Assembly: GCA_949292785.1 (NCBI GenBank)
Contig: CASFBK010000013.1
Coordinates: 22,502-86,501 of the forward strand
From: an uncultured Eubacteriales bacterium
GTDB lineage: Bacteria > Bacillota > Clostridia > Lachnospirales > Lachnospiraceae
Reading direction: 5' to 3'
Length of the DNA: 64,000 nucleotides
Shown here: one piece after another, positions 1 to 64,000 of the stretch
Layout of the letters: every line of letters starts with the position of its first letter
Position numbering within the stretch: the stretch's first letter is position 1
Notes under the pieces: model-generated
Seen by the model: the letters and a program-made list of their open reading frames with translations, nothing else
Database searches by the model: none
What the model was told of the DNA's origin: nothing
Translations under genes and position numbers: made by a program

Positions 1-2
1 AT

Positions 3-452
3 TTTCTGGTAGGCGCCTGCGATTCAGAACAATGGCTGAACCACTGCAATTTTCAGCAGCTGGGAACCTATCAGCATTGTGTCGCAGTATCCCGCGAGCA
101 TCCTCTGGCACAAAAAGAACGTCTCACCATAAAAGACCTTTACGGTGAAACGCTCATGATGGTAAAGCGTGGAGACTCCAAACATGTTGACAGAATCAGA
201 GATGAAATAGAACAACATCCGGAAATTAAAATTGAGGATACTCCTCAGTTCTATGATATGGAGGTATTTAACCACTGCGTTCAGACCCGCCATGTTATGA
301 TAACTTTGGAATGCTGGAAAGACGTTCATCCCTCACTCGTTACAATACCGGTGGAATGGGATTACCCTATTCCGTATGGACTGCTGTACTGTAAGACGCC
401 TACAGATGATATCATAAAATTTTTGAAGATAATCGAACGTCAGATACAGTAA
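3..452 (+). CDS. LysR-family transcriptional regulator, C-terminal part (5' end outside window)
   Basis: An open frame enters from the left edge and stops at TAA 450-452, giving about 149 residues. It has no DNA-binding domain here; what remains is the C-terminal half of a LysR effector-binding domain. It can be aligned by eye with the C-terminus of the complete LysR protein at 2461-3363: both share a DLYGE-L-M segment, a V-F-N/H-C segment, and an ending of the form VHP-L--IPVEW--PYGLL. The two regulators are therefore close paralogues flanking the flavodoxin and alcohol dehydrogenase genes. Ligand unknown. Confidence is high for the family and low for the role. Confidence 0.85.
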   Translation, partial: FLVGACDSEQWLNHCNFQQLGTYQHCVAVSREHPLAQKERLTIKDLYGETLMMVKRGDSKHVDRIRDEIEQHPEIKIEDTPQFYDMEVFNHCVQTRHVMITLECWKDVHPSLVTIPVEWDYPIPYGLLYCKTPTDDIIKFLKIIERQIQ

Positions 453-486
453 AAAGAGGATGCTCCATTATCATCTCTGCCCCAGT

Positions 487-1179
487 TTACAAACCCAGGT
501 CTTCTACCCAAGCCTGAACAGTTTCTTCCGAATCACTGGAGGAAAATCGTTCTCCTTCCTGCCAGTTTCCGGTTCCTGCTGCTTCCGCCAACAATTCTCC
601 GCTTTCTCCCAATCCGGAACTGGAAGAAGTACAGAAAGGAATCACTGTTTTTCCCGTAAAATCATTGGCTTCAATGAAACCGTCTACCGGCCACGCCGCA
701 ATTCCCCACCAGATAGGATATCCGATAAAGACGGTATCATAAGACTCCCAATCCGGAACCGTTGACGCTACAAGTTCCACAGCCCTTGCATCCGGATTAT
801 CATGTTCGTATACCACCCGGCTGTTGTCATCTGTCCAGTTCAAGTCATCATCACTGTAAGGTTCCACCGGCTCCAATTCAAAAATATCCGCACCTGTTGC
901 TGCTACAATATAATTCGCCACTTCCTCTGTATTTCCCGTTGCTGAATAATAGACGACTAGTGTTTTTCCTCCCGTAGTTTCCAGTTCCCCGGCAGATTCT
1001 TCGCCAGACGCCTCGGTTGGTGTTTCGGTGGGTATTTCTTCGGACTGTTGGGCAGGCTCCTGCGTGCCTTCATTTGCATCCCTGGAGGTAGAAACGTCGT
1101 TTCCGTTGTTCTGGCTGCCACAAGCGGCAAAACTAAAAATCATCAATACGCTCAAAAATAATGTTGTCATTTTTTTCAT
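487..1179 (-). CDS. Flavodoxin-like lipoprotein
   Basis: 230 aa. The N-terminus is a lipoprotein signal peptide (KK start, hydrophobic stretch, lipobox FAAC at about residue 20), followed by a Ser/Thr/Glu-rich linker to about residue 70. The rest is a flavodoxin fold: an FMN phosphate-loop of the form YYSATGNT at about residues 77-84, then IGYPIWWGIAAWP and a PFCTSSSSG loop. This matches the flavodoxin_4-type proteins common in clostridia. It should sit on the outer face of the membrane as an FMN redox protein. It lies 18 nt downstream of the alcohol dehydrogenase, with its own AAAGGAG site, so the two are probably co-transcribed. Confidence 0.88.
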   Translation of the reverse strand: MKKMTTLFLSVLMIFSFAACGSQNNGNDVSTSRDANEGTQEPAQQSEEIPTETPTEASGEESAGELETTGGKTLVVYYSATGNTEEVANYIVAATGADIFELEPVEPYSDDDLNWTDDNSRVVYEHDNPDARAVELVASTVPDWESYDTVFIGYPIWWGIAAWPVDGFIEANDFTGKTVIPFCTSSSSGLGESGELLAEAAGTGNWQEGERFSSSDSEETVQAWVEDLGL

Positions 1180-1197
1180 GGTAAAACTCCTTTCTGC

Positions 1198-2367
1198 TTA
1201 ATAGCATTCCCGGAAGATTTCCAGGATTTCTTCATGTGTCATTTTCTTATAACTGCCAAGGGCAAGGTTGCAGGAATCCGCAATAACTTTCAAATCTGTG
1301 GATTCATCTACGCCCAACTCCCGAAGAGTTGTGGGAAGACCAATTTCTTTGATAAAATCCGCCAAAGCTTCCACGCCGGCACGCGCCAGTTCTTCTTGGG
1401 TTTTGCCCTCCGGAGAAATGCCCCAAACATTTACGGCAAACTTCTGAAATTTGGAAAGTCCGTCCTGATAAATGTGCCGGTAATAAACGGGATGCAGTAC
1501 CGCAAGACCTGCACCGTGATTGCAATTCGTGTAAGCGCCAAGCTGATGTTCCATCTGGTGGCACTCAAAGTCCATCCGCTTACCCAGTTTAACGATACGG
1601 TTCTCCGCCATGGTAGACTCCCACATCAGATTACTTCTGGCAGTATAATCCTGCGGATTCAAAATAGCCGCACGCAAATCGCGAATTACGCCCCGCATTA
1701 ACGCTTCTGAAATATCATCGGAAACATTGTCCTCATTCGGCTCACTAAAATACGTTTCCATAATATGAGACAAAATATCGAACCCACCGGATACCATCTG
1801 TTTCTTGGGAACGCTATAGGTATAAGCAGGGTCCATCAGCGTAAATTTGGGATTGCACTTAGGATAATCCCTGCCCGTCTTGATTTTCAATGTCTCATTG
1901 GTAATGACCGCACCACCGTTCATTTCACTGCCGGTTCCTGCCACTGTAACAATCACGCCCAAAGGCAGTGGCTCAAATTCGATGATACCTGGTCTTGCCC
2001 AAAAATCTGCCCAAATATCACCGTTATAAACAGCCGCCATAGAAATGGCTTTGCAGCAATCCATGACACTGCCACCACCCACACCGAGAATCAGTTCCAC
2101 TTTATTTTCCCGCGCCAGCCTTGCACCTTCTAACACTTTGGCATAGGTGGGATTTGCCGTAATACCGGAAAATTCAATAATGTTTTTCCCAGCCTTTTTC
2201 AAGCTCTCCATCACTTCGTCGTAGATACCATTTTTCTTGATGGAGCCCCCGCCATAGGCAAGCATTACATTCTGTCCGTAATGACCAGAAAGGCAAGACA
2301 GGTACTCCCTGACACATCCCTTGCCGAAAAAGGTTTTTGTTGTGTTTTCAAATATAAAATTGTTCAT
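1198..2367 (-). CDS. Iron-containing alcohol dehydrogenase
   Basis: 389 aa, normal for group III (Fe-ADH) enzymes. Visible features are the NAD(P)-binding GGGSVMDCCKA segment near residue 96, the metal-ligand region FDILSHIMETYF near residue 197, and the downstream His cluster ECHQMEH...NCNHGAG. It probably reduces an aldehyde or ketone with NAD(P)H in the cytosol. The start is supported by AAGGAGG 8 nt upstream. It lies between two LysR regulators and 5' of the flavodoxin gene; a LysR-controlled redox/aldehyde response is a reasonable inference. The exact substrate (butanol, lactaldehyde, methylglyoxal) cannot be told. Confidence 0.92.
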   Translation of the reverse strand: MNNFIFENTTKTFFGKGCVREYLSCLSGHYGQNVMLAYGGGSIKKNGIYDEVMESLKKAGKNIIEFSGITANPTYAKVLEGARLARENKVELILGVGGGSVMDCCKAISMAAVYNGDIWADFWARPGIIEFEPLPLGVIVTVAGTGSEMNGGAVITNETLKIKTGRDYPKCNPKFTLMDPAYTYSVPKKQMVSGGFDILSHIMETYFSEPNEDNVSDDISEALMRGVIRDLRAAILNPQDYTARSNLMWESTMAENRIVKLGKRMDFECHQMEHQLGAYTNCNHGAGLAVLHPVYYRHIYQDGLSKFQKFAVNVWGISPEGKTQEELARAGVEALADFIKEIGLPTTLRELGVDESTDLKVIADSCNLALGSYKKMTHEEILEIFRECY

Positions 2368-2397
2368 GGTCGTTCCTCCTTACCTATAGTATAAAAA

Positions 2398-2425
2398 AAA
2401 CGAGACTTCCGCAGAAGTCTCGTTT
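2398..2425 (-). terminator. Rho-independent terminator after LysR gene
   Basis: A 12-bp perfect stem (AAACGAGACTTC with its complement, 4-nt loop) is followed on the minus strand by a run of T. It lies 36 nt after the LysR stop and immediately before the alcohol dehydrogenase leader, so it separates the two units. Confidence 0.85.
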
Positions 2426-2460
2426 CGTTCATCAGTTTATACTCACAGGTTATAGCCCAA

Positions 2461-3363
2461 TCAAAGGAAACCCTCTTGCAATACCTTTTGGATTGCCGAC
2501 AGAAAACACTTTACATTTTCCGATGGAGTTTGAGAATGTAGCAGACCATAAGGAATAGAATGATTCCATTCCACAGGAATGACTTTTAATAAAGGATGTA
2601 CATTATCCCAAGCCTGAACTGCCATCAGAACATCATTACTATTTTCGCATCGATTAAACACATCTACACTGTAAAAATCAAAATCTACAATCTGAATCTG
2701 GCTATGATTCTTCCAGATGTCATCCCGAAGCTCATCCACATACTGACTCCAATTCCGATGCATCAACATCAGCTTCTCGCCATATAAGTCCTCAATCTCC
2801 AGTTTGTTTTTGTTCGCCAGGCGGTGATGAATAGATACCGCGCAACATAATGGCTGCCTTGAAATTTCAAAGCCTGCACAGTTTCGCACGTTCAGCATGG
2901 TATCATCAAATACCCCTGCTACCACATCAATATTTTGTCCAAGATTTTTCAAAATTTCCCTTGCATTTTCCGGGGTGTTCTCAAAGGGAACCAGTTGAAA
3001 TTTAATTTCCGGGCAGAGAGCATGGATTTTGGGCCACAATTCCACCAAAATCTGAGCCGGCGTCATTGGTGACGTTCCAATACGGATAACATTGTCTCCT
3101 CCCTGCATAGCATTCTTTGCCCGAATGACAGACTCTCTGCAATACTGGATGATATATTTTGTATCATGATACAGAGATATTCCGGCTTTTGTCAGCTTTA
3201 ACCCACGATGGGTACGTTCAAAGAGCTTGACATCTAAATCTGCTTCCAACAAATTAATCTGTTTGATTACCGCAGTAGGTGTTATGTACGCCTCTTCTGC
3301 CGCCTTATTAAAGCTTCCGGCATCTGCTACCCGGATGAAAGTTTCAAGTTGGGGATTGTACAT
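2461..3363 (-). CDS. LysR-family transcriptional regulator
   Basis: 300 aa using the ATG at 3363. The open frame extends 56 codons further upstream, but that extension is not family-like, and GGAG lies 6 nt before this ATG. Residues 1-60 are a winged helix-turn-helix (LETFIRVADAGSFNKAAEEAY and LFERTHRGLKLTKAG); the remainder is the two-lobed inducer-binding domain. The protein is paralogous to the partial LysR at the left edge. Its position next to the alcohol dehydrogenase and flavodoxin genes makes them likely targets, though this is inference; the inducer is unknown. Confidence 0.9.
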   Translation of the reverse strand: MYNPQLETFIRVADAGSFNKAAEEAYITPTAVIKQINLLEADLDVKLFERTHRGLKLTKAGISLYHDTKYIIQYCRESVIRAKNAMQGGDNVIRIGTSPMTPAQILVELWPKIHALCPEIKFQLVPFENTPENAREILKNLGQNIDVVAGVFDDTMLNVRNCAGFEISRQPLCCAVSIHHRLANKNKLEIEDLYGEKLMLMHRNWSQYVDELRDDIWKNHSQIQIVDFDFYSVDVFNRCENSNDVLMAVQAWDNVHPLLKVIPVEWNHSIPYGLLHSQTPSENVKCFLSAIQKVLQEGFL

Positions 3364-3539
3364 AATGCGCTCCATCCTTTCTCTTAAAATCATTTTTGCG
3401 TTTATCCGAATTGTCTTGATTATACCGTAGAATTTCCGCGGAATCAATGAAGTTTTCATACTTTCACCAGCATTTGTAACAAACCAAATCAGAGAAAATG
3501 GAACGCATCCCTTACTCCCCTCCATCCTCACGCTTGCCG

Positions 3540-4865
3540 TTATCGCTTTTCCATAACACTCATATACGCAGGCCTTATAATCTTATCCGCACAGATAAGC
3601 TCCTCGATTCTGTGTGCGCTCCATCCCACAATTCTTGCCACAGCAAACATCGCCGTGTACAGCTCCTGCGGAATTCCAAGCATATCATACACAAAGCCGC
3701 TGTAAAAGTCCACATTCGGGCTGACTCCTTTAAAAATATGCCGCTTTTCTGCAATCAGTTCCGGCGCCAGTTCTTCAATATTTTCATAAAGCAGCAGATC
3801 CTTATCCCTGCCTTTTTCTCTGGCAAGCTCTTCCACATACTGTTTAAATACCCGCTCTCTTGGGTCGGACAAGGAATATACCGCATGCCCCATTCCATAA
3901 ATCAGACCTTTTCTGTCAAAGGCTTCCTTTTCCAGCAGCTTGCTTAAATATGCTGCAATTTCTTCCTTATCGGAATAATCCTTTACGTGCGCACGAATAT
4001 CCGACATCATCTCCATTACTTTAATGTTGGCACCGCCATGCTTCGGTCCCTTTAAGGAGGACATGGCTGCTGCAATGGTGGAATAGGTATCCGAACCGGA
4101 AGAAGTAACCACGCGGGTAGTAAAAGTAGAATTATTTCCACCGCCATGCTCCATATGCAGAATCAATGCTGTATCCAGCACTTTCGCTTCCACTGCCGTA
4201 TATTTCTGGTCCGGGCGCATCAGCATAAGGAGATTTTCTGCCGTAGACAATTTTGGATCGGGATGATGAATGAACATGCTTGCCTGTTTTTCATAGTGAT
4301 TATAGGCATTATATCCATATACTGCTAACAAGGGGAATTCACTGATTAACTGGATGCACTGTCTCAAAGAGTTGCTGACGCTGGTATCTTTTGCATTTTC
4401 ATCATAGGAAGCAAGGGTAAGAATACTTCTCGTCATGGAATTCATAATATCCTCACTGGGCGCCTTCATAATCACATCTCTTGTAAAATTTGTGGGAAGT
4501 GTTCTGCACTCGCCAATAATCTTAGAAAATTCTTTCTCCTCTTCCTTAGAGGGAAGCTCTCCCATTAACAGCAGATAAGCGATTTTTTCAAATCCCATTT
4601 CTTCCTCTCCCAGGTTGTTAATCAAAGTTTCTACGCGGTAGCCTCGATACCACAGTTCTCCGTCACAGGGAACCTTTTTTCCGTCCACAATCTTAGAAGA
4701 TACAATTTTTGAAATATTGGTAAGTCCCGTAAGAACACCATTTCCCTTTTCATCTCTAAGTCCCAGATTTACACCATATTCTTCATACAGTCTTGGAGAA
4801 ATACTGTCATTCTTCCGGCAGACCACTTCTCTGTCGTTTACATACTTATTCATCCGTTCCATCAT
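3540..4865 (-). CDS. gltA: Citrate synthase
   Basis: 441 aa. Condenses acetyl-CoA with oxaloacetate. The family segments are clear: LHMEHGGGNNSTFTTR (first catalytic His region), LKGPKHGGAN, YGMGHAVYSLSDPRE and PNVDFYSGFVYDMLGIP. The length fits the type II/methylcitrate synthase-like group common in Clostridia. Its ATG overlaps the last 20 nt of the upstream MarR gene and follows GGAGG within that gene, so translation is probably coupled. In a fermenting anaerobe it most likely feeds glutamate synthesis. A perfect CIRCE element stands before the operon, which is unusual for this enzyme. Confidence 0.94.
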   Translation of the reverse strand: MMERMNKYVNDREVVCRKNDSISPRLYEEYGVNLGLRDEKGNGVLTGLTNISKIVSSKIVDGKKVPCDGELWYRGYRVETLINNLGEEEMGFEKIAYLLLMGELPSKEEEKEFSKIIGECRTLPTNFTRDVIMKAPSEDIMNSMTRSILTLASYDENAKDTSVSNSLRQCIQLISEFPLLAVYGYNAYNHYEKQASMFIHHPDPKLSTAENLLMLMRPDQKYTAVEAKVLDTALILHMEHGGGNNSTFTTRVVTSSGSDTYSTIAAAMSSLKGPKHGGANIKVMEMMSDIRAHVKDYSDKEEIAAYLSKLLEKEAFDRKGLIYGMGHAVYSLSDPRERVFKQYVEELAREKGRDKDLLLYENIEELAPELIAEKRHIFKGVSPNVDFYSGFVYDMLGIPQELYTAMFAVARIVGWSAHRIEELICADKIIRPAYMSVMEKR

Positions 4866-5379
4866 CTGTAGTTTCCTCCATTCCTTCCATCTCGCTGCTC
4901 ATTACGGTTTCTAATTGCTTCATTAGCTGAAGCAACTGTATCAGATTTTCTTTTCCATATTTTTCAATGACTCTTCCATAATACTCCTTTAAGACCTCTT
5001 CCTGCCGGTCTAACAGATTTTTCCCGGAATCGGTAATTGTAACATAAGTTCCTTCGCTGCCGTTCCCATCATGGGACCACACCACAAGTCCTCTGTCCCG
5101 CAATTTTCCAACCATCTTAGAGGTCTGCCGGATAGAAAGCTGCATTTTATCTGCCAAATCTTTCAGATAAGTTCTTCCGGAATAAATGTCCATAGTTTCA
5201 TCGGTCTCCTGAATATTATGTAGTGCAATATACTCCGAAACACTCAGTTCCTTATAAAAACTACGTACCTGATCCTTATTCATCAAATACCGCCGATAGG
5301 TCAGTTCATTCGAGAGCTTTACAATCTCCGGATTTTCTACTTTTTTATCATGTTCCTGCATTAATGATTTCGATTCCAT
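4846..5379 (-). CDS. MarR-family transcriptional regulator
   Basis: 177 aa. A winged helix lies around residues 55-115 (LADKMQLSIRQTSKMVGKLRDRGLVVWSHD, then GTYVTITDSGKNLL), flanked by helical dimerisation segments. It has a GGAAGG site before ATG 5379. It is the first gene of a two-gene operon with citrate synthase. Tandem near-palindromes 150-180 bp upstream are the obvious autoregulatory sites, and a CIRCE box lies between them and the gene. The effector is unknown. Confidence 0.88.
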   Translation of the reverse strand: MESKSLMQEHDKKVENPEIVKLSNELTYRRYLMNKDQVRSFYKELSVSEYIALHNIQETDETMDIYSGRTYLKDLADKMQLSIRQTSKMVGKLRDRGLVVWSHDGNGSEGTYVTITDSGKNLLDRQEEVLKEYYGRVIEKYGKENLIQLLQLMKQLETVMSSEMEGMEETTDDGTDE

Positions 5380-5455
5380 GCTAAATTACCTTCCTTTCTT
5401 TCTGGATTTCTATGGGAAACAAGCCAGGGAATCATGATATGCATGCCCTTGGCTG

Positions 5456-5482
5456 TTAGCACTCATTTCGTCAGAGTGCTAA
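5456..5482. promoter_or_regulatory. CIRCE element (HrcA operator), perfect
   Basis: TTAGCACTC, 9 nt, GAGTGCTAA: every position matches the CIRCE consensus. It lies 77 nt upstream of the MarR start (minus strand) and 229 nt upstream of the plus-strand BI-1 gene, whose own promoter is further downstream. It therefore most likely sits in the 5' leader of the MarR-citrate synthase mRNA and places that operon under the heat-shock repressor HrcA. Confidence 0.95.
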
Positions 5483-5531
5483 CCTCTTGGTGAAAAAAAT
5501 GCTTCTCTGATAAGAAGCAGACGCTATGTTG

Positions 5532-5560
5532 GTTCACTATTGAACTGTTTACTTTAGAAC
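5532..5560. promoter_or_regulatory. Tandem 14-bp near-palindromes (probable MarR operator)
   Basis: GTTCACTATTGAAC (5532-5545) and GTTTACTTTAGAAC (5547-5560) stand one base apart and fit one pattern, GTTYACTWTWGAAC. The 15-bp period and dyad symmetry resemble a paired operator. The nearest regulator is the MarR gene. A direct read-out only; binding is inferred. Confidence 0.5.
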
Positions 5561-5641
5561 AATTTTATAATAGAAGTATTCTGGCTGTCAAGGGATTTTA
5601 TAGAAATTTAAGATTCTGAATTAAATTTTGTCACATCTGAT

Positions 5642-5670
5642 TTGCCATTTATGCAATAATATGTTAGAAT
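5642..5670 (+). promoter_or_regulatory. SigA-type promoter of the BI-1 gene
   Basis: TTGCCA, 17 nt, TAGAAT, ending 40 nt before the start codon. AAAGGAG precedes ATG 5711. Confidence 0.65.
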
Positions 5671-5710
5671 TTACTTGTAATTTTCAATTTTTTTACGGAA
5701 AGGAGTTCAT

Positions 5711-6454
5711 ATGGAGTATAACAATCAAAACAATTACACTACAAATCCGTCATATGAATATGACAATGAAACCGTTGCCCCAGAGCAGGCACAGAACTTA
5801 AAGGCTCTCTTATGCGAAGAGGTCATTTTCAAATCATTTTTATTTATGGTGGGCGCACTCTTAATTACAGCCTGCGCTGCCCTGACGATTTCCCCTTACA
5901 TAGCAATTCGATTACTGAGCGGCGTTAATTTTTATATCCTCATAGCCGCAGAACTGGGTATCGTCTTTGCTTCTAACTGGGCGTTACGCAAAAATAATAC
6001 GATTTTAGCAGGTGTTCTTTTTACCGCTTATTCCTACTTGACCGGTGTTACACTTTCCATTATTTTTATGGTCTTTACCACGGCTTCTATCGTTGCGATT
6101 TTTGCAACAACTGCCGTTGTATTTGCTATTATGGCAATATATGGAATGGTTACCAAAAAGGATTTATCCAGTATCGGTAATCTCTGCCTTATGGGCTTAA
6201 TCGGAATTATCCTTGTAGGAGTGGTAAACATCTTTTTCTTAAAGAGTACCATGCTCGATACCGCTATCAGTGCAATCGGCGTTTTAATCTTCGTAGGTTT
6301 AACTGCTTATGACACTCAGAAAATCAAAAAAATGGTTGCTGTTTCTAACAATCAGAACGTAAATTCACTGGCTCTTTACGGTGCTTTTGAATTGTATCTT
6401 GATTTTATCAACCTTTTCTTAAAGCTGTTAAACTTGCTGGGCAAGAGAAAATAG
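5711..6454 (+). CDS. Bax inhibitor-1 family membrane protein
   Basis: 247 aa. An N-terminal Asn/Tyr-rich cytosolic tail of about 35 residues is followed by seven hydrophobic segments. Near residues 195-205 is the BI-1 signature GLTAYDTQKIKKM, whose Asp belongs to the pH-sensing pair of this family. BI-1/YccA proteins are pH-sensitive calcium leak channels or FtsH partners. The gene is monocistronic with its own promoter. Its 3' end overlaps by 27 nt the convergent last gene of the sactipeptide cluster, so the two transcripts can collide. Confidence 0.88.
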   Translation: MEYNNQNNYTTNPSYEYDNETVAPEQAQNLKALLCEEVIFKSFLFMVGALLITACAALTISPYIAIRLLSGVNFYILIAAELGIVFASNWALRKNNTILAGVLFTAYSYLTGVTLSIIFMVFTTASIVAIFATTAVVFAIMAIYGMVTKKDLSSIGNLCLMGLIGIILVGVVNIFFLKSTMLDTAISAIGVLIFVGLTAYDTQKIKKMVAVSNNQNVNSLALYGAFELYLDFINLFLKLLNLLGKRK

Positions 6455-7582
6455 TAAGAATACAATGGCAGGCAGCAGGTATTTTCGTGGATGCTTCCAC
6501 AATTCCTGTTTTGTCTGCCATCCGTTTATCCGGTGCTTTTTTTCTAAATATATTCCCAGGAAAACCTCAACCAAAGAAACGAGCAACCATTCTATCACCA
6601 GAAATATAATCTTGGAAATTTCCCATTCTTTAAAAATAATTATTCCTGCCCCCAGAATAATGCTATTTATCATCAGAAAATACACTGCCAGAAAGGCTGT
6701 ATACTGACGGTAAACACTATTCTTTTTTTCCGGAAGCATTGCAACCTGTCTAGTCAGATATACGTCTCCTGACAGCATGGTTAAAAAGGGCGTATTGACT
6801 GCACCGATACTCCAGCTAATACCGAACAGAATGCTGTTTTCTCGGGCAATGACGCACCATAACAAAAGAAAGCAGAGGATACATAAGGTATTTGTCCGAT
6901 AAATCTTTTCTGCCTGCAACACCCGAAAGAAATAATTTGTCGATTTCTTTTCTTTTTTTCGATTTTTCTTTATGTTATGGAAAAGAATCAAGTCCGTTGC
7001 TCTTTGATTTTTCCACAATAAAATTCCCAAGATTCCCACTACAGGAACTTCTAATATCCGCATCCAGTTTGGCTGTTTTAGAACACAAAGAACAGCTACT
7101 ATTCCAAGACAGATAAAATTACATAAAACCTTCCACTTACTTCCTTTATTTTTTGCAAGCAAAATTCCCACATTCAAAAGAACTGTTACAAAAACAACCG
7201 TTATCAAGAGAACAATATGTTCCAACAGCATTACGCCGCTTTCTGCAAACAGCAGAATAACCAGCAAAAAGGAAATTCTCTGTATCATAGTAACAGTGAA
7301 CAATGCAAAAAAATATGCGAAAAGAATCTGATAGCGCCCAATCGGCAAGGTCAGATAAAACCTGATTTTCTCCGCCAGAGAATACGTATAAATGGTATAT
7401 GAGGTAGAGGCAAACGCCACCGTAATTCCAAGCAGTCCAATCCATTCCTGATTCAGAGCAATCAGATTGCCATTCACGCGCAACACCCATATTCCCAATG
7501 CAAATAACACCAAATAAAGAAAATAACGTTTTATTTTTTTCTTTGTAATAAAATCTCTTAAAAATACATTAGTCTGCCACAC
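6428..7582 (-). CDS. ABC transporter permease of the sactipeptide cluster (AlbD-like)
   Basis: About 384 aa using the GTG at 7582, which has GGGAG 9 nt upstream; the frame also contains an ATG at 7651 without a good ribosome site. It is highly hydrophobic, with roughly ten membrane segments, and shows no enzymatic motif. It is the last gene of the cluster and overlaps the 3' end of the ATPase gene. By position and topology it corresponds to AlbD of Bacillus subtilis, which with AlbC is thought to export or give immunity to subtilosin. The assignment to AlbD rests on context, not on close sequence similarity. Confidence 0.75.
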   Translation of the reverse strand: MWQTNVFLRDFITKKKIKRYFLYLVLFALGIWVLRVNGNLIALNQEWIGLLGITVAFASTSYTIYTYSLAEKIRFYLTLPIGRYQILFAYFFALFTVTMIQRISFLLVILLFAESGVMLLEHIVLLITVVFVTVLLNVGILLAKNKGSKWKVLCNFICLGIVAVLCVLKQPNWMRILEVPVVGILGILLWKNQRATDLILFHNIKKNRKKEKKSTNYFFRVLQAEKIYRTNTLCILCFLLLWCVIARENSILFGISWSIGAVNTPFLTMLSGDVYLTRQVAMLPEKKNSVYRQYTAFLAVYFLMINSIILGAGIIIFKEWEISKIIFLVIEWLLVSLVEVFLGIYLEKKHRINGWQTKQELWKHPRKYLLPAIVFLLFSLAQQV

Positions 7583-8267
7583 ATAACCACGCTCCCAGCT
7601 CTTGCCTGATATCCATACCCGGTATAAACTCTTTCCTGATAATTTTTCCATGATTTAACAGTAATATATCATCACAGGTTCTCTCAAAGCTCTCCGCAAT
7701 ATGAGAACTCATCAAGACACTTCCATACTGTTTATGTCCCTGCATTACTTCATACAGGAATTCTGCTCCACTAAAATCCAATCCATCCAGCGGCTCGTCT
7801 AAAATCAGCAAAGGCAGCTGCAGAGCAAATCCGCCAATCAAAAATACCTTTTTCTTGTTTCCCGTAGACAAATCCTTAATCAGGGTATTCTCATACTTTT
7901 GAAAACGAAAGCCCTCTATCAGATAATCAAGATATGTCTGGTCCATCTTCTTTCCATACACCTTTTGAAGGAATTCCATATATTCCCAAAAATCCCAGTA
8001 CGAAAATGCCTGTTCCTCTGTAAATACCGTATAACGCATTTTCTTAAAGTCCTCTGCTGCAAAGCCGGTCGCTCCAGCTTCTCCTAAAATCTTATCTGCT
8101 TGATATTTTGTATGCACTCCGCTGATGGTATTGATTAATGTGGTCTTTCCTGCCCCATTGATGCCAAGCAGTCCCACCACATGATTCGGCTCTATGGTAA
8201 GGTCCGTCCCTTTAATCACATGCTTTTCTTCCTGGTACCAGACAGACAGATTTTTTAACTGCAGCAT
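7569..8267 (-). CDS. albC: ABC transporter ATP-binding protein of the sactipeptide cluster (AlbC-like)
   Basis: 232 aa. Walker A is GINGAGKT (residues 35-42), the signature is LSTGNKKK, and Walker B with D-loop is LLILDEPLDGLD, followed by the H-loop MSSHI. It is a single nucleotide-binding domain that would pair with the downstream permease to export the mature peptide or protect the producer. GAGGAGG precedes the ATG, and the 52-aa microprotein stops only 2 nt before it, as albB precedes albC in B. subtilis. Confidence 0.85.
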   Translation of the reverse strand: MLQLKNLSVWYQEEKHVIKGTDLTIEPNHVVGLLGINGAGKTTLINTISGVHTKYQADKILGEAGATGFAAEDFKKMRYTVFTEEQAFSYWDFWEYMEFLQKVYGKKMDQTYLDYLIEGFRFQKYENTLIKDLSTGNKKKVFLIGGFALQLPLLILDEPLDGLDFSGAEFLYEVMQGHKQYGSVLMSSHIAESFERTCDDILLLNHGKIIRKEFIPGMDIRQELGAWLCVAD

Positions 8268-8269
8268 AA

Positions 8270-8428
8270 CTATTCCTCCTCTGTTCCTTTCATTGCCTTA
8301 TATCCGAATAATGCTCCTATCACCAGGAACAAGGCTCCAAACAAATACTCGTTTTGAAAGAAATAACACACTCCTGAGACTGCAAATACTGCCGCGATAA
8401 TCATTCTTATCATTTTTCGATTCATCAT
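8270..8428 (-). CDS. albB: 52-aa membrane microprotein (AlbB-like)
   Basis: A short gene read directly from the sequence. ATG 8426-8428 overlaps the stop of the preceding membrane gene as TAATG and has AGGAGG upstream; the stop is TAG 8270-8272. The product is a basic N-terminus (MMNRKM), two short hydrophobic helices separated by a QNEY turn, and an acidic end. Size, topology and position just before the ATPase all match AlbB (53 aa) of the subtilosin operon, which takes part in immunity. Confidence that it is translated is good; the AlbB name rests on size and context. Confidence 0.8.
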   Translation of the reverse strand: MMNRKMIRMIIAAVFAVSGVCYFFQNEYLFGALFLVIGALFGYKAMKGTEEE

Positions 8429-9012
8429 TAACCTCCTACCACTTCTGTCACTTTTCTTCTCTGCTCCTGAATTTTACTGATTAGTACCACCATTCCAAGA
8501 TATCCTCCTAGAAAGACTATTTCCATATAATTCATTCCTAATCCAATCAGTGCCCAAAATATCATTTCAACCGCTGCCTGCTTTTTCTTCATGGTCTTTC
8601 GCTTTATAAGATACTGTACTCCTACTGCTCCCAAAATAATGGCGCCATTAAAGAGCGGATTACATTTTGACAGCGCTTGGGGCACCAGAGATAAAAACGG
8701 ATTGTCAAACAACGCATCCATAAGGAAAAACAAAACGGCAAACAAAAAAACCTCCATATTCATCATCTGCAACACCAATGGCATCTTTTCCGGCTTTTTT
8801 TGTATCTCCCTTATCTCCTTTTGAAACAAACTACTAAGCCAGACAGAACACAATGTTACCAAAAAAAAGCAAAGGAGCATGACCTTGTCATATTTCGCAG
8901 CAAATCGGTCTAATCCGGCATTTCCGAAGGTAATTACCAGATATATCACCAACGAAAAGAAAAAGTTAAACGCTACCTGAACATAAAATTTCTTTTTCGA
9001 AAATTTTCTCAC
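8428..9012 (-). CDS. Membrane protein of the sactipeptide cluster (AlbG-like)
   Basis: 194 aa from the GTG at 9012, which has GGGAGGAG 9 nt upstream inside the preceding peptidase gene; the two genes overlap by 47 nt. The longer reading frame back to 9087 overlaps that peptidase further and lacks a site. It has about five hydrophobic segments, a lysine-rich loop after the fourth, and no catalytic motif. In B. subtilis the comparable gene is albG (233 aa, membrane). The role is probably accessory to immunity or export; this is inference from context. Confidence 0.72.
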   Translation of the reverse strand: MRKFSKKKFYVQVAFNFFFSLVIYLVITFGNAGLDRFAAKYDKVMLLCFFLVTLCSVWLSSLFQKEIREIQKKPEKMPLVLQMMNMEVFLFAVLFFLMDALFDNPFLSLVPQALSKCNPLFNGAIILGAVGVQYLIKRKTMKKKQAAVEMIFWALIGLGMNYMEIVFLGGYLGMVVLISKIQEQRRKVTEVVGG

Positions 9013-9946
9013 ACAGCTTCTCCTCCCAGTCTGACTGAAAATAGGTCTTCTCAATATCCGGATTTCCTTCCAGATACCTTGCCACATACGTTACCTCATT
9101 ACACAAATATTTAAAAGACGTCAATAACAAATAATAATGATGATAGGCATTTTCTTTATACCGGTTCACTTCCCGCAAACGACTGATATCTCCCTTCAGC
9201 ACAATTTTTATAACTTCTGATTTATGCACAATCTTTAACGCATAATCTGTTACCATACCACAAAACAGGATTTTCAGGCAGTAGCTTAAGATTTCTCCAT
9301 ATTGGTCCTTTTTCACATGAATTTCCACCTTATTGCTCTCTCGGATTACCGCTTCAAAGCTTACCTTTTCTATCCAGTTTTCCTCAAATGTCATTTTTTC
9401 TAATCGTGCTGCTTCCCCATCCGCTTGTTCCAATTTACCAAAAATAATGGTACTATATTTTCCATCATATTCATCATGAATCTTTTTTGCCCTGTTCAAT
9501 TCAAATTCGCTTATTTCTTCCCGGCTTCCAATCATCTCATTTACTTCTGCTTCGTCTAAACGGCTGCACAAAAGCAGATGCTCCTGAAGAATGGTATTTT
9601 TTTCTATAGAAAGCCCCTCTTCTTTAAATTCTGTTCCAAATATTTCTTCTAAATTTCCACTGTCCAATTCTTCCTGCAGGATTCCATCCTGTAATTCAAT
9701 AAAAATATATTCTGTCATGCTGTCTTTTGTTTCCGCATTAAATTGAATTCCCTGCTTTTCCAGATAGGTAAGGTACTTTTTATTGGACTGCACAATCATA
9801 TGTTCAATCAAATGGGCATATCCGCTCTTTTGAATCAAATCTGCAAATCCCAGCGGGATCAAAAACTTAATGACCACTACGTCCGAATCCATTTGAAATT
9901 GTACCGTACCATCCTTTCGTTTCTGGATGTTTTCTATCATGTCCAT
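8966..9946 (-). CDS. albF: M16-family zinc peptidase of the sactipeptide cluster (AlbF-like)
   Basis: 326 aa. The inverted zinc motif HxxEH is present as HLIEH (residues 45-49), and a Glu-rich EKNTILQEH segment about 70 residues later can supply the third ligand. This is the peptidase M16 pattern seen in AlbF of the subtilosin operon, where AlbE/AlbF are thought to remove the leader and help head-to-tail closure. The protein is shorter than AlbF (about 426 aa). It starts 6 nt after the inactive partner gene, whose stop overlaps its GGGGTGAG ribosome site. Confidence 0.82.
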   Translation of the reverse strand: MDMIENIQKRKDGTVQFQMDSDVVVIKFLIPLGFADLIQKSGYAHLIEHMIVQSNKKYLTYLEKQGIQFNAETKDSMTEYIFIELQDGILQEELDSGNLEEIFGTEFKEEGLSIEKNTILQEHLLLCSRLDEAEVNEMIGSREEISEFELNRAKKIHDEYDGKYSTIIFGKLEQADGEAARLEKMTFEENWIEKVSFEAVIRESNKVEIHVKKDQYGEILSYCLKILFCGMVTDYALKIVHKSEVIKIVLKGDISRLREVNRYKENAYHHYYLLLTSFKYLCNEVTYVARYLEGNPDIEKTYFQSDWEEKLCEKIFEKEILCSGSV

Positions 9947-9952
9947 ATTTTC

Positions 9953-10963
9953 TCACCCCGCTGCGATAACATGCAATTCTCCATTTTTCACCTCAATCAT
10001 ATCTTCCAACGTAATCTCTGATAACTCCTGTACAATCTCATCTAAGGTCAGCATTCTTTTTACCACATAAATATATGGCAATACTGCGAACATTTCTCCA
10101 TATTGAAATGCCACGAACTTTATATCATCTATCACTCTTCTTTTTGCACTGTGAAACAGCTCTTGTGTCATTTTTACATTTTTTGCATAAGAAACAGTTT
10201 CTTCTAAAAGCTCTTGACTGTAATCTGCCATGACCCCGGTCAGAAGCAATTCATGCTCCATCACAAAGGAACTGACTGCTGTATATATCTTTCCTTCACA
10301 CCGCAACGGAAAATAAACGCCGTCTGTTTCGTTGGTACCAAAGACCTTCTCCATAATCTTATAGCATAAAAGCCTTTTTAATTCCCCTGCGGTCCTGGTA
10401 AGATAAAATCCGCCCATAAATGCAAGCTTGTGCTCTTGTACATCAATCTTATTTTCCTTGTCCTGTATTCTTGTGTTTTCTAAGGACTCTTGTGTTTCTT
10501 CCTCAAACTGAATTCCCGGCTGAAAGGAAGTATGCATAACTTCTAAGATTTCCTGCATCTGTTTCTGATAAACCGCTTCCTCTAACAGTTCTTTTTTATC
10601 CCCGGAAAGTACATCAATCATTTTGCGTACAACATCTACATTCTGTGTAAGTCTTTGCAGATAAGTACAATACTCTTTATAATGGGGAATGGAAAAGGTA
10701 TGAATACATTGGAAAAAAATCTGATTTATCTCCTCTGCCTTTAAGGGCATCCCATTCTCTGCCATTACAAAAAGAATTTCACCAAAAAGCTTTTCTGCCT
10801 TTCCTTTCGCATTCCATACACAAATCATATTATGTTTGTAAAACTGAAATTCTACCTTTTCTTTGTTTTTCTGTACAAAAAATTTCAACAAATAGTCATC
10901 AACGCACCCGGTCATTTTACGCGACAGTAATCGTGTATTCACTCTATTTGTCAGGCTGAACAT
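9953..10963 (-). CDS. M16-like peptidase partner without zinc motif (AlbE-like)
   Basis: 336 aa from ATG 10963, with GAGG 8 nt upstream; a TTG six codons earlier is possible. No HxxEH is present. Secondary-structure character and position before the HLIEH protein fit the catalytically silent half of an M16 pair, as AlbE accompanies AlbF. The middle (residues 150-190) is Glu/Lys-rich and probably a linker. It overlaps the end of albA by 20 nt, so it is translated from the same message. The family assignment comes mostly from context. Confidence 0.7.
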   Translation of the reverse strand: MFSLTNRVNTRLLSRKMTGCVDDYLLKFFVQKNKEKVEFQFYKHNMICVWNAKGKAEKLFGEILFVMAENGMPLKAEEINQIFFQCIHTFSIPHYKEYCTYLQRLTQNVDVVRKMIDVLSGDKKELLEEAVYQKQMQEILEVMHTSFQPGIQFEEETQESLENTRIQDKENKIDVQEHKLAFMGGFYLTRTAGELKRLLCYKIMEKVFGTNETDGVYFPLRCEGKIYTAVSSFVMEHELLLTGVMADYSQELLEETVSYAKNVKMTQELFHSAKRRVIDDIKFVAFQYGEMFAVLPYIYVVKRMLTLDEIVQELSEITLEDMIEVKNGELHVIAAG

Positions 10964-12329
10964 CTCTAACACCTCTTTCAAATATTTCTAAAATTTCGTA
11001 CAGATTATTTTTTTCAATCCAGCTGCATACCTTTTCTTTTCCCCGGTTATGAGAAAGTCCTTTAAAATAACAGCCCTTACAGTTTACAAAATGTTCGCAG
11101 TTCTTCGGACATCCATTCTCTTCTGACGGAGGAAGAATCTTAGCTATTTTCTGATAAATATCCTTTTGAAATATTTCCCGAAATTCTTCTTTAAAAATGT
11201 TTCCAAACAGATTTGTTTTTTCAAATAATGCACAGGGGCGCAGATTTCCGTCTGCTCCGACAATAATAGAATTGATGGCAGAACCGCAATTTTCAGAGCC
11301 TAATATTTTATCCTCGCTTCTGGCAATGGGAATCATTTTCTGATACTTTTCTATCACGCCATCTACATACCGGATATAGCTTTCTGCGTCCAGTTCCTCT
11401 TCCACCTTTTCTGATTTCTCTAATAATTTTCCTCTTCCAAAATCTTCAATGAAATTGAACACAAACATATTTGCCCCTAAGGAAATGGCAAGCTCCGCTA
11501 ATTTGTCAATCTCCCACATATTGTCTCTGAAGATGCTGGACGCAATCCGTACCCTTAAGCCTGCTTCTGTCATTCGTTTTACGTTTTTGCACGTGGCTTC
11601 AAATGCACCTTTCATTCCGCGAAACTCATCATGGACGGAGGGCTGTGTACTGTCGATGGATATATTCAGCACAATCTTATCCCGATAGGTTTTCAAAAGC
11701 TTTAATACTTTTTCCGACAACATGGTGCCATTTGTTAAAATAGCTACGGTGGCAAACTGCTTTAGCGCCAGCTCCAAAATCTCATATGCCTGAGGATGAA
11801 CGAATATTTCTCCTCCGGTCAGTTCCAGATTCAGCACATGATTTTTCTTGAAAATATCCACCAGCCATTGAAATTGTTCAAAGGTAATCATGCTGCTTTT
11901 TTCGCAGGATGCTTCCAGATAACAATGTTTACAGCGAAGATTACATTTTTCCGTTACCTCTATGGTTGCTATCATAGGCGAAATCAATGCTCCGTCACCA
12001 ATGACCTTTAATTTTTCCTGTTCCACCGGAGTTTCTGTCAGAACCACTGCATCATTTTCTTTTAACTCCAAAAGAAACTGTTCAATCCATTCTCTGTTAT
12101 CTTCTAACGGGATTCCTGTCTTTTCACAAAACAGTTCCGCTACCTCTTCTACTGTACGATTTCCGGAAATCAGCTTTACAAGCTGCTCTCCTGTTTTATT
12201 TACAGTAAAAAAACGCTGATAACATTCTTCCTCTTTTTTTACCTCTGACATCAGATTATATTTTCCTTTTGTCAGATACATAAAAACGCCTTTGTTCAGG
12301 CTGATATATCTGTTTGCTACCGCTTCCAC
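10944..12329 (-). CDS. albA: Radical SAM/SPASM sactipeptide maturase (AlbA)
   Basis: 461 aa from GTG 12329, with AGGAGG 4-5 nt upstream (ATG 12281 is an alternative). Residues 20-110 resemble the PqqD/RRE-type peptide-recognition domain. The radical SAM cluster is CNLRCKHC (Cys 129, 133, 136), followed by LTGGEIFVHP. The C-terminal SPASM region has Cys in NCGSAI, LRPCALF, NGCPKNC, NCKGC and KVCSW, enough for auxiliary Fe-S clusters. It matches B. subtilis AlbA closely by eye. It forms sulfur-to-alpha-carbon thioethers in the precursor encoded directly upstream. Confidence 0.95.
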   Translation of the reverse strand: MEAVANRYISLNKGVFMYLTKGKYNLMSEVKKEEECYQRFFTVNKTGEQLVKLISGNRTVEEVAELFCEKTGIPLEDNREWIEQFLLELKENDAVVLTETPVEQEKLKVIGDGALISPMIATIEVTEKCNLRCKHCYLEASCEKSSMITFEQFQWLVDIFKKNHVLNLELTGGEIFVHPQAYEILELALKQFATVAILTNGTMLSEKVLKLLKTYRDKIVLNISIDSTQPSVHDEFRGMKGAFEATCKNVKRMTEAGLRVRIASSIFRDNMWEIDKLAELAISLGANMFVFNFIEDFGRGKLLEKSEKVEEELDAESYIRYVDGVIEKYQKMIPIARSEDKILGSENCGSAINSIIVGADGNLRPCALFEKTNLFGNIFKEEFREIFQKDIYQKIAKILPPSEENGCPKNCEHFVNCKGCYFKGLSHNRGKEKVCSWIEKNNLYEILEIFERGVRDVQPDK

Positions 12330-12360
12330 TCTTCTTCCTCCTCACTTCCTTTGGGGAATC

Positions 12361-12397
12361 GGTAACTATTCTGTTGTTTTCTCACAGAATAGTTACC
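12361..12397. promoter_or_regulatory. Intercistronic hairpin between precursor and albA
   Basis: A perfect 14-bp inverted repeat (GGTAACTATTCTGT with its complement, 9-nt loop) lies 65 nt after the precursor stop and 32 nt before albA. There is no following T-run on the minus strand, so it looks like a partial attenuator or mRNA-stabilising processing stem that keeps precursor message in excess over the enzymes. Confidence 0.7.
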
Positions 12398-12461
12398 GCC
12401 TCTATGTACTTCTGTTTTATGTATTATGTTTTTTCGGATTTTTACTTTACAGGTCTCTATT

Positions 12462-12632
12462 TTAGCCTGTCACTCCGAATACTGCGGATACTCCTGCGAT
12501 TTCAAAATCCGGAATTGGTCCGTCTGCCAGACAAAGTGCTCCTACTGCACAAGCAGAACAACCTTTGTTCTCAACGATTTTTGCCTTTTCTACTGCTACT
12601 TCTTCTCTTTCCATTTTCTTCATTTCCATCAT
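12462..12632 (-). CDS. sboA: Subtilosin A-like sactipeptide precursor
   Basis: 56 codons, ATG 12630-12632 (a second ATG follows directly), with AAAGGA upstream and TAA at 12462-12464. The product is a charged 21-residue leader ending in IVE, then a 35-residue core starting NKGC and ending VTG. The core has the same length as subtilosin A, Cys at core positions 4, 7 and 13, Phe at 22 and 31, and the identical segment DGPIPDFEIAG; by my count from memory 23 of 35 residues agree. Expected links are Cys4-Phe31, Cys13-Phe22 and Cys7 to residue 28, which is Ser here and Thr in subtilosin. The core begins with Asn and ends with Gly, as needed for head-to-tail cyclisation. The leader is longer than the 8 residues of SboA. 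Confidence 0.96.
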   Translation of the reverse strand: MMEMKKMEREEVAVEKAKIVENKGCSACAVGALCLADGPIPDFEIAGVSAVFGVTG

Positions 12633-12765
12633 TTTTTTCTTCCTTTCTTATTCACTGATTTTTTGTTTTTAGATACTTTTTTGCTTTTACAAACGTGTTT
12701 CTCTTTTTCCTCACTCCTTTCTTGTTTGTAACCTTATCATACCCTAATTTTCTTTCTGAAAATGC

Positions 12766-12792
12766 AATGTCCTCATTTGGCATGTAAATGTC
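12766..12792. promoter_or_regulatory. Two AATGTC half-sites 21 bp apart upstream of the precursor gene
   Basis: AATGTC occurs at 12766-12771 and 12787-12792, exactly two helical turns apart, the spacing used by LytTR (AgrA-type) regulators. They lie about 135 nt upstream of the precursor start. The core ATGTC is shared with the tandem repeats in the agr intergenic region. A weak, inferential call. Confidence 0.25.
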
Positions 12793-12838
12793 TTTTTCCT
12801 GTATTTTTTCCCTTACTAATACTGCCAGGGCATAGAAC

Positions 12839-12896
12839 AAAGTGTGCCCCGCACACTCTCGCGAATATACATTACCTATCAAGCGGGACACACTTT
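12839..12896. repeat. Inverted repeat downstream of agrC
   Basis: AAAGTGTGCCCCGC at 12839-12852 pairs with GCGGGACACACTTT at 12883-12896 with one mismatch, enclosing 30 nt. It is part of a compound, GC-rich, structured stretch (12839-12963) between agrC and the sactipeptide precursor. The long minus-strand frame across 12652-13056 runs through these repeats and is not a believable gene. Confidence 0.6.
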
Positions 12897-12963
12897 GCCG
12901 CGCCGAGCACAGTCGCTTGCGACATAATTCCACTTGTGCGAGCGCGCATCCTGCACGGAGTGC

Positions 12964-13029
12964 TTTTTGCTCTATAGGAATCAAAATTTTACACTTTAAC
13001 GCAACACGGTATTTCCTATAGAGCAAAAA
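12964..13029. repeat. Interspersed palindromic repeat, copy 1
   Basis: A 66-bp unit with perfect 17-bp arms (TTTTTGCTCTATAGGAA and complement) and a 32-nt loop containing TTTAACGCAACACGGTAT. An almost identical unit lies at 61086-61152 and a diverged one at 46372-46406. All three follow a minus-strand terminator hairpin directly. Confidence 0.85.
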
Positions 13030-13062
13030 AGATATGTAAAAGGTGTTTCCTTTCACATATCT
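13030..13062 (-). terminator. Terminator after agrC
   Basis: A 14-bp stem (AGATATGTGAAAGG against CCTTTTACATATCT on the minus strand, one mismatch), 5-nt loop, then a T-run that is also the arm of the adjacent repeat. It ends the agrA-agrC transcript before the sactipeptide cluster. Confidence 0.85.
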
Positions 13063-13067
13063 CTTCC

Positions 13068-14381
13068 TTACGCAATCAAATTAAAATTTAAGGTAACTAC
13101 AACGGAAAATTTGTTTTCTTCCACATCATACTGTATCACCCCATCATACTTCTTAATGGCTGTTTCCACACTTTTCATTCCCCAGCCATGAAAGGTCTTG
13201 TCCACTTTTGTGGTAATCAGCTTCATATTTTGGAACCTGGGCTTCTCCTCTAATCCGTTTTCAATCTTAAACAGAATCATTTCGTTTATGGTCCTAATTG
13301 TAATTTTTATCCATTTATTGCTTAAATCCTTGTTTTTCTCACATGCCTCGATGGCATTGTCTAACAGATTGCTCAAAATGGTACATACATCATTTTGCAG
13401 AATATCCGTGTTTCCGGGAAATTCCACGTTTACAGATGCTTCAATTTTCTCCTTTTTCATTTTACTTAATTTACTGTTAATCACTACATCTACCACATCA
13501 TTTCCGGTCCAGGTCTTTTTCATGGTCTCCCGTATCGGTTCGCTAATGTTATCCAGATACTGCATTGCCATACTGGCGTCACCACGAATCAGAAATTGAT
13601 AGAGCACATTCATATGATTATTAAAGTCATGATATAGCTTTGCATTGGCGGTATACGCCTGAGTTAGATTCTGGTAATTTTCCTGAAGCAGTTTATTGCG
13701 CATTTCCATAAAATGCAGACTGTCTATTTCATACTTTCGTTTTTGAAACAAAACTGCCACAGTCACAGTCAATGCCATAATCAACCCAAAGGTAATCCAG
13801 TCCACAACAATAGAAAAATGAAATGTTTTTCTTGTATTTTCCGCAAGATAGATAAGTCCTGCCATTCCCGCCAAAATAAGCAGAACATAATGTTTCATCC
13901 GATTACTTTGAAACTTCTCTTTCACAAAATGTTTCAGCAGGAGATAAACTGCTATCAACAATAATTTTGAAATCAGAATCTGCCTTATCCTTTGAAATCC
14001 CATGGTGGTAAGAATCATTTCGGGATAATCGGAATCTTTGAGCAGATATCCCACCAGTGAAATGGAGAGAAAATCCAAATACCCCAGACACATAAAATAG
14101 AAACTGGTAATCAGACACACATACGGGAATCTGCACTGATATAATATCCATATAGAAATAACAATGAATACAATTCCCCCGAAAAAAATAAAATAGGAAA
14201 ACTCTTCGATAAGGTTACATCCATATACCAGCACCGCGATAACAAAAGAAATTCCTACCGTCATCCATTCTGTCTTTTTCTTGTCTCTTCTTGCTTCAAA
14301 TAAAATGCCTGCAACCTTGATACCAATATAGGTTTCAATAAAATTAGCAAATAATTCTGTTAAAAAGATGAAAACACTCAT
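13068..14381 (-). CDS. agrC: AgrC-type sensor histidine kinase
   Basis: 437 aa from ATG 14381, with GAAGGA upstream and a 4-nt ATGA overlap with the response regulator; a TTG five codons earlier is unlikely. About six membrane segments fill the first 200 residues. The cytosolic part has the HPK10-type H-box YHDFNNHMN, an N-box with LSNLLDNAIEAC and a G-box GWGMKSVETAI. It should sense the peptide made from agrD by agrB (plus strand, next door) and phosphorylate the LytTR regulator. Confidence 0.92.
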   Translation of the reverse strand: MSVFIFLTELFANFIETYIGIKVAGILFEARRDKKKTEWMTVGISFVIAVLVYGCNLIEEFSYFIFFGGIVFIVISIWILYQCRFPYVCLITSFYFMCLGYLDFLSISLVGYLLKDSDYPEMILTTMGFQRIRQILISKLLLIAVYLLLKHFVKEKFQSNRMKHYVLLILAGMAGLIYLAENTRKTFHFSIVVDWITFGLIMALTVTVAVLFQKRKYEIDSLHFMEMRNKLLQENYQNLTQAYTANAKLYHDFNNHMNVLYQFLIRGDASMAMQYLDNISEPIRETMKKTWTGNDVVDVVINSKLSKMKKEKIEASVNVEFPGNTDILQNDVCTILSNLLDNAIEACEKNKDLSNKWIKITIRTINEMILFKIENGLEEKPRFQNMKLITTKVDKTFHGWGMKSVETAIKKYDGVIQYDVEENKFSVVVTLNFNLIA

Positions 14382-15094
14382 AATTCCTTCCCCCAATATG
14401 AATTCACAAACTGTTTGGTACTCTGAATATGGGAACGGCTAATAGGAAGAGACTCTCCGTTCTTTAACAATACTTCGCCGTTTTTTACCTGCATAATATG
14501 TATCAAATTCACAATACATCCCCGGTCAATATAAATAAATTCCTCCCGGTCAATTTCTTCAAACACCTGGGACAAGCTTTTCCGCACCTTTGCTACGGAA
14601 TAAAAGGTTATGATTTCGGAATTCTTTCCGTTTTTTTGAATATACAAAATGTCCTTCAGCATAATTTTCTCCAGGCGCGTCTGCGTCTGAATGGTATACA
14701 CTTCCTGCTGTTCTATATTAATATATTGAAAAGCATCCTGCAGCGCCTGCGGAAGCCTTGTCTCTAATTCTTGTTTCGGAATATAGCGAAAGATAGATAG
14801 GGCAAAAGAATCTACCGCATATTTTAAATATGAAGTGACAAAAATAATAAGACAATTCGGCAGAATCTTTCTAATCTTAGGAGCAATCTCCATTCCGTTT
14901 CCATCCGGCATTTCAATATCTAATAGAATTAAATCATAATATCTGCCTTCTTCCACGTCCGCCAGCAGGAAATCTCCATTGGTACATTCCTCAATCTGCG
15001 CCATCATCTTGTGTTCCTGAATATACCGCTCCACAATTACCTTATTGGCAGACAGCAGTATTGGTTCGTCGTCACAAATTGCTATTTTAATCAT
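14378..15094 (-). CDS. agrA: AgrA-type LytTR response regulator
   Basis: 238 aa. The receiver domain starts IAICDDEP and has the phospho-acceptor in LILLDIEMPDGNG (about Asp58); residues 135-235 form a LytTR DNA-binding domain (IMLKDILYIQKNGKNSEI, IDRGCIVNLIHI). It is transcribed together with agrC and divergently from agrBD. The 185-bp intergenic region holds tandem 10-bp repeats that are its probable target. It may also control the sactipeptide genes just downstream of agrC. Confidence 0.93.
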   Translation of the reverse strand: MIKIAICDDEPILLSANKVIVERYIQEHKMMAQIEECTNGDFLLADVEEGRYYDLILLDIEMPDGNGMEIAPKIRKILPNCLIIFVTSYLKYAVDSFALSIFRYIPKQELETRLPQALQDAFQYINIEQQEVYTIQTQTRLEKIMLKDILYIQKNGKNSEIITFYSVAKVRKSLSQVFEEIDREEFIYIDRGCIVNLIHIMQVKNGEVLLKNGESLPISRSHIQSTKQFVNSYWGKEL

Positions 15095-15135
15095 GGTTGT
15101 TCCCCCTTTCCCTTTTTATTCTACCTTAGTTCCCC

Positions 15136-15165
15136 TGTCAAGATATGTCAGGATATGTCAAGAAA
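15136..15165. promoter_or_regulatory. Three tandem 10-bp repeats in the agr intergenic region
   Basis: TGTCAAGATA, TGTCAGGATA and TGTCAAGAAA follow one another without gaps, one per helical turn. On the minus strand each unit reads TTGACA-like, so they also overlap possible -35 hexamers of agrA. The probable binding site of the LytTR regulator. Confidence 0.55.
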
Positions 15166-15232
15166 CAAATTTCAAAATATCATATGCCGCGGACATTTTC
15201 CTGCCATTTGCGGACGAACTAATTCTTTTTCC

Positions 15233-15264
15233 ACTGTTTATGATATATAAATATCATAAACAGT
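15233..15264. promoter_or_regulatory. 32-bp perfect palindrome before agrB
   Basis: ACTGTTTATGATAT, ATAA, and the exact complement of the first arm. It ends 11 nt before the GGAGG of agrB, so in RNA it makes a 14-bp hairpin just upstream of the ribosome site, or in DNA a symmetrical operator. There is no T-run, so it is not a plain terminator. Confidence 0.6.
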
Positions 15265-15279
15265 AGTTTTAAAAAGGAG

Positions 15280-15849
15280 GTGCCTTTTATTTTATTGACA
15301 TTGTCTGAAATGTTCACAGAATATTTTATCAAACGCAACATCATTACGAAGGAGAAAGAGGATATTTTTGTATATGGCTTTCAGCTCATCATTTCTACTT
15401 TATCTTCTATGACAGCCATATTACTTCTTTCCTGCTTTGCCAATCTCACCTATGGCATTCTGTTTCTCTTCTTTTTTATGCCAATTCGCGGGTGTGTTGG
15501 AGGCTATCATGCCAATACTTTCGAAAAATGTTTTTTATATACAAGCCTGTGCTTTCCGGCTACTATGATAATTTCTGCTATTATGCAGCACATGAATCTC
15601 ATGCCGGTTGCTTATCTTTTTTTAATCTTTGGATATCTTATATTAATTTTAAAAGCACCCTGCAGAAATATTCATAACCCTTTAAGCGAAAAAGCCATCG
15701 CTAAGAATAAACTTTATACCAGAATACTTCTTCTGATATACGGCGGGATTCTTCTGATTACTTTTTTTACAAATCCTGCTCTTTCTTTGGTGGGAGCAAA
15801 TACCTTAAATCTTGTTACTTTCTTATTTATCATTGAAAAAAACAATTAA
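15280..15849 (+). CDS. agrB: AgrB accessory peptidase
   Basis: Up to 189 aa. Membrane cysteine protease that cleaves and cyclises the AgrD propeptide. The AgrB motif is intact: IRGCVGGYHANTFEKC, with catalytic His and Cys seven residues apart, as in S. aureus. About five further hydrophobic helices follow. The start is uncertain: AAAAAGGAGG lies at 15271-15280, so the GTG at 15280 overlaps its own site, and TTG 15295 or ATG 15310 may be used. It is followed 16 nt later by agrD. Confidence 0.9.
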   Translation: MPFILLTLSEMFTEYFIKRNIITKEKEDIFVYGFQLIISTLSSMTAILLLSCFANLTYGILFLFFFMPIRGCVGGYHANTFEKCFLYTSLCFPATMIISAIMQHMNLMPVAYLFLIFGYLILILKAPCRNIHNPLSEKAIAKNKLYTRILLLIYGGILLITFFTNPALSLVGANTLNLVTFLFIIEKNN

Positions 15850-15865
15850 AAGGAGTGTGTTTAGA

Positions 15866-15985
15866 ATGAATTTTACTTTAACAGCAATCGCAAACATGGT
15901 AGAAAAAATGGCATTTTTAGGAGCTGGACTGGCATCCTTCTTCGGACTTTATCAGCCGCAGAAGCCGGATTCTTTGAACAGTTAA
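15866..15985 (+). CDS. agrD: AgrD-like autoinducer propeptide with Ser in place of Cys
   Basis: 39 codons with AAAAGGAG before ATG 15866. The N-terminal half is an amphipathic helix (MNFTLTAIANMVEKMAFLG); then GLASFFGLYQPQKPDSLNS. The C-terminal QPQKPDSL piece fits the AgrD tail that AgrB cuts off. The usual ring-forming Cys is replaced by Ser24 in ASFFGLY, so the product would be a lactone, not a thiolactone, as known for S. intermedius. Ring limits (Ser24 to Leu28 or Tyr29) are uncertain. No Cys occurs anywhere in the peptide. Confidence 0.85.
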   Translation: MNFTLTAIANMVEKMAFLGAGLASFFGLYQPQKPDSLNS

Positions 15986-16040
15986 ATCAGAACGATAATA
16001 AAGACCGGATTTTTCAGATACTAATTTATAATTTTAAGCC

Positions 16041-16076
16041 AAAAGCCCGATTCTTAGATACGAATCGGGCTTTTTT
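16041..16076. terminator. Bidirectional terminator between agrD and the retron operon
   Basis: AAAAGCCCGATTC, 8-nt loop, GAATCGGGCTTTTTT. T-runs on both sides serve agrBD on plus and the DUF6602-like gene on minus. Confidence 0.9.
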
Positions 16077-16084
16077 ACGGGCAC

Positions 16085-16990
16085 TTACTTTCTATTTATT
16101 TTTTCATAATCATAAGAAATTGTTCCCCATTCTGCCGTATATCCTTCCTGACAATTATCTGTAAATCCCGGTCTTGATAATTGTTCAAATGTATTCTCAT
16201 AGTATACACTTAAAATATTTTGGAGAATTAATTGGAACCCAAGAGAGCGATTTCCCTTATCATATTCAAAGAAAAAATAACTGGTCTCTTTTTTCTTTGT
16301 AAGCCGTTCCTTATATAACCCCCATTCCGACAAAGAACCTACAAAATCTACCATCTCATCATAATATAAGGGCTTTTTCCCACTATAAAAAGCCTGTAAC
16401 TCTTCAAACGCCTTCTTCCCTTTCTGTTCCAGCGTCAATTTCTTTTTGTTTTGTTCTCCAATCTTATCCTCTAAGGTAATTAGTGCTGTAAAGGGACTTC
16501 TTGCTTTTGTTTTGTTCTCTTTTTTTCCTATTTTATGCGGACATAGAGTGCTTGCCTTTCCAAGCATCTCTATTTCGTGCGTAATATCACTGATACGCAA
16601 ATGTTTTTTTACAGATAAAACAGCAACAACACCTTCCGGCGGCACAATGACACTTTCACCAAACCGCTGATAAATGGGATAGTGTGCCGTGTCATATACA
16701 AGGATATCTAATTGACTGGATATTTCATGTTCATCCTTTTTTCTTGACTTATCGCCACCCCCACAAATTACTGCTGGTCGAAGGATAAAACCGGTCAAAA
16801 CCTCCAAATCTCTCGGCAGATAACGTTTCAAATATTCTCTTATGAGATACTCCACATATCTGCCATCTTCTCCTGCATGTGCTGCCCCTGCATGCGCCTC
16901 AGATGGAAGCAACTGCTGAAACTGCTGGTATGTCTCCAGCAACGCATCCATTTCTCTTGACCAATATCTCTTAATTCGTTCGTCCGCCAT
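16085..16990 (-). CDS. DUF6602-like putative nuclease, last gene of the retron operon
   Basis: 301 aa from ATG 16990, with GGAGG 9 nt upstream; overlaps the RT gene by 20 nt, so it is translated from the same message. Residues 95-145 (EISSQLDILVYD, then PPEGVVAVLSVKKHL) have the layout of DUF6602 proteins, thought to be PD-(D/E)xK nucleases. The position where the family usually has Glu (ExK) appears to be Ser (SVK), so catalysis is doubtful. The C-terminal half is Lys/Tyr-rich with no motif I recognise. A retron-associated effector or regulator is the likely role; the family name is from memory. Confidence 0.6.
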   Translation of the reverse strand: MADERIKRYWSREMDALLETYQQFQQLLPSEAHAGAAHAGEDGRYVEYLIREYLKRYLPRDLEVLTGFILRPAVICGGGDKSRKKDEHEISSQLDILVYDTAHYPIYQRFGESVIVPPEGVVAVLSVKKHLRISDITHEIEMLGKASTLCPHKIGKKENKTKARSPFTALITLEDKIGEQNKKKLTLEQKGKKAFEELQAFYSGKKPLYYDEMVDFVGSLSEWGLYKERLTKKKETSYFFFEYDKGNRSLGFQLILQNILSVYYENTFEQLSRPGFTDNCQEGYTAEWGTISYDYEKINRK

Positions 16991-18152
16991 TTCCACTTTC
17001 CTCCAGTATCCTTGAGAGATAATCCAGTATTTTTTCCATTATCTTTATCTTTTTTTCTATCCGTTTATCATAACCGGTATTTCCATGTTCTGTTCTTACA
17101 AGCTGAATCAAAAAGGAACGATATCCCGCTATGTAATGTACCAAACTGCTGATATCTCGAAAAACAATATCTGTTCCGTCTGATTTTTTCATTTTCTTGG
17201 CATTTATATTTCTTAACACCTGCTTTATATCAATACAATTCTCTTTTAATTGAAACTTGTCCTTTGTATAAGATGTTCTGCTGTCAAACTGATAAATGAC
17301 TTCGTTGATATTACGAAGTTTTTTTCGCGATAAATGCACATCTTCTTTTATTACATATCCGGATAAGGAAATTTCTCTTTGTGTGTAAATTGTCTTACTT
17401 TCATTACAGGCGAATCCCTTTTCTTCAAGAATATGGGAAATCATGCGTTTAAAGTTCTTATTCTTTTTAAAGTCAAATCCCACAGATGAAAAAAGCATAT
17501 CATCCGCATATCTGGTATAAAAAACCTCTCTTCTCATTTCTTTTGCATAGGCTCTGGCATATTTTCGTATTCTCTGATCCAGTCTGGTGAAAATAAGATT
17601 AGAAATTGCCGGAGAGGTGATAAAGCCTTGAGGTACTTTTCCCTGCCATGTACAAAGGTCTGCTATATCCTGTATCATGGATTCTTCTATCTCTTTTGAT
17701 GCTGCCGGCTTCTCTGGTTCTTCTGCCTTCTCTGATAATTCTGTCTTTTCTGACTCTTCTATCATCTCCTGGCGTTCTTCCTGCACATATGGTTTCAAAG
17801 CTTCCAGCAACATATCTGTTGATATAGAATCAAAAAAATTCCTGATATCCAGCCGCAGGAAATACTCATGTCCAACATGTTCTTCCAGAAAATCCACATA
17901 GGAACTTCCCTTTCGAAATCCTTTTGCTGCAGGAGACACCGGAATTTTTGAAAAAAAATTTTTTTGAAGGTTCTTCTGTAATTTCTCTAATACAGTTCCT
18001 GGTTTTATGGGAACAATGGTACGAACGCCCTCTTTTTTGGGAATCTGCACCTCCTCACATAAAGAATTCTTCTGCTCTTTTGCTGTTTGTAATTCACCTT
18101 CACTACACTCCAGTATTTTTTCTAAAAAATACTTTCTTAAATATATCTTCAT
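16971..18152 (-). CDS. Retron-type reverse transcriptase
   Basis: 393 aa from ATG 18152, which has AAAGGAG 5 nt upstream. RT motifs in order: SPAAKGFRKGSS, FLRLDIRNFFDSIS (motif A), VPQGFITSPAISNLIF (motif B) and YTRYADDMLFS (motif C, YADD). Retron-specific sites are present in diverged form: the NAxxH box reads FLEEH and the VTG box reads LSG. A 35-residue Glu/Lys/Ser-rich insertion lies between motifs A and B. It would copy the ncRNA encoded directly upstream (18179-18366) into msDNA. Flanked by an OLD-type ATPase-TOPRIM gene upstream and the DUF6602-like gene downstream. Confidence 0.93.
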   Translation of the reverse strand: MKIYLRKYFLEKILECSEGELQTAKEQKNSLCEEVQIPKKEGVRTIVPIKPGTVLEKLQKNLQKNFFSKIPVSPAAKGFRKGSSYVDFLEEHVGHEYFLRLDIRNFFDSISTDMLLEALKPYVQEERQEMIEESEKTELSEKAEEPEKPAASKEIEESMIQDIADLCTWQGKVPQGFITSPAISNLIFTRLDQRIRKYARAYAKEMRREVFYTRYADDMLFSSVGFDFKKNKNFKRMISHILEEKGFACNESKTIYTQREISLSGYVIKEDVHLSRKKLRNINEVIYQFDSRTSYTKDKFQLKENCIDIKQVLRNINAKKMKKSDGTDIVFRDISSLVHYIAGYRSFLIQLVRTEHGNTGYDKRIEKKIKIMEKILDYLSRILEESGNGGRTN

Positions 18153-18178
18153 ATTACTCCTTTGTAGGTTATATAAAA

Positions 18179-18366
18179 GACAGGCAGGCACTCTCTCAAA
18201 AATTCGTCAGAACGTTAATTGCGTATGGCGAAGCCAATTCTCCTTTTTATCGATTGTACGATAAATTAAATCAACGAGCACTCACACACACCCCGGCTTT
18301 TCAGGTTGTCACCCTCCTCGGGGCTCCGCCTCTTACCGGAAAAGGTCGGATTGCTGCCCACCTGTC
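18179..18366 (-). ncRNA. Probable retron msr-msd RNA
   Basis: The 234-nt gap between the ATPase stop and the RT start is GC-rich and structured. On the minus strand its ends are GACAGGTGGGCA (a1, 18366-18355) and TGCCTGCCTGTC (a2, 18190-18179), which pair over all 12 positions with two G-U wobbles. The base after a1 is G within AGC, the place and context of the branching guanosine in known retrons. Inside are a CCCCG/CGGGG hairpin and a perfect 7-bp TTTATCG/CGATAAA hairpin. a2 ends 26 nt before the RT start, as usual. The msr/msd boundary is not determined. Confidence 0.82.
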
Positions 18367-18386
18367 ATTCATATCATAATAAATTT

Positions 18387-20399
18387 CTAATAACCAGTAT
18401 TCCGTTTTTCACACTGATACAACTGATTTATGGAATCAATAAACTGGTATAATTCTGAAAAATCCTTTGAAAACTGCTTAACCACTTTACTTCTCTGTGG
18501 TATTTCCTCACACCATTTTTCCAAATATCTCTGTGTCATTTTTTCCGGCGATATATTCGTCTTTTCTGCAAAATAATAACTTAGCCACTCACTGACCCAG
18601 TCCGTCTTTGCAATGGCATGTCCCTGCAAAGCTTCTTTCAATTCCGGATATATTTTTTCATTATTATCTATGATACTTCCAATTTTCATTAGAAAGTCAC
18701 TCTTTCCATGAAAAATCAATCTTAAGAAATTTACTCTGTCCGTTTCATTATACAACATCTGATAAGCTTTTTCCAATGGGTTCCATTTTCCTGTATAAAT
18801 TAAATAATTTACTATTTGCGGATAATTTTTTTGATTGATTAGCGTACCCTCTATTGTGGTACTTACAGGAAATATCTGATAATTCCTGTAATATTCCTGT
18901 ATGACCTGTATCAGTTCTTTATAATTCTCATCCTCTGACCCGAAAAAAGGATAACGATAAGAAAATTTGCATTTATCACACATTGCCTGTATCCGTTTTC
19001 TTTTTGGAACCGTCTCATTCCGCTTGGCGCCGTAATAATATTTTTCTTTTTCTGCCACAAACTGATACTCTTTCTTCCATTCCATCTCCATCCAGTTTTC
19101 AGCTTTCTTCCATTCCAGTATCTTATCCATATCCAAAAGAGCCGCCATAGGAACATTATAATGTCTGGTGGTGGTATCTATGATGCGGTAAATAACCTTA
19201 TCACTCATTCCTTTAATGATTTCCGCCTGCTTTAACACCGGAAACAGGATTCTCAAATAGGGATTCTGAAGTAATTCCAATTCTGTCTCTCCCTCTACCA
19301 GAATCAACATCTTTGCAAAAAATGCATTGGCATGATGCTCTGTCAAAAAATATTTTTCTCTTTTCTCTTCTTTTGCAAACATATGAAGCAGACACAACTG
19401 AGAATAGTCACCATGCTTATATACCTGATAAATAGTACAGTTATTCTGTTCTTTTACCAAAATATTTTTAACCAGTCTTGGCGAATGGGTAGCTGCCAGA
19501 ATACTCATATCGTCCGCACACTCAAAAAGTACATCTGAAAGCTCGTCAATCATGTGAAAATGCAGAGAAATCTCCGGTTCATCCATCAAAAGCACCGGCT
19601 CTTTCATTTTTTTCTGTCCCATAATACTTAAAATATATAGCAGCAAACTTATGTAATTATAGCTGTTTGTCCCATTTGAAAAACTGTCCAGTCTTTGCCC
19701 CGTATAAGAGAATTCCCTGCCGTCATAATACATTTTTGCCATATTGGCAGATGCTTCGCTAATGGAAAACTTCAAAGAATTTATCTGCAGACGTTCCAGT
19801 ATTCCGTTCAACTGCTCTAAGCGTCCTTTCAGTTGAATACTTCCATCTTCTATTGTTTTCTTCACATTCTGATGCAGTATTTCACTCTCTTTAGAATCCG
19901 GTTTAATTAAATCTCCTATATTTTTCCAAAGTTCTTCCCAATCTGTCAGATTAATTTCTCTGGCATCCACTTTGTATAAAGGATATAAATGATATATTAT
20001 CTTTCTCTTTTCTATCTCGTAATTCCAGGAAATTTTTCCGCCCTTAACCTGCGACAACGTCAACGAAATCTTCCCATTATCGGATAATCCCTCTATTGCC
20101 TTGTAATACTTCAAATGGCGTTCCTTATTTTCCTTCCGGTTTTTCCGGCTGCGAATCAATAATTTGCTCAAATCATATGTCAAAGTGATCTCCACCTTGT
20201 CATTCAAACGATTATTTTCATCAAATATATCATAAGCAGGTTTCTGAGAAATCATATTATCATAAAAATACATAATCGCCGATAAAATATTGGTTTTTCC
20301 ACTGCCATTTTCCCCTAAAAGCAGATTCATCTTTTTCAATGATATTTTATAATCACGAATACATTTGTAATTTTTTATATGAATACTTTCCAGTCCCAT
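18387..20399 (-). CDS. OLD-family ATPase-TOPRIM protein, retron effector
   Basis: 670 aa. N-terminal SMC/AAA-type ATPase: Walker A GENGSGKT (residues 29-36), a signature-like FSNGTNSYNY near 240, Walker B VLLMDEPEISLH (269-280) and ATHSP (304-308). A TOPRIM domain follows: LVEGETE (Glu 369) and LLDMDK (Asp 423, 425). This is the architecture of OLD nucleases and of the effector of type I-B retrons such as Eco8. The C-terminal 200 residues are helical and unassigned. First gene of the operon; AAAGGGGA precedes the ATG. In Eco8 the effector gene follows the RT, here it precedes the ncRNA. Confidence 0.9.
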   Translation of the reverse strand: MGLESIHIKNYKCIRDYKISLKKMNLLLGENGSGKTNILSAIMYFYDNMISQKPAYDIFDENNRLNDKVEITLTYDLSKLLIRSRKNRKENKERHLKYYKAIEGLSDNGKISLTLSQVKGGKISWNYEIEKRKIIYHLYPLYKVDAREINLTDWEELWKNIGDLIKPDSKESEILHQNVKKTIEDGSIQLKGRLEQLNGILERLQINSLKFSISEASANMAKMYYDGREFSYTGQRLDSFSNGTNSYNYISLLLYILSIMGQKKMKEPVLLMDEPEISLHFHMIDELSDVLFECADDMSILAATHSPRLVKNILVKEQNNCTIYQVYKHGDYSQLCLLHMFAKEEKREKYFLTEHHANAFFAKMLILVEGETELELLQNPYLRILFPVLKQAEIIKGMSDKVIYRIIDTTTRHYNVPMAALLDMDKILEWKKAENWMEMEWKKEYQFVAEKEKYYYGAKRNETVPKRKRIQAMCDKCKFSYRYPFFGSEDENYKELIQVIQEYYRNYQIFPVSTTIEGTLINQKNYPQIVNYLIYTGKWNPLEKAYQMLYNETDRVNFLRLIFHGKSDFLMKIGSIIDNNEKIYPELKEALQGHAIAKTDWVSEWLSYYFAEKTNISPEKMTQRYLEKWCEEIPQRSKVVKQFSKDFSELYQFIDSINQLYQCEKRNTGY

Positions 20400-20646
20400 A
20401 TCATTCCCCTTTGTATTTTATTTTCCTCCAATATAAAAACTATTTTTAATTATTAAGCCCGGTAAAAATACTGTTTTTGCTAATTTTTAAAATTAATCTT
20501 ATTTTTATTTTAGCATAAGTGGCAGAAATTGAAAACAAAGAGTTTGACTAATACCCTAAAAATAGCTTGCCATCTCTCTTAGAATATCCTATAATCATGC
20601 TATAGATAGGTTCTATTCCTGCACTGCGTACAGTCAGGAGGAGCAT
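20400..20646. other. Divergent intergenic region between retron effector and rpn gene
   Basis: 247 bp, very AT-rich, separating divergent genes. No hairpin, repeat or clear -35/-10 pair stands out; promoters for both directions must lie here. AGGAGG at 20636-20641 serves the plus-strand gene. Confidence 0.5.
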
Positions 20647-21486
20647 ATGGGAAAAACTTTTCAGGAACTAGATTTAAGTAACGCCTTTTTATTTGCAGCA
20701 GCATTGGAAGACCCGGAAACTTGTCAACTTGTGTTAGAAATTATACTTGGTGGTAAACTGCCACCGATAAATGTTCATGCGGAACACAGTATTCTGGTCA
20801 GTTCAGATTTTCGCAGTGTCCGTCTGGATATCTATGCTAACGATGAACTTGAAGTCAATTACAATGTGGAATCTCAGAATCAGAATGAAGGCAATCTGCC
20901 AAAACGTAGTCGATACCATCAGGCTGAGATGGATGTGGCATCATTAAAGCCCGGACAGGATTTTAATGATTTAAGACCCGGCTATGTAATATTTATCTGT
21001 ACATTTGACCCTTTTGATCAAAAACTGTATCGCTATACTTTTGAAGAACGCTGTTTAGAACGTGATTTTCCGCTTGGTGATGAAACCAGAAAAATATTTC
21101 TGAGTACCAAAGGAGAAAATGCCGGCGAAGTACCAGAAGAACTGGTACACTTTCTTGAATATATGGAAAACAGCACAGATGCATTTGTAGCAACTGTAAC
21201 AGACGATTCTATCCATAAACTGCATAGCAAGGTAAAAATGTTGAAGAAAGCACGTACACTGGAGGCGAGATATATGACGTTTGAAGAATTATTGAAATCC
21301 AGAGAAAATGCTGGAAAAAGCCTGGGGAAAGCTGAAGCTATCTTAGAATTACTCGAAGATTATGGCTCCATTCCGGAACAGATGAAAAATACCATCTTCG
21401 TAGAAAAGAATCCGGAAACCATTAAAAAGTGGCATAAGCTTGCTGCCAGGGTTACATCCATAGAGGAATTTGCAGAAAAAATGTAA
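20647..21486 (+). CDS. Rpn-family PD-(D/E)xK nuclease / putative transposase
   Basis: 279 aa. Residues 1-190 have the Rpn/PDDEXK_2 layout: LDLSNAFLFAAALEDPETCQLVLEIILG, then VRLDIYA and NYNVESQNQ (catalytic Asp and Glu-x-Gln), and RSRYHQAEMD. The C-terminal part holds a KARTLEARYMTFEELLKSRENAGK helix typical of clostridial members. Rpn proteins promote RecA-independent recombination and are often multicopy in Lachnospiraceae. It stands alone, between the retron and the flagellin locus. Confidence 0.88.
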   Translation: MGKTFQELDLSNAFLFAAALEDPETCQLVLEIILGGKLPPINVHAEHSILVSSDFRSVRLDIYANDELEVNYNVESQNQNEGNLPKRSRYHQAEMDVASLKPGQDFNDLRPGYVIFICTFDPFDQKLYRYTFEERCLERDFPLGDETRKIFLSTKGENAGEVPEELVHFLEYMENSTDAFVATVTDDSIHKLHSKVKMLKKARTLEARYMTFEELLKSRENAGKSLGKAEAILELLEDYGSIPEQMKNTIFVEKNPETIKKWHKLAARVTSIEEFAEKM

Positions 21487-21698
21487 CTATTATCCTCTAT
21501 TCATTCAAAAGAGAAAGATATCAGCGGTTCTTCGCGACCGCCTGATATAAACTTCTATTGGTGTATAGATTTATACGCCATCAAAAAGCAAATCGCTATT
21601 GATTACCAATTAACATCAATCAAAAACAGTGCAGGAATCTATCTAAAACTATTCAAATTATGTTCAAAACTGACTCAAAAAAATTTCTTTATCACCTA
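21487..21698. other. Non-coding stretch after rpn gene
   Basis: No gene. A short GC-rich palindromic patch (GCGGTTCTTCGCGACCGC, about 21513-21531) close to the rpn stop may act as its terminator; beyond it the sequence is AT-rich and featureless. Confidence 0.4.
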
Positions 21699-21812
21699 TA
21701 AAGTATTTTCTATTTCGTACAATATATAAAGGTAAACAGTGATACAACACTTCTTCGTATAGTTGTCGCATCACTGTTTATTTACCCTAATATTACAATT
21801 GTAATACTATTT
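21699..21812 (+). promoter_or_regulatory. Sigma-28-like promoter followed by a hairpin, unit A
   Basis: TAAA at 21699, 15 nt, TACAATAT to 21725, resembling the flagellar sigma-D/FliA consensus (TAAA-N15-GCCGATAT), pointing away from the flagellin gene. About 7 nt on begins a long hairpin (21731-21788, arms around AAACAGTGAT and ATCACTGTTT), then a second small stem with T-run ending near 21812. This could make an 80-nt RNA; the large hairpin also serves as terminator for flagellin on the other strand. Confidence 0.45.
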
Positions 21813-21834
21813 TTTCAAATACGTTTAAAAGAAA

Positions 21835-23202
21835 TTACTGTAACAAGGATAATACTCCCTGTGTAGACTGATTTGCCTGTGCAAGCATAGACTGTCCAGC
21901 CTGTGCAAGAATGTTGTTCTTGCTGTATTCCACCATTTCTTCTGCCATATCTGTATCACGAATACGGGATTCAGCAGCCGTGGTATTTTCAACAACGTTA
22001 TCCAGATTAGAAATGGTATGCTCTAAACGATTCTGAACAGCACCAAGAGCAGAACGCTGTGCGGAAACAGTAGCTACTGCATCTGCAATCGCATCAATGG
22101 CATAAGTTGCTGCTGTTCCATTGGCATCTTTTACATTGATACCCTTGATTCCAAGACCCGCTGCACTCATGGCATCAATATTTACGGTGATTTTATTGGT
22201 AGAATCTGCATCTGCGCCTACATGTAAGTTGAAGGATAAGGTATCCTTTACCGTTGCGTAACCCTTTGCAATATCAAAGGTTACATTACCATCTGCATCC
22301 GCAGTGCCTGCTGTTACGGTTGGTGCTTGGTCTGTTGCTCCAATCTTATTCGCAGCAAGTAATTCTGCTGTAATCTTTTCGATTGCCTCTGTCTGGTTGA
22401 TAGTAGTAGATTTTGATGTATCAACTGCGGTAACCTTCTTCGCTGCATCTGCCGGAGTCAGATTTACTTCTGTTCCTGCTTTAATTTTAGATGCAAGGGT
22501 AGCTGCTTCTAACTTATTAGCAGCTTCATCCACATCTGCTGCATCCACTACGGTATATGTTACTCCGTCAATTTCCACTGTTTCATTTGCTGCCAACTTT
22601 CCTACAGACTCCTGCAATTCACTAACTGCAGTACCATCTGCATAGACATCGTAATCAACTCCACCAATTTTAATGGAAGAGCCTGTTTTTACCTGCATAG
22701 TAAAGGATGCTTCCGTATCTCCATCTACCAGAGTTCCCTCAAAACCTGCATCATGGGCAGCCATATACTTATTGGTAGTTCCTGCCTGTCCTTTTAACAG
22801 ATAAATTTCATTGAACTTGGTGGTTTCAGAAACACGGTCGATTTCTGTTTCTAACTGTGAAATTTCATCCTGAATCGCCTGACGGTCATCCTCAGAATTC
22901 GTTCCGTTGGAAGCCTGCACTGCCAGTTCATTCATACGCTGTAACATTGAATGTACTTCTGTCAGAGCACCTTCTGCTGTCTGAACTGCGGAAACACCAT
23001 CCTGCGCATTCGTAGAAGCCTGATCTAATCCACGAATCTGCTTTCTCATTTTCTCGGAAATTGTTAATCCTGCTGCATCATCTGCTGCACGATTAATTCT
23101 GTAACCGGAAGATAACTTCTCTGTGGATTTCGCCTGTGCGCTTGTTGTGATTCCTAACATTCTGTTTGCATTCATTGCCTGCATGTTGTGTTGTACTACC
23201 AT
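21835..23202 (-). CDS. fliC: Flagellin
   Basis: 455 aa. The conserved N-terminal D0/D1 region (residues 1-170) contains the TLR5-contact segment LQRMNELAVQASNGTN, and the C-terminal D1/D0 region ends ILAQAGQSMLAQANQSTQGVLSLLQ. The centre (about 170-360) is a variable Thr/Ala/Asp-rich domain. It is the filament subunit, exported by the flagellar type III system, none of whose genes is in this window. It follows csrA with 103 nt between; the leader carries two GGA sites likely bound by CsrA. Confidence 0.97.
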   Translation of the reverse strand: MVVQHNMQAMNANRMLGITTSAQAKSTEKLSSGYRINRAADDAAGLTISEKMRKQIRGLDQASTNAQDGVSAVQTAEGALTEVHSMLQRMNELAVQASNGTNSEDDRQAIQDEISQLETEIDRVSETTKFNEIYLLKGQAGTTNKYMAAHDAGFEGTLVDGDTEASFTMQVKTGSSIKIGGVDYDVYADGTAVSELQESVGKLAANETVEIDGVTYTVVDAADVDEAANKLEAATLASKIKAGTEVNLTPADAAKKVTAVDTSKSTTINQTEAIEKITAELLAANKIGATDQAPTVTAGTADADGNVTFDIAKGYATVKDTLSFNLHVGADADSTNKITVNIDAMSAAGLGIKGINVKDANGTAATYAIDAIADAVATVSAQRSALGAVQNRLEHTISNLDNVVENTTAAESRIRDTDMAEEMVEYSKNNILAQAGQSMLAQANQSTQGVLSLLQ

Positions 23203-23212
23203 AATTTTGTAC

Positions 23213-23255
23213 CTCCATGTGATTAGATTATTTTTTGTACCCTGGAATCCGTTCC
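23213..23255 (-). promoter_or_regulatory. Probable CsrA-binding leader of flagellin
   Basis: On the minus strand the flagellin leader has a hairpin GGAA-CGGA-TTCC (23255-23244) exposing GGA in its loop, and the ribosome site reads ACATGGAGGT (23220-23211), again with a central GGA. The pair matches the two-site arrangement through which CsrA represses hag in B. subtilis. Confidence 0.6.
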
Positions 23256-23305
23256 TCGGGTAAATTTTATATAATAAGCAAAGCCCCTAGGTTAGCTCTG
23301 CATTA

Positions 23306-23581
23306 TTACCGCTTTCCGGCTTTTTTCCGGTCCTCCATAAGTATTTCCCTGATTTTCTCCTTTGCCTCCGGTGAAATGGCCCTGTCCTTGTAATATCTGA
23401 CCTCATTTCTCCGTTTTTCTACCATTCCGTATTTTTCCAAAGCCGTACTTCTTACAATATTTTTAGACTTTGGCGCTTCCACTAAAATGTGCAAATTGTT
23501 TGACGAGCCTCCGGCAAACACCAGCTTAATATCATCCCCTATCAGCAGATATTCTCCTGCCTTCACTGTTAATTTCAGCAT
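23306..23581 (-). CDS. csrA: CsrA translational regulator
   Basis: 91 aa. Starts MLKLTVKAGEYLLIGDDIKLVF, the CsrA beta-strand order, followed by the conserved A-P-K/R-x-I-V-R segment (VEAPKSKNIVR). It has about 20 more residues than most CsrA proteins, a charged C-terminal helix. An RNA-binding dimer that would repress flagellin translation until FliW titrates it; fliW is not in the window. GGAGG precedes the ATG. Located upstream of and co-directional with flagellin, the classical arrangement. Confidence 0.9.
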   Translation of the reverse strand: MLKLTVKAGEYLLIGDDIKLVFAGGSSNNLHILVEAPKSKNIVRSTALEKYGMVEKRRNEVRYYKDRAISPEAKEKIREILMEDRKKAGKR

Positions 23582-23638
23582 ACGAACCTCCTTGTTTACG
23601 GCATGTCAATGGCACCTTGCAACATTTTGTATTAAAAT

Positions 23639-23657
23639 GTTTCATGCATCATGAAAC
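23639..23657. promoter_or_regulatory. Palindrome between csrA and recombinase
   Basis: GTTTCATG-CAT-CATGAAAC, perfect 8-bp arms, in the 99-bp space between the divergent csrA and recombinase genes. Candidate operator or strand-exchange core; no direct evidence for either. Confidence 0.4.
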
Positions 23658-23680
23658 AGCATCATATAAGGAGGTAACAA

Positions 23681-24259
23681 ATGAGTACAACACAACCAAT
23701 CAGAAATCTAAAACAACTAGAAACCTTTAAACGCTATTACGAAATAACAGAACCTCATCCCCGAAACTGTCTCTTAATTCATCTTGGCATCAACACTGCC
23801 CTTCGTATCAGTGACCTACTGCATCTGACCTGGAGTGATGTCTATGACTTTGATGCAAAATCCTTACGCAGCCATTTGAATGTTATGGAGCAAAAAACAG
23901 GTAAAAAAAACAGCATTGCCTTAAATGACAATGCCAGACTTGCGCTAAATACATTTTTTCAGATTACAGAATATAACCGTCCTGATGATTTTCTTTTTCA
24001 GGGAAAAAATAAATGTCAGCCACTCAGCCGCTATCAGGCGTACCGTATCATAAAAAAAGCGGCAACTCATGCCCATTTACAGGAAAACATCAGCTGCCAC
24101 TCTCTTAGAAAAACCTTCGGCTATCACGCCTGGAAATCCGGCGCACAGCCTGTTTTACTAATGAATATCTACAATCATTCTTCTTTTCAGATTACGAAGC
24201 ATTACCTTGGAATTGACCAGGATGATAAGGACCAGATATTTTTAGATATAAATTTGTAA
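23681..24259 (+). CDS. Short tyrosine recombinase (FimB/FimE size class)
   Basis: 192 aa. It contains only the catalytic domain: Arg in NTALRISDLLHLTW, Lys in the beta-hairpin near MEQKTGKK, CHSLRKTFGYHAW (HxxR and His), and Tyr in TKHYLGI. The N-terminal SAM-like core-binding domain of full integrases is reduced to about 30 residues. Recombinases of this size often invert promoters of surface structures. Divergent from csrA-flagellin, with GGAGG upstream. It may instead be a remnant of an integrated element; no inverted target repeats were seen around a promoter. Confidence 0.87.
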   Translation: MSTTQPIRNLKQLETFKRYYEITEPHPRNCLLIHLGINTALRISDLLHLTWSDVYDFDAKSLRSHLNVMEQKTGKKNSIALNDNARLALNTFFQITEYNRPDDFLFQGKNKCQPLSRYQAYRIIKKAATHAHLQENISCHSLRKTFGYHAWKSGAQPVLLMNIYNHSSFQITKHYLGIDQDDKDQIFLDINL

Positions 24260-24305
24260 AAAGGAGAGCGAAAGAAGAAAATATAAAAATTTTTGATTTT
24301 CCCTA

Positions 24306-24387
24306 TAAAGTATTTTCCATTTTGTTCGATATATAAAATGTAAAAAGGATGCAACATTTTAATACATATTGTTGCATCCTTTTTTTA
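24306..24387 (+). promoter_or_regulatory. Sigma-28-like promoter followed by terminator hairpin, unit B
   Basis: TAAA at 24306, 15 nt, TTCGATAT to 24332, closer to the sigma-D consensus than unit A, and 31 of 35 bases identical to unit A over CCTATAAAGTATTTTC...ATATATAAA. It is followed by AAAAAGGATGCAACA, 13-nt loop, TGTTGCATCCTTTTTTT (24342-24387), a strong terminator that also ends the recombinase transcript. Could encode a 45-50-nt RNA. Confidence 0.5.
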
Positions 24388-24450
24388 TTTTATACATTAT
24401 AAATTTCTATGAGTACCAACGCAATTCCCTATAGACCTTTTCTTCTATCC

Positions 24451-26157
24451 CTACTCCTGTACCATCTCAAATATGCTTTCTCCCTTTTCATCCTCCGCCT
24501 GAATAGTAAAACTACAAGTATCAAAGGAAAGGTACAGTACCGCAGAGGCTTTTTCATTTTTCCACCGGAATTCTGCCTTCTGTCCTTTTGCACTGACTGA
24601 CAGCTCAGAGTGAAATCCAAAGGCAGGACAGGTATTTCGGAACCGCAGCAGTTCCAACTGCTTTTGTACAATTTCTGTTTTCATGGCAGTTTCTATCTCT
24701 TCCTCGGACAGATTGGTACGGTTAATCTCTTTGTGACCGCCCTCCCCTGCCCGCTTTACTGCCTCGTAATCATTTTTTCCGACAAAAAGGTCAAGATACC
24801 AGACCTGTGGCTTTCCCGGCATAAACATCTGAATTGCCCGCGCAAAAAGCAGCTTCCTGTCATCCTCTCCCAGTGCACTATAGAAGGTAGCGTTTACCTG
24901 ATAGTACATATTTTTCTGTCCATGCAGATTTTTTACATAGCCGCCTCGTTCTATGAGAGTATGAATAAGCTGTTCTATTCTTTCCTCCGGAATCAGCCCT
25001 TTTAAGTCCAAAAGAGGAATTCCATCATGACAGCCCAGCATATTTACGGTGCGAATCTGTTTCTCCTGAAGCTCCTGCGCCCATGCTGCCAGCACGGCTC
25101 CACTCTTTTCCTTCATTGCATCCAGTACCAGACCGGGCAAAAAGAAATCATAGGTCATATATCCTTTTTCTGCCAGAACCTCATAAATTCCTTCTTCATA
25201 GCTTGCATGGATTTCCGGAAGAAGGCTTAGATGATACTGGTCTGCCATTTCCTGAATCTTCTCTAACAGTTCCCAGGTTCCCGGCTCATTTAAGAAATTC
25301 CGCTCTCCCGGCTCTTTCGGCGCATAGGCAAAGGCATCCAAACGGACAATTTTCGCCCCATAGCCGAAAAGCTTCTGCAATGTCTCCTGATAATATTCCC
25401 AGACAAGAGGGGACTTGATATTCAAATCCATCTGTCCCAGATAACGCCGGCTTGATTCCAACAGCTCCGTCACTGCCGCCTCATATTTTTCAAATCCTGT
25501 ATACTGTATTTCCTTCGGCTTTTTTCCTTCCTCCAGGCTCCGATTTACCATATCTGCCAGCTTTACGGCGGTGCTATACTGTATTTCCATGGCGTTCATC
25601 AGCTCCTGAACCTCCAAACGCCTGTATTGAACCTCCTGATAGAAGGTATTCCAGTAAGGCACCTCTTTTCCATCCGGGAAACGCACCATCAGAATCGGAA
25701 GTCCCGGCTTACGAAAGAACATGTCCTTGATGTATTCCGCTTCCGGCTTGATATAGCCTTCCTCTGTCATTTCTCCGTATCCTTCCCAGAACCGGTTCCA
25801 GTTGATGAAAAAATCCTTATATCCGGAATTTTCTCCGTTTTTTACGATATCCTGAAACTGTCTGGAAAGCACCGATGCGTGATTCAAAATAAAGTCCAGC
25901 TTCAAATCTATTCCCAGCTTGCGAATTGCTTCTAAATCCCCGCTTTCTGCAAGCTGTTCATTCAGTTCATAATCAATAACAGAAAAGCCCCGGTCTAAGT
26001 CCGTATTAAATATACTCGGAAGAATATAGAAGGACTGAAAAACATCCTTTAGCTCTGGTTTTTGCAGGAAGGCTGCAATATCTGTAAGGGTTCCTCCCAT
26101 ACTATCCGGATAAGCATTCAGCATGGGACCGTTATCTACACTTTTTTCCCTGTTCAT
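24451..26157 (-). CDS. gtfA: Sucrose phosphorylase (GH13)
   Basis: 568 aa. Cleaves sucrose with phosphate to glucose-1-phosphate and fructose in the cytosol. GH13_18 features: LILPSIFNTDLDRGFSVIDY-type start, KLDFILNHAS, nucleophile region IVRLDAFAYAPKE, acid/base LLPEIHASYE and transition-state region LGCHDGIPLLDLKG. Start ATG overlaps the kinase stop as ATGA, so translation is coupled. As the last gene of the alpha-galactoside operon it uses the sucrose left after raffinose is stripped of galactose. Confidence 0.92.
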   Translation of the reverse strand: MNREKSVDNGPMLNAYPDSMGGTLTDIAAFLQKPELKDVFQSFYILPSIFNTDLDRGFSVIDYELNEQLAESGDLEAIRKLGIDLKLDFILNHASVLSRQFQDIVKNGENSGYKDFFINWNRFWEGYGEMTEEGYIKPEAEYIKDMFFRKPGLPILMVRFPDGKEVPYWNTFYQEVQYRRLEVQELMNAMEIQYSTAVKLADMVNRSLEEGKKPKEIQYTGFEKYEAAVTELLESSRRYLGQMDLNIKSPLVWEYYQETLQKLFGYGAKIVRLDAFAYAPKEPGERNFLNEPGTWELLEKIQEMADQYHLSLLPEIHASYEEGIYEVLAEKGYMTYDFFLPGLVLDAMKEKSGAVLAAWAQELQEKQIRTVNMLGCHDGIPLLDLKGLIPEERIEQLIHTLIERGGYVKNLHGQKNMYYQVNATFYSALGEDDRKLLFARAIQMFMPGKPQVWYLDLFVGKNDYEAVKRAGEGGHKEINRTNLSEEEIETAMKTEIVQKQLELLRFRNTCPAFGFHSELSVSAKGQKAEFRWKNEKASAVLYLSFDTCSFTIQAEDEKGESIFEMVQE

Positions 26158-27143
26158 TCTGACTTCAGCTCACTTTCTTTCATTACTCGGCAATACTCAT
26201 CATAGGTCAAAAGCTCTCCGTTCTTTGAAAGAATAAGCTTTGCTTTTCTCGCCTGACGGTGCAGCTTTTCCTGTTCAATCTCCAATACCATGGTGGTAAA
26301 CGGGCTGTCCGTTCCCTTATCCCGGTTTCTCGCCTTGCGGTATTCCAGCGTCTCTGCAGGTGTACTGTTTAATAAAATGGAAATATCCACGCCCTGAAAA
26401 TAATCGCTGTTTCCATGTGTCCACTCTACAATAAGCACATGTACCTTTTCAAAGTCTGCGCATTCATACCAAACCTCTGCTTCTTCCCTGCCCATATGCC
26501 TTAACCAGATTTCCCCTGCTCCATCCAAAAATGCAGCAATAATATCTGAAACCGCCTGGAAGTCCTGTTCCTGCTCGGTTCCCAGATAGTTCTCCAGTCC
26601 CAGTCTTGCCCCTGCAAGATAAGAAGCAAACCAGGGATGCTCCGCCAGATGGGAGGAATCCGCATCCTCCTCCCTTTCCTGCCACTGCTGCACCAGCGCA
26701 GCATGTTCTTTTGTATGCACTCCGTCCTCTATCATTCTGCGAAGCCCCCACTCCCGGAAAATGCGGAGCCGCTCTGCATCATTATACTTTGGAATCCGAT
26801 GAGGATAATTATCACCAGAAAGGGTATAGCTTCCTATGCCAATCTGCCTAAAATACCAGGAAAGCAAATAAGCGACACTGGTCTTTCCTACCCCGGAGCC
26901 ACCACATACAGACAGAACCACCCTCTGATAGGGGTTCTTTGAAATCAATGGCTTTATCTGCCGGATGATTTCAGGAAAGAGCTGATTGGCATTATGAATG
27001 ATACCCGGTTCTATTTTAATCACATTTCCCGGCATATCTGTCTGGGGCAGCTCATGAAGTCCTGTGGTATCTATCCTCCAATCCTCTCTGTTTAATCTGC
27101 CTGTAATATCTTCTACTTCGATTCTGTGATAGGTCTGTTTCAT
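26154..27143 (-). CDS. Uridine kinase-like sugar kinase (AgaSK kinase part, separate gene)
   Basis: 329 aa from ATG 27143, which overlaps the alpha-galactosidase stop as ATGA and has AAGGGAG upstream. P-loop GGSGVGKTS near residue 80, TLSGDNYPHRIPKYND, and a late RKARNRDKGTDSPFTTMVLEIEQEKL segment. It resembles the C-terminal kinase half of R. gnavus AgaSK, reported to phosphorylate sucrose on glucose-6. Here galactosidase and kinase are two overlapping genes. In this operon it would compete with sucrose phosphorylase for the same substrate. Function inferred from that similarity, recalled from memory. Confidence 0.8.
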   Translation of the reverse strand: MKQTYHRIEVEDITGRLNREDWRIDTTGLHELPQTDMPGNVIKIEPGIIHNANQLFPEIIRQIKPLISKNPYQRVVLSVCGGSGVGKTSVAYLLSWYFRQIGIGSYTLSGDNYPHRIPKYNDAERLRIFREWGLRRMIEDGVHTKEHAALVQQWQEREEDADSSHLAEHPWFASYLAGARLGLENYLGTEQEQDFQAVSDIIAAFLDGAGEIWLRHMGREEAEVWYECADFEKVHVLIVEWTHGNSDYFQGVDISILLNSTPAETLEYRKARNRDKGTDSPFTTMVLEIEQEKLHRQARKAKLILSKNGELLTYDEYCRVMKESELKSE

Positions 27144-29329
27144 ATGTTCTCCCTTCTGCACTCCTGCAGTTCTATCCGGTATGCCCGATACTCTTCCATT
27201 TCAACCGGAATAGGAATCCCGGCATTCATCCAGGCAGAGCCGAAACGCTTTTCTTTGCTTTCCACATTTTCATATACCGCATCCGGCTTTAATCCTTTCA
27301 GTTTCACATAAGTTACCGGCATATTTCCATGTATCTCCTGCATTACCACACTAATCAATGCCTGTTCCTGATTTTCTGACACAAACATCCAGGCTGCCTG
27401 TTCTTCCTGATACGGATTGGATAAACGATAATAGGTTCCCTTCTGAATCAGTTCGGCGTTTTTCTTATATTCCTGAATCTGAAGCTTTATTTCCTCTTTT
27501 TCTTCCCGGCTCAGTTTTCCCAAATCAAGCTCATAGCCAAAGGTTCCTGCCATTGCCACCGTTCCCCGGGTGAAAAGTGCGGTCTTTCTGCCGGTCTGAT
27601 GATTGGGCACTGCCGATACATGGGAGCCCACAGTAGATGCCGGATAGAAAAATGAAGTTCCATACTGAATTCGTATCCGGTCCATGGCATCTGTATTGTC
27701 ACTGCACCAGATTTGCGGGGTATAATACATCATGCCTGCGTCAAATCTGCCGCCTCCACCGCTGCAGCCCTCTATTAAAATCTGCGGATAACGCTGGTTC
27801 AGCTTTTCTAAAAAGTCATAGAGTCCAAGAACATAGTCATACATCACCTTTCCGCAATCCGTGGTTGCCGAATAAATATCCGAAAGGCTCCGGTTCATAT
27901 CCCATTTGACGTATTCAATATTTCCCTGCTCCAGTATCTTACAAATCTGTTCAAAAATGTGCTCTCTTACCTCTTCTCTGGAAAAATCCAGTACCAGCTG
28001 ATTTCTGGAACGGTTGGGCTTTCTTCCCGGAATTTTGATTGCCCAGTCAGGATGTGCCCGATACAAATCGCTGTCCTCAGAAACCATTTCCGGTTCTATC
28101 CAGATACCGAATTTGACTCCTGCTGCATTAATCTTTTCTATCATTTCTCCCAGCGTACATCCCAGCTTTCTTTCATTGACGTACCAGTCCCCCAGTCCGC
28201 TGTTATCATCATCACGCTTTCCGAACCAGCCGTCATCCATCACTACCATATCCATTCCAAGTTCTGCCGCATCCCGGGCTAATTTGCAGATTGTTTCCCC
28301 TGTAAAGTCGAAATAGCTCGCCTCCCAGCTGTTTACCAGTATAGGTCTTATCTGATTTTTGTAGGCTCCTCTGCATACGTGCTCCCTGATACAGCGATGA
28401 TACAAATGGGACAAATGTCCAAGTCCCTCTCCGGAATAGGCAAGTATGGTTTCCGGCACAATCAATTCTTCCTTCTGCTCCAACGGATAGGAAAAGTATT
28501 CCCTCTGCAGTCCCATTAACGCTCTTGTCTGATTGAACTGATCCTGCTCCGCCTCAAACTGAAAATTCCCACTGTAGACAAAAACCATTCCGTAACAGCT
28601 TCCTGCATCTTCTGTGGTATCCTTTTCCGCCACAATGACTGCCGGATTATATTGGTGGCTGGAGGTTCCCCGGCGGCTTCCCAGCACCTGTGTTCCATGT
28701 CCGATGGAAGTACGCTGAAGATTCCGCTCCATCGCATGTCTACCATAGAAACTGAGCAAATCATAATTTCCATTGACGAAGTCCAGACACGCGGATGCTG
28801 CCTTTTCCACTACAATTTTATGTTCTCCCTGGTTGATGATTTTCACACTTCTGGTAATAATGTCCTCCTCCGGCAAGACCCCATACAAAAGCACTACCTG
28901 TACCTTCGTTACGGAGTCCTCCAGAACAATCTCAAGCGTCTGCGCTTCTTCTCCCGCATATACGGCTGGAAGCCCCTTTAATCCATACTTTCCCTTTTCA
29001 ATCCGGTGGCTCTTATACCGCAAATCACAACTGCGGGAACCATCGTGATTGCAGATAACCAGCGCCGCATTCCGGTAATCTCCGTTTCCCAAAGAAGGGT
29101 ATTCCTGTGGAAGGGTATCCATAGAATATGTCCTGTCTTCCCCTGCGTCATACGGATTCCCGGAAAATCCTCTGTCGTAATGAGTAAGCAGATAATCCAA
29201 TTCTCCTTCTACCCGCTTTCCATAGTACAGATGCAAAAGAAAACCATGCTTATCTGCCATCATCTGATAGGTACTGTGAGTAGTCTGTATAGTAAAAATT
29301 CTTTTTTCTTCCTGAAAATTGATAGCCAT
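27140..29329 (-). CDS. aga: Alpha-galactosidase (GH36)
   Basis: 729 aa, tetrameric GH36 type. Beta-sandwich N-domain, then the catalytic barrel with WEASYFDF, MVVMDDGWFGKRDDD, GIWIEPEMV, the nucleophile YVKWDMNRSLSD and the acid/base WCSDNTDAMDRIRIQYG. No signal peptide, so it acts inside the cell on imported raffinose, melibiose or stachyose. AAGGAAG precedes the ATG. Lies between the permease genes and the kinase; a 17-bp triple repeat separates it from the permease. Confidence 0.95.
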   Translation of the reverse strand: MAINFQEEKRIFTIQTTHSTYQMMADKHGFLLHLYYGKRVEGELDYLLTHYDRGFSGNPYDAGEDRTYSMDTLPQEYPSLGNGDYRNAALVICNHDGSRSCDLRYKSHRIEKGKYGLKGLPAVYAGEEAQTLEIVLEDSVTKVQVVLLYGVLPEEDIITRSVKIINQGEHKIVVEKAASACLDFVNGNYDLLSFYGRHAMERNLQRTSIGHGTQVLGSRRGTSSHQYNPAVIVAEKDTTEDAGSCYGMVFVYSGNFQFEAEQDQFNQTRALMGLQREYFSYPLEQKEELIVPETILAYSGEGLGHLSHLYHRCIREHVCRGAYKNQIRPILVNSWEASYFDFTGETICKLARDAAELGMDMVVMDDGWFGKRDDDNSGLGDWYVNERKLGCTLGEMIEKINAAGVKFGIWIEPEMVSEDSDLYRAHPDWAIKIPGRKPNRSRNQLVLDFSREEVREHIFEQICKILEQGNIEYVKWDMNRSLSDIYSATTDCGKVMYDYVLGLYDFLEKLNQRYPQILIEGCSGGGGRFDAGMMYYTPQIWCSDNTDAMDRIRIQYGTSFFYPASTVGSHVSAVPNHQTGRKTALFTRGTVAMAGTFGYELDLGKLSREEKEEIKLQIQEYKKNAELIQKGTYYRLSNPYQEEQAAWMFVSENQEQALISVVMQEIHGNMPVTYVKLKGLKPDAVYENVESKEKRFGSAWMNAGIPIPVEMEEYRAYRIELQECRRENI

Positions 29330-29348
29330 CGTAAGTTCTTCCTTTCCT

Positions 29349-29399
29349 GTCTATTTTACTGTTGCGTCTATTTTACTGTTGCGTCTATTTTACTGCTCC
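29349..29399. repeat. Three 17-bp tandem repeats across a permease stop codon
   Basis: GTCTATTTTACTGTTGC at 29349-29365 and 29366-29382, and a third unit at 29383-29399 with two to three differences at its end. The third unit contains the last codons and stop (GTAAAATAG on minus) of the permease gene; the others regenerate the same codons downstream of the stop. Confidence 0.9.
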
Positions 29400-30218
29400 A
29401 TTTACTACACCATTTAAAATCTGCTTCTGGCAAATCACATAGAAAATCAGAATCGGTATCAGTGATAGCAAGTAGGAAGCAAATGCCAGATTATAATTGG
29501 TTCCAAACTGTGACTGGAAATTCAACTGTGCCAGCGGCAGGGTATTTTCTCCGGAGCCTGCCATAATAACCAATGGTGTCATTACGTCATTCCAAACTGC
29601 CAGTGCTGTCAGAATTGCCACAGTGGCATGCATGGGCTTCATTATCGGAAAAATAATAGACCAGTAGGTTTTCCAGGTGGAAGCACCGTCAACTCTTGCC
29701 GCCTCTTCCAGGGCAATGGGAATATTCACCAGATAACCGGAATACAACAGCACATTCATTGGCATATAAAATACCAGGTACAACAAAATAACCCCAACCC
29801 AGTTGGCAATTCCCATCTCTGCCGTCTGCTTCGCCAAAGGCATCATCAAAATCGCAAAGGGTACAAACATACCACTTACAATAAACAGATACACGAACTT
29901 ATAAAATTTGCTTTTTCCCTTATTTCTTCCCACTGCATAGCCCATCAGGGAGTGAAGAAGAATGGATAACACAACCGTAACTACGGTAATCAGCAAACTG
30001 TTTCTCAGAGAATTCCAGAAATCCGTTACTCTCATTGCTTCCCGGAAGTTGTCAAGACTCCAGCTCTCCGGCAGGGACAAAATCCCGCTGATACTGTTTG
30101 TCATCTCGGAGGGCTGCTTAAATGCAATTACCACGGTCATATAAAGCGGAAAAATAATTGTAGACAATCCTAAAATCAATAACACCATTGACGGTTTACT
30201 TGTTCTCTTCTGCATCAT
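29385..30218 (-). CDS. Sugar ABC transporter permease (MalG/RafG type)
   Basis: 277 aa, six membrane helices. The EAA loop that contacts the ATPase is EEAARVDGASTWKTYWSIIFPIMKP (about residues 175-199, read in pieces). One half of the importer channel with the upstream permease, which it overlaps by 4 nt. No ATPase gene is present in the operon, so a shared MsmK-type ATPase elsewhere is expected. Substrate alpha-galactosides by context. Confidence 0.92.
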   Translation of the reverse strand: MMQKRTSKPSMVLLILGLSTIIFPLYMTVVIAFKQPSEMTNSISGILSLPESWSLDNFREAMRVTDFWNSLRNSLLITVVTVVLSILLHSLMGYAVGRNKGKSKFYKFVYLFIVSGMFVPFAILMMPLAKQTAEMGIANWVGVILLYLVFYMPMNVLLYSGYLVNIPIALEEAARVDGASTWKTYWSIIFPIMKPMHATVAILTALAVWNDVMTPLVIMAGSGENTLPLAQLNFQSQFGTNYNLAFASYLLSLIPILIFYVICQKQILNGVVNGAVK

Positions 30219-31081
30219 AACTGTTCCTCCTTACGACCTGAAATCTTCATCTGTGCCACTGAAAATGCCACAATTACAATAAAGAATACCACTGCGTTTG
30301 CACTCTGGAATCCAAACTGACCGCCCGACATACCGTTGTTGTAAATCAGGTAGGAAATGGACTCTGTACTCTGTGCCGGTCCTCCTTTTGTAAGTGCCAT
30401 AACCTGATCAAATACCATAAGAAAGTTCTTGATACAGAGCACCATATTGATGGAGAAAAACGGAATAATCAGAGGAAATGTCAGATGTCTGAACTGTTTC
30501 CAACCGGTAGCTCCATCTAAGGCTCCCGCTTCATATACATCTTCCGGCACCGTCTGAAGTCCGGAAATATAAATAATGGTGTTCATGGCTATTGCCTGCC
30601 ATGCACATACGACCATAACTCCAATCCATGCCGTATCCGGGTTTGACAGGATACTGCCTTCTAAAGATTTCAACCCCACCATTTTTGCAAAAGCCGGAAG
30701 AATATAGGTAAAGAAATAGTTAAAAATATATCCTACTACCAGCGCTCCCAGTATATTCGGCAGGAAATATGCCCCTCTGAAAAAGCTCTTGGCGCGAATT
30801 TTACTGTTCAATGCCAATGCTAGAATCAGACTGATAATATTTACCACAATCGTAGTTACAATCGCCAGTTTAAAGGTGAAGAGATAAGAGCCTCCCACTC
30901 TGCTGTCCGTAAACAAATCCATGTAATTCCGAAGCCCTACCCAGTCGAAGCTTCCAAAGCCCTTAAAATTAGTAAAACTGTAAATCACGCCGCGAATCAA
31001 CGGTATGGTATTAAAGCAGACAAACAACGCCAAAATCGGAATTGTAATCAGTAAAAACGTCCTTTTTCTCTCATTTTTCAT
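30215..31081 (-). CDS. Sugar ABC transporter permease (MalF/RafF type)
   Basis: 288 aa, six membrane helices with an EAA loop of the form YEAGALDGATGWKQFRHLTFPLIIP near residue 190. Partner of the downstream permease. It follows the binding-protein gene by 17 nt with its own GGAG site. Context and CUT1-family character indicate uptake of raffinose-family sugars. Confidence 0.92.
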   Translation of the reverse strand: MKNERKRTFLLITIPILALFVCFNTIPLIRGVIYSFTNFKGFGSFDWVGLRNYMDLFTDSRVGGSYLFTFKLAIVTTIVVNIISLILALALNSKIRAKSFFRGAYFLPNILGALVVGYIFNYFFTYILPAFAKMVGLKSLEGSILSNPDTAWIGVMVVCAWQAIAMNTIIYISGLQTVPEDVYEAGALDGATGWKQFRHLTFPLIIPFFSINMVLCIKNFLMVFDQVMALTKGGPAQSTESISYLIYNNGMSGGQFGFQSANAVVFFIVIVAFSVAQMKISGRKEEQL

Positions 31082-31098
31082 GCCACTTACTCCTTCCC

Positions 31099-32385
31099 TT
31101 ATTGCGTATTTCCGTATTTTTCTTCATATTCCTGAACCTGGCGGATAATATCACGATTATACCGCTGCCAGTCCGTGTCAAATTTTTTCAAAAAAGAATC
31201 TACATCCTTTTTAATCAGAAATGCCTGTATCTGCGCGTCTACTGCCATTTCCGACGGATAGTAATGGTCCTGATAATCGGTCATATTTCCGGAATCAATA
31301 TAGTCAAGCATTCCATCCAGCATAGAGGATAATTCAAAGTCTCCTTCTTTACATGGAATGGCAATCTGTGCATCAATGTACTTCTGTATATTTTCATCCG
31401 CGAGAAGAAAATCCAATACCTCATACGCTGCTTCCTTGTTTTCACAATCTGCCGCCACGCAGAACTGAAGGTCGATTCCTGAATTTAAGGTGTTGCCGTC
31501 TGTGCTGCTGCTCGCCGGCATTACAAAGGAATCAATATTCATATCCGGATTTACCGATAAAATCTGAGGAATCGCATAGCTTCCAATGGTATACATTGCC
31601 GCCTCTCCCCGGGCAAAGGCAGTACATGCGTCGTTATAGTTATAGGCAAATGGGTCATTGTTACCGTAGTTCAGTAATTCCAGGTACTTTTCCGCCACTT
31701 CCCGGTATTCCTCTGTAAAAGTTGTTTCTCCGCGGTTTACCTGTTTTGCCGTATCTGCCGGTGCAAGGTCTACTGCCATGGCATTCCACGGCGCCAGACA
31801 GGTCCAGGTGTCCTTAAAACCAAAGTAAAATGGCTGTACTCCTTCCTGTTCCATTTCATCACACAGGGCAAGCAGTTCATCCCATGTATTCGGTATCTTC
31901 CATCCGTGCTCTTCAAAAATATCCTTGTTATACAAAATTCCTGCTGCATTGGCTACATAAGGCACTGCGTAGCTTCCCTCCGTGGGAACGATTTCCAATG
32001 CTTCGTCAATGTCCAGATACGCCTGCTTGATATTTTCCAGACCTTCGTAATCGGATAAATCCGCCAGAATTCCTGCATCTACATAATAGGAATAGTTAAT
32101 GTCTCCTCCTATTCCGATGATATCCGGATAATCCTCTCTTATGAATCTGGTTCGTAAAATCGTTGTGGCATCATTAGGAGATTCAATGGTCAGATGAATA
32201 TTGTCATGTGTCTTATTAAATTCTTCTTCCACCATCTCGAAGTAAGATGCCGCTTCGGGCTTGTACTGTACGATTTCGATTTCCACTACGTCATCCTTTG
32301 CGGTATTTCCGCAGCCTGCAAAAGATAACACCGCAGCGGCACAGCCAAGCATCCACATACATTTTCCTTTTCCCATTCCTTTCAT
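31099..32385 (-). CDS. Sugar-binding lipoprotein (family 1 solute-binding protein)
   Basis: 428 aa from ATG 32385 (GTG 32394 is too close to its GGAG). Lys-rich start, hydrophobic segment and lipobox LSFAGC: a lipid-anchored extracellular receptor. The mature part has the SBP_bac_1 pattern (YWEPAAS-like start, YVANAAGILYNKDIFEEHGW, PNTWDELLALCDEM, FARGEAAMYTIGSYAI). First gene of the operon, with an activator-type promoter at about 32423-32456. Probably binds raffinose or melibiose. Confidence 0.9.
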   Translation of the reverse strand: MKGMGKGKCMWMLGCAAAVLSFAGCGNTAKDDVVEIEIVQYKPEAASYFEMVEEEFNKTHDNIHLTIESPNDATTILRTRFIREDYPDIIGIGGDINYSYYVDAGILADLSDYEGLENIKQAYLDIDEALEIVPTEGSYAVPYVANAAGILYNKDIFEEHGWKIPNTWDELLALCDEMEQEGVQPFYFGFKDTWTCLAPWNAMAVDLAPADTAKQVNRGETTFTEEYREVAEKYLELLNYGNNDPFAYNYNDACTAFARGEAAMYTIGSYAIPQILSVNPDMNIDSFVMPASSSTDGNTLNSGIDLQFCVAADCENKEAAYEVLDFLLADENIQKYIDAQIAIPCKEGDFELSSMLDGMLDYIDSGNMTDYQDHYYPSEMAVDAQIQAFLIKKDVDSFLKKFDTDWQRYNRDIIRQVQEYEEKYGNTQ

Positions 32386-32422
32386 GTCATGCACACTCTC
32401 CTTCTCTATATTCTATATAAGC

Positions 32423-32488
32423 ATTATAACATTCCATTATGCTATTAAAAATAGCACATTTTTAGTTGTTTTATTTCATTATGCTATT
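32423..32488. promoter_or_regulatory. Operon promoter with AraC-type operator repeats
   Basis: On the minus strand TATAAT (32428-32423) has no good -35. In its place is a perfect dyad TGCTATT-AAA-AATAGCA (32440-32456). CATTATGCTATT occurs at 32435 and again at 32477, 42 bp (four turns) apart. This fits activation by the divergent AraC regulator. Confidence 0.6.
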
Positions 32489-32560
32489 TTTTGCCCAACT
32501 ATTTGAAATAAACTAGCATTTTGATATATAATGAAAAAAATACCTTTTGGGAGGTTGTTT

Positions 32561-33427
32561 ATGAGCAAGTATATTTTTTCCGTTTTTCCAATCGAAAACT
32601 TTATCGACCTTGGTCTGTATCAATTTGGCTGGGAGCATTGCGACCCTTCCCATTCTTACGGTCCTGCTGCCAGAAATCACTATCTGTTCCATTATGTTAT
32701 TTCCGGAACCGGCACTTTATACGCTGATAATTCCAAGGGGGAAACCGTAGAATACCATATTAAAAGCGGACAGGGATTTATGATTTTCCCAAAACAGATA
32801 TGTACCTATATTGCCGACAAGAACATTCCCTGGGAATATGTCTGGCTTGAATTCGACGGGCTGCGGGCAAAGGAAACCATAGACGTTACCAGGCTGAGTA
32901 TGGACGCTCCTGTGTACCACACCCATGACCGTGAAAATGCCAAAGCCATGAAAGACGAAATGCTGTACATTATTAACCACCGGGAAGAATCGCCCTTTCA
33001 TTTAATCGGACACCTTTTTCTGTTCATTGACAAGCTCCTTAAATCCTCCTCCACCGTCCAACTGGGGCAGGACAACAACGTGCAGAGCTTCTATATCAAG
33101 GAAGCTATTTCCTTCATTGAACAGAATTTTCAGAATGATATTACCGTGGAAGACATTGCCGCATCCTGCGGACTTAACCGCAGTTATTTTGGAAAGATTT
33201 TTCATGAGTCTATCGGAAAAACGCCACAGGAATTCCTCATTAACTACCGGATGATAAAGGCAACCGAGCTTTTGAAGCTGACCTCACTTTCCATTGGGGA
33301 TATCGGAAGTGCAGTCGGCTATCCCAACCAACTGCACTTTTCCAGAGCTTTTAAAAATGTATATGGTGTTTCGCCAAGACAATGGCGGTATGAAAAAGGA
33401 AGCGGTGTAAAAAAGCCAGGCAGCTAA
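32561..33427 (+). CDS. AraC-family regulator of the alpha-galactoside operon
   Basis: 288 aa from ATG 32561, which has GGGAGG 6 nt upstream (an earlier in-frame ATG at 32531 lacks a site). N-terminal cupin sensing domain (NHYLFHYVISGTGTLYAD, QGFMIFPKQICTYIAD) and C-terminal double helix-turn-helix from about residue 180 (VEDIAASCGLNRSYFGKIFHESIGKTPQEF and IGDIGSAVGYPNQLHFSRAFKNVYGVSP). RafR/MsmR type. Divergent from the operon it most likely activates in response to melibiose or raffinose. Confidence 0.9.
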   Translation: MSKYIFSVFPIENFIDLGLYQFGWEHCDPSHSYGPAARNHYLFHYVISGTGTLYADNSKGETVEYHIKSGQGFMIFPKQICTYIADKNIPWEYVWLEFDGLRAKETIDVTRLSMDAPVYHTHDRENAKAMKDEMLYIINHREESPFHLIGHLFLFIDKLLKSSSTVQLGQDNNVQSFYIKEAISFIEQNFQNDITVEDIAASCGLNRSYFGKIFHESIGKTPQEFLINYRMIKATELLKLTSLSIGDIGSAVGYPNQLHFSRAFKNVYGVSPRQWRYEKGSGVKKPGS

Positions 33428-33448
33428 TTTCCAATAACTGCAGCTTGC

Positions 33449-34756
33449 CTATGACAGCAAAAGCTCCCCATATTTATCCCAAAACTGCTGAACTTGCTTT
33501 TCATTTTTACCCGGTACTTTTCGTTGTTTTTGCATATATTCCATATGCACCGGAAAGAACTGCTCCAGCCGTTCCAGATACTTCCCGGAAAAATCCCCGC
33601 TGTCTGTCATAGCCGCACCGATTACCAGCGAGTAACAATGTTCCAGCATAAAATATTTAAGCTTGTCATTTACTGGGGTAAATTCTTCAAAAACAGTGTG
33701 CACATAGTGAAGCAAACGATTTACCCCTTTCTCCAGTCCTCCATGATTTTTGCAGAACACCATGAGGGTTTGGAAACCGTTCTTCTGGTCTTCTGCTCTG
33801 TCCTGCAAATCATCTGCAAGCTGCAGGAAGAATCCAAACTTCATATAAAAGCGGACCTCCTCTTCCCTTAATTCCGGGATTGTGAAAAAATAGTCAATCA
33901 ACACCGAAAGACTTCCCTTATATGCAGAAATCCGAAGTATCTCTTCCCGTGTCACTTCCGCTCCGTTTGCCTGTTCCGGCTCGTGTTCCAACCTCACTCC
34001 GTTTGCCTGCTCCCCTCCGTTTGTCTGTTCCGGCTCGTGTTCCTGCTGGCGGATGCTGTTATTCTGCGCTTCCAGCATCCACAATAACAGGTTTTGTATT
34101 TCCTTTTTCTTTTCTCCGGCGTAAGAATCCACCAGCCCATGCAACAGCTTACAGGTCTTTTCTTCCACGCTCCCCTTTGGCGTTACCGGTACATCATGAA
34201 GCACATTAGAAATCAGACAGTTATATGCTTCTTTTTGCTGCCTCGTATGACGTTTTTCATCAATATAATTATCCGTATAAGGGTACAAAAGGCTGTAGCA
34301 AAAGACAGTCTCCTTACACGCCTGCTTCTGCCCCTGCAAATCAGCAATCACTGCATAGATAAAATAATTGCGGAGCGCCTGCCAGATATTTTCCATAGTA
34401 AGCTCCGGGTCAAAGCTGCGTACCTTTCTCACAAACCTTTTCGTTTCCTCCTGAAATGCCTGAAAGGTTTCTTCGCTCATATGGCTTCGGATTCCCAAAA
34501 GCTGCTCCTTTGCAAAAAATTCGGCAAGCATCCCATCCATTTCCTGCTTCCATGCCAGCTGCTCCGATTCCTTTTTGGGAAAGGCTTTTGCCTTTACTTT
34601 CCACTGCCCTGCTATCTCTTCTATCTCTGCCTCATTCTGCCGCTTTTTTAGCTCCCCGACCTCCGTCAGAAAATCAGGAAAAGAGTTCGGAAGGCTTTCC
34701 CATAAGCCCAATATTTCCTCAAAGCATATGCGCTCTATTTTTTCCTTTGTAATCAC
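33449..34756 (-). CDS. Putative class I isoprenoid-synthase-like protein
   Basis: 435 aa from GTG 34756, which has GGGAG 7 nt upstream. All-helical. Two Asp-rich sites have the placing of class I terpene/prenyl synthases: YTDNYIDEKR (Asp162, Asp166) and LADDLQDRAED (Asp315, 316, 319), with a Lys-Gly (KGSLSVL) 35 residues before the second. Between them lies a repetitive insertion (about residues 239-266) built of EHEPEQ-NG units. I do not recognise a characterised homologue. It is followed upstream by an ABC-F gene 15 nt away, so they form an operon. Function unproven. Confidence 0.5.
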   Translation of the reverse strand: MITKEKIERICFEEILGLWESLPNSFPDFLTEVGELKKRQNEAEIEEIAGQWKVKAKAFPKKESEQLAWKQEMDGMLAEFFAKEQLLGIRSHMSEETFQAFQEETKRFVRKVRSFDPELTMENIWQALRNYFIYAVIADLQGQKQACKETVFCYSLLYPYTDNYIDEKRHTRQQKEAYNCLISNVLHDVPVTPKGSVEEKTCKLLHGLVDSYAGEKKKEIQNLLLWMLEAQNNSIRQQEHEPEQTNGGEQANGVRLEHEPEQANGAEVTREEILRISAYKGSLSVLIDYFFTIPELREEEVRFYMKFGFFLQLADDLQDRAEDQKNGFQTLMVFCKNHGGLEKGVNRLLHYVHTVFEEFTPVNDKLKYFMLEHCYSLVIGAAMTDSGDFSGKYLERLEQFFPVHMEYMQKQRKVPGKNEKQVQQFWDKYGELLLS

Positions 34757-34771
34757 AATCTGACTCCCTTC

Positions 34772-36325
34772 CTATGCCAGCAGAGAATATTCCTCCATGT
34801 TCCAAATCTTGTCCACCACATCCTGATAAAACTCCGGCTCATGGCAGACAAGCAGAATCGCACCCTTGTACTCCTTTAAAGCACGCTTTAATTCTTCCTT
34901 GGCATCTACATCCAAATGATTGGTGGGCTCGTCTAATAAAAGTACATTGGTTTCCACGTTAAGCAGTTTACATAATCTGACCTTTGCCTGTTCGCCTCCG
35001 CTCAACACCTTTACCTTGCTTTCAATATGCTTGGTGGTAAGCCCGCATTTTGCCAGTGCAGAACGTACTTCATACTGGCTGTACGCAGGAAATGTCTCCC
35101 AGATTTCTTCAATACAGCTATTTTCACTTGCAGGCATTTCCTGTTCAAAATAGCCCGGATAAAGATAATCTCCAAGCTGCGCCTTGCCGGACAGCGCCGG
35201 AATCAGCCCCAGTACGCTCTTTAAAAAGGTAGACTTTCCAATTCCATTGGTTCCAACAATAGCAATCTTCTCGCCCCGCTCCATCCGCAGATTCATAGGC
35301 TTGGACAAGGGTCTGTCCTTTTCATATCCAATCACAAGGTCTGTGGTCTCAAATATGACCTTTCCTGCCGCTCTTGCATTTTTAAAGAAAAACTCCGGCT
35401 TCGGACGTTCCGCTGCCAGTTCGATAACATCCATTTTGTCCAGTTTTTTCTGCCGGGACATTGCCATATTACGGGTAGCCACTCTTGCCTTATTACGTGC
35501 CACAAAGTCCTTCAAATCCTCAATTTCCTTCTGCTGTTTCTTGTAAGCCGCCTCTAACTGCGCCTTTTTCATGGCATAGACTTCCTGGAAATTGTCATAA
35601 TCCCCCACATAGCGGTTCAACTCCTGATTTTCCATATGATAAATAATATTTACCACACTGTTTAAAAACGGAATGTCATGGGAGATTAAAATAAATGCAT
35701 TCTCGTAATCCAAAAGATACCGTTTCAGCCATTCAATGTGGTTCTCGTCCAGATAGTTGGTAGGCTCGTCTAACAGCAGAATATCCGGCTTTTCTAAGAG
35801 CAGCTTTGCCAGTAACACCTTGGTACGCTGTCCGCCGCTTAATTCTGTCACATCCGTGTCAAGCCCCAGCTCTATCACGCCTAAGGCTCTTGCTACTTCT
35901 TCGACTTTGGTATCTATAATATAAAAATCATGCTGCTCTAACAGCTCCTGCATGGTTCCCGTTTCCTCCAGCAGACGGTTCATCTCTTCCTCGTCTGCTT
36001 CTCCCATCTGAGCAAACATGCTGTTCATCTCTGCTTCCATATCATACAGGAAGGAAAAGGCACTGCGCAGTACATCTCCAATGGTCATTCCCTTTTCCAA
36101 TACGGTGTGCTGGTCTAAATATCCTGCCCGGACATTTTTTGCCCACTCTACTTTTCCTTCATCCGGCTGAAGCTTTCCGGTTACGATGTTCATGAAGGTA
36201 GACTTTCCTTCTCCGTTGGCTCCCACCAGTCCGATATGCTCTCCCTTCAGCAGTTGAAAGGATACGTCATTAAAAATCGCACGGTCCCCGAAGCCGTGAG
36301 TTAAGTTCTTTACATCTAAAATCAT
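34772..36325 (-). CDS. ABC-F family ATPase (YkpA/YbiT type)
   Basis: 517 aa, two ABC domains joined by a long helical linker and no membrane segments. Walker A GANGEGKS and GTNGIGKS; signatures LSGGQRTK and LSGGEQAK; Walker B LLLDEPTNYLD and LLLDEPTNHLD. The short, Lys/Ala-rich linker suggests a housekeeping translation factor, not a drug-resistance subtype. Divergent from asnA and upstream in the same operon as the isoprenoid-synthase-like gene. Confidence 0.9.
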   Translation of the reverse strand: MILDVKNLTHGFGDRAIFNDVSFQLLKGEHIGLVGANGEGKSTFMNIVTGKLQPDEGKVEWAKNVRAGYLDQHTVLEKGMTIGDVLRSAFSFLYDMEAEMNSMFAQMGEADEEEMNRLLEETGTMQELLEQHDFYIIDTKVEEVARALGVIELGLDTDVTELSGGQRTKVLLAKLLLEKPDILLLDEPTNYLDENHIEWLKRYLLDYENAFILISHDIPFLNSVVNIIYHMENQELNRYVGDYDNFQEVYAMKKAQLEAAYKKQQKEIEDLKDFVARNKARVATRNMAMSRQKKLDKMDVIELAAERPKPEFFFKNARAAGKVIFETTDLVIGYEKDRPLSKPMNLRMERGEKIAIVGTNGIGKSTFLKSVLGLIPALSGKAQLGDYLYPGYFEQEMPASENSCIEEIWETFPAYSQYEVRSALAKCGLTTKHIESKVKVLSGGEQAKVRLCKLLNVETNVLLLDEPTNHLDVDAKEELKRALKEYKGAILLVCHEPEFYQDVVDKIWNMEEYSLLA

Positions 36326-36471
36326 ATGTTTTCCTCATTTTCCCTTGTTTTTCTCTTTTATCTTTCTATTTTACAGGGTATCGCCTTTCTTTTCAACCAC
36401 TGATTTTTTTATTGAAAAACCATTTGCACAAGTATATAATTGATAGAAGAAAAAGAATCGAGGAGTACACT

Positions 36472-37482
36472 ATGGAACAATTAATCATACCCAAAGAATA
36501 TCATTCACAATTAGATTTACATGACACACAGATTGCCATTAAAACGGTAAAGGACTTCTTTCAGAACCTGCTTTCCCAGCGGTTGAATCTTCAGCGTGTA
36601 TCTGCCCCGCTGTTCGTTGACCCGGATTCCGGTCTGAACGATAACCTAAACGGTGTGGAACGCCCGGTTACCTTTGGCATTAAGGAACAGGATGAAAAAC
36701 AGGCAGAAATCGTCCATTCTCTGGCAAAATGGAAACGTTATGCTTTGAAGAAATACGGTTTTTCCATGGGCGAAGGCCTGTATACAGACATGAATGCCAT
36801 CCGCAGGGATGAAGATACGGACAATATCCACTCTATTTTTGTAGACCAGTGGGACTGGGAAAAAATCATTGACAAAAAGGACCGTAATCTGGACTACCTG
36901 AAGGAAACAGTCAAAACCGTATACAAGGTTTTGCGTAAAACGGAAAAATACATGGCAATTCAATATGATTACATAGAAGAAATGCTTCCTCATGATATTT
37001 TCTTTATTACCACTCAGGAGTTAGAGGATATGTTTCCGGACAATACTCCAAAGGAGCGGGAATATTACATTACCCAGGCAAAGGGCGCCGTATGTATCCT
37101 GCAAATCGGAGACACCTTAGAATCCGGAGAACGTCACGACGGTCGTGCACCGGATTATGATGACTGGTCCTTAAACGCAGACATCCTTGTTTACTATCCG
37201 GTTCTTGACATTGCGCTGGAGCTTTCCTCCATGGGAATCCGCGTGGATAAGGAAGCATTACTCCGCCAGCTTGATAAGGCAGGCTGCCCGGAACGTGCCG
37301 AGCTTCCTTTCCAGAAAGCTATTATAGACGAAGCACTTCCTTACACCATCGGCGGCGGAATCGGACAGTCCCGCATCTGTATGTTCTTTTTACGGAAAGC
37401 CCACATCGGGGAAGTACAGTCCTCCCTGTGGAAGGATGAGATTGTAAAAGAAGCGGAAAAGAATGGGATTCAATTATTATAA
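36472..37482 (+). CDS. asnA: Aspartate-ammonia ligase
   Basis: 336 aa from ATG 36472, which has GAGGAG 6 nt upstream; twenty codons of open frame before it are not family-like. Makes asparagine from aspartate, ammonia and ATP. Class II aminoacyl-tRNA-synthetase fold with GVERPVTFGI, LAKWKRYALKKYGF, QWDWE and the C-terminal GGGIGQSRICM motif 3. Single gene with a bidirectional terminator. Confidence 0.95.
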   Translation: MEQLIIPKEYHSQLDLHDTQIAIKTVKDFFQNLLSQRLNLQRVSAPLFVDPDSGLNDNLNGVERPVTFGIKEQDEKQAEIVHSLAKWKRYALKKYGFSMGEGLYTDMNAIRRDEDTDNIHSIFVDQWDWEKIIDKKDRNLDYLKETVKTVYKVLRKTEKYMAIQYDYIEEMLPHDIFFITTQELEDMFPDNTPKEREYYITQAKGAVCILQIGDTLESGERHDGRAPDYDDWSLNADILVYYPVLDIALELSSMGIRVDKEALLRQLDKAGCPERAELPFQKAIIDEALPYTIGGGIGQSRICMFFLRKAHIGEVQSSLWKDEIVKEAEKNGIQLL

Positions 37483-37510
37483 TTTAGTTGTTATAAATGA
37501 AAGTATTGAA

Positions 37511-37548
37511 AAAGGGAAAATGCAGGCATACCGCATCTTCCCTTTTTG
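37511..37548. terminator. Bidirectional terminator between asnA and the exporter permease
   Basis: AAAAGGGAA-A-ATGC, loop, GCAT-C-TTCCCTTTTT: a 13-bp stem with one internal mismatch, T-run on plus and a shorter one on minus. Confidence 0.85.
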
Positions 37549-37554
37549 ATTGAA

Positions 37555-39927
37555 TTACTCTGAAATCAGTATCCTTGCCTGCACCCTTTTTATCTTTCCC
37601 GCTTTCCAGTAAGAGAACAGGAAGAATACCACTGCCATCATCACAATAGGACTCAGAACAGACATCCATGCAATCTCCATTTCCACCCGGCTGATTCCCA
37701 CATAGGAAAGCAGCATTTCAAAGCACTTGTTCATCAGAAGAACCGTCAGAATCACGCCCAGAACGCTTCCAAGCAGAGACACTATCATAAATCGCAGTGC
37801 AAACTGCAGCCGCAGATTTTTCGAGGTAAACCCAAAAGCCTTGTAAATCCCGTAATCCTGCCGCTCCTTTGCAAATATTTTTCCGCAGACCAGCGAAATT
37901 ACCACCAATGCGAAAATAACTGTCAGAACATACACTAATAGGGATAATGCATTCACCGCCGCAACAATACTGTCCATTCCGTTAAATCCATTGCTGGCTG
38001 ACACACTTAATTCGGAGCCATAGACCTGGCTTAATTTTTCCGCAATCTCCTTTGCCCTTCCCCCATCGGCAAGGCGGTATGCCTTTCCCATGCTCACGGT
38101 TTTCTCTCCTGTGCTCCCACTTAATGCAAGCCTCTCATAAGCTGCTTTGCTCATGGCAAAATTACTTCCCATATCGTTGGCACACTGATAAATACCTGAA
38201 ATCATATACTCTGCCTTTTCGTCATTTAGCGCAACCGTCACCGCATCTCCAATCTGAATCTCCAGTTGCTTCGCCACAAACTCCGTCACCAGAATCTCAT
38301 TGTCGTACAGACAGGTTCTGCCCTCCAGAATACTTTCTATTTCCTCCGGCGCCCCGCTGATAAAGCACTGTATCTGACATCCATCCAGTAAAAGATAGGT
38401 ATTCTGCATATAGAAGCTTTTCTCAATTTCAGAATAGCTTTCAATGGTTCCCTCTACCTCTTCCTGTATCTCATCATTATAACAATGCACCCACAGGTCA
38501 TACTCCACTACATCAAATGCCCGTGAAAACTGTTCGCCATCTTCTCCCACCCAGGCATCCATATGCCCCATCATAATCATGAAAAACACCAGCAGTCCCG
38601 TAATCACCCCTGCACTGATATACTGTTTTCCATTGGAAGTAAGCTGCCGGAAAGCAAGCCAGAGGGACATGCCTCTTTTTCGGATTGGCATTTCCAGACG
38701 GCTGGAAAAGTAAACACTTTCCTTTCCTCCGCTGATTGCCTGCACCGGGGTAATGTTTTTCATCTTCCGCAGTTTTATCCAGATAAACAGTACGATAAAT
38801 GCCATGATTCCAAGCAGCGCCACAAAACAAGGCAGCATTGCCAGAGCACCCGGCGTCAAAATTCCAACCACCGGTGTCATAATCCGGTTTACCAGCCTGA
38901 TAACCGGAATTGCCAACGGAATTCCCAGAGCTGCCCCCAGAGCTGCCCCCAACAGGTATTGCAGCATTAATATCATTTTCAGTTTCCGCTGCGTAACGCC
39001 TACTGCCTTTAATATCCCTAAGTTTACATATTCCATCTCAATGCTGCTGCCGATACTGTGGTTCATAATAATCAGAGTGATAATCAGCAGCAAAGCAATA
39101 AACACCAGCAGGCTGCCGCTGAAAATACGAACCAGAATCAGCATATAACTGATTGCCTGTTCTTTCCCAAGGCTGAGCCATGCATAGCCTTCCACTCCGG
39201 TATTCTTATTTAATTCCTGTTGGAATCTGAGATAGCTTAAGTCACTGCTTTTCTTCCGAAAAATATTCAGCATAACAGCTTCACTAAAGGAATTGCCTGA
39301 CTTTTCCTCCCGACAGCTTTGCAGCATCTTTTCCAAATCCTTATCACTTAATAAAACAGTCTTTACCCCCATCATACTGCTGCCCATAAAAGGGTCCTCG
39401 AAAAATCCCTTTATGGTATAGGCGGTACTTTCTCCCTCCATGTTCAACGAGATTTTATCTCCTGTCTCACATCCGTATAAGGTCTTATAGCTGATAGGAA
39501 CATACATTTCTCCTTCCCTCAAGACCTCTGGTTTTTCCTGATATCCGGTTCCTTCTTCGTTAAAAATCCGATAATTCAAACCAGAGGTGCTGTACCCTGC
39601 CATCATGACGCTGTTGTTTTCGACTTTCCCATTAATATTCAGAAAATCCCCCGCCAGCGCCGGAGTTATCAGGATTTTTTCTACCTCTTTCTGCTCCTCT
39701 ACCTGCCGCATCAGCTCCTCATATGTCTCCCCAGAACCATTCAGCAGTACCAGCATGTCTCCAAAGCCTGCCTGCTCTAGAGCTTCTTCATCACTTTTCT
39801 GGGAATTCATACTTACGGTAAGTACCGCAGTCAGCGCCATGGACACAATCATCATTAAAATAAAGATACCAAAAAAGCTGCCCTTCTGCCGGCGGATATT
39901 TGCTTTTAAAATCGTAATGATTTCCAT
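37555..39927 (-). CDS. FtsX-like ABC transporter permease
   Basis: 790 aa from ATG 39927, with GGGGGTG upstream and starting 12 nt after the ATPase stop. Two FtsX-type halves: a first membrane helix, a large extracellular MacB-PCD-like domain (residues 50-260), three helices (275-400), a second extracellular domain and three final helices. This is the layout of MacB/LolE-like or peptide-antibiotic (Bce-family-related) exporters. With the ATPase it may expel or sense antimicrobial peptides. Control by the nearby OmpR/HK pair is suggested by operator repeats. Confidence 0.9.
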   Translation of the reverse strand: MEIITILKANIRRQKGSFFGIFILMMIVSMALTAVLTVSMNSQKSDEEALEQAGFGDMLVLLNGSGETYEELMRQVEEQKEVEKILITPALAGDFLNINGKVENNSVMMAGYSTSGLNYRIFNEEGTGYQEKPEVLREGEMYVPISYKTLYGCETGDKISLNMEGESTAYTIKGFFEDPFMGSSMMGVKTVLLSDKDLEKMLQSCREEKSGNSFSEAVMLNIFRKKSSDLSYLRFQQELNKNTGVEGYAWLSLGKEQAISYMLILVRIFSGSLLVFIALLLIITLIIMNHSIGSSIEMEYVNLGILKAVGVTQRKLKMILMLQYLLGAALGAALGIPLAIPVIRLVNRIMTPVVGILTPGALAMLPCFVALLGIMAFIVLFIWIKLRKMKNITPVQAISGGKESVYFSSRLEMPIRKRGMSLWLAFRQLTSNGKQYISAGVITGLLVFFMIMMGHMDAWVGEDGEQFSRAFDVVEYDLWVHCYNDEIQEEVEGTIESYSEIEKSFYMQNTYLLLDGCQIQCFISGAPEEIESILEGRTCLYDNEILVTEFVAKQLEIQIGDAVTVALNDEKAEYMISGIYQCANDMGSNFAMSKAAYERLALSGSTGEKTVSMGKAYRLADGGRAKEIAEKLSQVYGSELSVSASNGFNGMDSIVAAVNALSLLVYVLTVIFALVVISLVCGKIFAKERQDYGIYKAFGFTSKNLRLQFALRFMIVSLLGSVLGVILTVLLMNKCFEMLLSYVGISRVEMEIAWMSVLSPIVMMAVVFFLFSYWKAGKIKRVQARILISE

Positions 39928-39938
39928 ACCGTCACCCC

Positions 39939-40700
39939 CTACCATTCCATTGAGGAAAGCCATGCGTTAATCTGTGTTTCCCGATTTTTGGCTTCCTCCG
40001 GTGTAAAAGGGGGCAGCTTCATTTCACCGCATATTTTCCCATCCTCCAGATACAGCAGACGGTCAGCCCGCAGCGCAGCGCGCACATCATGGGTTACCAT
40101 GAGAATGCTCTGCCCCTCCCGATTCAGGTCTGTCATAAGATTTAAAACCGCATCGGTATTGCTCTTATTTAAGGCTCCAGTAGGTTCGTCTGCAAATAAG
40201 AGTCCGGGCTCTCCGATGACCGCTCTTGCAATGGCTGCCCTCTGTGCTTCTCCGCCGGACACCTGAGCCGGGAGACGGTCCTTTGCCTTCCATACATTTA
40301 CCTGCTCTAATAAATCCAATGCCCGCTTTTTTACGTCTGCGGCAGCTTTCTTTTTATCCAGGAAGCCCGGCACTGTGACGTTTTCTAATAAAGTCAGGTT
40401 GCTGACTAAATGTATCTGCTGAAATACGAAGCCAAATTCTTCAGCACGAAGGCGCGCCATTTCCTTTTCTTTACAGCCGCTAAAGCGTTTTCCCTTGTAA
40501 GCCACCTCCCCGGAGGTAAGTCCGTCCATTCCACTTAGACAATACAGTAATGTAGATTTTCCGGAACCGGAAGCTCCCATGATTACGGTAAAGTCACCTT
40601 TATATAGTTCAAATGATATGTGGTTTAATACGTGATTCTGTTCTCCGTTATTGGCAAAGCTCTTGCAGACGTCTTTTGCCGATAATAAGATTTCTTCCAT
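39939..40700 (-). CDS. ABC transporter ATP-binding protein (MacB/LolD type)
   Basis: 253 aa from ATG 40700, with GGAGG 8 nt upstream; the longer frame to 40733 lacks support. Walker A GASGSGKS, Q-loop VFQQIHLV, signature VSGGEAQRAAIARAVI, Walker B LLFADEPTGALN and H-loop VTHD. The ADEPTGALN wording is typical of the LolD/MacB/BceA group. Pairs with the downstream permease. Confidence 0.93.
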   Translation of the reverse strand: MEEILLSAKDVCKSFANNGEQNHVLNHISFELYKGDFTVIMGASGSGKSTLLYCLSGMDGLTSGEVAYKGKRFSGCKEKEMARLRAEEFGFVFQQIHLVSNLTLLENVTVPGFLDKKKAAADVKKRALDLLEQVNVWKAKDRLPAQVSGGEAQRAAIARAVIGEPGLLFADEPTGALNKSNTDAVLNLMTDLNREGQSILMVTHDVRAALRADRLLYLEDGKICGEMKLPPFTPEEAKNRETQINAWLSSMEW

Positions 40701-40744
40701 TTTGTTTCCTCCATCTCTTGTAGACAATTCCATTTGATGGTTAT

Positions 40745-40842
40745 AGTGTAGCAGAAAAAATATTAAGAAGTCTTTAAGAGATTAAAAAAATAAATCCCAT
40801 AAAATCGGTCTTTGCGAGGTTTTGTTACTAATTTGTTACTAA
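40745..40842. promoter_or_regulatory. Exporter promoter with OmpR-type direct repeats
   Basis: On minus, TACACT (40750-40745) is a -10 candidate. Upstream of it TTAAG occurs at 40763 and 40774 (11-bp period), replacing the -35. Further on, TTTGTTACTAA occurs twice back to back at 40821-40831 and 40832-40842, also 11-bp period. Such one-turn direct repeats are typical of OmpR-family regulators. Confidence 0.5.
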
Positions 40843-40921
40843 TTGACATTTTTTATAAATACTTCTTGCTCTCTATTTTTCTAACATAGACTACCATAAA
40901 AAAAATGTTTTTCCAGTAAAA

Positions 40922-40944
40922 AGACCAGGTCACTCGCCTGGTCT
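40922..40944 (-). terminator. Terminator of the small gene at 40943
   Basis: AGACCAGG, 7-nt loop, CCTGGTCT then T-run on the minus strand; the stop codon TAG of the small gene lies in the stem. Confidence 0.85.
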
Positions 40945-41161
40945 AAAAGTTCTTATTCTGTTTCTCCAACTCCCTCTCTACTGGTTCGCGAAGTTCTGCT
41001 GCTTGGGCATGGGAAATCAACTGCAGTATATCGCATGCACCGGTGATTGTGTTGTCCAAATACTCTAAGCTCTTCTCCTTGTTCTCTCCGGAATCATTTT
41101 TCAGAATATCTTCCAGAACTTCGTTTATCCTCTGTCTGAGGTATTCTATATCCAGTTCCAT
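40943..41161 (-). CDS. Small acidic hypothetical protein
   Basis: 72 aa with GGGAGG before ATG 41161 and its own terminator, so very likely a real gene. Predicted helical and acidic (LRQRINEVLEDILKND, then KEKSLEYLDNTITGACDILQLI). The S-x-x-x-LD-x-x-I spacing faintly recalls Spo0E-type phosphatases but is too weak to name it. No membrane segment. Unknown function. Confidence 0.65.
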   Translation of the reverse strand: MELDIEYLRQRINEVLEDILKNDSGENKEKSLEYLDNTITGACDILQLISHAQAAELREPVERELEKQNKNF

Positions 41162-41964
41162 GCTGTCCCTCCCGTTATATTATATGGTTCTATTATAAAA
41201 CGGAATGGGTTGAAAGTTTACTGGTAATATTTTCCAGTTACAGGGCAAAAATAATCCTACATGAACCGAGGCGGAAAATTGTCTATACTTCTAAATAATT
41301 TACCACTATATATGTACTTAATTACACAAACAAACCATAACAAACTATAAACTATAACAATTAAATTTACGTTTTTATTATCCTCCTCAAATGGTTTATC
41401 ATTTATATAAATATTGTCATAATGTCTTGTTCAAACAAAGTATTATGTGGTATTATTATTTTTCATTATATTTTCCTTCAAACTTATGTTCTCACCCTAT
41501 CACTATATTTTTATTTTTTCAATGATATTTTTTAACCATTTGTATTGCGGGCACAGATTTCTCTGTTCCAGCCCCATTTGCAAAAATTCAATCAATATCT
41601 TCCCAAAACTATTGAGCAAGATAACATATATCAGTCAGTAGGTTTATGAAAGCATATTGAATAAAGGCATCCTAAATGCATTGACTACCTTCCGCTACTA
41701 CCTTTAATTATAGAAAATCCAGATTATATTGGTGTAAATCCAAATGAATCTGGTACAAGCATATATTACAATAATGACACATAAAATAAACAATGATTCA
41801 AATTGCAAAGGTCGGAAAGGCTCCCGACACACTCGCAAGAGTACCTGAGATGATGGATACGCCGCCCATCTTGTAATTTGATGAAATGTAAGGGAATGGT
41901 CATTATTGACGGTTCCCTTCTTCTTTCATATTTCACACAGCAAGCTAAAGAAGAAACTGATTAA
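41162..41964. other. AT-rich non-coding region with gene remnants
   Basis: No intact gene. Around 41692-41784 a short plus-strand frame reads LIIENPDYIGVNPNESGTS, similar to a segment of phage/toxin PBECR-like nuclease domains, then stops. At about 41888-41922 AAGGGAA...TTCCCTT forms a stem followed by T-rich sequence, a probable terminator. The rest is featureless AT-rich sequence, consistent with decay of a mobile or toxin locus. Confidence 0.4.
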
Positions 41965-42270
41965 TTTTTCAAACAGCGCGTATTTAATCTGAAACCTCTT
42001 AAAGAACCTGAAGTACCAAAAGATGTTTCTAACTCATTTATTGATGGCGAAATATGTACCTATAAGACAATTCGTGACCAGGTTATATTCACCATCAAAC
42101 GTATCGTCAGTGTTGATGTACAGGAAGTTACCGGAAAACGTAAAGCTTACTCAACACTCCCATATTCTGAATTTCAATATTTTCTGATATTTCAAAAAGT
42201 ACAAAAAACTTCTTTCCAATCCTTTCCAGTATCATTTTTCTCAAAATGTCCATCCTACTGTCTGAGGTGA
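41965..42270 (+). pseudogene. 5'-truncated reading frame
   Basis: 102 open codons without any usable start, bounded upstream by a stop at 41962. The product would contain KPLKEPEVPKDVSN and IRDQVIFTIKRIVSVDVQEV, protein-like up to about 42185 and then poorer. It ends 4 nt before the start of the next small gene. Looks like the surviving 3' part of a gene whose beginning was lost. Family not recognised. Confidence 0.4.
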
Positions 42271-42274
42271 TTTT

Positions 42275-42448
42275 ATGTATAACAACTTATCTGAGCTGCT
42301 TCTGGGAAGCTCCAGCACCAATTCTTTCTTTGTCTCTCTACCGGTATGGCTGCAGATTTTGCTCCACAAAGAACATTCCTATATTCGTACTGCTACACAG
42401 TTACACCATATTGCATATATTCTTCAGCAGCAAAAAACTTTTTTATAG
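42275..42448 (+). CDS. 57-aa hypothetical protein
   Basis: ATG 42275 preceded by GAGGTGA, TAG at 42446-42448. Starts MYNNLSELLLGSSST, then SLPVWLQILLHKEHSYIRTATQLHHIAYIL. Short proteins of this look (acidic start, SSS, SLPV-LQ-LH) occur in clostridial accessory regions, but no function is known to me. Coupled to the truncated frame before it, so it may itself be a leftover. Confidence 0.45.
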   Translation: MYNNLSELLLGSSSTNSFFVSLPVWLQILLHKEHSYIRTATQLHHIAYILQQQKTFL

Positions 42449-42499
42449 AGACGATAGACGCAATGACTGCCGGAACAGATGTGCCCCATATTAAACTGA

Positions 42500-43750
42500 T
42501 TATAAATGGAGCTGCTTCGACTGCTCCTTCTCGCTTGTCCTCCCGTCTAATTCCAAAATCACATCTAACCCCTCACTGCCATTTCTTAATTCTACCTTTC
42601 CGTCCATCTGCTTCATAACATAATCCACAATGTAAAGTCCAAGTCCTGCACCTGCTTCGTTTCCTGCATTCTTCCCACGATAAAATTTTTCAAAAACAAA
42701 GGGCATATCCTCCGGCAAAATTCCCTTACCACCATCTTTCACATGAATCTGGCACCCTTTGTCTTTCTGTTCTACCCACAGGCATATTTCTGTTCCCGGA
42801 GCATATTTTCTGGCATTGGTAATCACATTTTCCAACACCTGTTCTAAACGTTTTCGGTCTGCCTGTACCCTAATATGCGGAAGTTCTCCAATTATCTTTA
42901 TGTCATTTTGCAGCACATCTTCCTGCTTTACCCCCGTCTGAAACTGACCTTCTCTTTCCTGCCACTGTGGCGGTTGGATTCCTTTTACCACCTCCGCCAG
43001 AAATCCGTCCAGCTCTAGTGATTCCATATTTATCTGCAATTTCTCCAAATCCGAAAGAGAATGCAGAAATAAATCATTAGTAAGCTTCGTTACTTCATCA
43101 CATTTCCTCATAATCACGGACACATATCTGCTCCTACGTTCCGGTGAAGTATCCATATTTGCCTCAAGCCCTTCGGCATATGCCCGGATAGAAGCGATAG
43201 GCGTTTTGATATCATGAGATAGCGTTGCAATTACAGTCTTATTATTTTCGATGGCTTCCCGCTCACAGGCTCGTGCTTTGATAATCTCTCTTCGCATATG
43301 GTCGAATGCCCAGGTAAAAGCCCCAAACAGATTGGTTCGCTCATAGGGCAGTTCCACCTCCAGATTACCCTTTGCCACTTCTCCTGCATATTTTTCCAGC
43401 CGTTGGAACGGGCGTAACATTTCCCAGTAAATATAGATGAATACTATAATAATAAAAAGTCCGCAGATTCCTGCCATTCCAAGAACTATTTTTGTCTCTT
43501 CCCCTGTCAATCCTACGCCCTCCATCTGACGGAGCTTCTCCTGCATATCTGCAATCTGTTCTTTCACCGGGCTTTCTCCATTTACTTCTGTCAGTTTTTC
43601 AATCTCATTAAGCGCCAGCACCTGCTCGCGATACTCCAAGGATTCTGCTTTGCTATTACTTAATAGAAAAAACAATACAGTCACTCCTGCCAATATAGCA
43701 AGAAAAACAGCTGCCATGCATGCTGTTTTCCTTTTTATACTCTTTCTCAT
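42500..43750 (-). CDS. Sensor histidine kinase
   Basis: 416 aa from ATG 43750, with GAGGAGG 9 nt upstream. First helix (residues 10-30), an extracellular domain of about 80 residues rich in Glu/Gln, second helix near 120-140, HAMP, DHp with H-box TLSHDIKTPIASIRAYAEGLEA, then HATPase (N-box VLENVITNARKYAP, G1 VKDGGKGI, G2 GAGLGLYI). It follows the response regulator 71 nt upstream. The proposed target is the ABC exporter at 37555-40700. Confidence 0.9.
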   Translation of the reverse strand: MRKSIKRKTACMAAVFLAILAGVTVLFFLLSNSKAESLEYREQVLALNEIEKLTEVNGESPVKEQIADMQEKLRQMEGVGLTGEETKIVLGMAGICGLFIIIVFIYIYWEMLRPFQRLEKYAGEVAKGNLEVELPYERTNLFGAFTWAFDHMRREIIKARACEREAIENNKTVIATLSHDIKTPIASIRAYAEGLEANMDTSPERRSRYVSVIMRKCDEVTKLTNDLFLHSLSDLEKLQINMESLELDGFLAEVVKGIQPPQWQEREGQFQTGVKQEDVLQNDIKIIGELPHIRVQADRKRLEQVLENVITNARKYAPGTEICLWVEQKDKGCQIHVKDGGKGILPEDMPFVFEKFYRGKNAGNEAGAGLGLYIVDYVMKQMDGKVELRNGSEGLDVILELDGRTSEKEQSKQLHL

Positions 43751-43821
43751 TTGTCTGCACCTCCTCTTAAGCTGTTCACATACCTGTATGGACAGTGTAT
43801 ATGCACAGTGTATACGTGCTC

Positions 43822-44523
43822 TTATTGGTTGGTGTTTCCCTCTAACCGATATCCGATTCCCCAAACAGTTTTTATCAGCTTGGGATTAGACGGTTCCTCC
43901 TCCAGCTTTTCCCGCAGCCACCGGATATGGACTGCCACAGTAGACAATTCTACCTCGCAAAAAGTTCCCCACACTTCCTGCAGCAGACTGTCTTTGGACA
44001 TGCTTTCATTCATATGGTTAGCAAGACATACCAGTAAATCAAACTCCTTTAAGGAAAGTGACACCGGTTCCCCTCTTTTCGTTACACTGCGGCTTACCGT
44101 TGAAATGCAAATCTCCTTGTTTTCTCCCAGATAAAAGGTACCGCCCTCCTCCTGAAATCCATAGGTGCGGCGCAGCAACGAATTCACTCTGGATAACAGT
44201 TCCTTCAGGGAATAGGGTTTTGCCAGATAGTCATCCGCTCCCATGTCAAGCCCCGTCACCTTATCATCCTCACTGGTTCTGGCACTTGCAAAAATAACCG
44301 GAATCGTGGAAATTTTACGCAGTTCCTGACACACTTCAAAGCCGCTCCCCTCCGGCAGATTAATATCTAGCAAAACAAGATGGTAGCTGTCCGCTGCCAT
44401 CTTTTCATATGCTTCTTCTGCTGATAACGCAAGCTCTGTCTGATACCCATAATCCTCCAGCATATCCTGCACTATCATAGAAAGGTCTCTATCATCATCT
44501 ACAATCAGTATCTTTCGTTTCAT
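43822..44523 (-). CDS. OmpR/PhoB-family response regulator
   Basis: 233 aa from ATG 44523, with GGGAG 6 nt upstream. Receiver domain ILIVDDDRDL with phospho-acceptor LVLLDINLPEG (about Asp51) and the KPY switch residue; winged helix from about residue 130 (SLSLKEFDLLVCLANHMNE, VAVHIRWLREKL, IKTVWGIGYRLE). Forms a pair with the downstream histidine kinase. Confidence 0.92.
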   Translation of the reverse strand: MKRKILIVDDDRDLSMIVQDMLEDYGYQTELALSAEEAYEKMAADSYHLVLLDINLPEGSGFEVCQELRKISTIPVIFASARTSEDDKVTGLDMGADDYLAKPYSLKELLSRVNSLLRRTYGFQEEGGTFYLGENKEICISTVSRSVTKRGEPVSLSLKEFDLLVCLANHMNESMSKDSLLQEVWGTFCEVELSTVAVHIRWLREKLEEEPSNPKLIKTVWGIGYRLEGNTNQ

Positions 44524-44555
44524 TCCTTCTCCCTGCATACATCGCTCATCCCACT

Positions 44556-45317
44556 TTAGCGTGCTGCAATGACATCACTCATCTCATATCTTCCGGCAGG
44601 CTTTCCTGCTAAAAACTTCGCTGCTTCTACTGCTCCCTTTGCAAACACCGCTTTGGAATATGCAGTATGCTTGAATTCGATAACTTCATCCGTTCCCGCA
44701 AAAATAACCTCATGCTCTCCCACAATATTTCCGCCTCTGACTGCCTGAATACCGATTTCATATTTTTCACGTTTCTTTCGCTCTTTACTTCTGTCATACT
44801 TATAATCATAAGCATTATCCAGAGCTTCATTAATAGAATCTGCCAGTGCAAGAGCGGTTCCGCTTGGTGCATCTACCTTCTGGTTATGATGCTTTTCTAC
44901 GATTTCTATATCAAATCCCGCCGGAGCAAGCACATTTGCAGCCTTTTTGAGCAAATCCATAAGCATATTAATACCCAATGACATGTTGGCAGACTTTAAA
45001 ACAGCTACTTTCTTACTGGTCTCTTCCACTTTTGCTAACTGTTCTTCGTTCAGTCCGGTTGTACAAAGAACCACCGGAATCTGCTTTTCTACACTGTACG
45101 CTAATAATTCATCTACTGCCGGAGCTGCGGCAAAGTCTACAATTACATCTGCCTGTACATCACATTCTGAAATTTTTGCAAAAACAGGATAGGAATTCTT
45201 ACGTTCCGTATACGGGTCTACCCCTGCTACAATCTCGATATTCTCATCTTCCTTACAGATACCGGTAATAACTTGTCCCATCTTGCCGTTACATCCGTGC
45301 ATTATCATTCTTACCAT
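44556..45317 (-). CDS. dapB: 4-hydroxy-tetrahydrodipicolinate reductase
   Basis: 253 aa. Second step of the lysine/diaminopimelate branch. NAD(P)-binding GCNGKMGQVI at the start, CTTGL, catalytic EIVEKHHNQKVDAPSGTA (His-His and Lys) and VRGGNIVGEHEV. Downstream of dapA with an 85-nt gap containing a CGAGCTG/CAGCTCG hairpin (45358-45389). Confidence 0.95.
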   Translation of the reverse strand: MVRMIMHGCNGKMGQVITGICKEDENIEIVAGVDPYTERKNSYPVFAKISECDVQADVIVDFAAAPAVDELLAYSVEKQIPVVLCTTGLNEEQLAKVEETSKKVAVLKSANMSLGINMLMDLLKKAANVLAPAGFDIEIVEKHHNQKVDAPSGTALALADSINEALDNAYDYKYDRSKERKKREKYEIGIQAVRGGNIVGEHEVIFAGTDEVIEFKHTAYSKAVFAKGAVEAAKFLAGKPAGRYEMSDVIAAR

Positions 45318-45357
45318 AATGTTTCCTCCTGAATCTTTGTAACTTTATACTATCACA

Positions 45358-45389
45358 ACGAGCTGTCCGGACTTGCGGGCAGCTCGAAA
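45358..45389. promoter_or_regulatory. Hairpin between dapA and dapB
   Basis: CGAGCTG, 14-16 nt with further pairing, CAGCTCG. No T-run on the minus strand, so it is probably a partial attenuator or processing site within the dapAB transcript. Confidence 0.5.
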
Positions 45390-45402
45390 AATAATTACTC
45401 TT

Positions 45403-46293
45403 TTATGCCAGTTTGATACCAAAATCCTGCATTGCTTTCGCCAGTTTTTTCACATTCTCCGGTTCCATATCACTTAATGGTGCTCGCAAGGAGCCTACTT
45501 CCCATCCCATCAAATTCATGGCAGCCTTTACCGGAATTGGATTGACTTCACAAAACAGTGCTTCCACTAACGGAATTGCCTTAAGCTGCATCTTAAGCGC
45601 TTCTTCACGATTACCATTTAAGTAATTCATCACCATATCATGTGTAAACTTCGGTGCTACATTGGATAAGACAGAAATCACACCGATACCGCCACAGGCA
45701 AGAAGCGGAATCACCTGACCGTCTTCCCCGGAATACAGGTCGATATCTCCCTGTGTCAATTCCATTACCTTCAAACTATAGGAAATGTCCCCTACTGCAT
45801 CCTTCATTCCTACAACATTCTCTACATCCTTTACCAGTGCTGCCGCTGTCTCCGGCGCAATCTTACATCCGGTTCTGCCCGGAACATTATATAAAATGAT
45901 AGGAAGGTCTACTTCCCCGGCAATCCGGGTATAGTGATTAATCAATCCCTTCTGAGTTGCTTTATTATAATAAGGAGTCACTACCAGAAGTCCGTCTGCT
46001 CCTGCCTTCTGTGCTTCTTTTGATAATTCAATCGCTGTCTGGGTACAGTTAGAGCCTGTTCCTGCAATAACCGGAATCCGTTTCTTTGCAAAGGATACTG
46101 CTGCACGAATTGCCTCTAAATGTTCCTCTACGGTAAGAGTAGATGCCTCTCCGGTTGTTCCGGTAATAATGATACTGTCTGTTCCATTCTGAATCTGGTC
46201 CTCGATAATTGCACCTAACTTATCATAATCTACCTCTAAATTCTTTTTCATTGGTGTGATAATTGCAACACCGGCGCCTCTGAAAAGTGCCAT
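45403..46293 (-). CDS. dapA: 4-hydroxy-tetrahydrodipicolinate synthase
   Basis: 296 aa from ATG 46293, preceded by AAGGAGGAA; eight codons of open frame before it are not family-like. Condenses pyruvate with aspartate semialdehyde. Shows GTTGEASTLT, Tyr in TPYYNKATQ, IILYNVPGRTG, Schiff-base Lys in VVGMKDAVGD and CGGIGVISVLSN. No lysine riboswitch is visible in the leader; a diverged copy of the interspersed repeat lies there instead. Confidence 0.95.
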   Translation of the reverse strand: MALFRGAGVAIITPMKKNLEVDYDKLGAIIEDQIQNGTDSIIITGTTGEASTLTVEEHLEAIRAAVSFAKKRIPVIAGTGSNCTQTAIELSKEAQKAGADGLLVVTPYYNKATQKGLINHYTRIAGEVDLPIILYNVPGRTGCKIAPETAAALVKDVENVVGMKDAVGDISYSLKVMELTQGDIDLYSGEDGQVIPLLACGGIGVISVLSNVAPKFTHDMVMNYLNGNREEALKMQLKAIPLVEALFCEVNPIPVKAAMNLMGWEVGSLRAPLSDMEPENVKKLAKAMQDFGIKLA

Positions 46294-46371
46294 ATTCCTT
46301 CCTCCTTTTTCATTCAAGAATTCTACTCCGAATTCGCCACGCCGAGCACATCCTTAGCGGAGCGTTTTTTA

Positions 46372-46406
46372 TATGACAGGTACTTACAACACAATTTCCT
46401 ATCATA
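46372..46406. repeat. Interspersed palindromic repeat, diverged copy 3
   Basis: TATGACAGG ... CCTATCATA with ACAACACAATTT between, parallel to the TTAACGCAACACGGTATTTCCTATAG part of copies 1 and 2. Like them it directly follows a minus-strand terminator. The flank GCCGAGCACA is shared with the region near copy 1. Confidence 0.5.
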
Positions 46407-46413
46407 ATAAAAA

Positions 46414-46432
46414 GCCGACTTAGTAAGCCGGC
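46414..46432 (-). terminator. Terminator of the small gene at 46442
   Basis: GCCGGCTTAC-TAAGTCGGC on the minus strand, then T-run; separates the small gene from dapA. Confidence 0.85.
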
Positions 46433-46441
46433 CTAAAGATT

Positions 46442-46639
46442 CTAATACCCTGTGGAGATGTCTCCACTTCCTGTATAACAAATCTCCGATAGCGCCCCAT
46501 CTGCCTGCTCAACAAGATGACAGTCATATGATTCTTCATCATATGCCCAAGAATTCATTCCACAGGAAACCAATTCTTTCGGCGTTCTTCCCTTTCCATT
46601 ATCTTCTTCTGTGCCTGCCACATCGGATAACTTACTCAT
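46442..46639 (-). CDS. 65-aa hypothetical protein
   Basis: ATG 46639 has a weak GAGG 11 nt upstream, and the gene is followed 6 nt later by a clear terminator. Contains Ser/Glu/Asp-rich halves around SCGMNSWAYDEESYDCHLVEQ and ends SGDISTGY; three Cys. No membrane segment. Not recognised. The terminator makes expression likely. Confidence 0.55.
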   Translation of the reverse strand: MSKLSDVAGTEEDNGKGRTPKELVSCGMNSWAYDEESYDCHLVEQADGALSEICYTGSGDISTGY

Positions 46640-46718
46640 GAATCACGCAACCTCTATCCTACAATATTTTTTTAACTTAAAGCTAATATAGCATTTTCCT
46701 TATACAAAGTCAATAGCT

Positions 46719-47207
46719 TTACGATTCTTCACTCTGAATCTTATATATTTTTCCTGCATATTTGCGAAGAACATCACTCATGACCCTTCCGGTGAACATA
46801 ATCTCCGTATCTTCTGACTTTGCATTCATCAGACTTTCCAGCTCTTCCTCGGAAATCATCTGCGTATCTAACAATCCTAAAAATTCATCCAGAATCAGCA
46901 GATTACATTCTCCCGTTACCAGAACCTTCTTTGCAAAATTAAATCCATTTCGGATATTCATGCTTTCTTCCAGTTGTTCCTCTTCGGAAAGCTCTGTAAA
47001 GTTCTTTTCGGAACGGGCGAAGCTGAATAATTTCACCTCCGGCTCCAGCCTTCTTAAGAACTCCAGCTCTCCTTCCTTTTTCCCCTTTAGAAACTGAATA
47101 ATAATTACACTCTTTCCCTGACTTGCACATTGTATTGCATATCCAAGAGCTGCTGTTGTCTTACCTTTTCCATCTCCGCAATAAACAGTAACTTTTTCCT
47201 CATACAT
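46719..47207 (-). CDS. cobO: Cob(I)yrinic acid a,c-diamide adenosyltransferase
   Basis: 162 aa. P-loop GDGKGKTTAALG near residue 11, IIIQFLKGKKEGE, LLILDEFLGLLD and MFTGR, the CobO/BtuR family. Transfers adenosyl from ATP to the corrinoid cobalt. Slightly shorter than E. coli BtuR (196 aa), lacking the N-terminal arm, which is common in clostridia. Isolated from other cobalamin genes here. Confidence 0.9.
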   Translation of the reverse strand: MYEEKVTVYCGDGKGKTTAALGYAIQCASQGKSVIIIQFLKGKKEGELEFLRRLEPEVKLFSFARSEKNFTELSEEEQLEESMNIRNGFNFAKKVLVTGECNLLILDEFLGLLDTQMISEEELESLMNAKSEDTEIMFTGRVMSDVLRKYAGKIYKIQSEES

Positions 47208-47339
47208 GCCTTTTTCCTCTTTCTTTACGAAACTTCTAATTCTAAAAGCTATCCAGATTTTTCTAAGATACCATAATCCTCCAGAAAATGCAAACTTTTA
47301 TTAATAAACGCAAAGGAAATTAGAGAGTTATTAATCTAT

Positions 47340-47966
47340 TTATTCCAGATATTCTACTTTGCTGACCGATATCTCATATGCGATACGGCGTTCTGCCTCT
47401 GTCTCAGAAAGCTTTTTAACATATTCTCTGCTTTGGATTCTACCATATATCTGAACGTGTCCTCCCACCTCAAAGGAAGAGGCAAAACGCGCATTTCGTC
47501 CCCAGCAGATACAAGGTATGTAATCTGATTTTCCGTAAGAACGATTTACTGCAATTAACAAATCTGCAATTTCTCTTCCCAGCGGTGTCTTTCGATAAAT
47601 TGGCGGTTTACAGATATATCCGTCCAGAAAAATCTGATTACTCCTTTCTCCCTCCGGAATTTCATCTACAAATTCCAGTTCCCGTGCAAATACGGACAAC
47701 ACAAGACGATTTCTTTTTTCCTCATGTCGGTTATAAGAACGAAACTGACCGTCTACCCGGATACACTGTCCGATATAGGACTTCTGGGTGTCAATCAAAC
47801 GTTCTGAAATCATCACCGGTATAGTGTCTGCATAGTTACTGAGACGGTTTACGGATACCTCTACCATATAGAATCCTTCGCCATACACCTGATGGCTATA
47901 CTGAAAGTCTGAAATGATTTCTCCTGTTACTGTTACCTGATTGTTTTCAATAATTTTATCTGCCAT
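47340..47966 (-). CDS. Single-stranded-DNA-binding-like protein with two OB folds
   Basis: 208 aa. Two OB-type repeats: residues 8-98 (NNQVTVTGEIISDF ... VDGQFRSYN) and 108-205 (NQIFLDGYICKPP, TPLGREIADLLIAVNR, IPCICWGRNA, GGHVQIYGRIQSREYVKK). The second is close to canonical Ssb, but no acidic DDDIPF tail is present. Probably an accessory ssDNA-binding protein, not the main Ssb. Monocistronic. Confidence 0.8.
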   Translation of the reverse strand: MADKIIENNQVTVTGEIISDFQYSHQVYGEGFYMVEVSVNRLSNYADTIPVMISERLIDTQKSYIGQCIRVDGQFRSYNRHEEKRNRLVLSVFARELEFVDEIPEGERSNQIFLDGYICKPPIYRKTPLGREIADLLIAVNRSYGKSDYIPCICWGRNARFASSFEVGGHVQIYGRIQSREYVKKLSETEAERRIAYEISVSKVEYLE

Positions 47967-48080
47967 GAATTGTTAATCCCCTTTCGTATATCGATGGCAT
48001 ATCGATGAAGTATAAGTTTTTCTAAAGAATACCATTCGGTTTTTAAAAATATTCGCGGTTCATGTCGATAGGATTTGCAC

Positions 48081-48109
48081 TTTACGAAATACCGTTTTTA
48101 GGCTAAAAT
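48081..48109 (+). promoter_or_regulatory. SigA-type promoter of the cyclophilin gene
   Basis: TTTACG, 17 nt, TAAAAT, 44 nt before the ATG. Confidence 0.6.
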
Positions 48110-48153
48110 AGTGTACGATATGATAAAAATAAATAGAAAAGAGGGCTCTACTT

Positions 48154-48675
48154 ATGGCACAAAATCCAATTGTAACATTTGAAATGGAAAACGGCGATAC
48201 TATGAAAGCCGAACTGTATCCGCAGATTGCACCAAACACTGTAAATAACTTCATCAGTCTGATTAATAAAGGATATTATGACGGTCTTACCTTTCACCGC
48301 GTCATTCGCGGATTTATGATTCAGGGCGGCTGTCCGGACGGTACCGGTATGGGTGGTCCAGGCTATAGTATCAAAGGCGAATTTTCTCAAAACGGATTTA
48401 CCAATGAATTAAAGCATACTCCTGGTGTTCTTTCCATGGCACGCACCATGGCGCCGGACTCTGCCGGTTCCCAATTCTTCATTATGCACCAGAATTCCCC
48501 TCATCTGGACGGTGCATATGCTGCTTTCGGTCAGATTACAGAAGGTATGGACGCTGTAAATAAAATTGCCGAAACCGCTACTGACTTTTCTGACCGTCCG
48601 ATGGAACCACAGGTAATAAAAAAAGTTACGGTTGAAACCTTTGGCGAGACTTATCCGGAACCGGAAACCTGCTAA
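48154..48675 (+). CDS. Peptidyl-prolyl cis-trans isomerase, cyclophilin type
   Basis: 173 aa, cytosolic (no signal peptide). Cyclophilin core: LTFHRVIRGFMIQGGCPDGTGMGGPGYSIKGEF (catalytic Arg, Phe, Met, Gln), SMARTMAPDSAGSQFFIMH and FGQITEGMDAVNKIAE. Foldase. Its stop overlaps by 4 nt the stop of the convergent CpaE-like gene. Confidence 0.96.
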   Translation: MAQNPIVTFEMENGDTMKAELYPQIAPNTVNNFISLINKGYYDGLTFHRVIRGFMIQGGCPDGTGMGGPGYSIKGEFSQNGFTNELKHTPGVLSMARTMAPDSAGSQFFIMHQNSPHLDGAYAAFGQITEGMDAVNKIAETATDFSDRPMEPQVIKKVTVETFGETYPEPETC

Positions 48676-49499
48676 CAGTTCTCTGTCTCGACCCCTGCCA
48701 GCTGCATAATCAGCCGGGTGCTTCTTGTCAGTTCCTGTTCGAACTCCAGGCCGCACCCCTGCTGCAGCCGGCTTTTTACATACCCTTGTGTCTTTCCGGT
48801 AAGTCCTGCTGCCTGAAGGTGTACATTATATGGAATGGCTCCTAATATTTTTTCATCTAACCGGTATATTTTTTCTAAGTTTGCTCTGCTATACACGGAT
48901 TCCCGAAAATAATTTCCCACCAGAAAAAACACTTTTCCCCGGAGTCTTATCCTGCTTCTGTAATAATGGTCAATCAGCTCTTCCTCCTGATGCATATTCA
49001 GCACACAGATGTCTGCCTGTTCTAACATTCTTCTGGTAAAATCATCCCTTCGGCATCCACAATCAATAAATACCACATCAAAATAGTTTTCCAGCTTCTG
49101 TTCAATCCGTTCCATTTTGCCAAATACTTCTTCTTTATCCCACCATCCGGCATATTGTCTTTTTCCACCCGGAAGGCAATATAATCTCTCGGGTACTACC
49201 TGTTTCATGTTTTGTTTTATCATCTGCTCTGTTAATTCTTCGTTATCACTTTGCCGAAGCAGGAAATCCAGCCCGGTCGCTACGAAATACTCACATTCTT
49301 CTGCCGCAAGCATCTGCGGTTTCCGGTTTCCTTCTGTCTTTTCGGAATAACAAAACCGATTCTCCAAATCATCATCCTCGTAGCCACCGGCCAATACTGC
49401 CACGGATATGGGATAAAGCATAACTGCTGCACAGGCAACTGCAGCCATATTAAAGGTAGTTCCTGCCTTTTCCTGTTCACTCCAAAATGCAATTTTCAT
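48672..49499 (-). CDS. CpaE/MinD-like P-loop protein
   Basis: 275 aa. Starts MKIAFWSEQEKAGTTFNMAAVA: a deviant Walker A lacking the usual GG-GK pair (E-K-A-G-T-T), with IDCG as Walker B-like. The order resembles CpaE-type ATPase homologues of Tad/type IV pilus systems in clostridia; no pilus genes are in the window. An orphan localisation or regulatory ATPase is the best guess. Confidence 0.6.
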   Translation of the reverse strand: MKIAFWSEQEKAGTTFNMAAVACAAVMLYPISVAVLAGGYEDDDLENRFCYSEKTEGNRKPQMLAAEECEYFVATGLDFLLRQSDNEELTEQMIKQNMKQVVPERLYCLPGGKRQYAGWWDKEEVFGKMERIEQKLENYFDVVFIDCGCRRDDFTRRMLEQADICVLNMHQEEELIDHYYRSRIRLRGKVFFLVGNYFRESVYSRANLEKIYRLDEKILGAIPYNVHLQAAGLTGKTQGYVKSRLQQGCGLEFEQELTRSTRLIMQLAGVETENC

Positions 49500-49700
49500 T
49501 TACATTTGTCTCCTCTCGTTCTATACAGATACTTCCTACCTGCATCATATTTGAGAGGGTGTTCTTATTCTTCCTGTTCTTATATGGATTTATCACAGAC
49601 TTCGTGAAGATAGGTACAAAAAAGATGGTTCTATCATACTTAACTTCCCTGCAAATGTAAATATTATTTCTTTCATTTTTATAAAAATTTTAGATTTAGA

Positions 49701-50459
49701 TTAAACGTTTACCACTAAAGTGTCATATCCCTGCTGCCTTAACTGACTTTGGAGATTTACTGCATCCTCCAGGGTCGGTTCTCTTCCCACCACAACGGCA
49801 TAATAAGGTTCTTCCCTGCGTACCAGCACGGTATACCCCATATCCTGCAATTCTTCCTGCAAATAAGCGGCATTGGACTGATACCGGAATAATCCTACCT
49901 GAACACCGTATTGCTTTGGTGCAGTTGTTAATGGAATGGACTGTTCGATTCCACGCACGATGGCATCTACCATTTCGTCAAACTGTTCATCAAAAATACG
50001 GTTATCCTCATCGTTATTAATAAAACCAAGTTCGAGAAGCACTGCCGGCATATTCGTTCTTCGAAGTACCACCAGACCCGGGCGTTCTACTACGCCTAAA
50101 TCCTGAAATCCAAGCTGAACCAGCTGATTCATGATTGCTTCTCCAATCTGTGATGCTCTGGTGTTATCAGAATAGACTAACGCCTGTGCTCCGTGATAAG
50201 TATTCGGAACTTCTCCTGAATTCCGGTGAAAGGAAATAAAATAATCTGCCCCCGCATTATTGGCTTTTTGCGCCTTTTGGAGGGGGGTATCATATACATC
50301 CGTCGTTCTTGTATATAATACGTTATACCCTGCATTTTCTAACTGTTCGCCTACGGCAAGCCCGACTTTTAAATTGTCGTCCTTTTCTCTTCTTCCCCTG
50401 TAAACAGCTCCATTGTCCATTCCACCATGTCCACTATCTATCATAATTGTAGGTGTCAT
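49701..50459 (-). CDS. N-acetylmuramoyl-L-alanine amidase with SPOR domain
   Basis: 252 aa. Amidase_3 domain (residues 1-170): zinc ligands in IDSGHGGMDNGA, REKDDN (Glu), SFHRNS and LLELGFI (catalytic Glu). Residues 180-252 are a SPOR-type peptidoglycan-binding domain (QVGLFRYQSNAAYLQEELQDMGY, VVVGREPTLEDA). No signal peptide, as in CwlC-like mother-cell lysis enzymes. Suggests a sporulation or cell-separation role. Confidence 0.9.
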   Translation of the reverse strand: MTPTIMIDSGHGGMDNGAVYRGRREKDDNLKVGLAVGEQLENAGYNVLYTRTTDVYDTPLQKAQKANNAGADYFISFHRNSGEVPNTYHGAQALVYSDNTRASQIGEAIMNQLVQLGFQDLGVVERPGLVVLRRTNMPAVLLELGFINNDEDNRIFDEQFDEMVDAIVRGIEQSIPLTTAPKQYGVQVGLFRYQSNAAYLQEELQDMGYTVLVRREEPYYAVVVGREPTLEDAVNLQSQLRQQGYDTLVVNV

Positions 50460-50512
50460 GCTTCCTCCATGTTTTTTCTTTTATCATATGCCCTTTTCTG
50501 ATAAAGTTTCCA

Positions 50513-50568
50513 TTGACAAATCTCTTTTCCTATTTTATAGTAGGAATATAATTATTTTGATTATCAAA
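50513..50568 (+). promoter_or_regulatory. fabH promoter with FabT-like operator
   Basis: TTGACA (50513), 17 nt, TATAGT (50536-50541). Just downstream of the start site is the palindrome TTTGAT-T-ATCAAA (50556-50568), as in FabT (MarR-family) operators of Firmicute fatty-acid genes. Promoter certain by pattern, regulator inferred. Confidence 0.65.
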
Positions 50569-50590
50569 CTATTTTAGGATGGGATTATAT

Positions 50591-51559
50591 ATGAGATTGA
50601 AAATTATTGGTACAGGAAGCTATCTTCCGGAAAAAATTGCAACAAATGATGATATGGCACAACTGGTAGAAACCAGTGATGAATGGATTCGTACACGTAC
50701 CGGAATCGGTCAGCGCCATCTCGTCTCCTCCTCTGAGGAAAATACTACTTATATGGCAGTTCAGGCTGCAAAGCGTGCACTGGCAGCTTCCGGCTTAAGG
50801 GCGGAAGAGATTGATGTCATCCTGGTTGCTACGGTTTCCGGCGATTATGTTACCCCGAGCACTGCCTGTATGGTACAAAGAGAACTTCAGGCAGTAAATG
50901 CCGCTTCCTTTGATATTAACGCAGCTTGTGCAGGATTTTTGTTTGGTCTCAATACTGTGGATGCCTACTTCCGTAGCGGCATCTACAAAACTGCTATTAT
51001 TATTGGCGTAGAAACTCTTTCTAAAATTGTGGACTGGTCTGACCGCTCCACCTGTGTCCTTTTTGGCGACGGTGCCGGAGCAGTGGTTGCAAAAGCCGAT
51101 GAAAATGGTATGCTTGCATGCCTGCAGGGTTCTGACGGAACACATGCAGATGTATTGACGTGTAAGGCTCGAACCAACAATAATCCATATATTTCTACTT
51201 CTAAAGAACTTGATTATGTTTATATGAACGGCCAGGAGGTCTTTAAATTCGCTGTAAGGAAGGTACCGGAGTGTCTGGAGCTTCTGCTTCAGGGAACTGA
51301 TTTCTCTCCGGAGGATGTGGATTACTACCTTCTTCATCAGGCAAACTACCGGATTCTTACTTCCATTGCCAAGAAATTGAATCTTCCGATGGAAAAGTTT
51401 CCTTCCAACGTAGACCGGTGCGGGAACACTTCCGCAGCCAGCATTCCGATTCTGATGGATGAAATGAACCGTCAGGGACAGTTAAAGGAGGGAAATCTTC
51501 TCTTCCTTTCCGGCTTTGGTGGAGGTCTCACCTGGGGTGCTGCACTTTTAAAATGGTAA
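50591..51559 (+). CDS. fabH: 3-oxoacyl-ACP synthase III
   Basis: 322 aa from ATG 50591 (MRLKIIGTGSYLP fits the family start; an ATG four codons earlier overlaps the ribosome site). Catalytic triad Cys in INAACAGFLFG, His in LLHQANYRI and Asn in RCGNTSAAS. Starts fatty-acid chains by joining acyl-CoA to malonyl-ACP. Stands apart from other fab genes, which suggests a second or dedicated FabH. Confidence 0.95.
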   Translation: MRLKIIGTGSYLPEKIATNDDMAQLVETSDEWIRTRTGIGQRHLVSSSEENTTYMAVQAAKRALAASGLRAEEIDVILVATVSGDYVTPSTACMVQRELQAVNAASFDINAACAGFLFGLNTVDAYFRSGIYKTAIIIGVETLSKIVDWSDRSTCVLFGDGAGAVVAKADENGMLACLQGSDGTHADVLTCKARTNNNPYISTSKELDYVYMNGQEVFKFAVRKVPECLELLLQGTDFSPEDVDYYLLHQANYRILTSIAKKLNLPMEKFPSNVDRCGNTSAASIPILMDEMNRQGQLKEGNLLFLSGFGGGLTWGAALLKW

Positions 51560-51624
51560 ATTTATTTCATTGCTATTTCTCCTTTTTCCGTGTATACTGT
51601 ACATAAATATAAAGGAGGAGTAAT

Positions 51625-52497
51625 ATGAGTAACTACATCATTTCAACCGATAATACTACTGACCTTCCCCAGAACTATATCGAGGAACATCAGCTTCCGC
51701 TATTATTTATGCCATGTATTTTAAACGGAACAACCTACGATGGACAAAATAAACTTCTGGTCACGGATTTTTATCAGGCAATCCGTGATGGCGCGTTGCC
51801 CACTACCGCACAGGTAAATCCGGAAGAAGCCAAGAAAATGTTCGAGGAGTTAATGACAAAAAATAATTGTGATATTCTTCACCTTGCATTTTCTTCCGGC
51901 TTAAGCGGTACATATAACAGCTGTAGACTGGCAGCACAGGAGCTGGAGGATGAAAATGCTCCTCATAAGGTCATCGTAATCGATACCCTATGCGCCTCTA
52001 TGGGAGAAGGACTTCTTGTTCACAAGGCTTTGGAGAATCAGAAGAACGGAATGTCTCTGGAAGAAAATGCAGCGTGGATAGAAGAACACAAACTGAATCT
52101 GGTACATGTTTTTACGGTAGATGATTTGAATCATCTTTACAGAGGCGGTCGTGTGTCTAAGACTGCTGCCATTGTCGGGAGCATGATTAATATTAAACCG
52201 ATTCTTCACGTAGATGATGAAGGTCATCTGATTCCGGTTTCTAAGTCCCGCGGTCGTAAGAAATCCCTGATGGCCCTGTTGGATTATATGGAAGAACACA
52301 TGGGCAGTTACCGCGATAAGAACGATATTGTTTTCATTAGTCACAGTGATGCCAAAGAGGATGCCGAATTTGTGGCAGAGCAAATCGAAAAACGCTTCGG
52401 CATTTCCAATTTTTTTATTGATTATATTGGACCTACCATAGGAGCACATACCGGTATTGGAACCGTTGCATTGTTCTTTATGGGCGATAAGAGATAA
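51625..52497 (+). CDS. DegV family fatty-acid-binding protein
   Basis: 290 aa. ISTDNTTDLP at the start, LAFSSGLSGTYNSCRLAA, IDTLCASMGEG, LYRGGRVSKTAAIVGSMINIKPIL and GPTIGAHTGIGTVALFF: a full DegV/FakB pattern. Binds fatty acids and presents them to a FakA kinase. It follows fabH by 65 nt, which suits the lipid context. AAGGAGGAG precedes the ATG; a strong terminator follows. Confidence 0.94.
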   Translation: MSNYIISTDNTTDLPQNYIEEHQLPLLFMPCILNGTTYDGQNKLLVTDFYQAIRDGALPTTAQVNPEEAKKMFEELMTKNNCDILHLAFSSGLSGTYNSCRLAAQELEDENAPHKVIVIDTLCASMGEGLLVHKALENQKNGMSLEENAAWIEEHKLNLVHVFTVDDLNHLYRGGRVSKTAAIVGSMINIKPILHVDDEGHLIPVSKSRGRKKSLMALLDYMEEHMGSYRDKNDIVFISHSDAKEDAEFVAEQIEKRFGISNFFIDYIGPTIGAHTGIGTVALFFMGDKR

Positions 52498-52517
52498 TAC
52501 ATTTCAAACGACAAAAG

Positions 52518-52547
52518 AAGAGATACCAATCTTGGTATCTCTTTTTT
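52518..52547. terminator. Terminator after degV
   Basis: AAGAGATACC, 6-nt loop, GGTATCTCTTTTTT; ends the fabH-degV unit and lies 12 nt from the convergent permease stop. Confidence 0.9.
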
Positions 52548-52558
52548 CTTAATCTTAT

Positions 52559-54475
52559 CTAATAGATATCCAATGCCCCAAAAGCCGCATCGAATTCTTC
52601 TTCCGTCATAAGCCTGTGCTTCTCATCAATATAGCCCATTTCCTTTAACAAGGCTATGGTATTCTCACATTCTTTCGTCAGAATGATAGATGCATATTCG
52701 GTAGTTCTTCCATCCGAAATATTCTCTCCATATTCCATGCCGTACTGCAAAAGATGAGCTCCCTTTGGCGGCGTAAAGCATATGGTCAAGGTGTTTACAT
52801 AGGTCTTTTTCATACGTTCATTCACACTGTAAGGATAGATGCGGTAGTTACCGGAATCAATATCCGCCTTAAATGCTTCTACGAGCTTCTCTGAATCTTC
52901 CGTGGAAATCTCTATGCTCTGAAAATAGCAATCCTCATCCACCCAGTCGATATAACTTCCACTTTGAAGATGAATGTTGTCATACTGCTCCGTAAAGTAA
53001 TATGACAGGTAATCCTTGGGATTCGATTCCCGCTCCATCAATTCTCTTACCGCAGAATCTTCTTTGGTCAAATAATACTCGTCTACCGGAAGATTGTAGC
53101 TCCATACCTGTTTTCTTCCATTCTTCATGATATAGGTCATATTAAGCGTCATATAGTTACATTCTTCTTTTCCATAGTATTTCTTAAAATACTGCTGATA
53201 TGTCCTGCGGGATTCAATTATTTTTTTCTGAAGCGCTATATTATCCTGAATCTGATTTTGCTCCGTAAGATACCTTTCATAGCTTCCCTCTACATATATG
53301 TCCGACACATCTCCGGCATCGGGTATCTTTTTTTCCAAATGAAAAATATCCAGCTCCATGCTTCCTAAGAACAGCACTACCAGCACCAGAAATCCACTGC
53401 TTTGTATCAAAAGGCTCTTATGAAAAACCATAAATCGTTTTTCTATCACCATTTCAATTCCAAAGAAGGATATGATACCGCCTAATATCCAGCATAGCAG
53501 TAATACGTGAAAGGCTTCTCCTATCAGAACTTTTTCTTCAAAAAACGTTGTCTGTATCAGTCCACCGGTCAATCCTGCACACAACACAGCTCCCATCCAG
53601 CGCGCTACCGGCTTTACCCAGGAAATCGCAATCATATCGCCGGCACACTCCATCTGCCTCTTCTGATACATGAGCATTGCCACCACCCCAAGAATTAATG
53701 CTGCCAAAGTATACCACTTTAAACAGCCCATTCCTTCTATTACAGGTAATTGAATTGTTGTTCCCTCTGGATAAGTCACTTTTACACTTGTTTTGAAATA
53801 CACGATGGGAACCAACCCTGCTCCATACACCATTTCTGCATTTTCTGAAAATCCGTAAATTAAGGCACGACGCACCATGTTCCAGACATTCCAGATTCCC
53901 TGATACAGATAATTAAATATCACAAAATAAGCCGGAGCCGCCACGATATTTCCGGTAAGCATCACACAGAAAATGCCAAGGCTATATGCAAAAAAAGTTT
54001 CTCCGGTCACAATCCCAAGCCATTGCAGCAAATACTCAAGATGGGTAATTCCATTGCCAAACCAGACAAATACCGTCAGCAAAAAGGAAACCAGCTGTGG
54101 AACTACCATGAACAGAAATCCAGACAAATAATTTGTCACAAACAGTTCTTCACGGCGTACCGGTAATGCATGAATCATATTGGCACTTCTGCTGTTATAG
54201 AGATAAGAAAAAACTGCAACCCCGCTGACAATGGCAAAGATAAACAGAAGCCATGGATTCATGGACCAGTTCATTCCCTCAATTGCCCGCCATATTTTCA
54301 TGTAAGCCAGCTCTGATGCCGTATATCCGGCTTTGTCATACCCCCTCATATTAAAATAAGAGTATACCGGCATGCTCCAGATACAAAAAATACTGTACAA
54401 CACCCAAATCGGCCAGAAATGGGTGATATTCTTTCGGAAAATAGTTTTATTAAAAAAGGATGTCTTTGACCGCAT
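52559..54475 (-). CDS. ABC transporter permease (large, with extracellular loop)
   Basis: 638 aa from ATG 54475, with GGAGG 8 nt upstream inside the ATPase gene; the genes overlap by 26 nt. Roughly ten membrane helices with a soluble region of about 200 residues near the C-terminus (from about 380), rich in Tyr/Glu. ABC-2/YtrC-D-like permease. Substrate unknown. Confidence 0.85.
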   Translation of the reverse strand: MRSKTSFFNKTIFRKNITHFWPIWVLYSIFCIWSMPVYSYFNMRGYDKAGYTASELAYMKIWRAIEGMNWSMNPWLLFIFAIVSGVAVFSYLYNSRSANMIHALPVRREELFVTNYLSGFLFMVVPQLVSFLLTVFVWFGNGITHLEYLLQWLGIVTGETFFAYSLGIFCVMLTGNIVAAPAYFVIFNYLYQGIWNVWNMVRRALIYGFSENAEMVYGAGLVPIVYFKTSVKVTYPEGTTIQLPVIEGMGCLKWYTLAALILGVVAMLMYQKRQMECAGDMIAISWVKPVARWMGAVLCAGLTGGLIQTTFFEEKVLIGEAFHVLLLCWILGGIISFFGIEMVIEKRFMVFHKSLLIQSSGFLVLVVLFLGSMELDIFHLEKKIPDAGDVSDIYVEGSYERYLTEQNQIQDNIALQKKIIESRRTYQQYFKKYYGKEECNYMTLNMTYIMKNGRKQVWSYNLPVDEYYLTKEDSAVRELMERESNPKDYLSYYFTEQYDNIHLQSGSYIDWVDEDCYFQSIEISTEDSEKLVEAFKADIDSGNYRIYPYSVNERMKKTYVNTLTICFTPPKGAHLLQYGMEYGENISDGRTTEYASIILTKECENTIALLKEMGYIDEKHRLMTEEEFDAAFGALDIY

Positions 54476-55349
54476 AATCCGCACCTCCCATTTCATAGAT
54501 AAAGATTTCCTCTAATGTCAGGGGAAGTACATCAATAAACAGCGGACTCAATTTTTCCAGCTCCGCCTTCGCCTGCTGGGGATTTCCTTTTACAATCAGG
54601 GTATATACTCTTCCTGTATTGCTCATGTGCATCACTTCAAAATGTTCCGGTAATATTGGCATGCCCTGTTCAAAGGCAAGCTGTATCTTAGATACGCTCC
54701 CCTGCAATTCACAAAGTGACCGCTCTAATATTACTTGTCCATGATTCATGATTCCTACGTGGTCACATACGTCTTCTAATTCCCTGAGGTTATGAGAGGA
54801 AATTAATATCGTAGTCTCCCGGGAAGATACTTCTGATAAAATCAGGCTCCACATCTGCCGGCGCATCACCGGGTCTAATCCATCTACCGGCTCATCTAAT
54901 ACCATCAAATCCGGTTTTGAGCAAAGTGCAAGCCAGAATGCTACCTGCTTTTGCATTCCTTTTGATAATTTTCTTATATTTCGTTTTACATCAATATTCG
55001 GAAAGAATTCCCGCAGTTTTTCAAAGAGCTTTTTATTGAAATTCGGATAAATTCCCGCGTAAAACTCTTTCATTTCCAAGGTATCTGCCTGCAGAAAGTA
55101 AAACAATTCATCGGGAATATAAGCCATTCTGCTCTTCACGGCAAGATTTTCATATACCGTTTCTCCTGCCACCTGCACCGTTCCTGCATCCGGTCTGTAA
55201 ACCCCGGTAATATGACGTATCAGCGTAGACTTTCCCGCCCCATTCGGTCCCACCAGACCATATACAGCTCCTTTGGGAACATACATGTTCGTATCCTTCA
55301 ATGCGCAGCAGTCATCAAAGCTTTTCCATAACCCATTCACTTCTATCAT
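54450..55349 (-). CDS. ABC transporter ATP-binding protein (YtrB-like)
   Basis: 299 aa. Walker A GPNGAGKS, signature LSKGMQKQVAFWLAL, Walker B LMVLDEPVDGLDP, H-loop ISSHNLRELED, plus a C-terminal regulatory segment. Typical of bacteriocin- or cell-wall-stress-related exporters (YtrB group). Preceded 24 nt upstream by a 53-aa membrane protein and overlapped by the permease. Confidence 0.93.
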   Translation of the reverse strand: MIEVNGLWKSFDDCCALKDTNMYVPKGAVYGLVGPNGAGKSTLIRHITGVYRPDAGTVQVAGETVYENLAVKSRMAYIPDELFYFLQADTLEMKEFYAGIYPNFNKKLFEKLREFFPNIDVKRNIRKLSKGMQKQVAFWLALCSKPDLMVLDEPVDGLDPVMRRQMWSLILSEVSSRETTILISSHNLRELEDVCDHVGIMNHGQVILERSLCELQGSVSKIQLAFEQGMPILPEHFEVMHMSNTGRVYTLIVKGNPQQAKAELEKLSPLFIDVLPLTLEEIFIYEMGGADYAVKDILF

Positions 55350-55373
55350 CTTATTGTGTTCCTCGTTTTCGTA

Positions 55374-55535
55374 TTATTTTCCATCTCGCTTATCCAAAGT
55401 GATTTTGTACATACTGGTGACACAGAGGAAGATTCCTCCTGCCATCAACCCTGCTGTTTTCTGGGTAAATAGATATGTTAGCATTCCGGCAACTGCTGCT
55501 CCATATCCTGCTACTACGATATATTGTTTCTTCAT
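55374..55535 (-). CDS. 53-aa membrane protein heading the ABC operon
   Basis: Short gene read from the sequence: GAGGAAGAG before ATG 55535, TAA at 55374-55376. Starts MKKQYIVVAGYGAAVAG, two hydrophobic helices, ends with a charged ITLDKRDGK. No homologue recognised. It is directly upstream of the ATPase, an arrangement like that of the AlbB-like protein at 8270-8428. Confidence 0.7.
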   Translation of the reverse strand: MKKQYIVVAGYGAAVAGMLTYLFTQKTAGLMAGGIFLCVTSMYKITLDKRDGK

Positions 55536-55572
55536 AATCTCTTCCTCGTACCTTCTTTATTGCGTATCCGCT

Positions 55573-57936
55573 TTAGCGCATATTCAAATATTTCTGTATA
55601 TTAGATGCATTGACATATTTTTTTGTTTCTTCTCCAAATACTACTACAAGTGTAGGCGCCTGCATGACACCGTATTTTTGCGCCAGTTCCATGTTCTCTT
55701 CCGCATCTATCAGGACATACTGTTCATGGGACAGCATTTCCTTTGCAATGGCACAGTTCGGGCATGTCTTTGTGGTAAAAAGGTATTTTACACTCTGCTG
55801 AGGCTCCACTTTCACCTCATCCTTTGAAATCGTAACCAGATTTGCCCTAACCCTGTTCAGGCTGGAATGTTCCATATCGTAGTTCCGACGGTTCTTATAT
55901 TCCTGCTGTTTGCCGTCATTCCAGTTCTGTACCGGACGGTAATATCCGGTAATCCTGCTGTAGACCTCTGCCTTTTCTCCGCAGTTTGGACAGGTAAAGT
56001 GTTCTCCCGCAATGTAACCATGCTTTTTACAAATGGAATAGGTGGGCGATAAGGTATAGTATGGCAGTTTATAGTTTTCTGCAATCTTACGCACCAGATT
56101 TGCCGCTGATTTCCAGCTTGGAAGCTTTTCTCCTAAAAAGGCATGGAACACCGTACCGGAGGTATACAGATTCTGAAGTTCATCCTGAATATCCAATGCA
56201 TCAAAAATATCCTCTGTATAATCCACAGGTAAATGGGAGCTGTTGGTATAGTATGGAGTATCTCCCTCTTTTCCTGCGGTAATGATATCCGGATATTTCT
56301 TCTTATCATGCTTCGCTAAACGGTACGTTGTGGACTCTGCCGGAGTTGCCTCCAGATTATATAAGTCTCCATACTTTTCCTGATAATCTGCCAGGCGCTC
56401 TCTCATATGATTCAATACATTCTTCGTAAACTCCTGGGTTTTCTCATTTGTTAAATCTGCATTTAACCATTTCGCATTTAAGCCCGCCTCATTCATTCCA
56501 ATCAGTCCAATGGTAGAGAAATGATTTTCAAAGCTGCCCAGATAACGTCTCGTGTAAGGATATAATCCCTCCTCCAACAGCTTTGTAATAATATCACGTT
56601 TCACTTTCAGGGAACGGGCAGAAATATCCATCATACGGTCAAGACGCTTATAAAAGTCTTCTTCATCGCTTGCCAGATATGCAATCCGCGGCATATTAAT
56701 CGTAACGACACCTACGGAACCGGTACTCTCCCCGGAGCCAAAGAAGCCGCCGGACTTTTTCCTTAATTCACGCAAATCCAGCCGCAAACGGCAGCACATA
56801 GAGCGTACATCGCTTGGCTCCATATCACTGTTAATATAATTAGAAAAATAGGGCGTTCCGTACTTTGACGTCATTTCAAACAACAGGCGGTTATTCTCTG
56901 TATCAGACCAGTCGAACTCCCTGGTAATGGAATAGGTAGGGATTGGATATTGAAATCCTCTTCCATTGGCATCGCCCTCAATCATGATTTCCAGAAATGC
57001 CTTATTTACCATATCCATTTCCTGTTTGCAGTCTTTATATTTAAAGTCCATTTCCTCGCCGCCTACCAGCGCCGGAAGCTCTGCCAAGTCATTGGGCACG
57101 GTCCAGTCCAGCGTGATGTTGGAAAACGGCGCCTGCGTTCCCCAGCGGCTTGGGGTATTAACGCCATAAATAAAGGATTCGATACACTTCTTGACCTGTG
57201 GATAGGTCAGCTTGTCCACTTTTACAAAAGGCGCAAGATAGGTGTCAAAGGAGGAAAACGCCTGTGCTCCTGCCCATTCATTCTGCATGATTCCTAAAAA
57301 GTTCACCATCTGATTACATAATACAGATAAATGCTTTGCAGGTGCAGAGGTAATCTTACCCGAAATACCGCCTAATCCCTCCTGTATCAGTTGCTTTAAG
57401 GACCATCCTGCACAATATCCGGTCAGCATGGATAAATCGTGAATATGAATGTCTGCATTGCGGTGCGCCTCTGCAATCTCTTCGTCATATATTTCAGAAA
57501 GCCAGTAGTTAGCAGTTACTGCCCCGGAATTGCTTAGAATCAGCCCGCCTACGGAATAGGTAACGGTGGAATTCTCCTTCACGCGCCAGTCTTCCACCTT
57601 GACATAGCTGTTTACAATCTCCTTATAATCCAGAATGGTGGACTTTATATTGCGCATTTTTTCCCGCTGCTTCCGATACAGAATATATGCCTTTGCAACG
57701 TCGGTATAACCTGCCTGCTCTAAAACTGCTTCGACACTGTCCTGAATATCCTCCACATGTACCTGGCTCTCTTCCATTTTATCCTGAAACTTTGCAGTGA
57801 CACGCAAAGACAGCAGATTCAAAATGTCCTCGGTATATTCCTTTTGTGTCGCCTCAAACGCCTTTCCGATTGCCCCTATGATTTTATTCAAATCAAAATC
57901 TGTAACTTTTCCGTCCCGCTTTACTACATAAATCAT
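55573..57936 (-). CDS. nrdD: Anaerobic ribonucleoside-triphosphate reductase with C-terminal redoxin domain
   Basis: 787 aa from ATG 57936. An ATP-cone occupies residues 1-95; then the NrdD barrel (GYCAGWSLKQLIQEG, FSNITLDWTVP, STGSVGVVTINMPR), zinc site CPNCG near 680, and the glycyl-radical loop RITGYYRP with its Gly. About 75 extra residues at the end form a thioredoxin/glutaredoxin-like domain: KYLFTTKTCPNCAIAKEML (CxxC) and VMQAPTLVVVF (cis-Pro). This suggests electrons come from a dithiol and not from formate. Preceded by an NrdR operator; the activase NrdG is not in the window. Confidence 0.95.
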   Translation of the reverse strand: MIYVVKRDGKVTDFDLNKIIGAIGKAFEATQKEYTEDILNLLSLRVTAKFQDKMEESQVHVEDIQDSVEAVLEQAGYTDVAKAYILYRKQREKMRNIKSTILDYKEIVNSYVKVEDWRVKENSTVTYSVGGLILSNSGAVTANYWLSEIYDEEIAEAHRNADIHIHDLSMLTGYCAGWSLKQLIQEGLGGISGKITSAPAKHLSVLCNQMVNFLGIMQNEWAGAQAFSSFDTYLAPFVKVDKLTYPQVKKCIESFIYGVNTPSRWGTQAPFSNITLDWTVPNDLAELPALVGGEEMDFKYKDCKQEMDMVNKAFLEIMIEGDANGRGFQYPIPTYSITREFDWSDTENNRLLFEMTSKYGTPYFSNYINSDMEPSDVRSMCCRLRLDLRELRKKSGGFFGSGESTGSVGVVTINMPRIAYLASDEEDFYKRLDRMMDISARSLKVKRDIITKLLEEGLYPYTRRYLGSFENHFSTIGLIGMNEAGLNAKWLNADLTNEKTQEFTKNVLNHMRERLADYQEKYGDLYNLEATPAESTTYRLAKHDKKKYPDIITAGKEGDTPYYTNSSHLPVDYTEDIFDALDIQDELQNLYTSGTVFHAFLGEKLPSWKSAANLVRKIAENYKLPYYTLSPTYSICKKHGYIAGEHFTCPNCGEKAEVYSRITGYYRPVQNWNDGKQQEYKNRRNYDMEHSSLNRVRANLVTISKDEVKVEPQQSVKYLFTTKTCPNCAIAKEMLSHEQYVLIDAEENMELAQKYGVMQAPTLVVVFGEETKKYVNASNIQKYLNMR

Positions 57937-57999
57937 ATCTCTACACCCTTTCTTCTCCTTCCGTTCCACACATGACCTTAATACGCCGCTAATGGTTTT

Positions 58000-58028
58000 A
58001 TTGTAACAGATATGAGATAGGCAGTCAA
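58000..58028 (-). promoter_or_regulatory. SigA-type promoter of nrdD
   Basis: On minus, TTGACT (58028-58023), 17 nt, TACAAT (58005-58000), 64 nt before the start codon. Confidence 0.75.
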
Positions 58029-58033
58029 CAAAG

Positions 58034-58081
58034 ACACTATATGTATGTTTATGTTTTTATGCATACAACAACATATAGTGT
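58034..58081. promoter_or_regulatory. Pair of NrdR boxes upstream of nrdD
   Basis: ACACTATATGTATGTT (58034-58049) and, on the other strand, ACACTATATGTTGTTG (58081-58066), matching 12 and 13 of 16 positions of the NrdR box as I know it, with centres 32 bp (three turns) apart, immediately upstream of the -35. They form 15-bp perfect inverted arms (58030-58044 and 58071-58085), which may also act as terminator for hflX. Confidence 0.75.
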
Positions 58082-58089
58082 CTTTATTG

Positions 58090-59349
58090 CTACTTCATAC
58101 TATTTTCCAAATTCTTGTACAGCTCTACCGGTACAAAAGCCTTGACATAAATTCCGCTCTCCCGATAATCCTCCTCTAACAGTTCGCCATACTTTCGGAT
58201 AATCGTCAACTGCCCGCCCTGGTCATATGGAAAAATTCCTTCTAACAGCATCTTGTCCTCTCTTAAAATTTCCTCCAGAACTTCCTTGAATTCTGCTAAG
58301 CCTTCTCCGGTTCTTGCAGAAATTCTAAGCGTCTTATCTGCTTTAAAATCATGAAGAATCTCCAGTTCTTCTACCTTATCCAGCTTATTGAACAGGGTTA
58401 CGATTTTTTTCTCCTTTACACCCAGCATATCCAGTGTTTCGTATACAATATGCATCTGCTTCTCTTTCTGGGCGTTAGAGGCATCTACCACATGGATAAT
58501 CAGGTCCGCATACTTTGCTTCCTCTAAGGTGCTCTTAAAGGCTTCCACCAGATGATGGGGCAGCTTTCTTATAAATCCTACCGTATCTGTGAGCAATATC
58601 TCCTGTCCGCTGTCCAGCTTTAGATTGCGTGTCGTAGGGTCTAAGGTGGCAAACAATTTATCCTCTTCTAAGACATCTGCGTTGGTAAGATGATTTAAAA
58701 GTGTTGACTTTCCCGCATTGGTATAGCCTACAATGGCTGCCACCTTGGTCTGATTCCGGTTTCTCTGACCTCTTGTGACCTCTCTGTGCTTGCGTACCTC
58801 TGCCAGCTCCCGGTTCAACTGTGCAATCCTTGTTTTAATGAGACGGCGGTCCATTTCCAGCTTCTTTTCTCCCGGTCCTCTCGTTCCGATTCCACCGCCC
58901 AGACGGGACAATGAGATACCAAGACCGGTAAGACGGCTCAAACGATATTTTAACTGCGCCAGTTCTACCTGAATCTTACCTTCACTGGTGGATGCCCGGG
59001 CTGCGAAAATATCCAGAATAATCAGGGTTCTGTCCATTACCTTCGTATCCAAGGCGTCCTCCATATTTCGTATCTGTGCCGGAGATAACTCGTCATCACA
59101 GACAATTCCGGTAGCGCCAAATTCTGTAATCATCTGACGGATTTCCTGAAGCTTCCCGGTTCCCACGTAGGTGCCGGGATGAATGGAATCCCGGTTTTGG
59201 ATTGCAGTTCCTGCCACCTGGGCTCCTGCTGTTTTTACCAGTTCTGCCAACTCCAGCAAAGAGTCCTCTGCATCGTCTCCCTCACTTAGGCTTACACCTA
59301 CCAGTATTACTTTTTCTTCTACTTCTTCTATTTTGAATGGTTCTTTCAT
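58090..59349 (-). CDS. hflX: Ribosome-associated GTPase HflX
   Basis: 419 aa from ATG 59349, which has GAGGAG 7 nt upstream; a TTG sixteen codons earlier is unlikely. N-terminal HflX domain (SIHPGTYVGTGKLQEI, CDDELSPAQIRNMED, GPGEKKLEMDRR), then the G domain: GYTNAGKST (G1), DPTTR, DTVGFIRKLP (G3), NKLD (G4). Splits stalled ribosomes under stress. Confidence 0.95.
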   Translation of the reverse strand: MKEPFKIEEVEEKVILVGVSLSEGDDAEDSLLELAELVKTAGAQVAGTAIQNRDSIHPGTYVGTGKLQEIRQMITEFGATGIVCDDELSPAQIRNMEDALDTKVMDRTLIILDIFAARASTSEGKIQVELAQLKYRLSRLTGLGISLSRLGGGIGTRGPGEKKLEMDRRLIKTRIAQLNRELAEVRKHREVTRGQRNRNQTKVAAIVGYTNAGKSTLLNHLTNADVLEEDKLFATLDPTTRNLKLDSGQEILLTDTVGFIRKLPHHLVEAFKSTLEEAKYADLIIHVVDASNAQKEKQMHIVYETLDMLGVKEKKIVTLFNKLDKVEELEILHDFKADKTLRISARTGEGLAEFKEVLEEILREDKMLLEGIFPYDQGGQLTIIRKYGELLEEDYRESGIYVKAFVPVELYKNLENSMK

Positions 59350-59444
59350 AAGCGCACTCCTCTCTAACTCTTTCTGCTTTATTAAATCTAAATTCAACTT
59401 TTATCCATGGATTTATTGTAGCTTTCTGTGACATTTCTATTAAT

Positions 59445-61019
59445 CTACAGTCTTACCACTTTTGTTCCGACCTTTTCCACAAAGGTGTGGTCATGTTCCA
59501 CTAAAATCATAGTCGGTCGGTACTTCACAATTAAGTCCTCCAACTGCATTCTGGAAAAAACATCAATAAAGTTTAAGGGTTCATCCCAGATGTATACATG
59601 TGCCTGCTCACAGAGGCTTCTTGCTAACAGTACCTTTTTCTTCTGTCCTTCGGAAAAGTCCTCCATCCGCTTTTCAAAATGTCCACGGGAAAAGTCCATC
59701 TTCCGCAAAAACTGCTTGAACAAGGTCTCATCTACCTTTTCCTGAATGATATAGTCCTGCAGCTTTCCCTGCAAAAAAGAAGTATCCTGCGAAACATAGG
59801 AAATCTTAAGTCCGCTTGCTAATTCCAATTTTCCCGCCGTGTCCAAAATCCTCTCTGTGTCCCTTGTTCCCTCTGACTCTGTTATTCTCTCCGCTGCCGT
59901 TTCTTCCTCCGGCTCTGTTATGCTCCCTGCCGCCTGCAATATTGCCTTGATGACAGAGGACTTCCCACAGCCATTATGCCCCTCTAATACCAGACACTCT
60001 CCCTGATGCAGTGCAAAGGAAATCCCGTTACAAATCTCCTTTTCTCCATAACGAAGAGCAAGTTCCTTTGCCTCTATCAGCAACTCTTTATGATGCTTCG
60101 CCTGCACCAGCCGGATGTCCTCCTGGGACTCGATATTTTTTAACAATTTTGACTTTTCCTCAAGCTCCGCTTCCCTGCGGCGTTCCAGATTCTTCCGGCG
60201 GCTCTGCATTCTTCTGGACTTCTCGCCTACATAGGCTCTGGTGTCAATACTCTTTTCATATTTCTGGGACTTTCTTCCTATCTTGGTGGATTCCACCTTA
60301 TCTGCCCAGCCTCCCGCCTGTCTTGCTGCTGCACTCAATCGTCTGATATCCTTTTTGAGTCTCTCATTTTCCGCCAGTTCAAAAGCATCCTGCCGCTGTT
60401 TATTTTCCCACCAGCCGGAAAAATTACCGGCTGCCACTTCAATATTATTTTTATTGATAGAAAGGACATGGTCGATACAGCCATCTAAAAACGTTCTGTC
60501 GTGAGACACCAGAATAAATCCCTTTTTGCGCTTCAGATAATCGCAGACCAACTGACGTGTTTCCATATCCAAATGATTGGTGGGCTCATCAATCAAAAGA
60601 AAACGGTTCTCTTTTAGGAACAATACCACCAGCAGCACTTTGGTCTGCTCTCCGTGACTTAAGGTATCAAAGGGGCGAAACCATACATCCTCGGTTCCCT
60701 TTAAATAAGACCATTCCCGGCACAGCTCCCAGAATTCGTACTGGGGATAAATCTCTTCCACAATCTCAATGGTCTGCCTGGTCTTATCCTGCACTTCATA
60801 GGGAAAATAGTCAAATTCCACACTCTTTGAAATGGTTCCTGTATACTCATATTTTCCCAAAAGTAAATTTAAAAATGTAGTCTTTCCTCTTCCGTTTCTT
60901 CCAATAAATCCCAGCTTCCAGTCCGTATCAATCTGAAAAGACACATTCTCGAAAATGTTTTCATAGCTTCCCTCATAATAAAATGTTAAATGATTCACAT
61001 CTATTCTGGACATATCCAT
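59445..61019 (-). CDS. Lsa-type ABC-F ribosome-protection protein
   Basis: 524 aa from ATG 61019, with GGAG upstream. Two ABC domains, no membrane segments: GRNGRGKT and GHNGCGKS; signatures LSHGEQTK and FSEGQKKK; LLIDEPTNHLD and YIWDEPLNFIDVFSRMQLE. The last, with Asp-Glu-Pro-Leu-Asn, is characteristic of Lsa/Eat proteins (lincosamide, pleuromutilin, streptogramin A). The central linker is Arg/Lys-rich and long. Domain 2 carries an extra Glu/Thr-rich insertion (about residues 380-415). The 200-nt leader has an attenuator-like structure with a three-codon uORF. Confidence 0.88.
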   Translation of the reverse strand: MDMSRIDVNHLTFYYEGSYENIFENVSFQIDTDWKLGFIGRNGRGKTTFLNLLLGKYEYTGTISKSVEFDYFPYEVQDKTRQTIEIVEEIYPQYEFWELCREWSYLKGTEDVWFRPFDTLSHGEQTKVLLVVLFLKENRFLLIDEPTNHLDMETRQLVCDYLKRKKGFILVSHDRTFLDGCIDHVLSINKNNIEVAAGNFSGWWENKQRQDAFELAENERLKKDIRRLSAAARQAGGWADKVESTKIGRKSQKYEKSIDTRAYVGEKSRRMQSRRKNLERRREAELEEKSKLLKNIESQEDIRLVQAKHHKELLIEAKELALRYGEKEICNGISFALHQGECLVLEGHNGCGKSSVIKAILQAAGSITEPEEETAAERITESEGTRDTERILDTAGKLELASGLKISYVSQDTSFLQGKLQDYIIQEKVDETLFKQFLRKMDFSRGHFEKRMEDFSEGQKKKVLLARSLCEQAHVYIWDEPLNFIDVFSRMQLEDLIVKYRPTMILVEHDHTFVEKVGTKVVRL

Positions 61020-61085
61020 CACACTCCTTTTTCGGATGGATGCCCCGTTCTAAGCATTTCATGTTCAGTCTGCTTCATCGCGCAA

Positions 61086-61152
61086 TTTTTGTTCTATAGG
61101 AATCGTAATTTTACGCTTTAACGCAACACGGGTATTTCCTATAGAGCAAAAA
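61086..61152. repeat. Interspersed palindromic repeat, copy 2
   Basis: Arms TTTTTGTTCTATAGGAA and TTCCTATAGAGCAAAAA (one mismatch) enclosing a loop with TTTAACGCAACACGGGTAT. Differs from copy 1 (12964-13029) at only a handful of positions. Confidence 0.85.
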
Positions 61153-61178
61153 GAGATGTAAGAACTTCTTACATCTCT
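61152..61178 (-). terminator. Terminator hairpin in the Lsa leader
   Basis: AGAGATGTAAGAA and TTCTTACATCTCT, a 13-bp perfect stem with 1-nt loop on paper (tighter inside), then TTTTT on minus. It stands between the micro-ORF and the coding sequence. Confidence 0.8.
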
Positions 61179-61214
61179 TTCGGCATCATGATAAAAAGAT
61201 ATTAGAATTTCCTG

Positions 61215-61226
61215 CTAACGGGGCAT
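61215..61226 (-). CDS. Three-residue leader ORF (Met-Pro-Arg)
   Basis: ATG CCC CGT TAG. Upstream AAGAG is a weak ribosome site. Very short leader ORFs are known before ABC-F resistance genes. Identified by its place before a terminator and its complementarity to the ribosome-site region of the Lsa-type gene; translation is not proven. Confidence 0.45.
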   Translation of the reverse strand: MPR

Positions 61227-61492
61227 ACCAATACTCTTAACCGTTCAAAGAGACAGAACCGCTTACGCAGTGTGCCTGCATGACTATTTATCATACATCT
61301 GCCTTTTTGAATCCATACCTATCGATATGCTTCTTTCATTCATTGAATTAACAGGAAATAATAATCATCTTTTCACCACCTTTCTATTCACAAAACAGAT
61401 ATTATCTTCTGCCTTGCACTTAAACTATACTTATCATAGCCCGATAGGAAAATTATGTCAAGAAAAATTTTTTCACTTGATTTAGGACAAGT
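61227..61492. other. AT-rich non-coding region
   Basis: Holds the promoter of the Lsa leader (TATGAT near 61290 on minus is a candidate -10). The plus-strand frames at 61270-61485 are hydrophobic and unlike proteins. Nothing else seen. Confidence 0.4.
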
Positions 61493-61705
61493 TCAAAAAC
61501 AGATTGCCACTGTCAGCATGGCTTCATACTGCACTGCAAATATCTCTGCAAAGTCTTCCACGCTTCTGTTGGTAAATGCCATGTGCCCCCATTCCCCTCT
61601 GTGCAACTATGTAAATAACGCAGGGTACACTAACTGCTGTTCGTTGTAATACATGGTATTGTGCACATTATAGATATACGTTGCTACTGCCTGATATAGG
61701 AACAC
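61493..61705 (-). pseudogene. Broken small gene remnant
   Basis: A minus-strand frame of 71 codons reads VFLYQAVATYIYNVHNTMYYNEQQ, meets an in-frame TAG, then continues RSVEDFAEIFAVQYEAML before TGA. Protein-like composition on both sides of the stop suggests a decayed gene, probably a leftover of the toxin locus. Family unknown. Confidence 0.35.
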
Positions 61706-61708
61706 CAT

Positions 61709-61732
61709 CTTTTGCAGGTTACAACTTCAATT
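61709..61732. repeat. Direct repeat at toxin-cassette junction, copy 1
   Basis: CATCTTTTGCAGGTTACAAC and flanks; the same sequence with one change occurs at 62451-62474. Both lie over the last codons (EEL/KAL-K-L-stop) of an immunity-type gene. Confidence 0.7.
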
Positions 61733-62102
61733 CTTCTTTCTCTTCAACAATTTCCACTTTCTCTTTCGGAATTTTCCCCTCATAATAATATTTGTCACAC
61801 CGATGTAAGCCTAATTTTTCTGCAACTTTACAGTCTGCTGTACCTATAAAATAATACTCTTCATTTTCTTTTTCCACATTAACTTTGATACCTTTTACGA
61901 TTCCATAAGTTCTATACTCATATGCTTCTCGGATTTCATTCGGCAAAATTATTTTACTATAAACTCCACTATTATATTCATCAATAAAAGTTGCATCAAT
62001 TATTGCCCGATTCGTTGTAATTATAACTAAATTTCCATCATTATCTCCATTCAATTCATACTCGTTACCATTATATATACAAAACTCACCATTTTTTATC
62101 AT
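61719..62102 (-). CDS. Putative immunity protein of a polymorphic toxin
   Basis: 127 aa. Starts MIKNGEFCIYNGNEYELNGD, with a middle IILPNEIREAYEYRTYGIVKGIKVNV and a Glu/Lys-rich end. Soluble, no motif. It begins 3 nt after the toxin-like fragment at 62106-62462, the usual toxin/immunity order. Its start (YxGxEYE) resembles the broken gene at 62493-62864, so the two are probably paralogues. Assigned by context. Confidence 0.6.
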   Translation of the reverse strand: MIKNGEFCIYNGNEYELNGDNDGNLVIITTNRAIIDATFIDEYNSGVYSKIILPNEIREAYEYRTYGIVKGIKVNVEKENEEYYFIGTADCKVAEKLGLHRCDKYYYEGKIPKEKVEIVEEKEELKL

Positions 62103-62105
62103 TTT

Positions 62106-62462
62106 TTATTTTCCTTTCACTTCTATAAAATGTTCACCATCAAATATTGCAACAACAATATCCTTTCCGTTTACAACCTTATGCAATTCTGCCCCCTTAT
62201 TAGGCTTAATTCTTGCACATAATTCCCACTCTGGTATAATCTCACCATTTCTTGCACCTGTAAAACCATTTAATGTACAAGGTGGACCGTCTAAATTTGT
62301 CCCACCAAATGCTTCTCCATACGGTATTTCTATTTTGTCCGTTTTATGAGTTTTAAATTTAATATATCCATATGTATCTCCGCCCTCTGGATATGGTCTT
62401 ACTCCATCGCCTGTCACATAATCAAGCCTAGATGATTCTACAACATTGTCATCTTTTGCTGG
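62106..62462 (-). pseudogene. Orphan toxin C-terminal module
   Basis: Open frame directly after an in-frame TAA, with no ribosome site; a GTG at 62417 is the only possible start. Text such as GDTYGYIKFKTHKTDKIEI, EAFGGTNLDG and NGEIIPEWELCARIKPNKGAEL looks like a compact secreted-toxin domain. Typical of displaced C-terminal cassettes downstream of polymorphic toxins, silent until recombined onto a full-length N-terminus. Activity unknown. Confidence 0.55.
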
Positions 62463-62474
62463 TTACAACTTCAG
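62451..62474. repeat. Direct repeat at toxin-cassette junction, copy 2
   Basis: CATCTTTTGCTGGTTACAAC, one change from copy 1 at 61709-61732. Distance between copies 742 bp, i.e. one orphan module plus immunity gene. Confidence 0.7.
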
Positions 62475-62492
62475 CGCTTTCTTCTCCAAGTA

Positions 62493-62864
62493 CTAACAGT
62501 AACACCTCATTTTTTTATACTCATCACATAGTATCCATTTTTGAATAATACTATCTACTTCTTTTAACTGTACATACAGATAATACTCATCTTTATCCCG
62601 CATAATCATTACGTGTATAAAGCATCACTTTATCTCCTTCAATAAGCGAACCAATATATGTATCTCCTTTGTAAATTACATCTGTTTGTTTTTAAAATAC
62701 ACATGCCAACTCTTCTAATTCACAATTTTCATATAACGTTCTTTTGTCTCAAATATTTTCGTAAATCCATCTTCTACAGATTTAGAATGATTTGAATACA
62801 ACGCATACCTTCCATCGCTTTTTTGCCGAAATTCGTATTCATGTCCTTGATATATTGCTACCAT
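62493..62864 (-). pseudogene. Frameshifted immunity-protein gene
   Basis: ATG 62864 opens MVAIYQGHEYEFRQKSDGRYALYSN and is read to about 62730, then needs two frame changes to continue through IYKGDTYIGSLIEGDKVMLYTRNDY and EYYLYVQLKEVDSIIQKWI to TAG 62493. Its start resembles the immunity gene at 61719-62102. A decayed paralogue. Confidence 0.6.
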
Positions 62865-62916
62865 ATCTTTTTACAACGATGTATTTATATCTTGTATTGT
62901 CCGCAGCTCTACTCAA

Positions 62917-63300
62917 TTAAAAATACATGATATCAATACTGCTAATATTGCTTCTATCATCATAATTAGAAACTATCTTTCCCCAACTATATTCATTCTG
63001 CTCTTTAATTCCCCATTCCTTTAATATATTATCATGTAATATTTTCCTTTTTCTCTCGTCAATTTCTGAAAATTCCTTATCACAACATATCAAAGATACT
63101 ATATATATTCTTTCCTCTCTAAAGAATAAACTAACAATGTATTTTCTATCTTTAATATTTTGTTGTTCATCCAAATAAATAATTTTTATCCCATCTTGAC
63201 TCTTATAAAATTTTGTCCTTTTAAACTGTTCAAATAAAAACCCTGGAAAAATAGCTAATTCATCTGATATTTTAATAAATCCATCACTAATATTTTTCAT
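62917..63300 (-). CDS. Putative immunity protein for the adjacent toxin
   Basis: 127 aa. Starts MKNISDGFIKISDELAIFPGFLFEQFKRTKFY, with alternating beta-strand-like segments and a KEWGIKEQNEYSWGKIVSNYDD region near the end. No membrane segment or known motif. Begins 18 nt after the stop of the toxin at 63319, the normal order in polymorphic-toxin loci. Assigned by context. Much more AT-rich than the housekeeping genes, as expected of mobile cassettes. Confidence 0.6.
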   Translation of the reverse strand: MKNISDGFIKISDELAIFPGFLFEQFKRTKFYKSQDGIKIIYLDEQQNIKDRKYIVSLFFREERIYIVSLICCDKEFSEIDERKRKILHDNILKEWGIKEQNEYSWGKIVSNYDDRSNISSIDIMYF

Positions 63301-63318
63301 TCTATTTATAAATCTCCT

Positions 63319-64000
63319 TTATTTATATAATTTGATATTTTCTACAGGTGTCAATATTCCCTTATCAATTAAATCTTGAACATCCGGAACATAATATTGC
63401 GGCAAACCACCCTTTCCAAATTGAGGATTTGCTTCTGCTATTCCATATGCACTTGCAATATCTTCATTAAACAAATAACCTTGCATTTCCCCTCTATAAC
63501 CATGTATAGGATTTTTTTCTACTTGTAATCCCTCAAATATTGTCGTTGCATCTCTACCCGACTGTTCAATAGCCTCCAACGTTGTAAAGTACTCTGTTCC
63601 ATTGGGCTCTCCTCTATATAGGATTGTTCCCTTTCCAACTGTAACATCAGTATAATCATCTATTCCAGGATATTTTCCCGACCCTTGCCAACTTCTTGCA
63701 ATTTCTGATGGTGTTTTACTATCTCCCGCAATCGTGTCATCCACTATCTTTATTTCATCCTCATCCAACACCTTATCCCGAATCACAATCCCATCCGCAT
63801 TTTTAAACAACAGCTTATTCCCGGAAATACTCACTGTGATTCCCGCCGCAAGACTTAACATAATCGTAACCGGCACCGGCCAGTCAAAGGCTTCTCCCAA
63901 GGCTCCTACTCCACATGCCGCCGTATTTCCTGCAAAGTCTATCAGCATTGTCTTTCCAAATGCCTTTAGTCCTTCCTTCAACCCAATCTCAGAGAACTTC
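63319..64000 (-). CDS. Polymorphic toxin, C-terminal part (5' end outside window)
   Basis: The frame is open to the right edge (a TTG at 63981 is only the first formal start). About 227 residues are visible. First a Gly/Ala/Val-rich hydrophobic stretch (GVGALGEAFDWPVPVTIMLSLAAGITVSISG in pieces), then a linker with RSWQGSGKYPGIDDYTDV, then a C-terminal domain: TILYRGEPNGTEYFTT, EVEKNPIHGYRGEMQGY and GLPQYYVPDVQDLIDKGIL. The YRG-start and PQYYVP end are seen in RHS/LXG-type toxin tips; an ADP-ribosyltransferase-like fold is possible but unproven. The immunity gene follows directly. Confidence 0.7.
   Translation of the reverse strand, partial: KFSEIGLKEGLKAFGKTMLIDFAGNTAACGVGALGEAFDWPVPVTIMLSLAAGITVSISGNKLLFKNADGIVIRDKVLDEDEIKIVDDTIAGDSKTPSEIARSWQGSGKYPGIDDYTDVTVGKGTILYRGEPNGTEYFTTLEAIEQSGRDATTIFEGLQVEKNPIHGYRGEMQGYLFNEDIASAYGIAEANPQFGKGGLPQYYVPDVQDLIDKGILTPVENIKLYK

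Follow-up and report, generated by a model that had tools for sequence, protein, structure and literature searches.

A subtilosin A-type gene cluster with Ser at the third acceptor position adjoins an Agr-type signalling set in a Lachnospiraceae-like genome

Introduction

Does the long minus-strand gene run in this bacterial DNA encode a subtilosin A-type bacteriocin, and what would switch it on? The window (the whole stretch of 64,000 nucleotides that was analysed) had been read from its letters as carrying a complete subtilosin A-type cluster in a Lachnospiraceae-like genome. The HflX protein of the window was 64% identical to that of Anaerocolumna vs 44-49% in six other named genomes, in line with the proposed family, and the cluster type and the AlbA-clade enzyme held up as well. 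That sequence-only reading mentions neither Ser28 of the core nor the Agr-type genes, and it leaves out the variable region of 27 kb described below.

Results

Cluster layout

The ORF listing showed an sboA-like precursor gene and seven downstream genes at 6428-12632, all on the minus strand and most of them with short overlaps, as had been noted before. The gene order was sbo-A-E-F-G-B-C-D, in which AlbE was assigned by a weak match and AlbG by position (Table 1). An Rfam scan of positions 5000-21000 found no RNA.

Table 1 Features of the cluster and its upstream region, with positions in the window
Feature	Position	Strand	Basis
sboA-like precursor gene, 56 aa	12462..12632	-	PF11420, 1PXQ alignment, core table
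Leader, residues 1-21	12570-12632	-	Boundary by alignment
Core, residues 22-56	12465-12569	-	Boundary by alignment
AlbA-clade radical SAM/SPASM enzyme, 461 aa	10944..12329	-	Pfam Radical_SAM, PqqD, SPASM; NCBIfam; tree; hhalign AlbA 100%
AlbE-position protein, 342 aa	9953..10981	-	Best of nine hhalign profiles is AlbE, but at 22% probability
AlbF-like M16 zinc peptidase, 326 aa, HLIEH	8966..9946	-	Pfam M16 25.7 bits (cut-off 22.3); hhalign AlbF 70%
Membrane protein, AlbG position, 219 aa	8428..9087	-	Position only
AlbB-like membrane microprotein, 52 aa	8270..8428	-	hhalign AlbB 98%
AlbC-like ABC ATPase, 232 aa	7569..8267	-	Pfam ABC_tran; hhalign AlbC 100%
AlbD-like membrane protein, 407 aa	6428..7651	-	hhalign AlbD 97%
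Intergenic copy of genome-wide repeat, between kinase and sboA	12810..13035	.	BLAST
Terminator-like hairpin 3' of sensor kinase, 15-bp stem then T run	13029..13063	-	Fold -18.7 kcal/mol, z -7.3
AgrC-type sensor kinase, 442 aa	13068..14396	-	Pfam HATPase_c_5 83.7 bits
LytTR response regulator (AgrA-type), 238 aa	14378..15094	-	Pfam Response_reg and LytTR
TGTCARGA tandem repeat of three copies (10-bp period) in the gap separating regulator and agrB	15136..15163	+	Possible operator
AgrB-type peptide-processing membrane protein, 189 aa	15280..15849	+	Pfam AgrB 105.6 bits (cut-off 23)
AgrD-type signal precursor, 39 aa	15866..15985	+	NCBIfam TIGR04223 31.7 bits (cut-off 19)

Precursor and core

The precursor belongs to the Subtilosin_A family: it scored 61.8 bits against PF11420 (curated cut-off 25) and was the single match in the whole genome at E values up to 10, with an E value of 4e-16 that is far beyond chance. 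An ungapped alignment paired residues 22-56 with the complete 35-residue subtilosin chain of the solved structure 1PXQ (E 5e-13), and the core, matched from end to end, was identical to subtilosin A at 23/35 positions. The precursor, the core length of 35, Cys4, Cys7 and Cys13, Phe22 and Phe31, and the segment DGPIPDFEIAG were all as first claimed. The leader length of about 21 residues is provisional, given further ATG codons within the leader and an alignment-based boundary. For the predicted product, a 35-residue peptide that has lost six hydrogens and one water, the computed monoisotopic mass is 3284.53 Da.

The thioethers of subtilosin A pair Cys4 with Phe31, Cys7 with residue 28, and Cys13 with Phe22. 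From the acceptor set Phe22/Thr28/Phe31, the window core retained both Phe residues but had Ser at the third acceptor position, 28; the peptide is therefore a variant and not subtilosin A itself. The core of the nearest relative, from Anaerocolumna, had Ala28, and a Lysinibacillus core had Ser28 beside a clear AlbA-clade enzyme. Cys7 occurred in 17/17 cores of the core table, also where residue 28 was Ser, Ala or Val; the table pattern itself requires Cys7, which was also kept in a free alignment made without that pattern. The B. thermotolerans locus also has a degenerate second precursor, in which Tyr replaces Cys4; the core table leaves it out.

Modifying enzyme

The best NCBIfam model for the 461-aa enzyme was AlbA (330 bits; next model, 121). 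This score lies below the equivalog cut-off of 850 bits for AlbA (NF012164), which among four enzymes only that of Bacillus passed (B. spizizenii, 1068; S. caprae, 571; Anaerocolumna, 321). The enzyme had the features of a sactisynthase, namely, CxxxCxxC, SPASM cysteines and a PqqD-like recognition domain, and C129, C133 and C136 of the CxxxCxxC motif and seven C-terminal cysteines were invariant in all nine aligned enzymes. It shared 52% identity with the Anaerocolumna enzyme, its closest relative, and 37% with the B. spizizenii enzyme.

The phylogenetic tree used 11 of 16 named loci, leaving out four near-identical Bacillus rows and L023, which has no enzyme in its DNA; L008 was dropped as too short. 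The window and Anaerocolumna enzymes grouped with a support of 100/99, and this pair joined an enzyme from a Corynebacterium MAG at 97/92. Ten sbo-linked enzymes grouped at 87/77 with SkfB outside. The deeper branching order was unsure, as was the position of one outgroup row, L002. Judged from its sequence, the window enzyme belongs to the AlbA clade of sactisynthases, set off from SkfB and other radical SAM/SPASM proteins. The sequence-only reading had named the lack of such a placement in a radical SAM tree as a refuting result, and the enzyme fell within the clade.

Other Alb-like proteins

Profiles were compared by hhalign with Alb proteins from B. spizizenii and its kin. AlbA, AlbC, AlbB, AlbD and AlbF counterparts were recovered with the probabilities given in Table 1, and two unrelated controls reached at most 2.2% where listed; the 219-aa membrane protein gave no match to AlbG. 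Two M16-like peptidases had been proposed. In only one of them, the AlbF-like protein, was M16 similarity detected, as a domain with HxxEH and the downstream Glu. The other, the 342-aa protein at the AlbE position, matched no Pfam family above the cut-off; it was 31% identical to its Anaerocolumna counterpart, and a sequence search of the PDB found no AlbE chain. AlphaFold models of the two were poor (mean pLDDT 47 for the AlbF-like and 40 for the AlbE-like protein). Foldseek returned the AlbF homolog 7y8u as the first match of the low-confidence AlbF-like model (E 1.5e-6, TM-score only 0.33). This match fits the profile result but does not prove it independently.

Agr-type genes and intergenic elements

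A complete Agr-type set, comprising AgrB, AgrD, a GHKL sensor kinase and a LytTR regulator, lies directly upstream of the sboA cluster. The ring region of AgrD, assigned partly by eye, reads SFFGL followed by YQPQKP and has Ser in place of the usual Cys. A single further Lachnospiraceae locus was found, in Anaerocolumna, and it too has AgrB, AgrD, kinase and regulator. At both loci, sboA has AgrB no more than 5 kb away and the complete set no more than about 6.5 kb away. With AgrB this scarce (two in the source genome and six in the Anaerocolumna genome), a copy would fall that close to sboA by chance with a probability of about 0.5% and 0.9%, respectively, for the 5-kb distance. The window AgrB scored 57 bits with the sbo-linked AgrB of Anaerocolumna vs 65 and 64 with two AgrB proteins unlinked to sbo, and the regulator scored 74 vs 83; the kinase alone was closest between the two sbo-linked sets (113 vs at most 91). 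Co-inheritance of AgrB and the regulator with the cluster is unsupported by these scores.

The terminator-like hairpin between the kinase gene and sboA, which a consensus terminator scan did not list, suggests that sboA likely has its own promoter. The intergenic repeat beside it gave 47 BLAST matches in the genome, a count that takes in the query itself, incomplete copies and a small number of overlapping ones. None of 5000 mononucleotide shuffles held three TGTCARGA copies, a motif picked after being seen. A LytTR consensus matched five promoter regions no better than it matched shuffles, and no repeat common to the sboA and agr promoters was found.

Distribution

Relatives came from one pattern-based scan of genome contigs (16 loci) and from profile searches of genome samples. 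The scan is no census, as it missed the precursors printed for Gemella, Streptococcus and Enterococcus (PMC5618199). The cluster was rare, with one occurrence among 397 sampled genomes of the family and one among 29 of the genus, and it sits at the edge of a 27-kb stretch that is missing at that place in two relatives. A search of a plasmid collection with the precursor matched no record. One sampled genome, G298, gave a weak PF11420 match of 22.5 bits, below the cut-off and restricted to profile positions 12-26. The earlier statement that subtilosin is known from Bacillus is out of date: the scan included Anaerocolumna, Lysinibacillus and other loci outside Bacillus, and publications describe clusters in Staphylococcus, hyicin 4244 among them (PMC8326336, PMC12300986, PMC12094015).

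Discussion

What the sequence shows is which genes are present and in what order, the families they belong to, their conserved catalytic residues and the Agr set. We consider it probable that this subtilosin A-family cluster would yield a 35-residue peptide, likely bactericidal, likely ring-closed head to tail and crossed by three S-to-alpha-carbon bridges, and that the cluster likely is switched on by the Agr signal. AgrB would cut and cyclise AgrD into a small ring peptide (putatively Ser-Phe-Phe-Gly-Leu), which the kinase would sense at high density, and the LytTR regulator would then activate the sboA promoter. By analogy with subtilosin A, the AlbA-clade enzyme may link Cys4-Phe31, Cys7-Ser28 and Cys13-Phe22 on the precursor; the AlbE/AlbF-like pair may remove the leader and help to join Asn1 to Gly35; and the AlbB/C/D-like proteins may export the product and protect the cell. 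The missed AlbA cut-off, Ser28, the weak AlbE, the lack of an AlbG match, the lack of a shared operator and Agr sets that are mostly not closest kin weigh against this model.

The Agr genes could instead be bystanders to a subtilosin-type peptide whose gene answers to its own or general regulators, as sbo-alb does in Bacillus. The hairpin and the unrelated genome-wide repeat between kinase and sboA, the fruitless search for a shared operator, and Agr proteins that for the most part are not closest kin between the loci are all consistent with this idea, but both Lachnospiraceae loci pair the set with sboA despite the scarcity of AgrB, and we regard a bystander role as unlikely. Independent recruitment of the sets would mean that the pairing arose twice. 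With Ser as residue 28, the enzyme might instead make only the Cys4-Phe31 and Cys13-Phe22 bridges, which would give a structurally different peptide. Ala28 in the nearest relative fits such a peptide, as does T28A, which according to a review was not accepted by B. subtilis AlbA and reportedly stayed unmodified (PMC8172795). The persistence of Cys7 across the cores and the Ser28 of Lysinibacillus argue against it and make two bridges improbable. A decayed, non-functional relic of horizontal transfer would suit the rarity of the cluster and its position at the edge of the variable stretch; eight intact, mostly overlapping open frames with conserved catalytic cysteines and HxxEH motif make that very improbable.

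On the preferred reading, in which Agr likely turns the cluster on and three bridges form, dense populations would be expected to give off a killer peptide that is small and very stable, and the cluster would bring its own density switch. It would also carry a family of circular bacteriocins, known chiefly from work on Bacillus and Staphylococcus, into anaerobes from a family widespread in animal guts, and the natural change at the third acceptor offers a handle on how AlbA-type enzymes choose the bridged residue. Tentatively, Lachnospiraceae may have coupled subtilosin-type bacteriocins to Agr, perhaps twice independently, with AlbA enzymes that have come to accept Ser (or Ala) as residue 28 and a Ser-lactone ring signal triggering release of a thioether-bridged circular killer.

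Comparison with known systems

Clusters of the subtilosin type have already been published from outside Bacillus; the present one is a variant, with Ser28 and an adjoining Agr set. Subtilosin A of B. subtilis shares its 35-residue core, Cys4/7/13, Phe22/31, Gly35, an AlbA-clade enzyme and AlbB/C/D/F counterparts, but it has Thr28, a leader of 8 rather than about 21 residues, the order sbo-A-B-C-D-E-F-G and, unlike the window, no Agr set upstream. Hyicin 4244 and other Staphylococcus clusters are described as likewise subtilosin-type outside Bacillus (PMC8326336, PMC12300986). The S. caprae core is identical to that of the window at 26/35 positions. The two Staphylococcus loci that we examined keep Thr28, end their cores in Ser35 and have the order sbo-A-B(-C) as far as their DNA extends, and the window Agr proteins found no match in that DNA. 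Anaerocolumna sp. AGMB13025 (L019) has the closest enzyme, an adjoining Agr set and the same two blocks, sbo-A-E-F-G and B-C-D, but in the opposite block order, and with Ala28, Ser35 and a Cys-type AgrD; its AgrB and regulator are no closer to those of the window than others are.

Ruminococcus gnavus belongs to the Lachnospiraceae, and the precursor of its Ruminococcin C is unrelated to that of the window. Ruminococcin C is reported as a sactipeptide of a gut anaerobe (PMC6779426), but one made with two radical SAM enzymes and carrying four thioethers (PMC8188230). The Agr systems of staphylococci and clostridia share AgrB, AgrD, the GHKL kinase and the LytTR regulator with the window. The window set departs from them by its Ser in the ring and by its likely target, a bacteriocin cluster.

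Precursor and Alb-like genes

The sequence-only reading had proposed a subtilosin-type precursor of 56 residues, and the sboA product bears this out, scoring 61.8 bits against Subtilosin_A (PF11420; cut-off 25). Its residues 22 to 56 pair without gaps with the solved 35-residue chain 1PXQ, and this core is identical to subtilosin A at 23 of 35 positions (core table), retaining Cys4, Cys7, Cys13, Phe22, Phe31, and the C-terminal Gly35, with Ser at residue 28. No second precursor copy was found in a whole-genome search at E values up to 10. The precursor is followed, as also proposed, by a one-strand gene run: seven minus-strand genes with short overlaps or gaps extend as far as 6428. Two-row profiles of the Alb-like proteins (window plus the second Lachnospiraceae locus, from Anaerocolumna sp. 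AGMB13025) were compared with Bacillus and Staphylococcus Alb profiles and two unrelated controls. The AlbG candidate did not match the AlbG profile. The AlbF-like protein has M16 similarity, with HLIEH and a Glu 72 residues further, both kept in Anaerocolumna; the top Foldseek match of its low-confidence model (pLDDT 47) was the AlbF homolog 7y8u (E 1.5e-6, TM-score 0.33).

Table. Precursor and Alb-like genes of the window
Feature	Position	Strand	Basis
sboA-like precursor, 56 residues	12462-12632	minus	Subtilosin_A family PF11420
AlbE candidate	9953-10981	minus	AlbE top of nine profiles, weak, 22%
AlbF counterpart	8966-9946	minus	profile comparison 70%
AlbG candidate	8428-9087	minus	position only
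AlbB counterpart	8270-8428	minus	profile comparison 98%
AlbC counterpart	7569-8267	minus	profile comparison 100%
AlbD counterpart	6428-7651	minus	profile comparison 97%

Relatives and the AlbA-clade enzyme

When genome_contigs was scanned once with two peptide patterns, 37 stretches matched, 16 of which encode a relative: eight from Bacillus (subtilosin A core exact in six, two changes in one, plus B. thermotolerans), two from Staphylococcus, one each from Lysinibacillus, Aneurinibacillus, and Anaerocolumna, and three from MAGs, one each under the labels Corynebacterium, Acidobacteria, and Omnitrophota; the Omnitrophota relative matches through a 12-residue segment only. In the Omnitrophota MAG (L025:9455-11532), an AlbA-like enzyme is encoded beside a protein of 213 residues; a subtilosin-like motif lies close to the C terminus of this protein, and its N terminus, SRRDLL plus a hydrophobic stretch, is Tat-signal-like by eye.

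The 461-residue window enzyme carries Radical_SAM, PqqD-like, and SPASM domains, and its top NCBIfam model is AlbA (330 bits; runner-up 121 bits), below the equivalog cut-off of 850 bits. Control enzymes from B. spizizenii, Staphylococcus caprae, and Anaerocolumna scored 1068, 571, and 321 bits, so that among these four enzymes Bacillus alone lies above the cut-off. Nine enzymes of sbo-type loci were aligned, and all nine keep C129, C133, and C136 as well as seven C-terminal cysteines. An enzyme tree was built from 25 rows: the window and 11 of the 16 named loci, making 12 sbo-linked rows, plus 13 others. Of the named loci, four near-identical Bacillus rows and one with no enzyme in its DNA (L023) were left out, as was one further row that was too short (L008). 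The window and Anaerocolumna enzymes pair at 100/99 and are joined next by the Corynebacterium MAG (97/92), within a ten-row sbo-linked group that includes Bacillus, Lysinibacillus, and Staphylococcus (87/77). Two SkfB rows (TIGR04403, 833 and 824 bits; cut-off 300) fall outside this group, and the AlbA-clade placement proposed earlier is upheld by the tree. Taken strictly, the 12 sbo-linked rows do not form a single clade, since the long-branch row L002 lies among the deeper ones. The L002 genome belongs to the same order as the window's, and at this locus (L002:1178-2754) the AlbA-related radical SAM enzyme has a short Cys-rich open frame beside it. The enzyme of the Corynebacterium MAG (L022:10001-12680) branches as sister to both Lachnospiraceae enzymes; the subtilosin-type precursor encoded there has Ala28 and Trp31, and its core spans 34 residues in the alignment.

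Rarity and genomic neighbourhood

The window HflX (TIGR03156) is 64% identical to that of Anaerocolumna versus 44 to 49% for six other named genomes, which is in keeping with the Lachnospiraceae-like genome originally read from the sequence. Among 29 genomes of the genus, 397 sampled from the family, and 391 sampled from the class, PF11420 exceeded its cut-off in one each time, the window's own; these are samples rather than a census, and the Anaerocolumna locus did not surface in them. One more family genome had a partial, subthreshold match. The AlbF-like profile likewise matched the window's own genome and no other among 392 sampled from the order. Judging from the matched portions of the sources, Staphylococcus subtilosin-type clusters are already published (PMC8326336, PMC12300986, PMC12094015) and precursors are annotated in Gemella, Streptococcus, and Enterococcus (PMC5618199); PMC4289311, PMC7738495, PMC10931772, PMC10885120, PMC13289728, PMC13239113, and PMC9025905 were also among the sources, and an excerpt of PMC4573289 cites an earlier report of gut-origin subtilosin A. 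The matches listed, with subscription journals mostly outside their scope, hold no description of a Lachnospiraceae or Agr-linked cluster.

Bax1-I (5711-6454), the gene that borders the cluster on its left, is present in 3 of 29 genus genomes. In the two other genomes, its right-hand neighbours correspond to window genes past 33.5 kb: similarity ends at 6456 or 6462 and restarts at 33525 or 34772, so that about 27 kb, from the Alb genes on, are absent at that place. This difference may be either a gain in the window lineage or a loss in the relatives, which also differ from the window left of Bax1-I, making the neighbourhood variable on both sides. The cluster has a G+C content of 38.2% and the Agr stretch one of 36.2%, versus 42.0% in 20400-64000. 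The 27-kb stretch (6457-33450) includes the Alb genes, the Agr set, and a retron; it also carries flagellin, a PDDEXK_2 transposase, and a GH36 alpha-galactosidase sugar-transport set. The Type I-B retron-like defence genes adjoining the Agr set (16085-20399) encode a reverse transcriptase (PADLOC RT_I-B, 281 bits), an ATPase-TOPRIM protein (496 bits), and a protein of the DUF6602 type, whose matches to NucC/PD-DExK nucleases are weak, at 43 and 63 bits.

The Agr set and regulation of sboA

A GHKL kinase and a LytTR regulator lie immediately upstream of sboA on the same strand, with AgrB (105.6 bits) and AgrD (TIGR04223, 31.7 bits; cut-off 19) divergently oriented. The ring region of this AgrD, SFFGL-YQPQKP, has Ser in the usual Cys place, an arrangement shared with a second Anaerocolumna AgrD that is not sbo-linked, so a lactone signal would be plausible. 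The Anaerocolumna sbo locus has a kinase, AgrB (121 bits), AgrD (38.0 bits), and a regulator that resembles the window's, its AgrD having a Cys-type ring, CLMLL. No AgrB or kinase like the window's was found in the DNA around the other 15 loci, several ending at contig ends; the Lysinibacillus locus gave one weak regulator match (26 bits), and 5 of 16 genomes have AgrB anywhere.

Scores between the Agr proteins count against a shared ancestral Agr set. The window AgrB scores 57 bits to its sbo-linked counterpart in Anaerocolumna, below the 65 and 64 bits reached with two others; for the regulator the values are 74 bits to the counterpart and 83 to the sole other compared. Only the kinase is closest to its sbo-linked counterpart (113 bits versus 91 or less for others). 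The Agr–sbo pairing may therefore have come about on two occasions, and a repeated origin would speak for function; alternatively, the Agr proteins may diverge fast.

We infer Agr control of sboA from the gene neighbourhood. A terminator-like hairpin (−18.7 kcal/mol, z −7.3), not listed by a consensus terminator scan, closes the kinase gene, which makes a separate sboA promoter likely, in 12633-12810. One copy of an intergenic repeat lies between the two genes (12810-13035); BLAST matches this repeat 47 times across the genome, in several cases at contig ends. In the regulator–agrB gap, the motif TGTCARGA, picked after it was seen, is repeated three times, as in none of 5000 shuffles; no equivalent was detected upstream of sboA. 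Just before agrB, a perfect 13-bp inverted repeat, CTGTTTATGATAT...ATATCATAAACAG (15234-15263), seen by eye, is perhaps an operator.

Comparison with subtilosin A loci

Residue 28, the third thioether acceptor in subtilosin A, is Thr in 10, Ser in 3, Ala in 3, and Val in 1 of the 17 cores (window included; a second, degenerate B. thermotolerans precursor with Tyr for Cys4 excluded), and within this set Thr28 is restricted to Bacillus and Staphylococcus. An excerpt of a review (PMC8172795) states that T28A is left unprocessed by AlbA of B. subtilis, so the enzymes of the two Lachnospiraceae loci probably have a different tolerance or form one bridge fewer. Both Lachnospiraceae loci contain the blocks sbo-A-E-F-G and B-C-D, placed in opposite order in the two, whereas Bacillus has the order sbo-A-B-C-D-E-F-G, unlike either.
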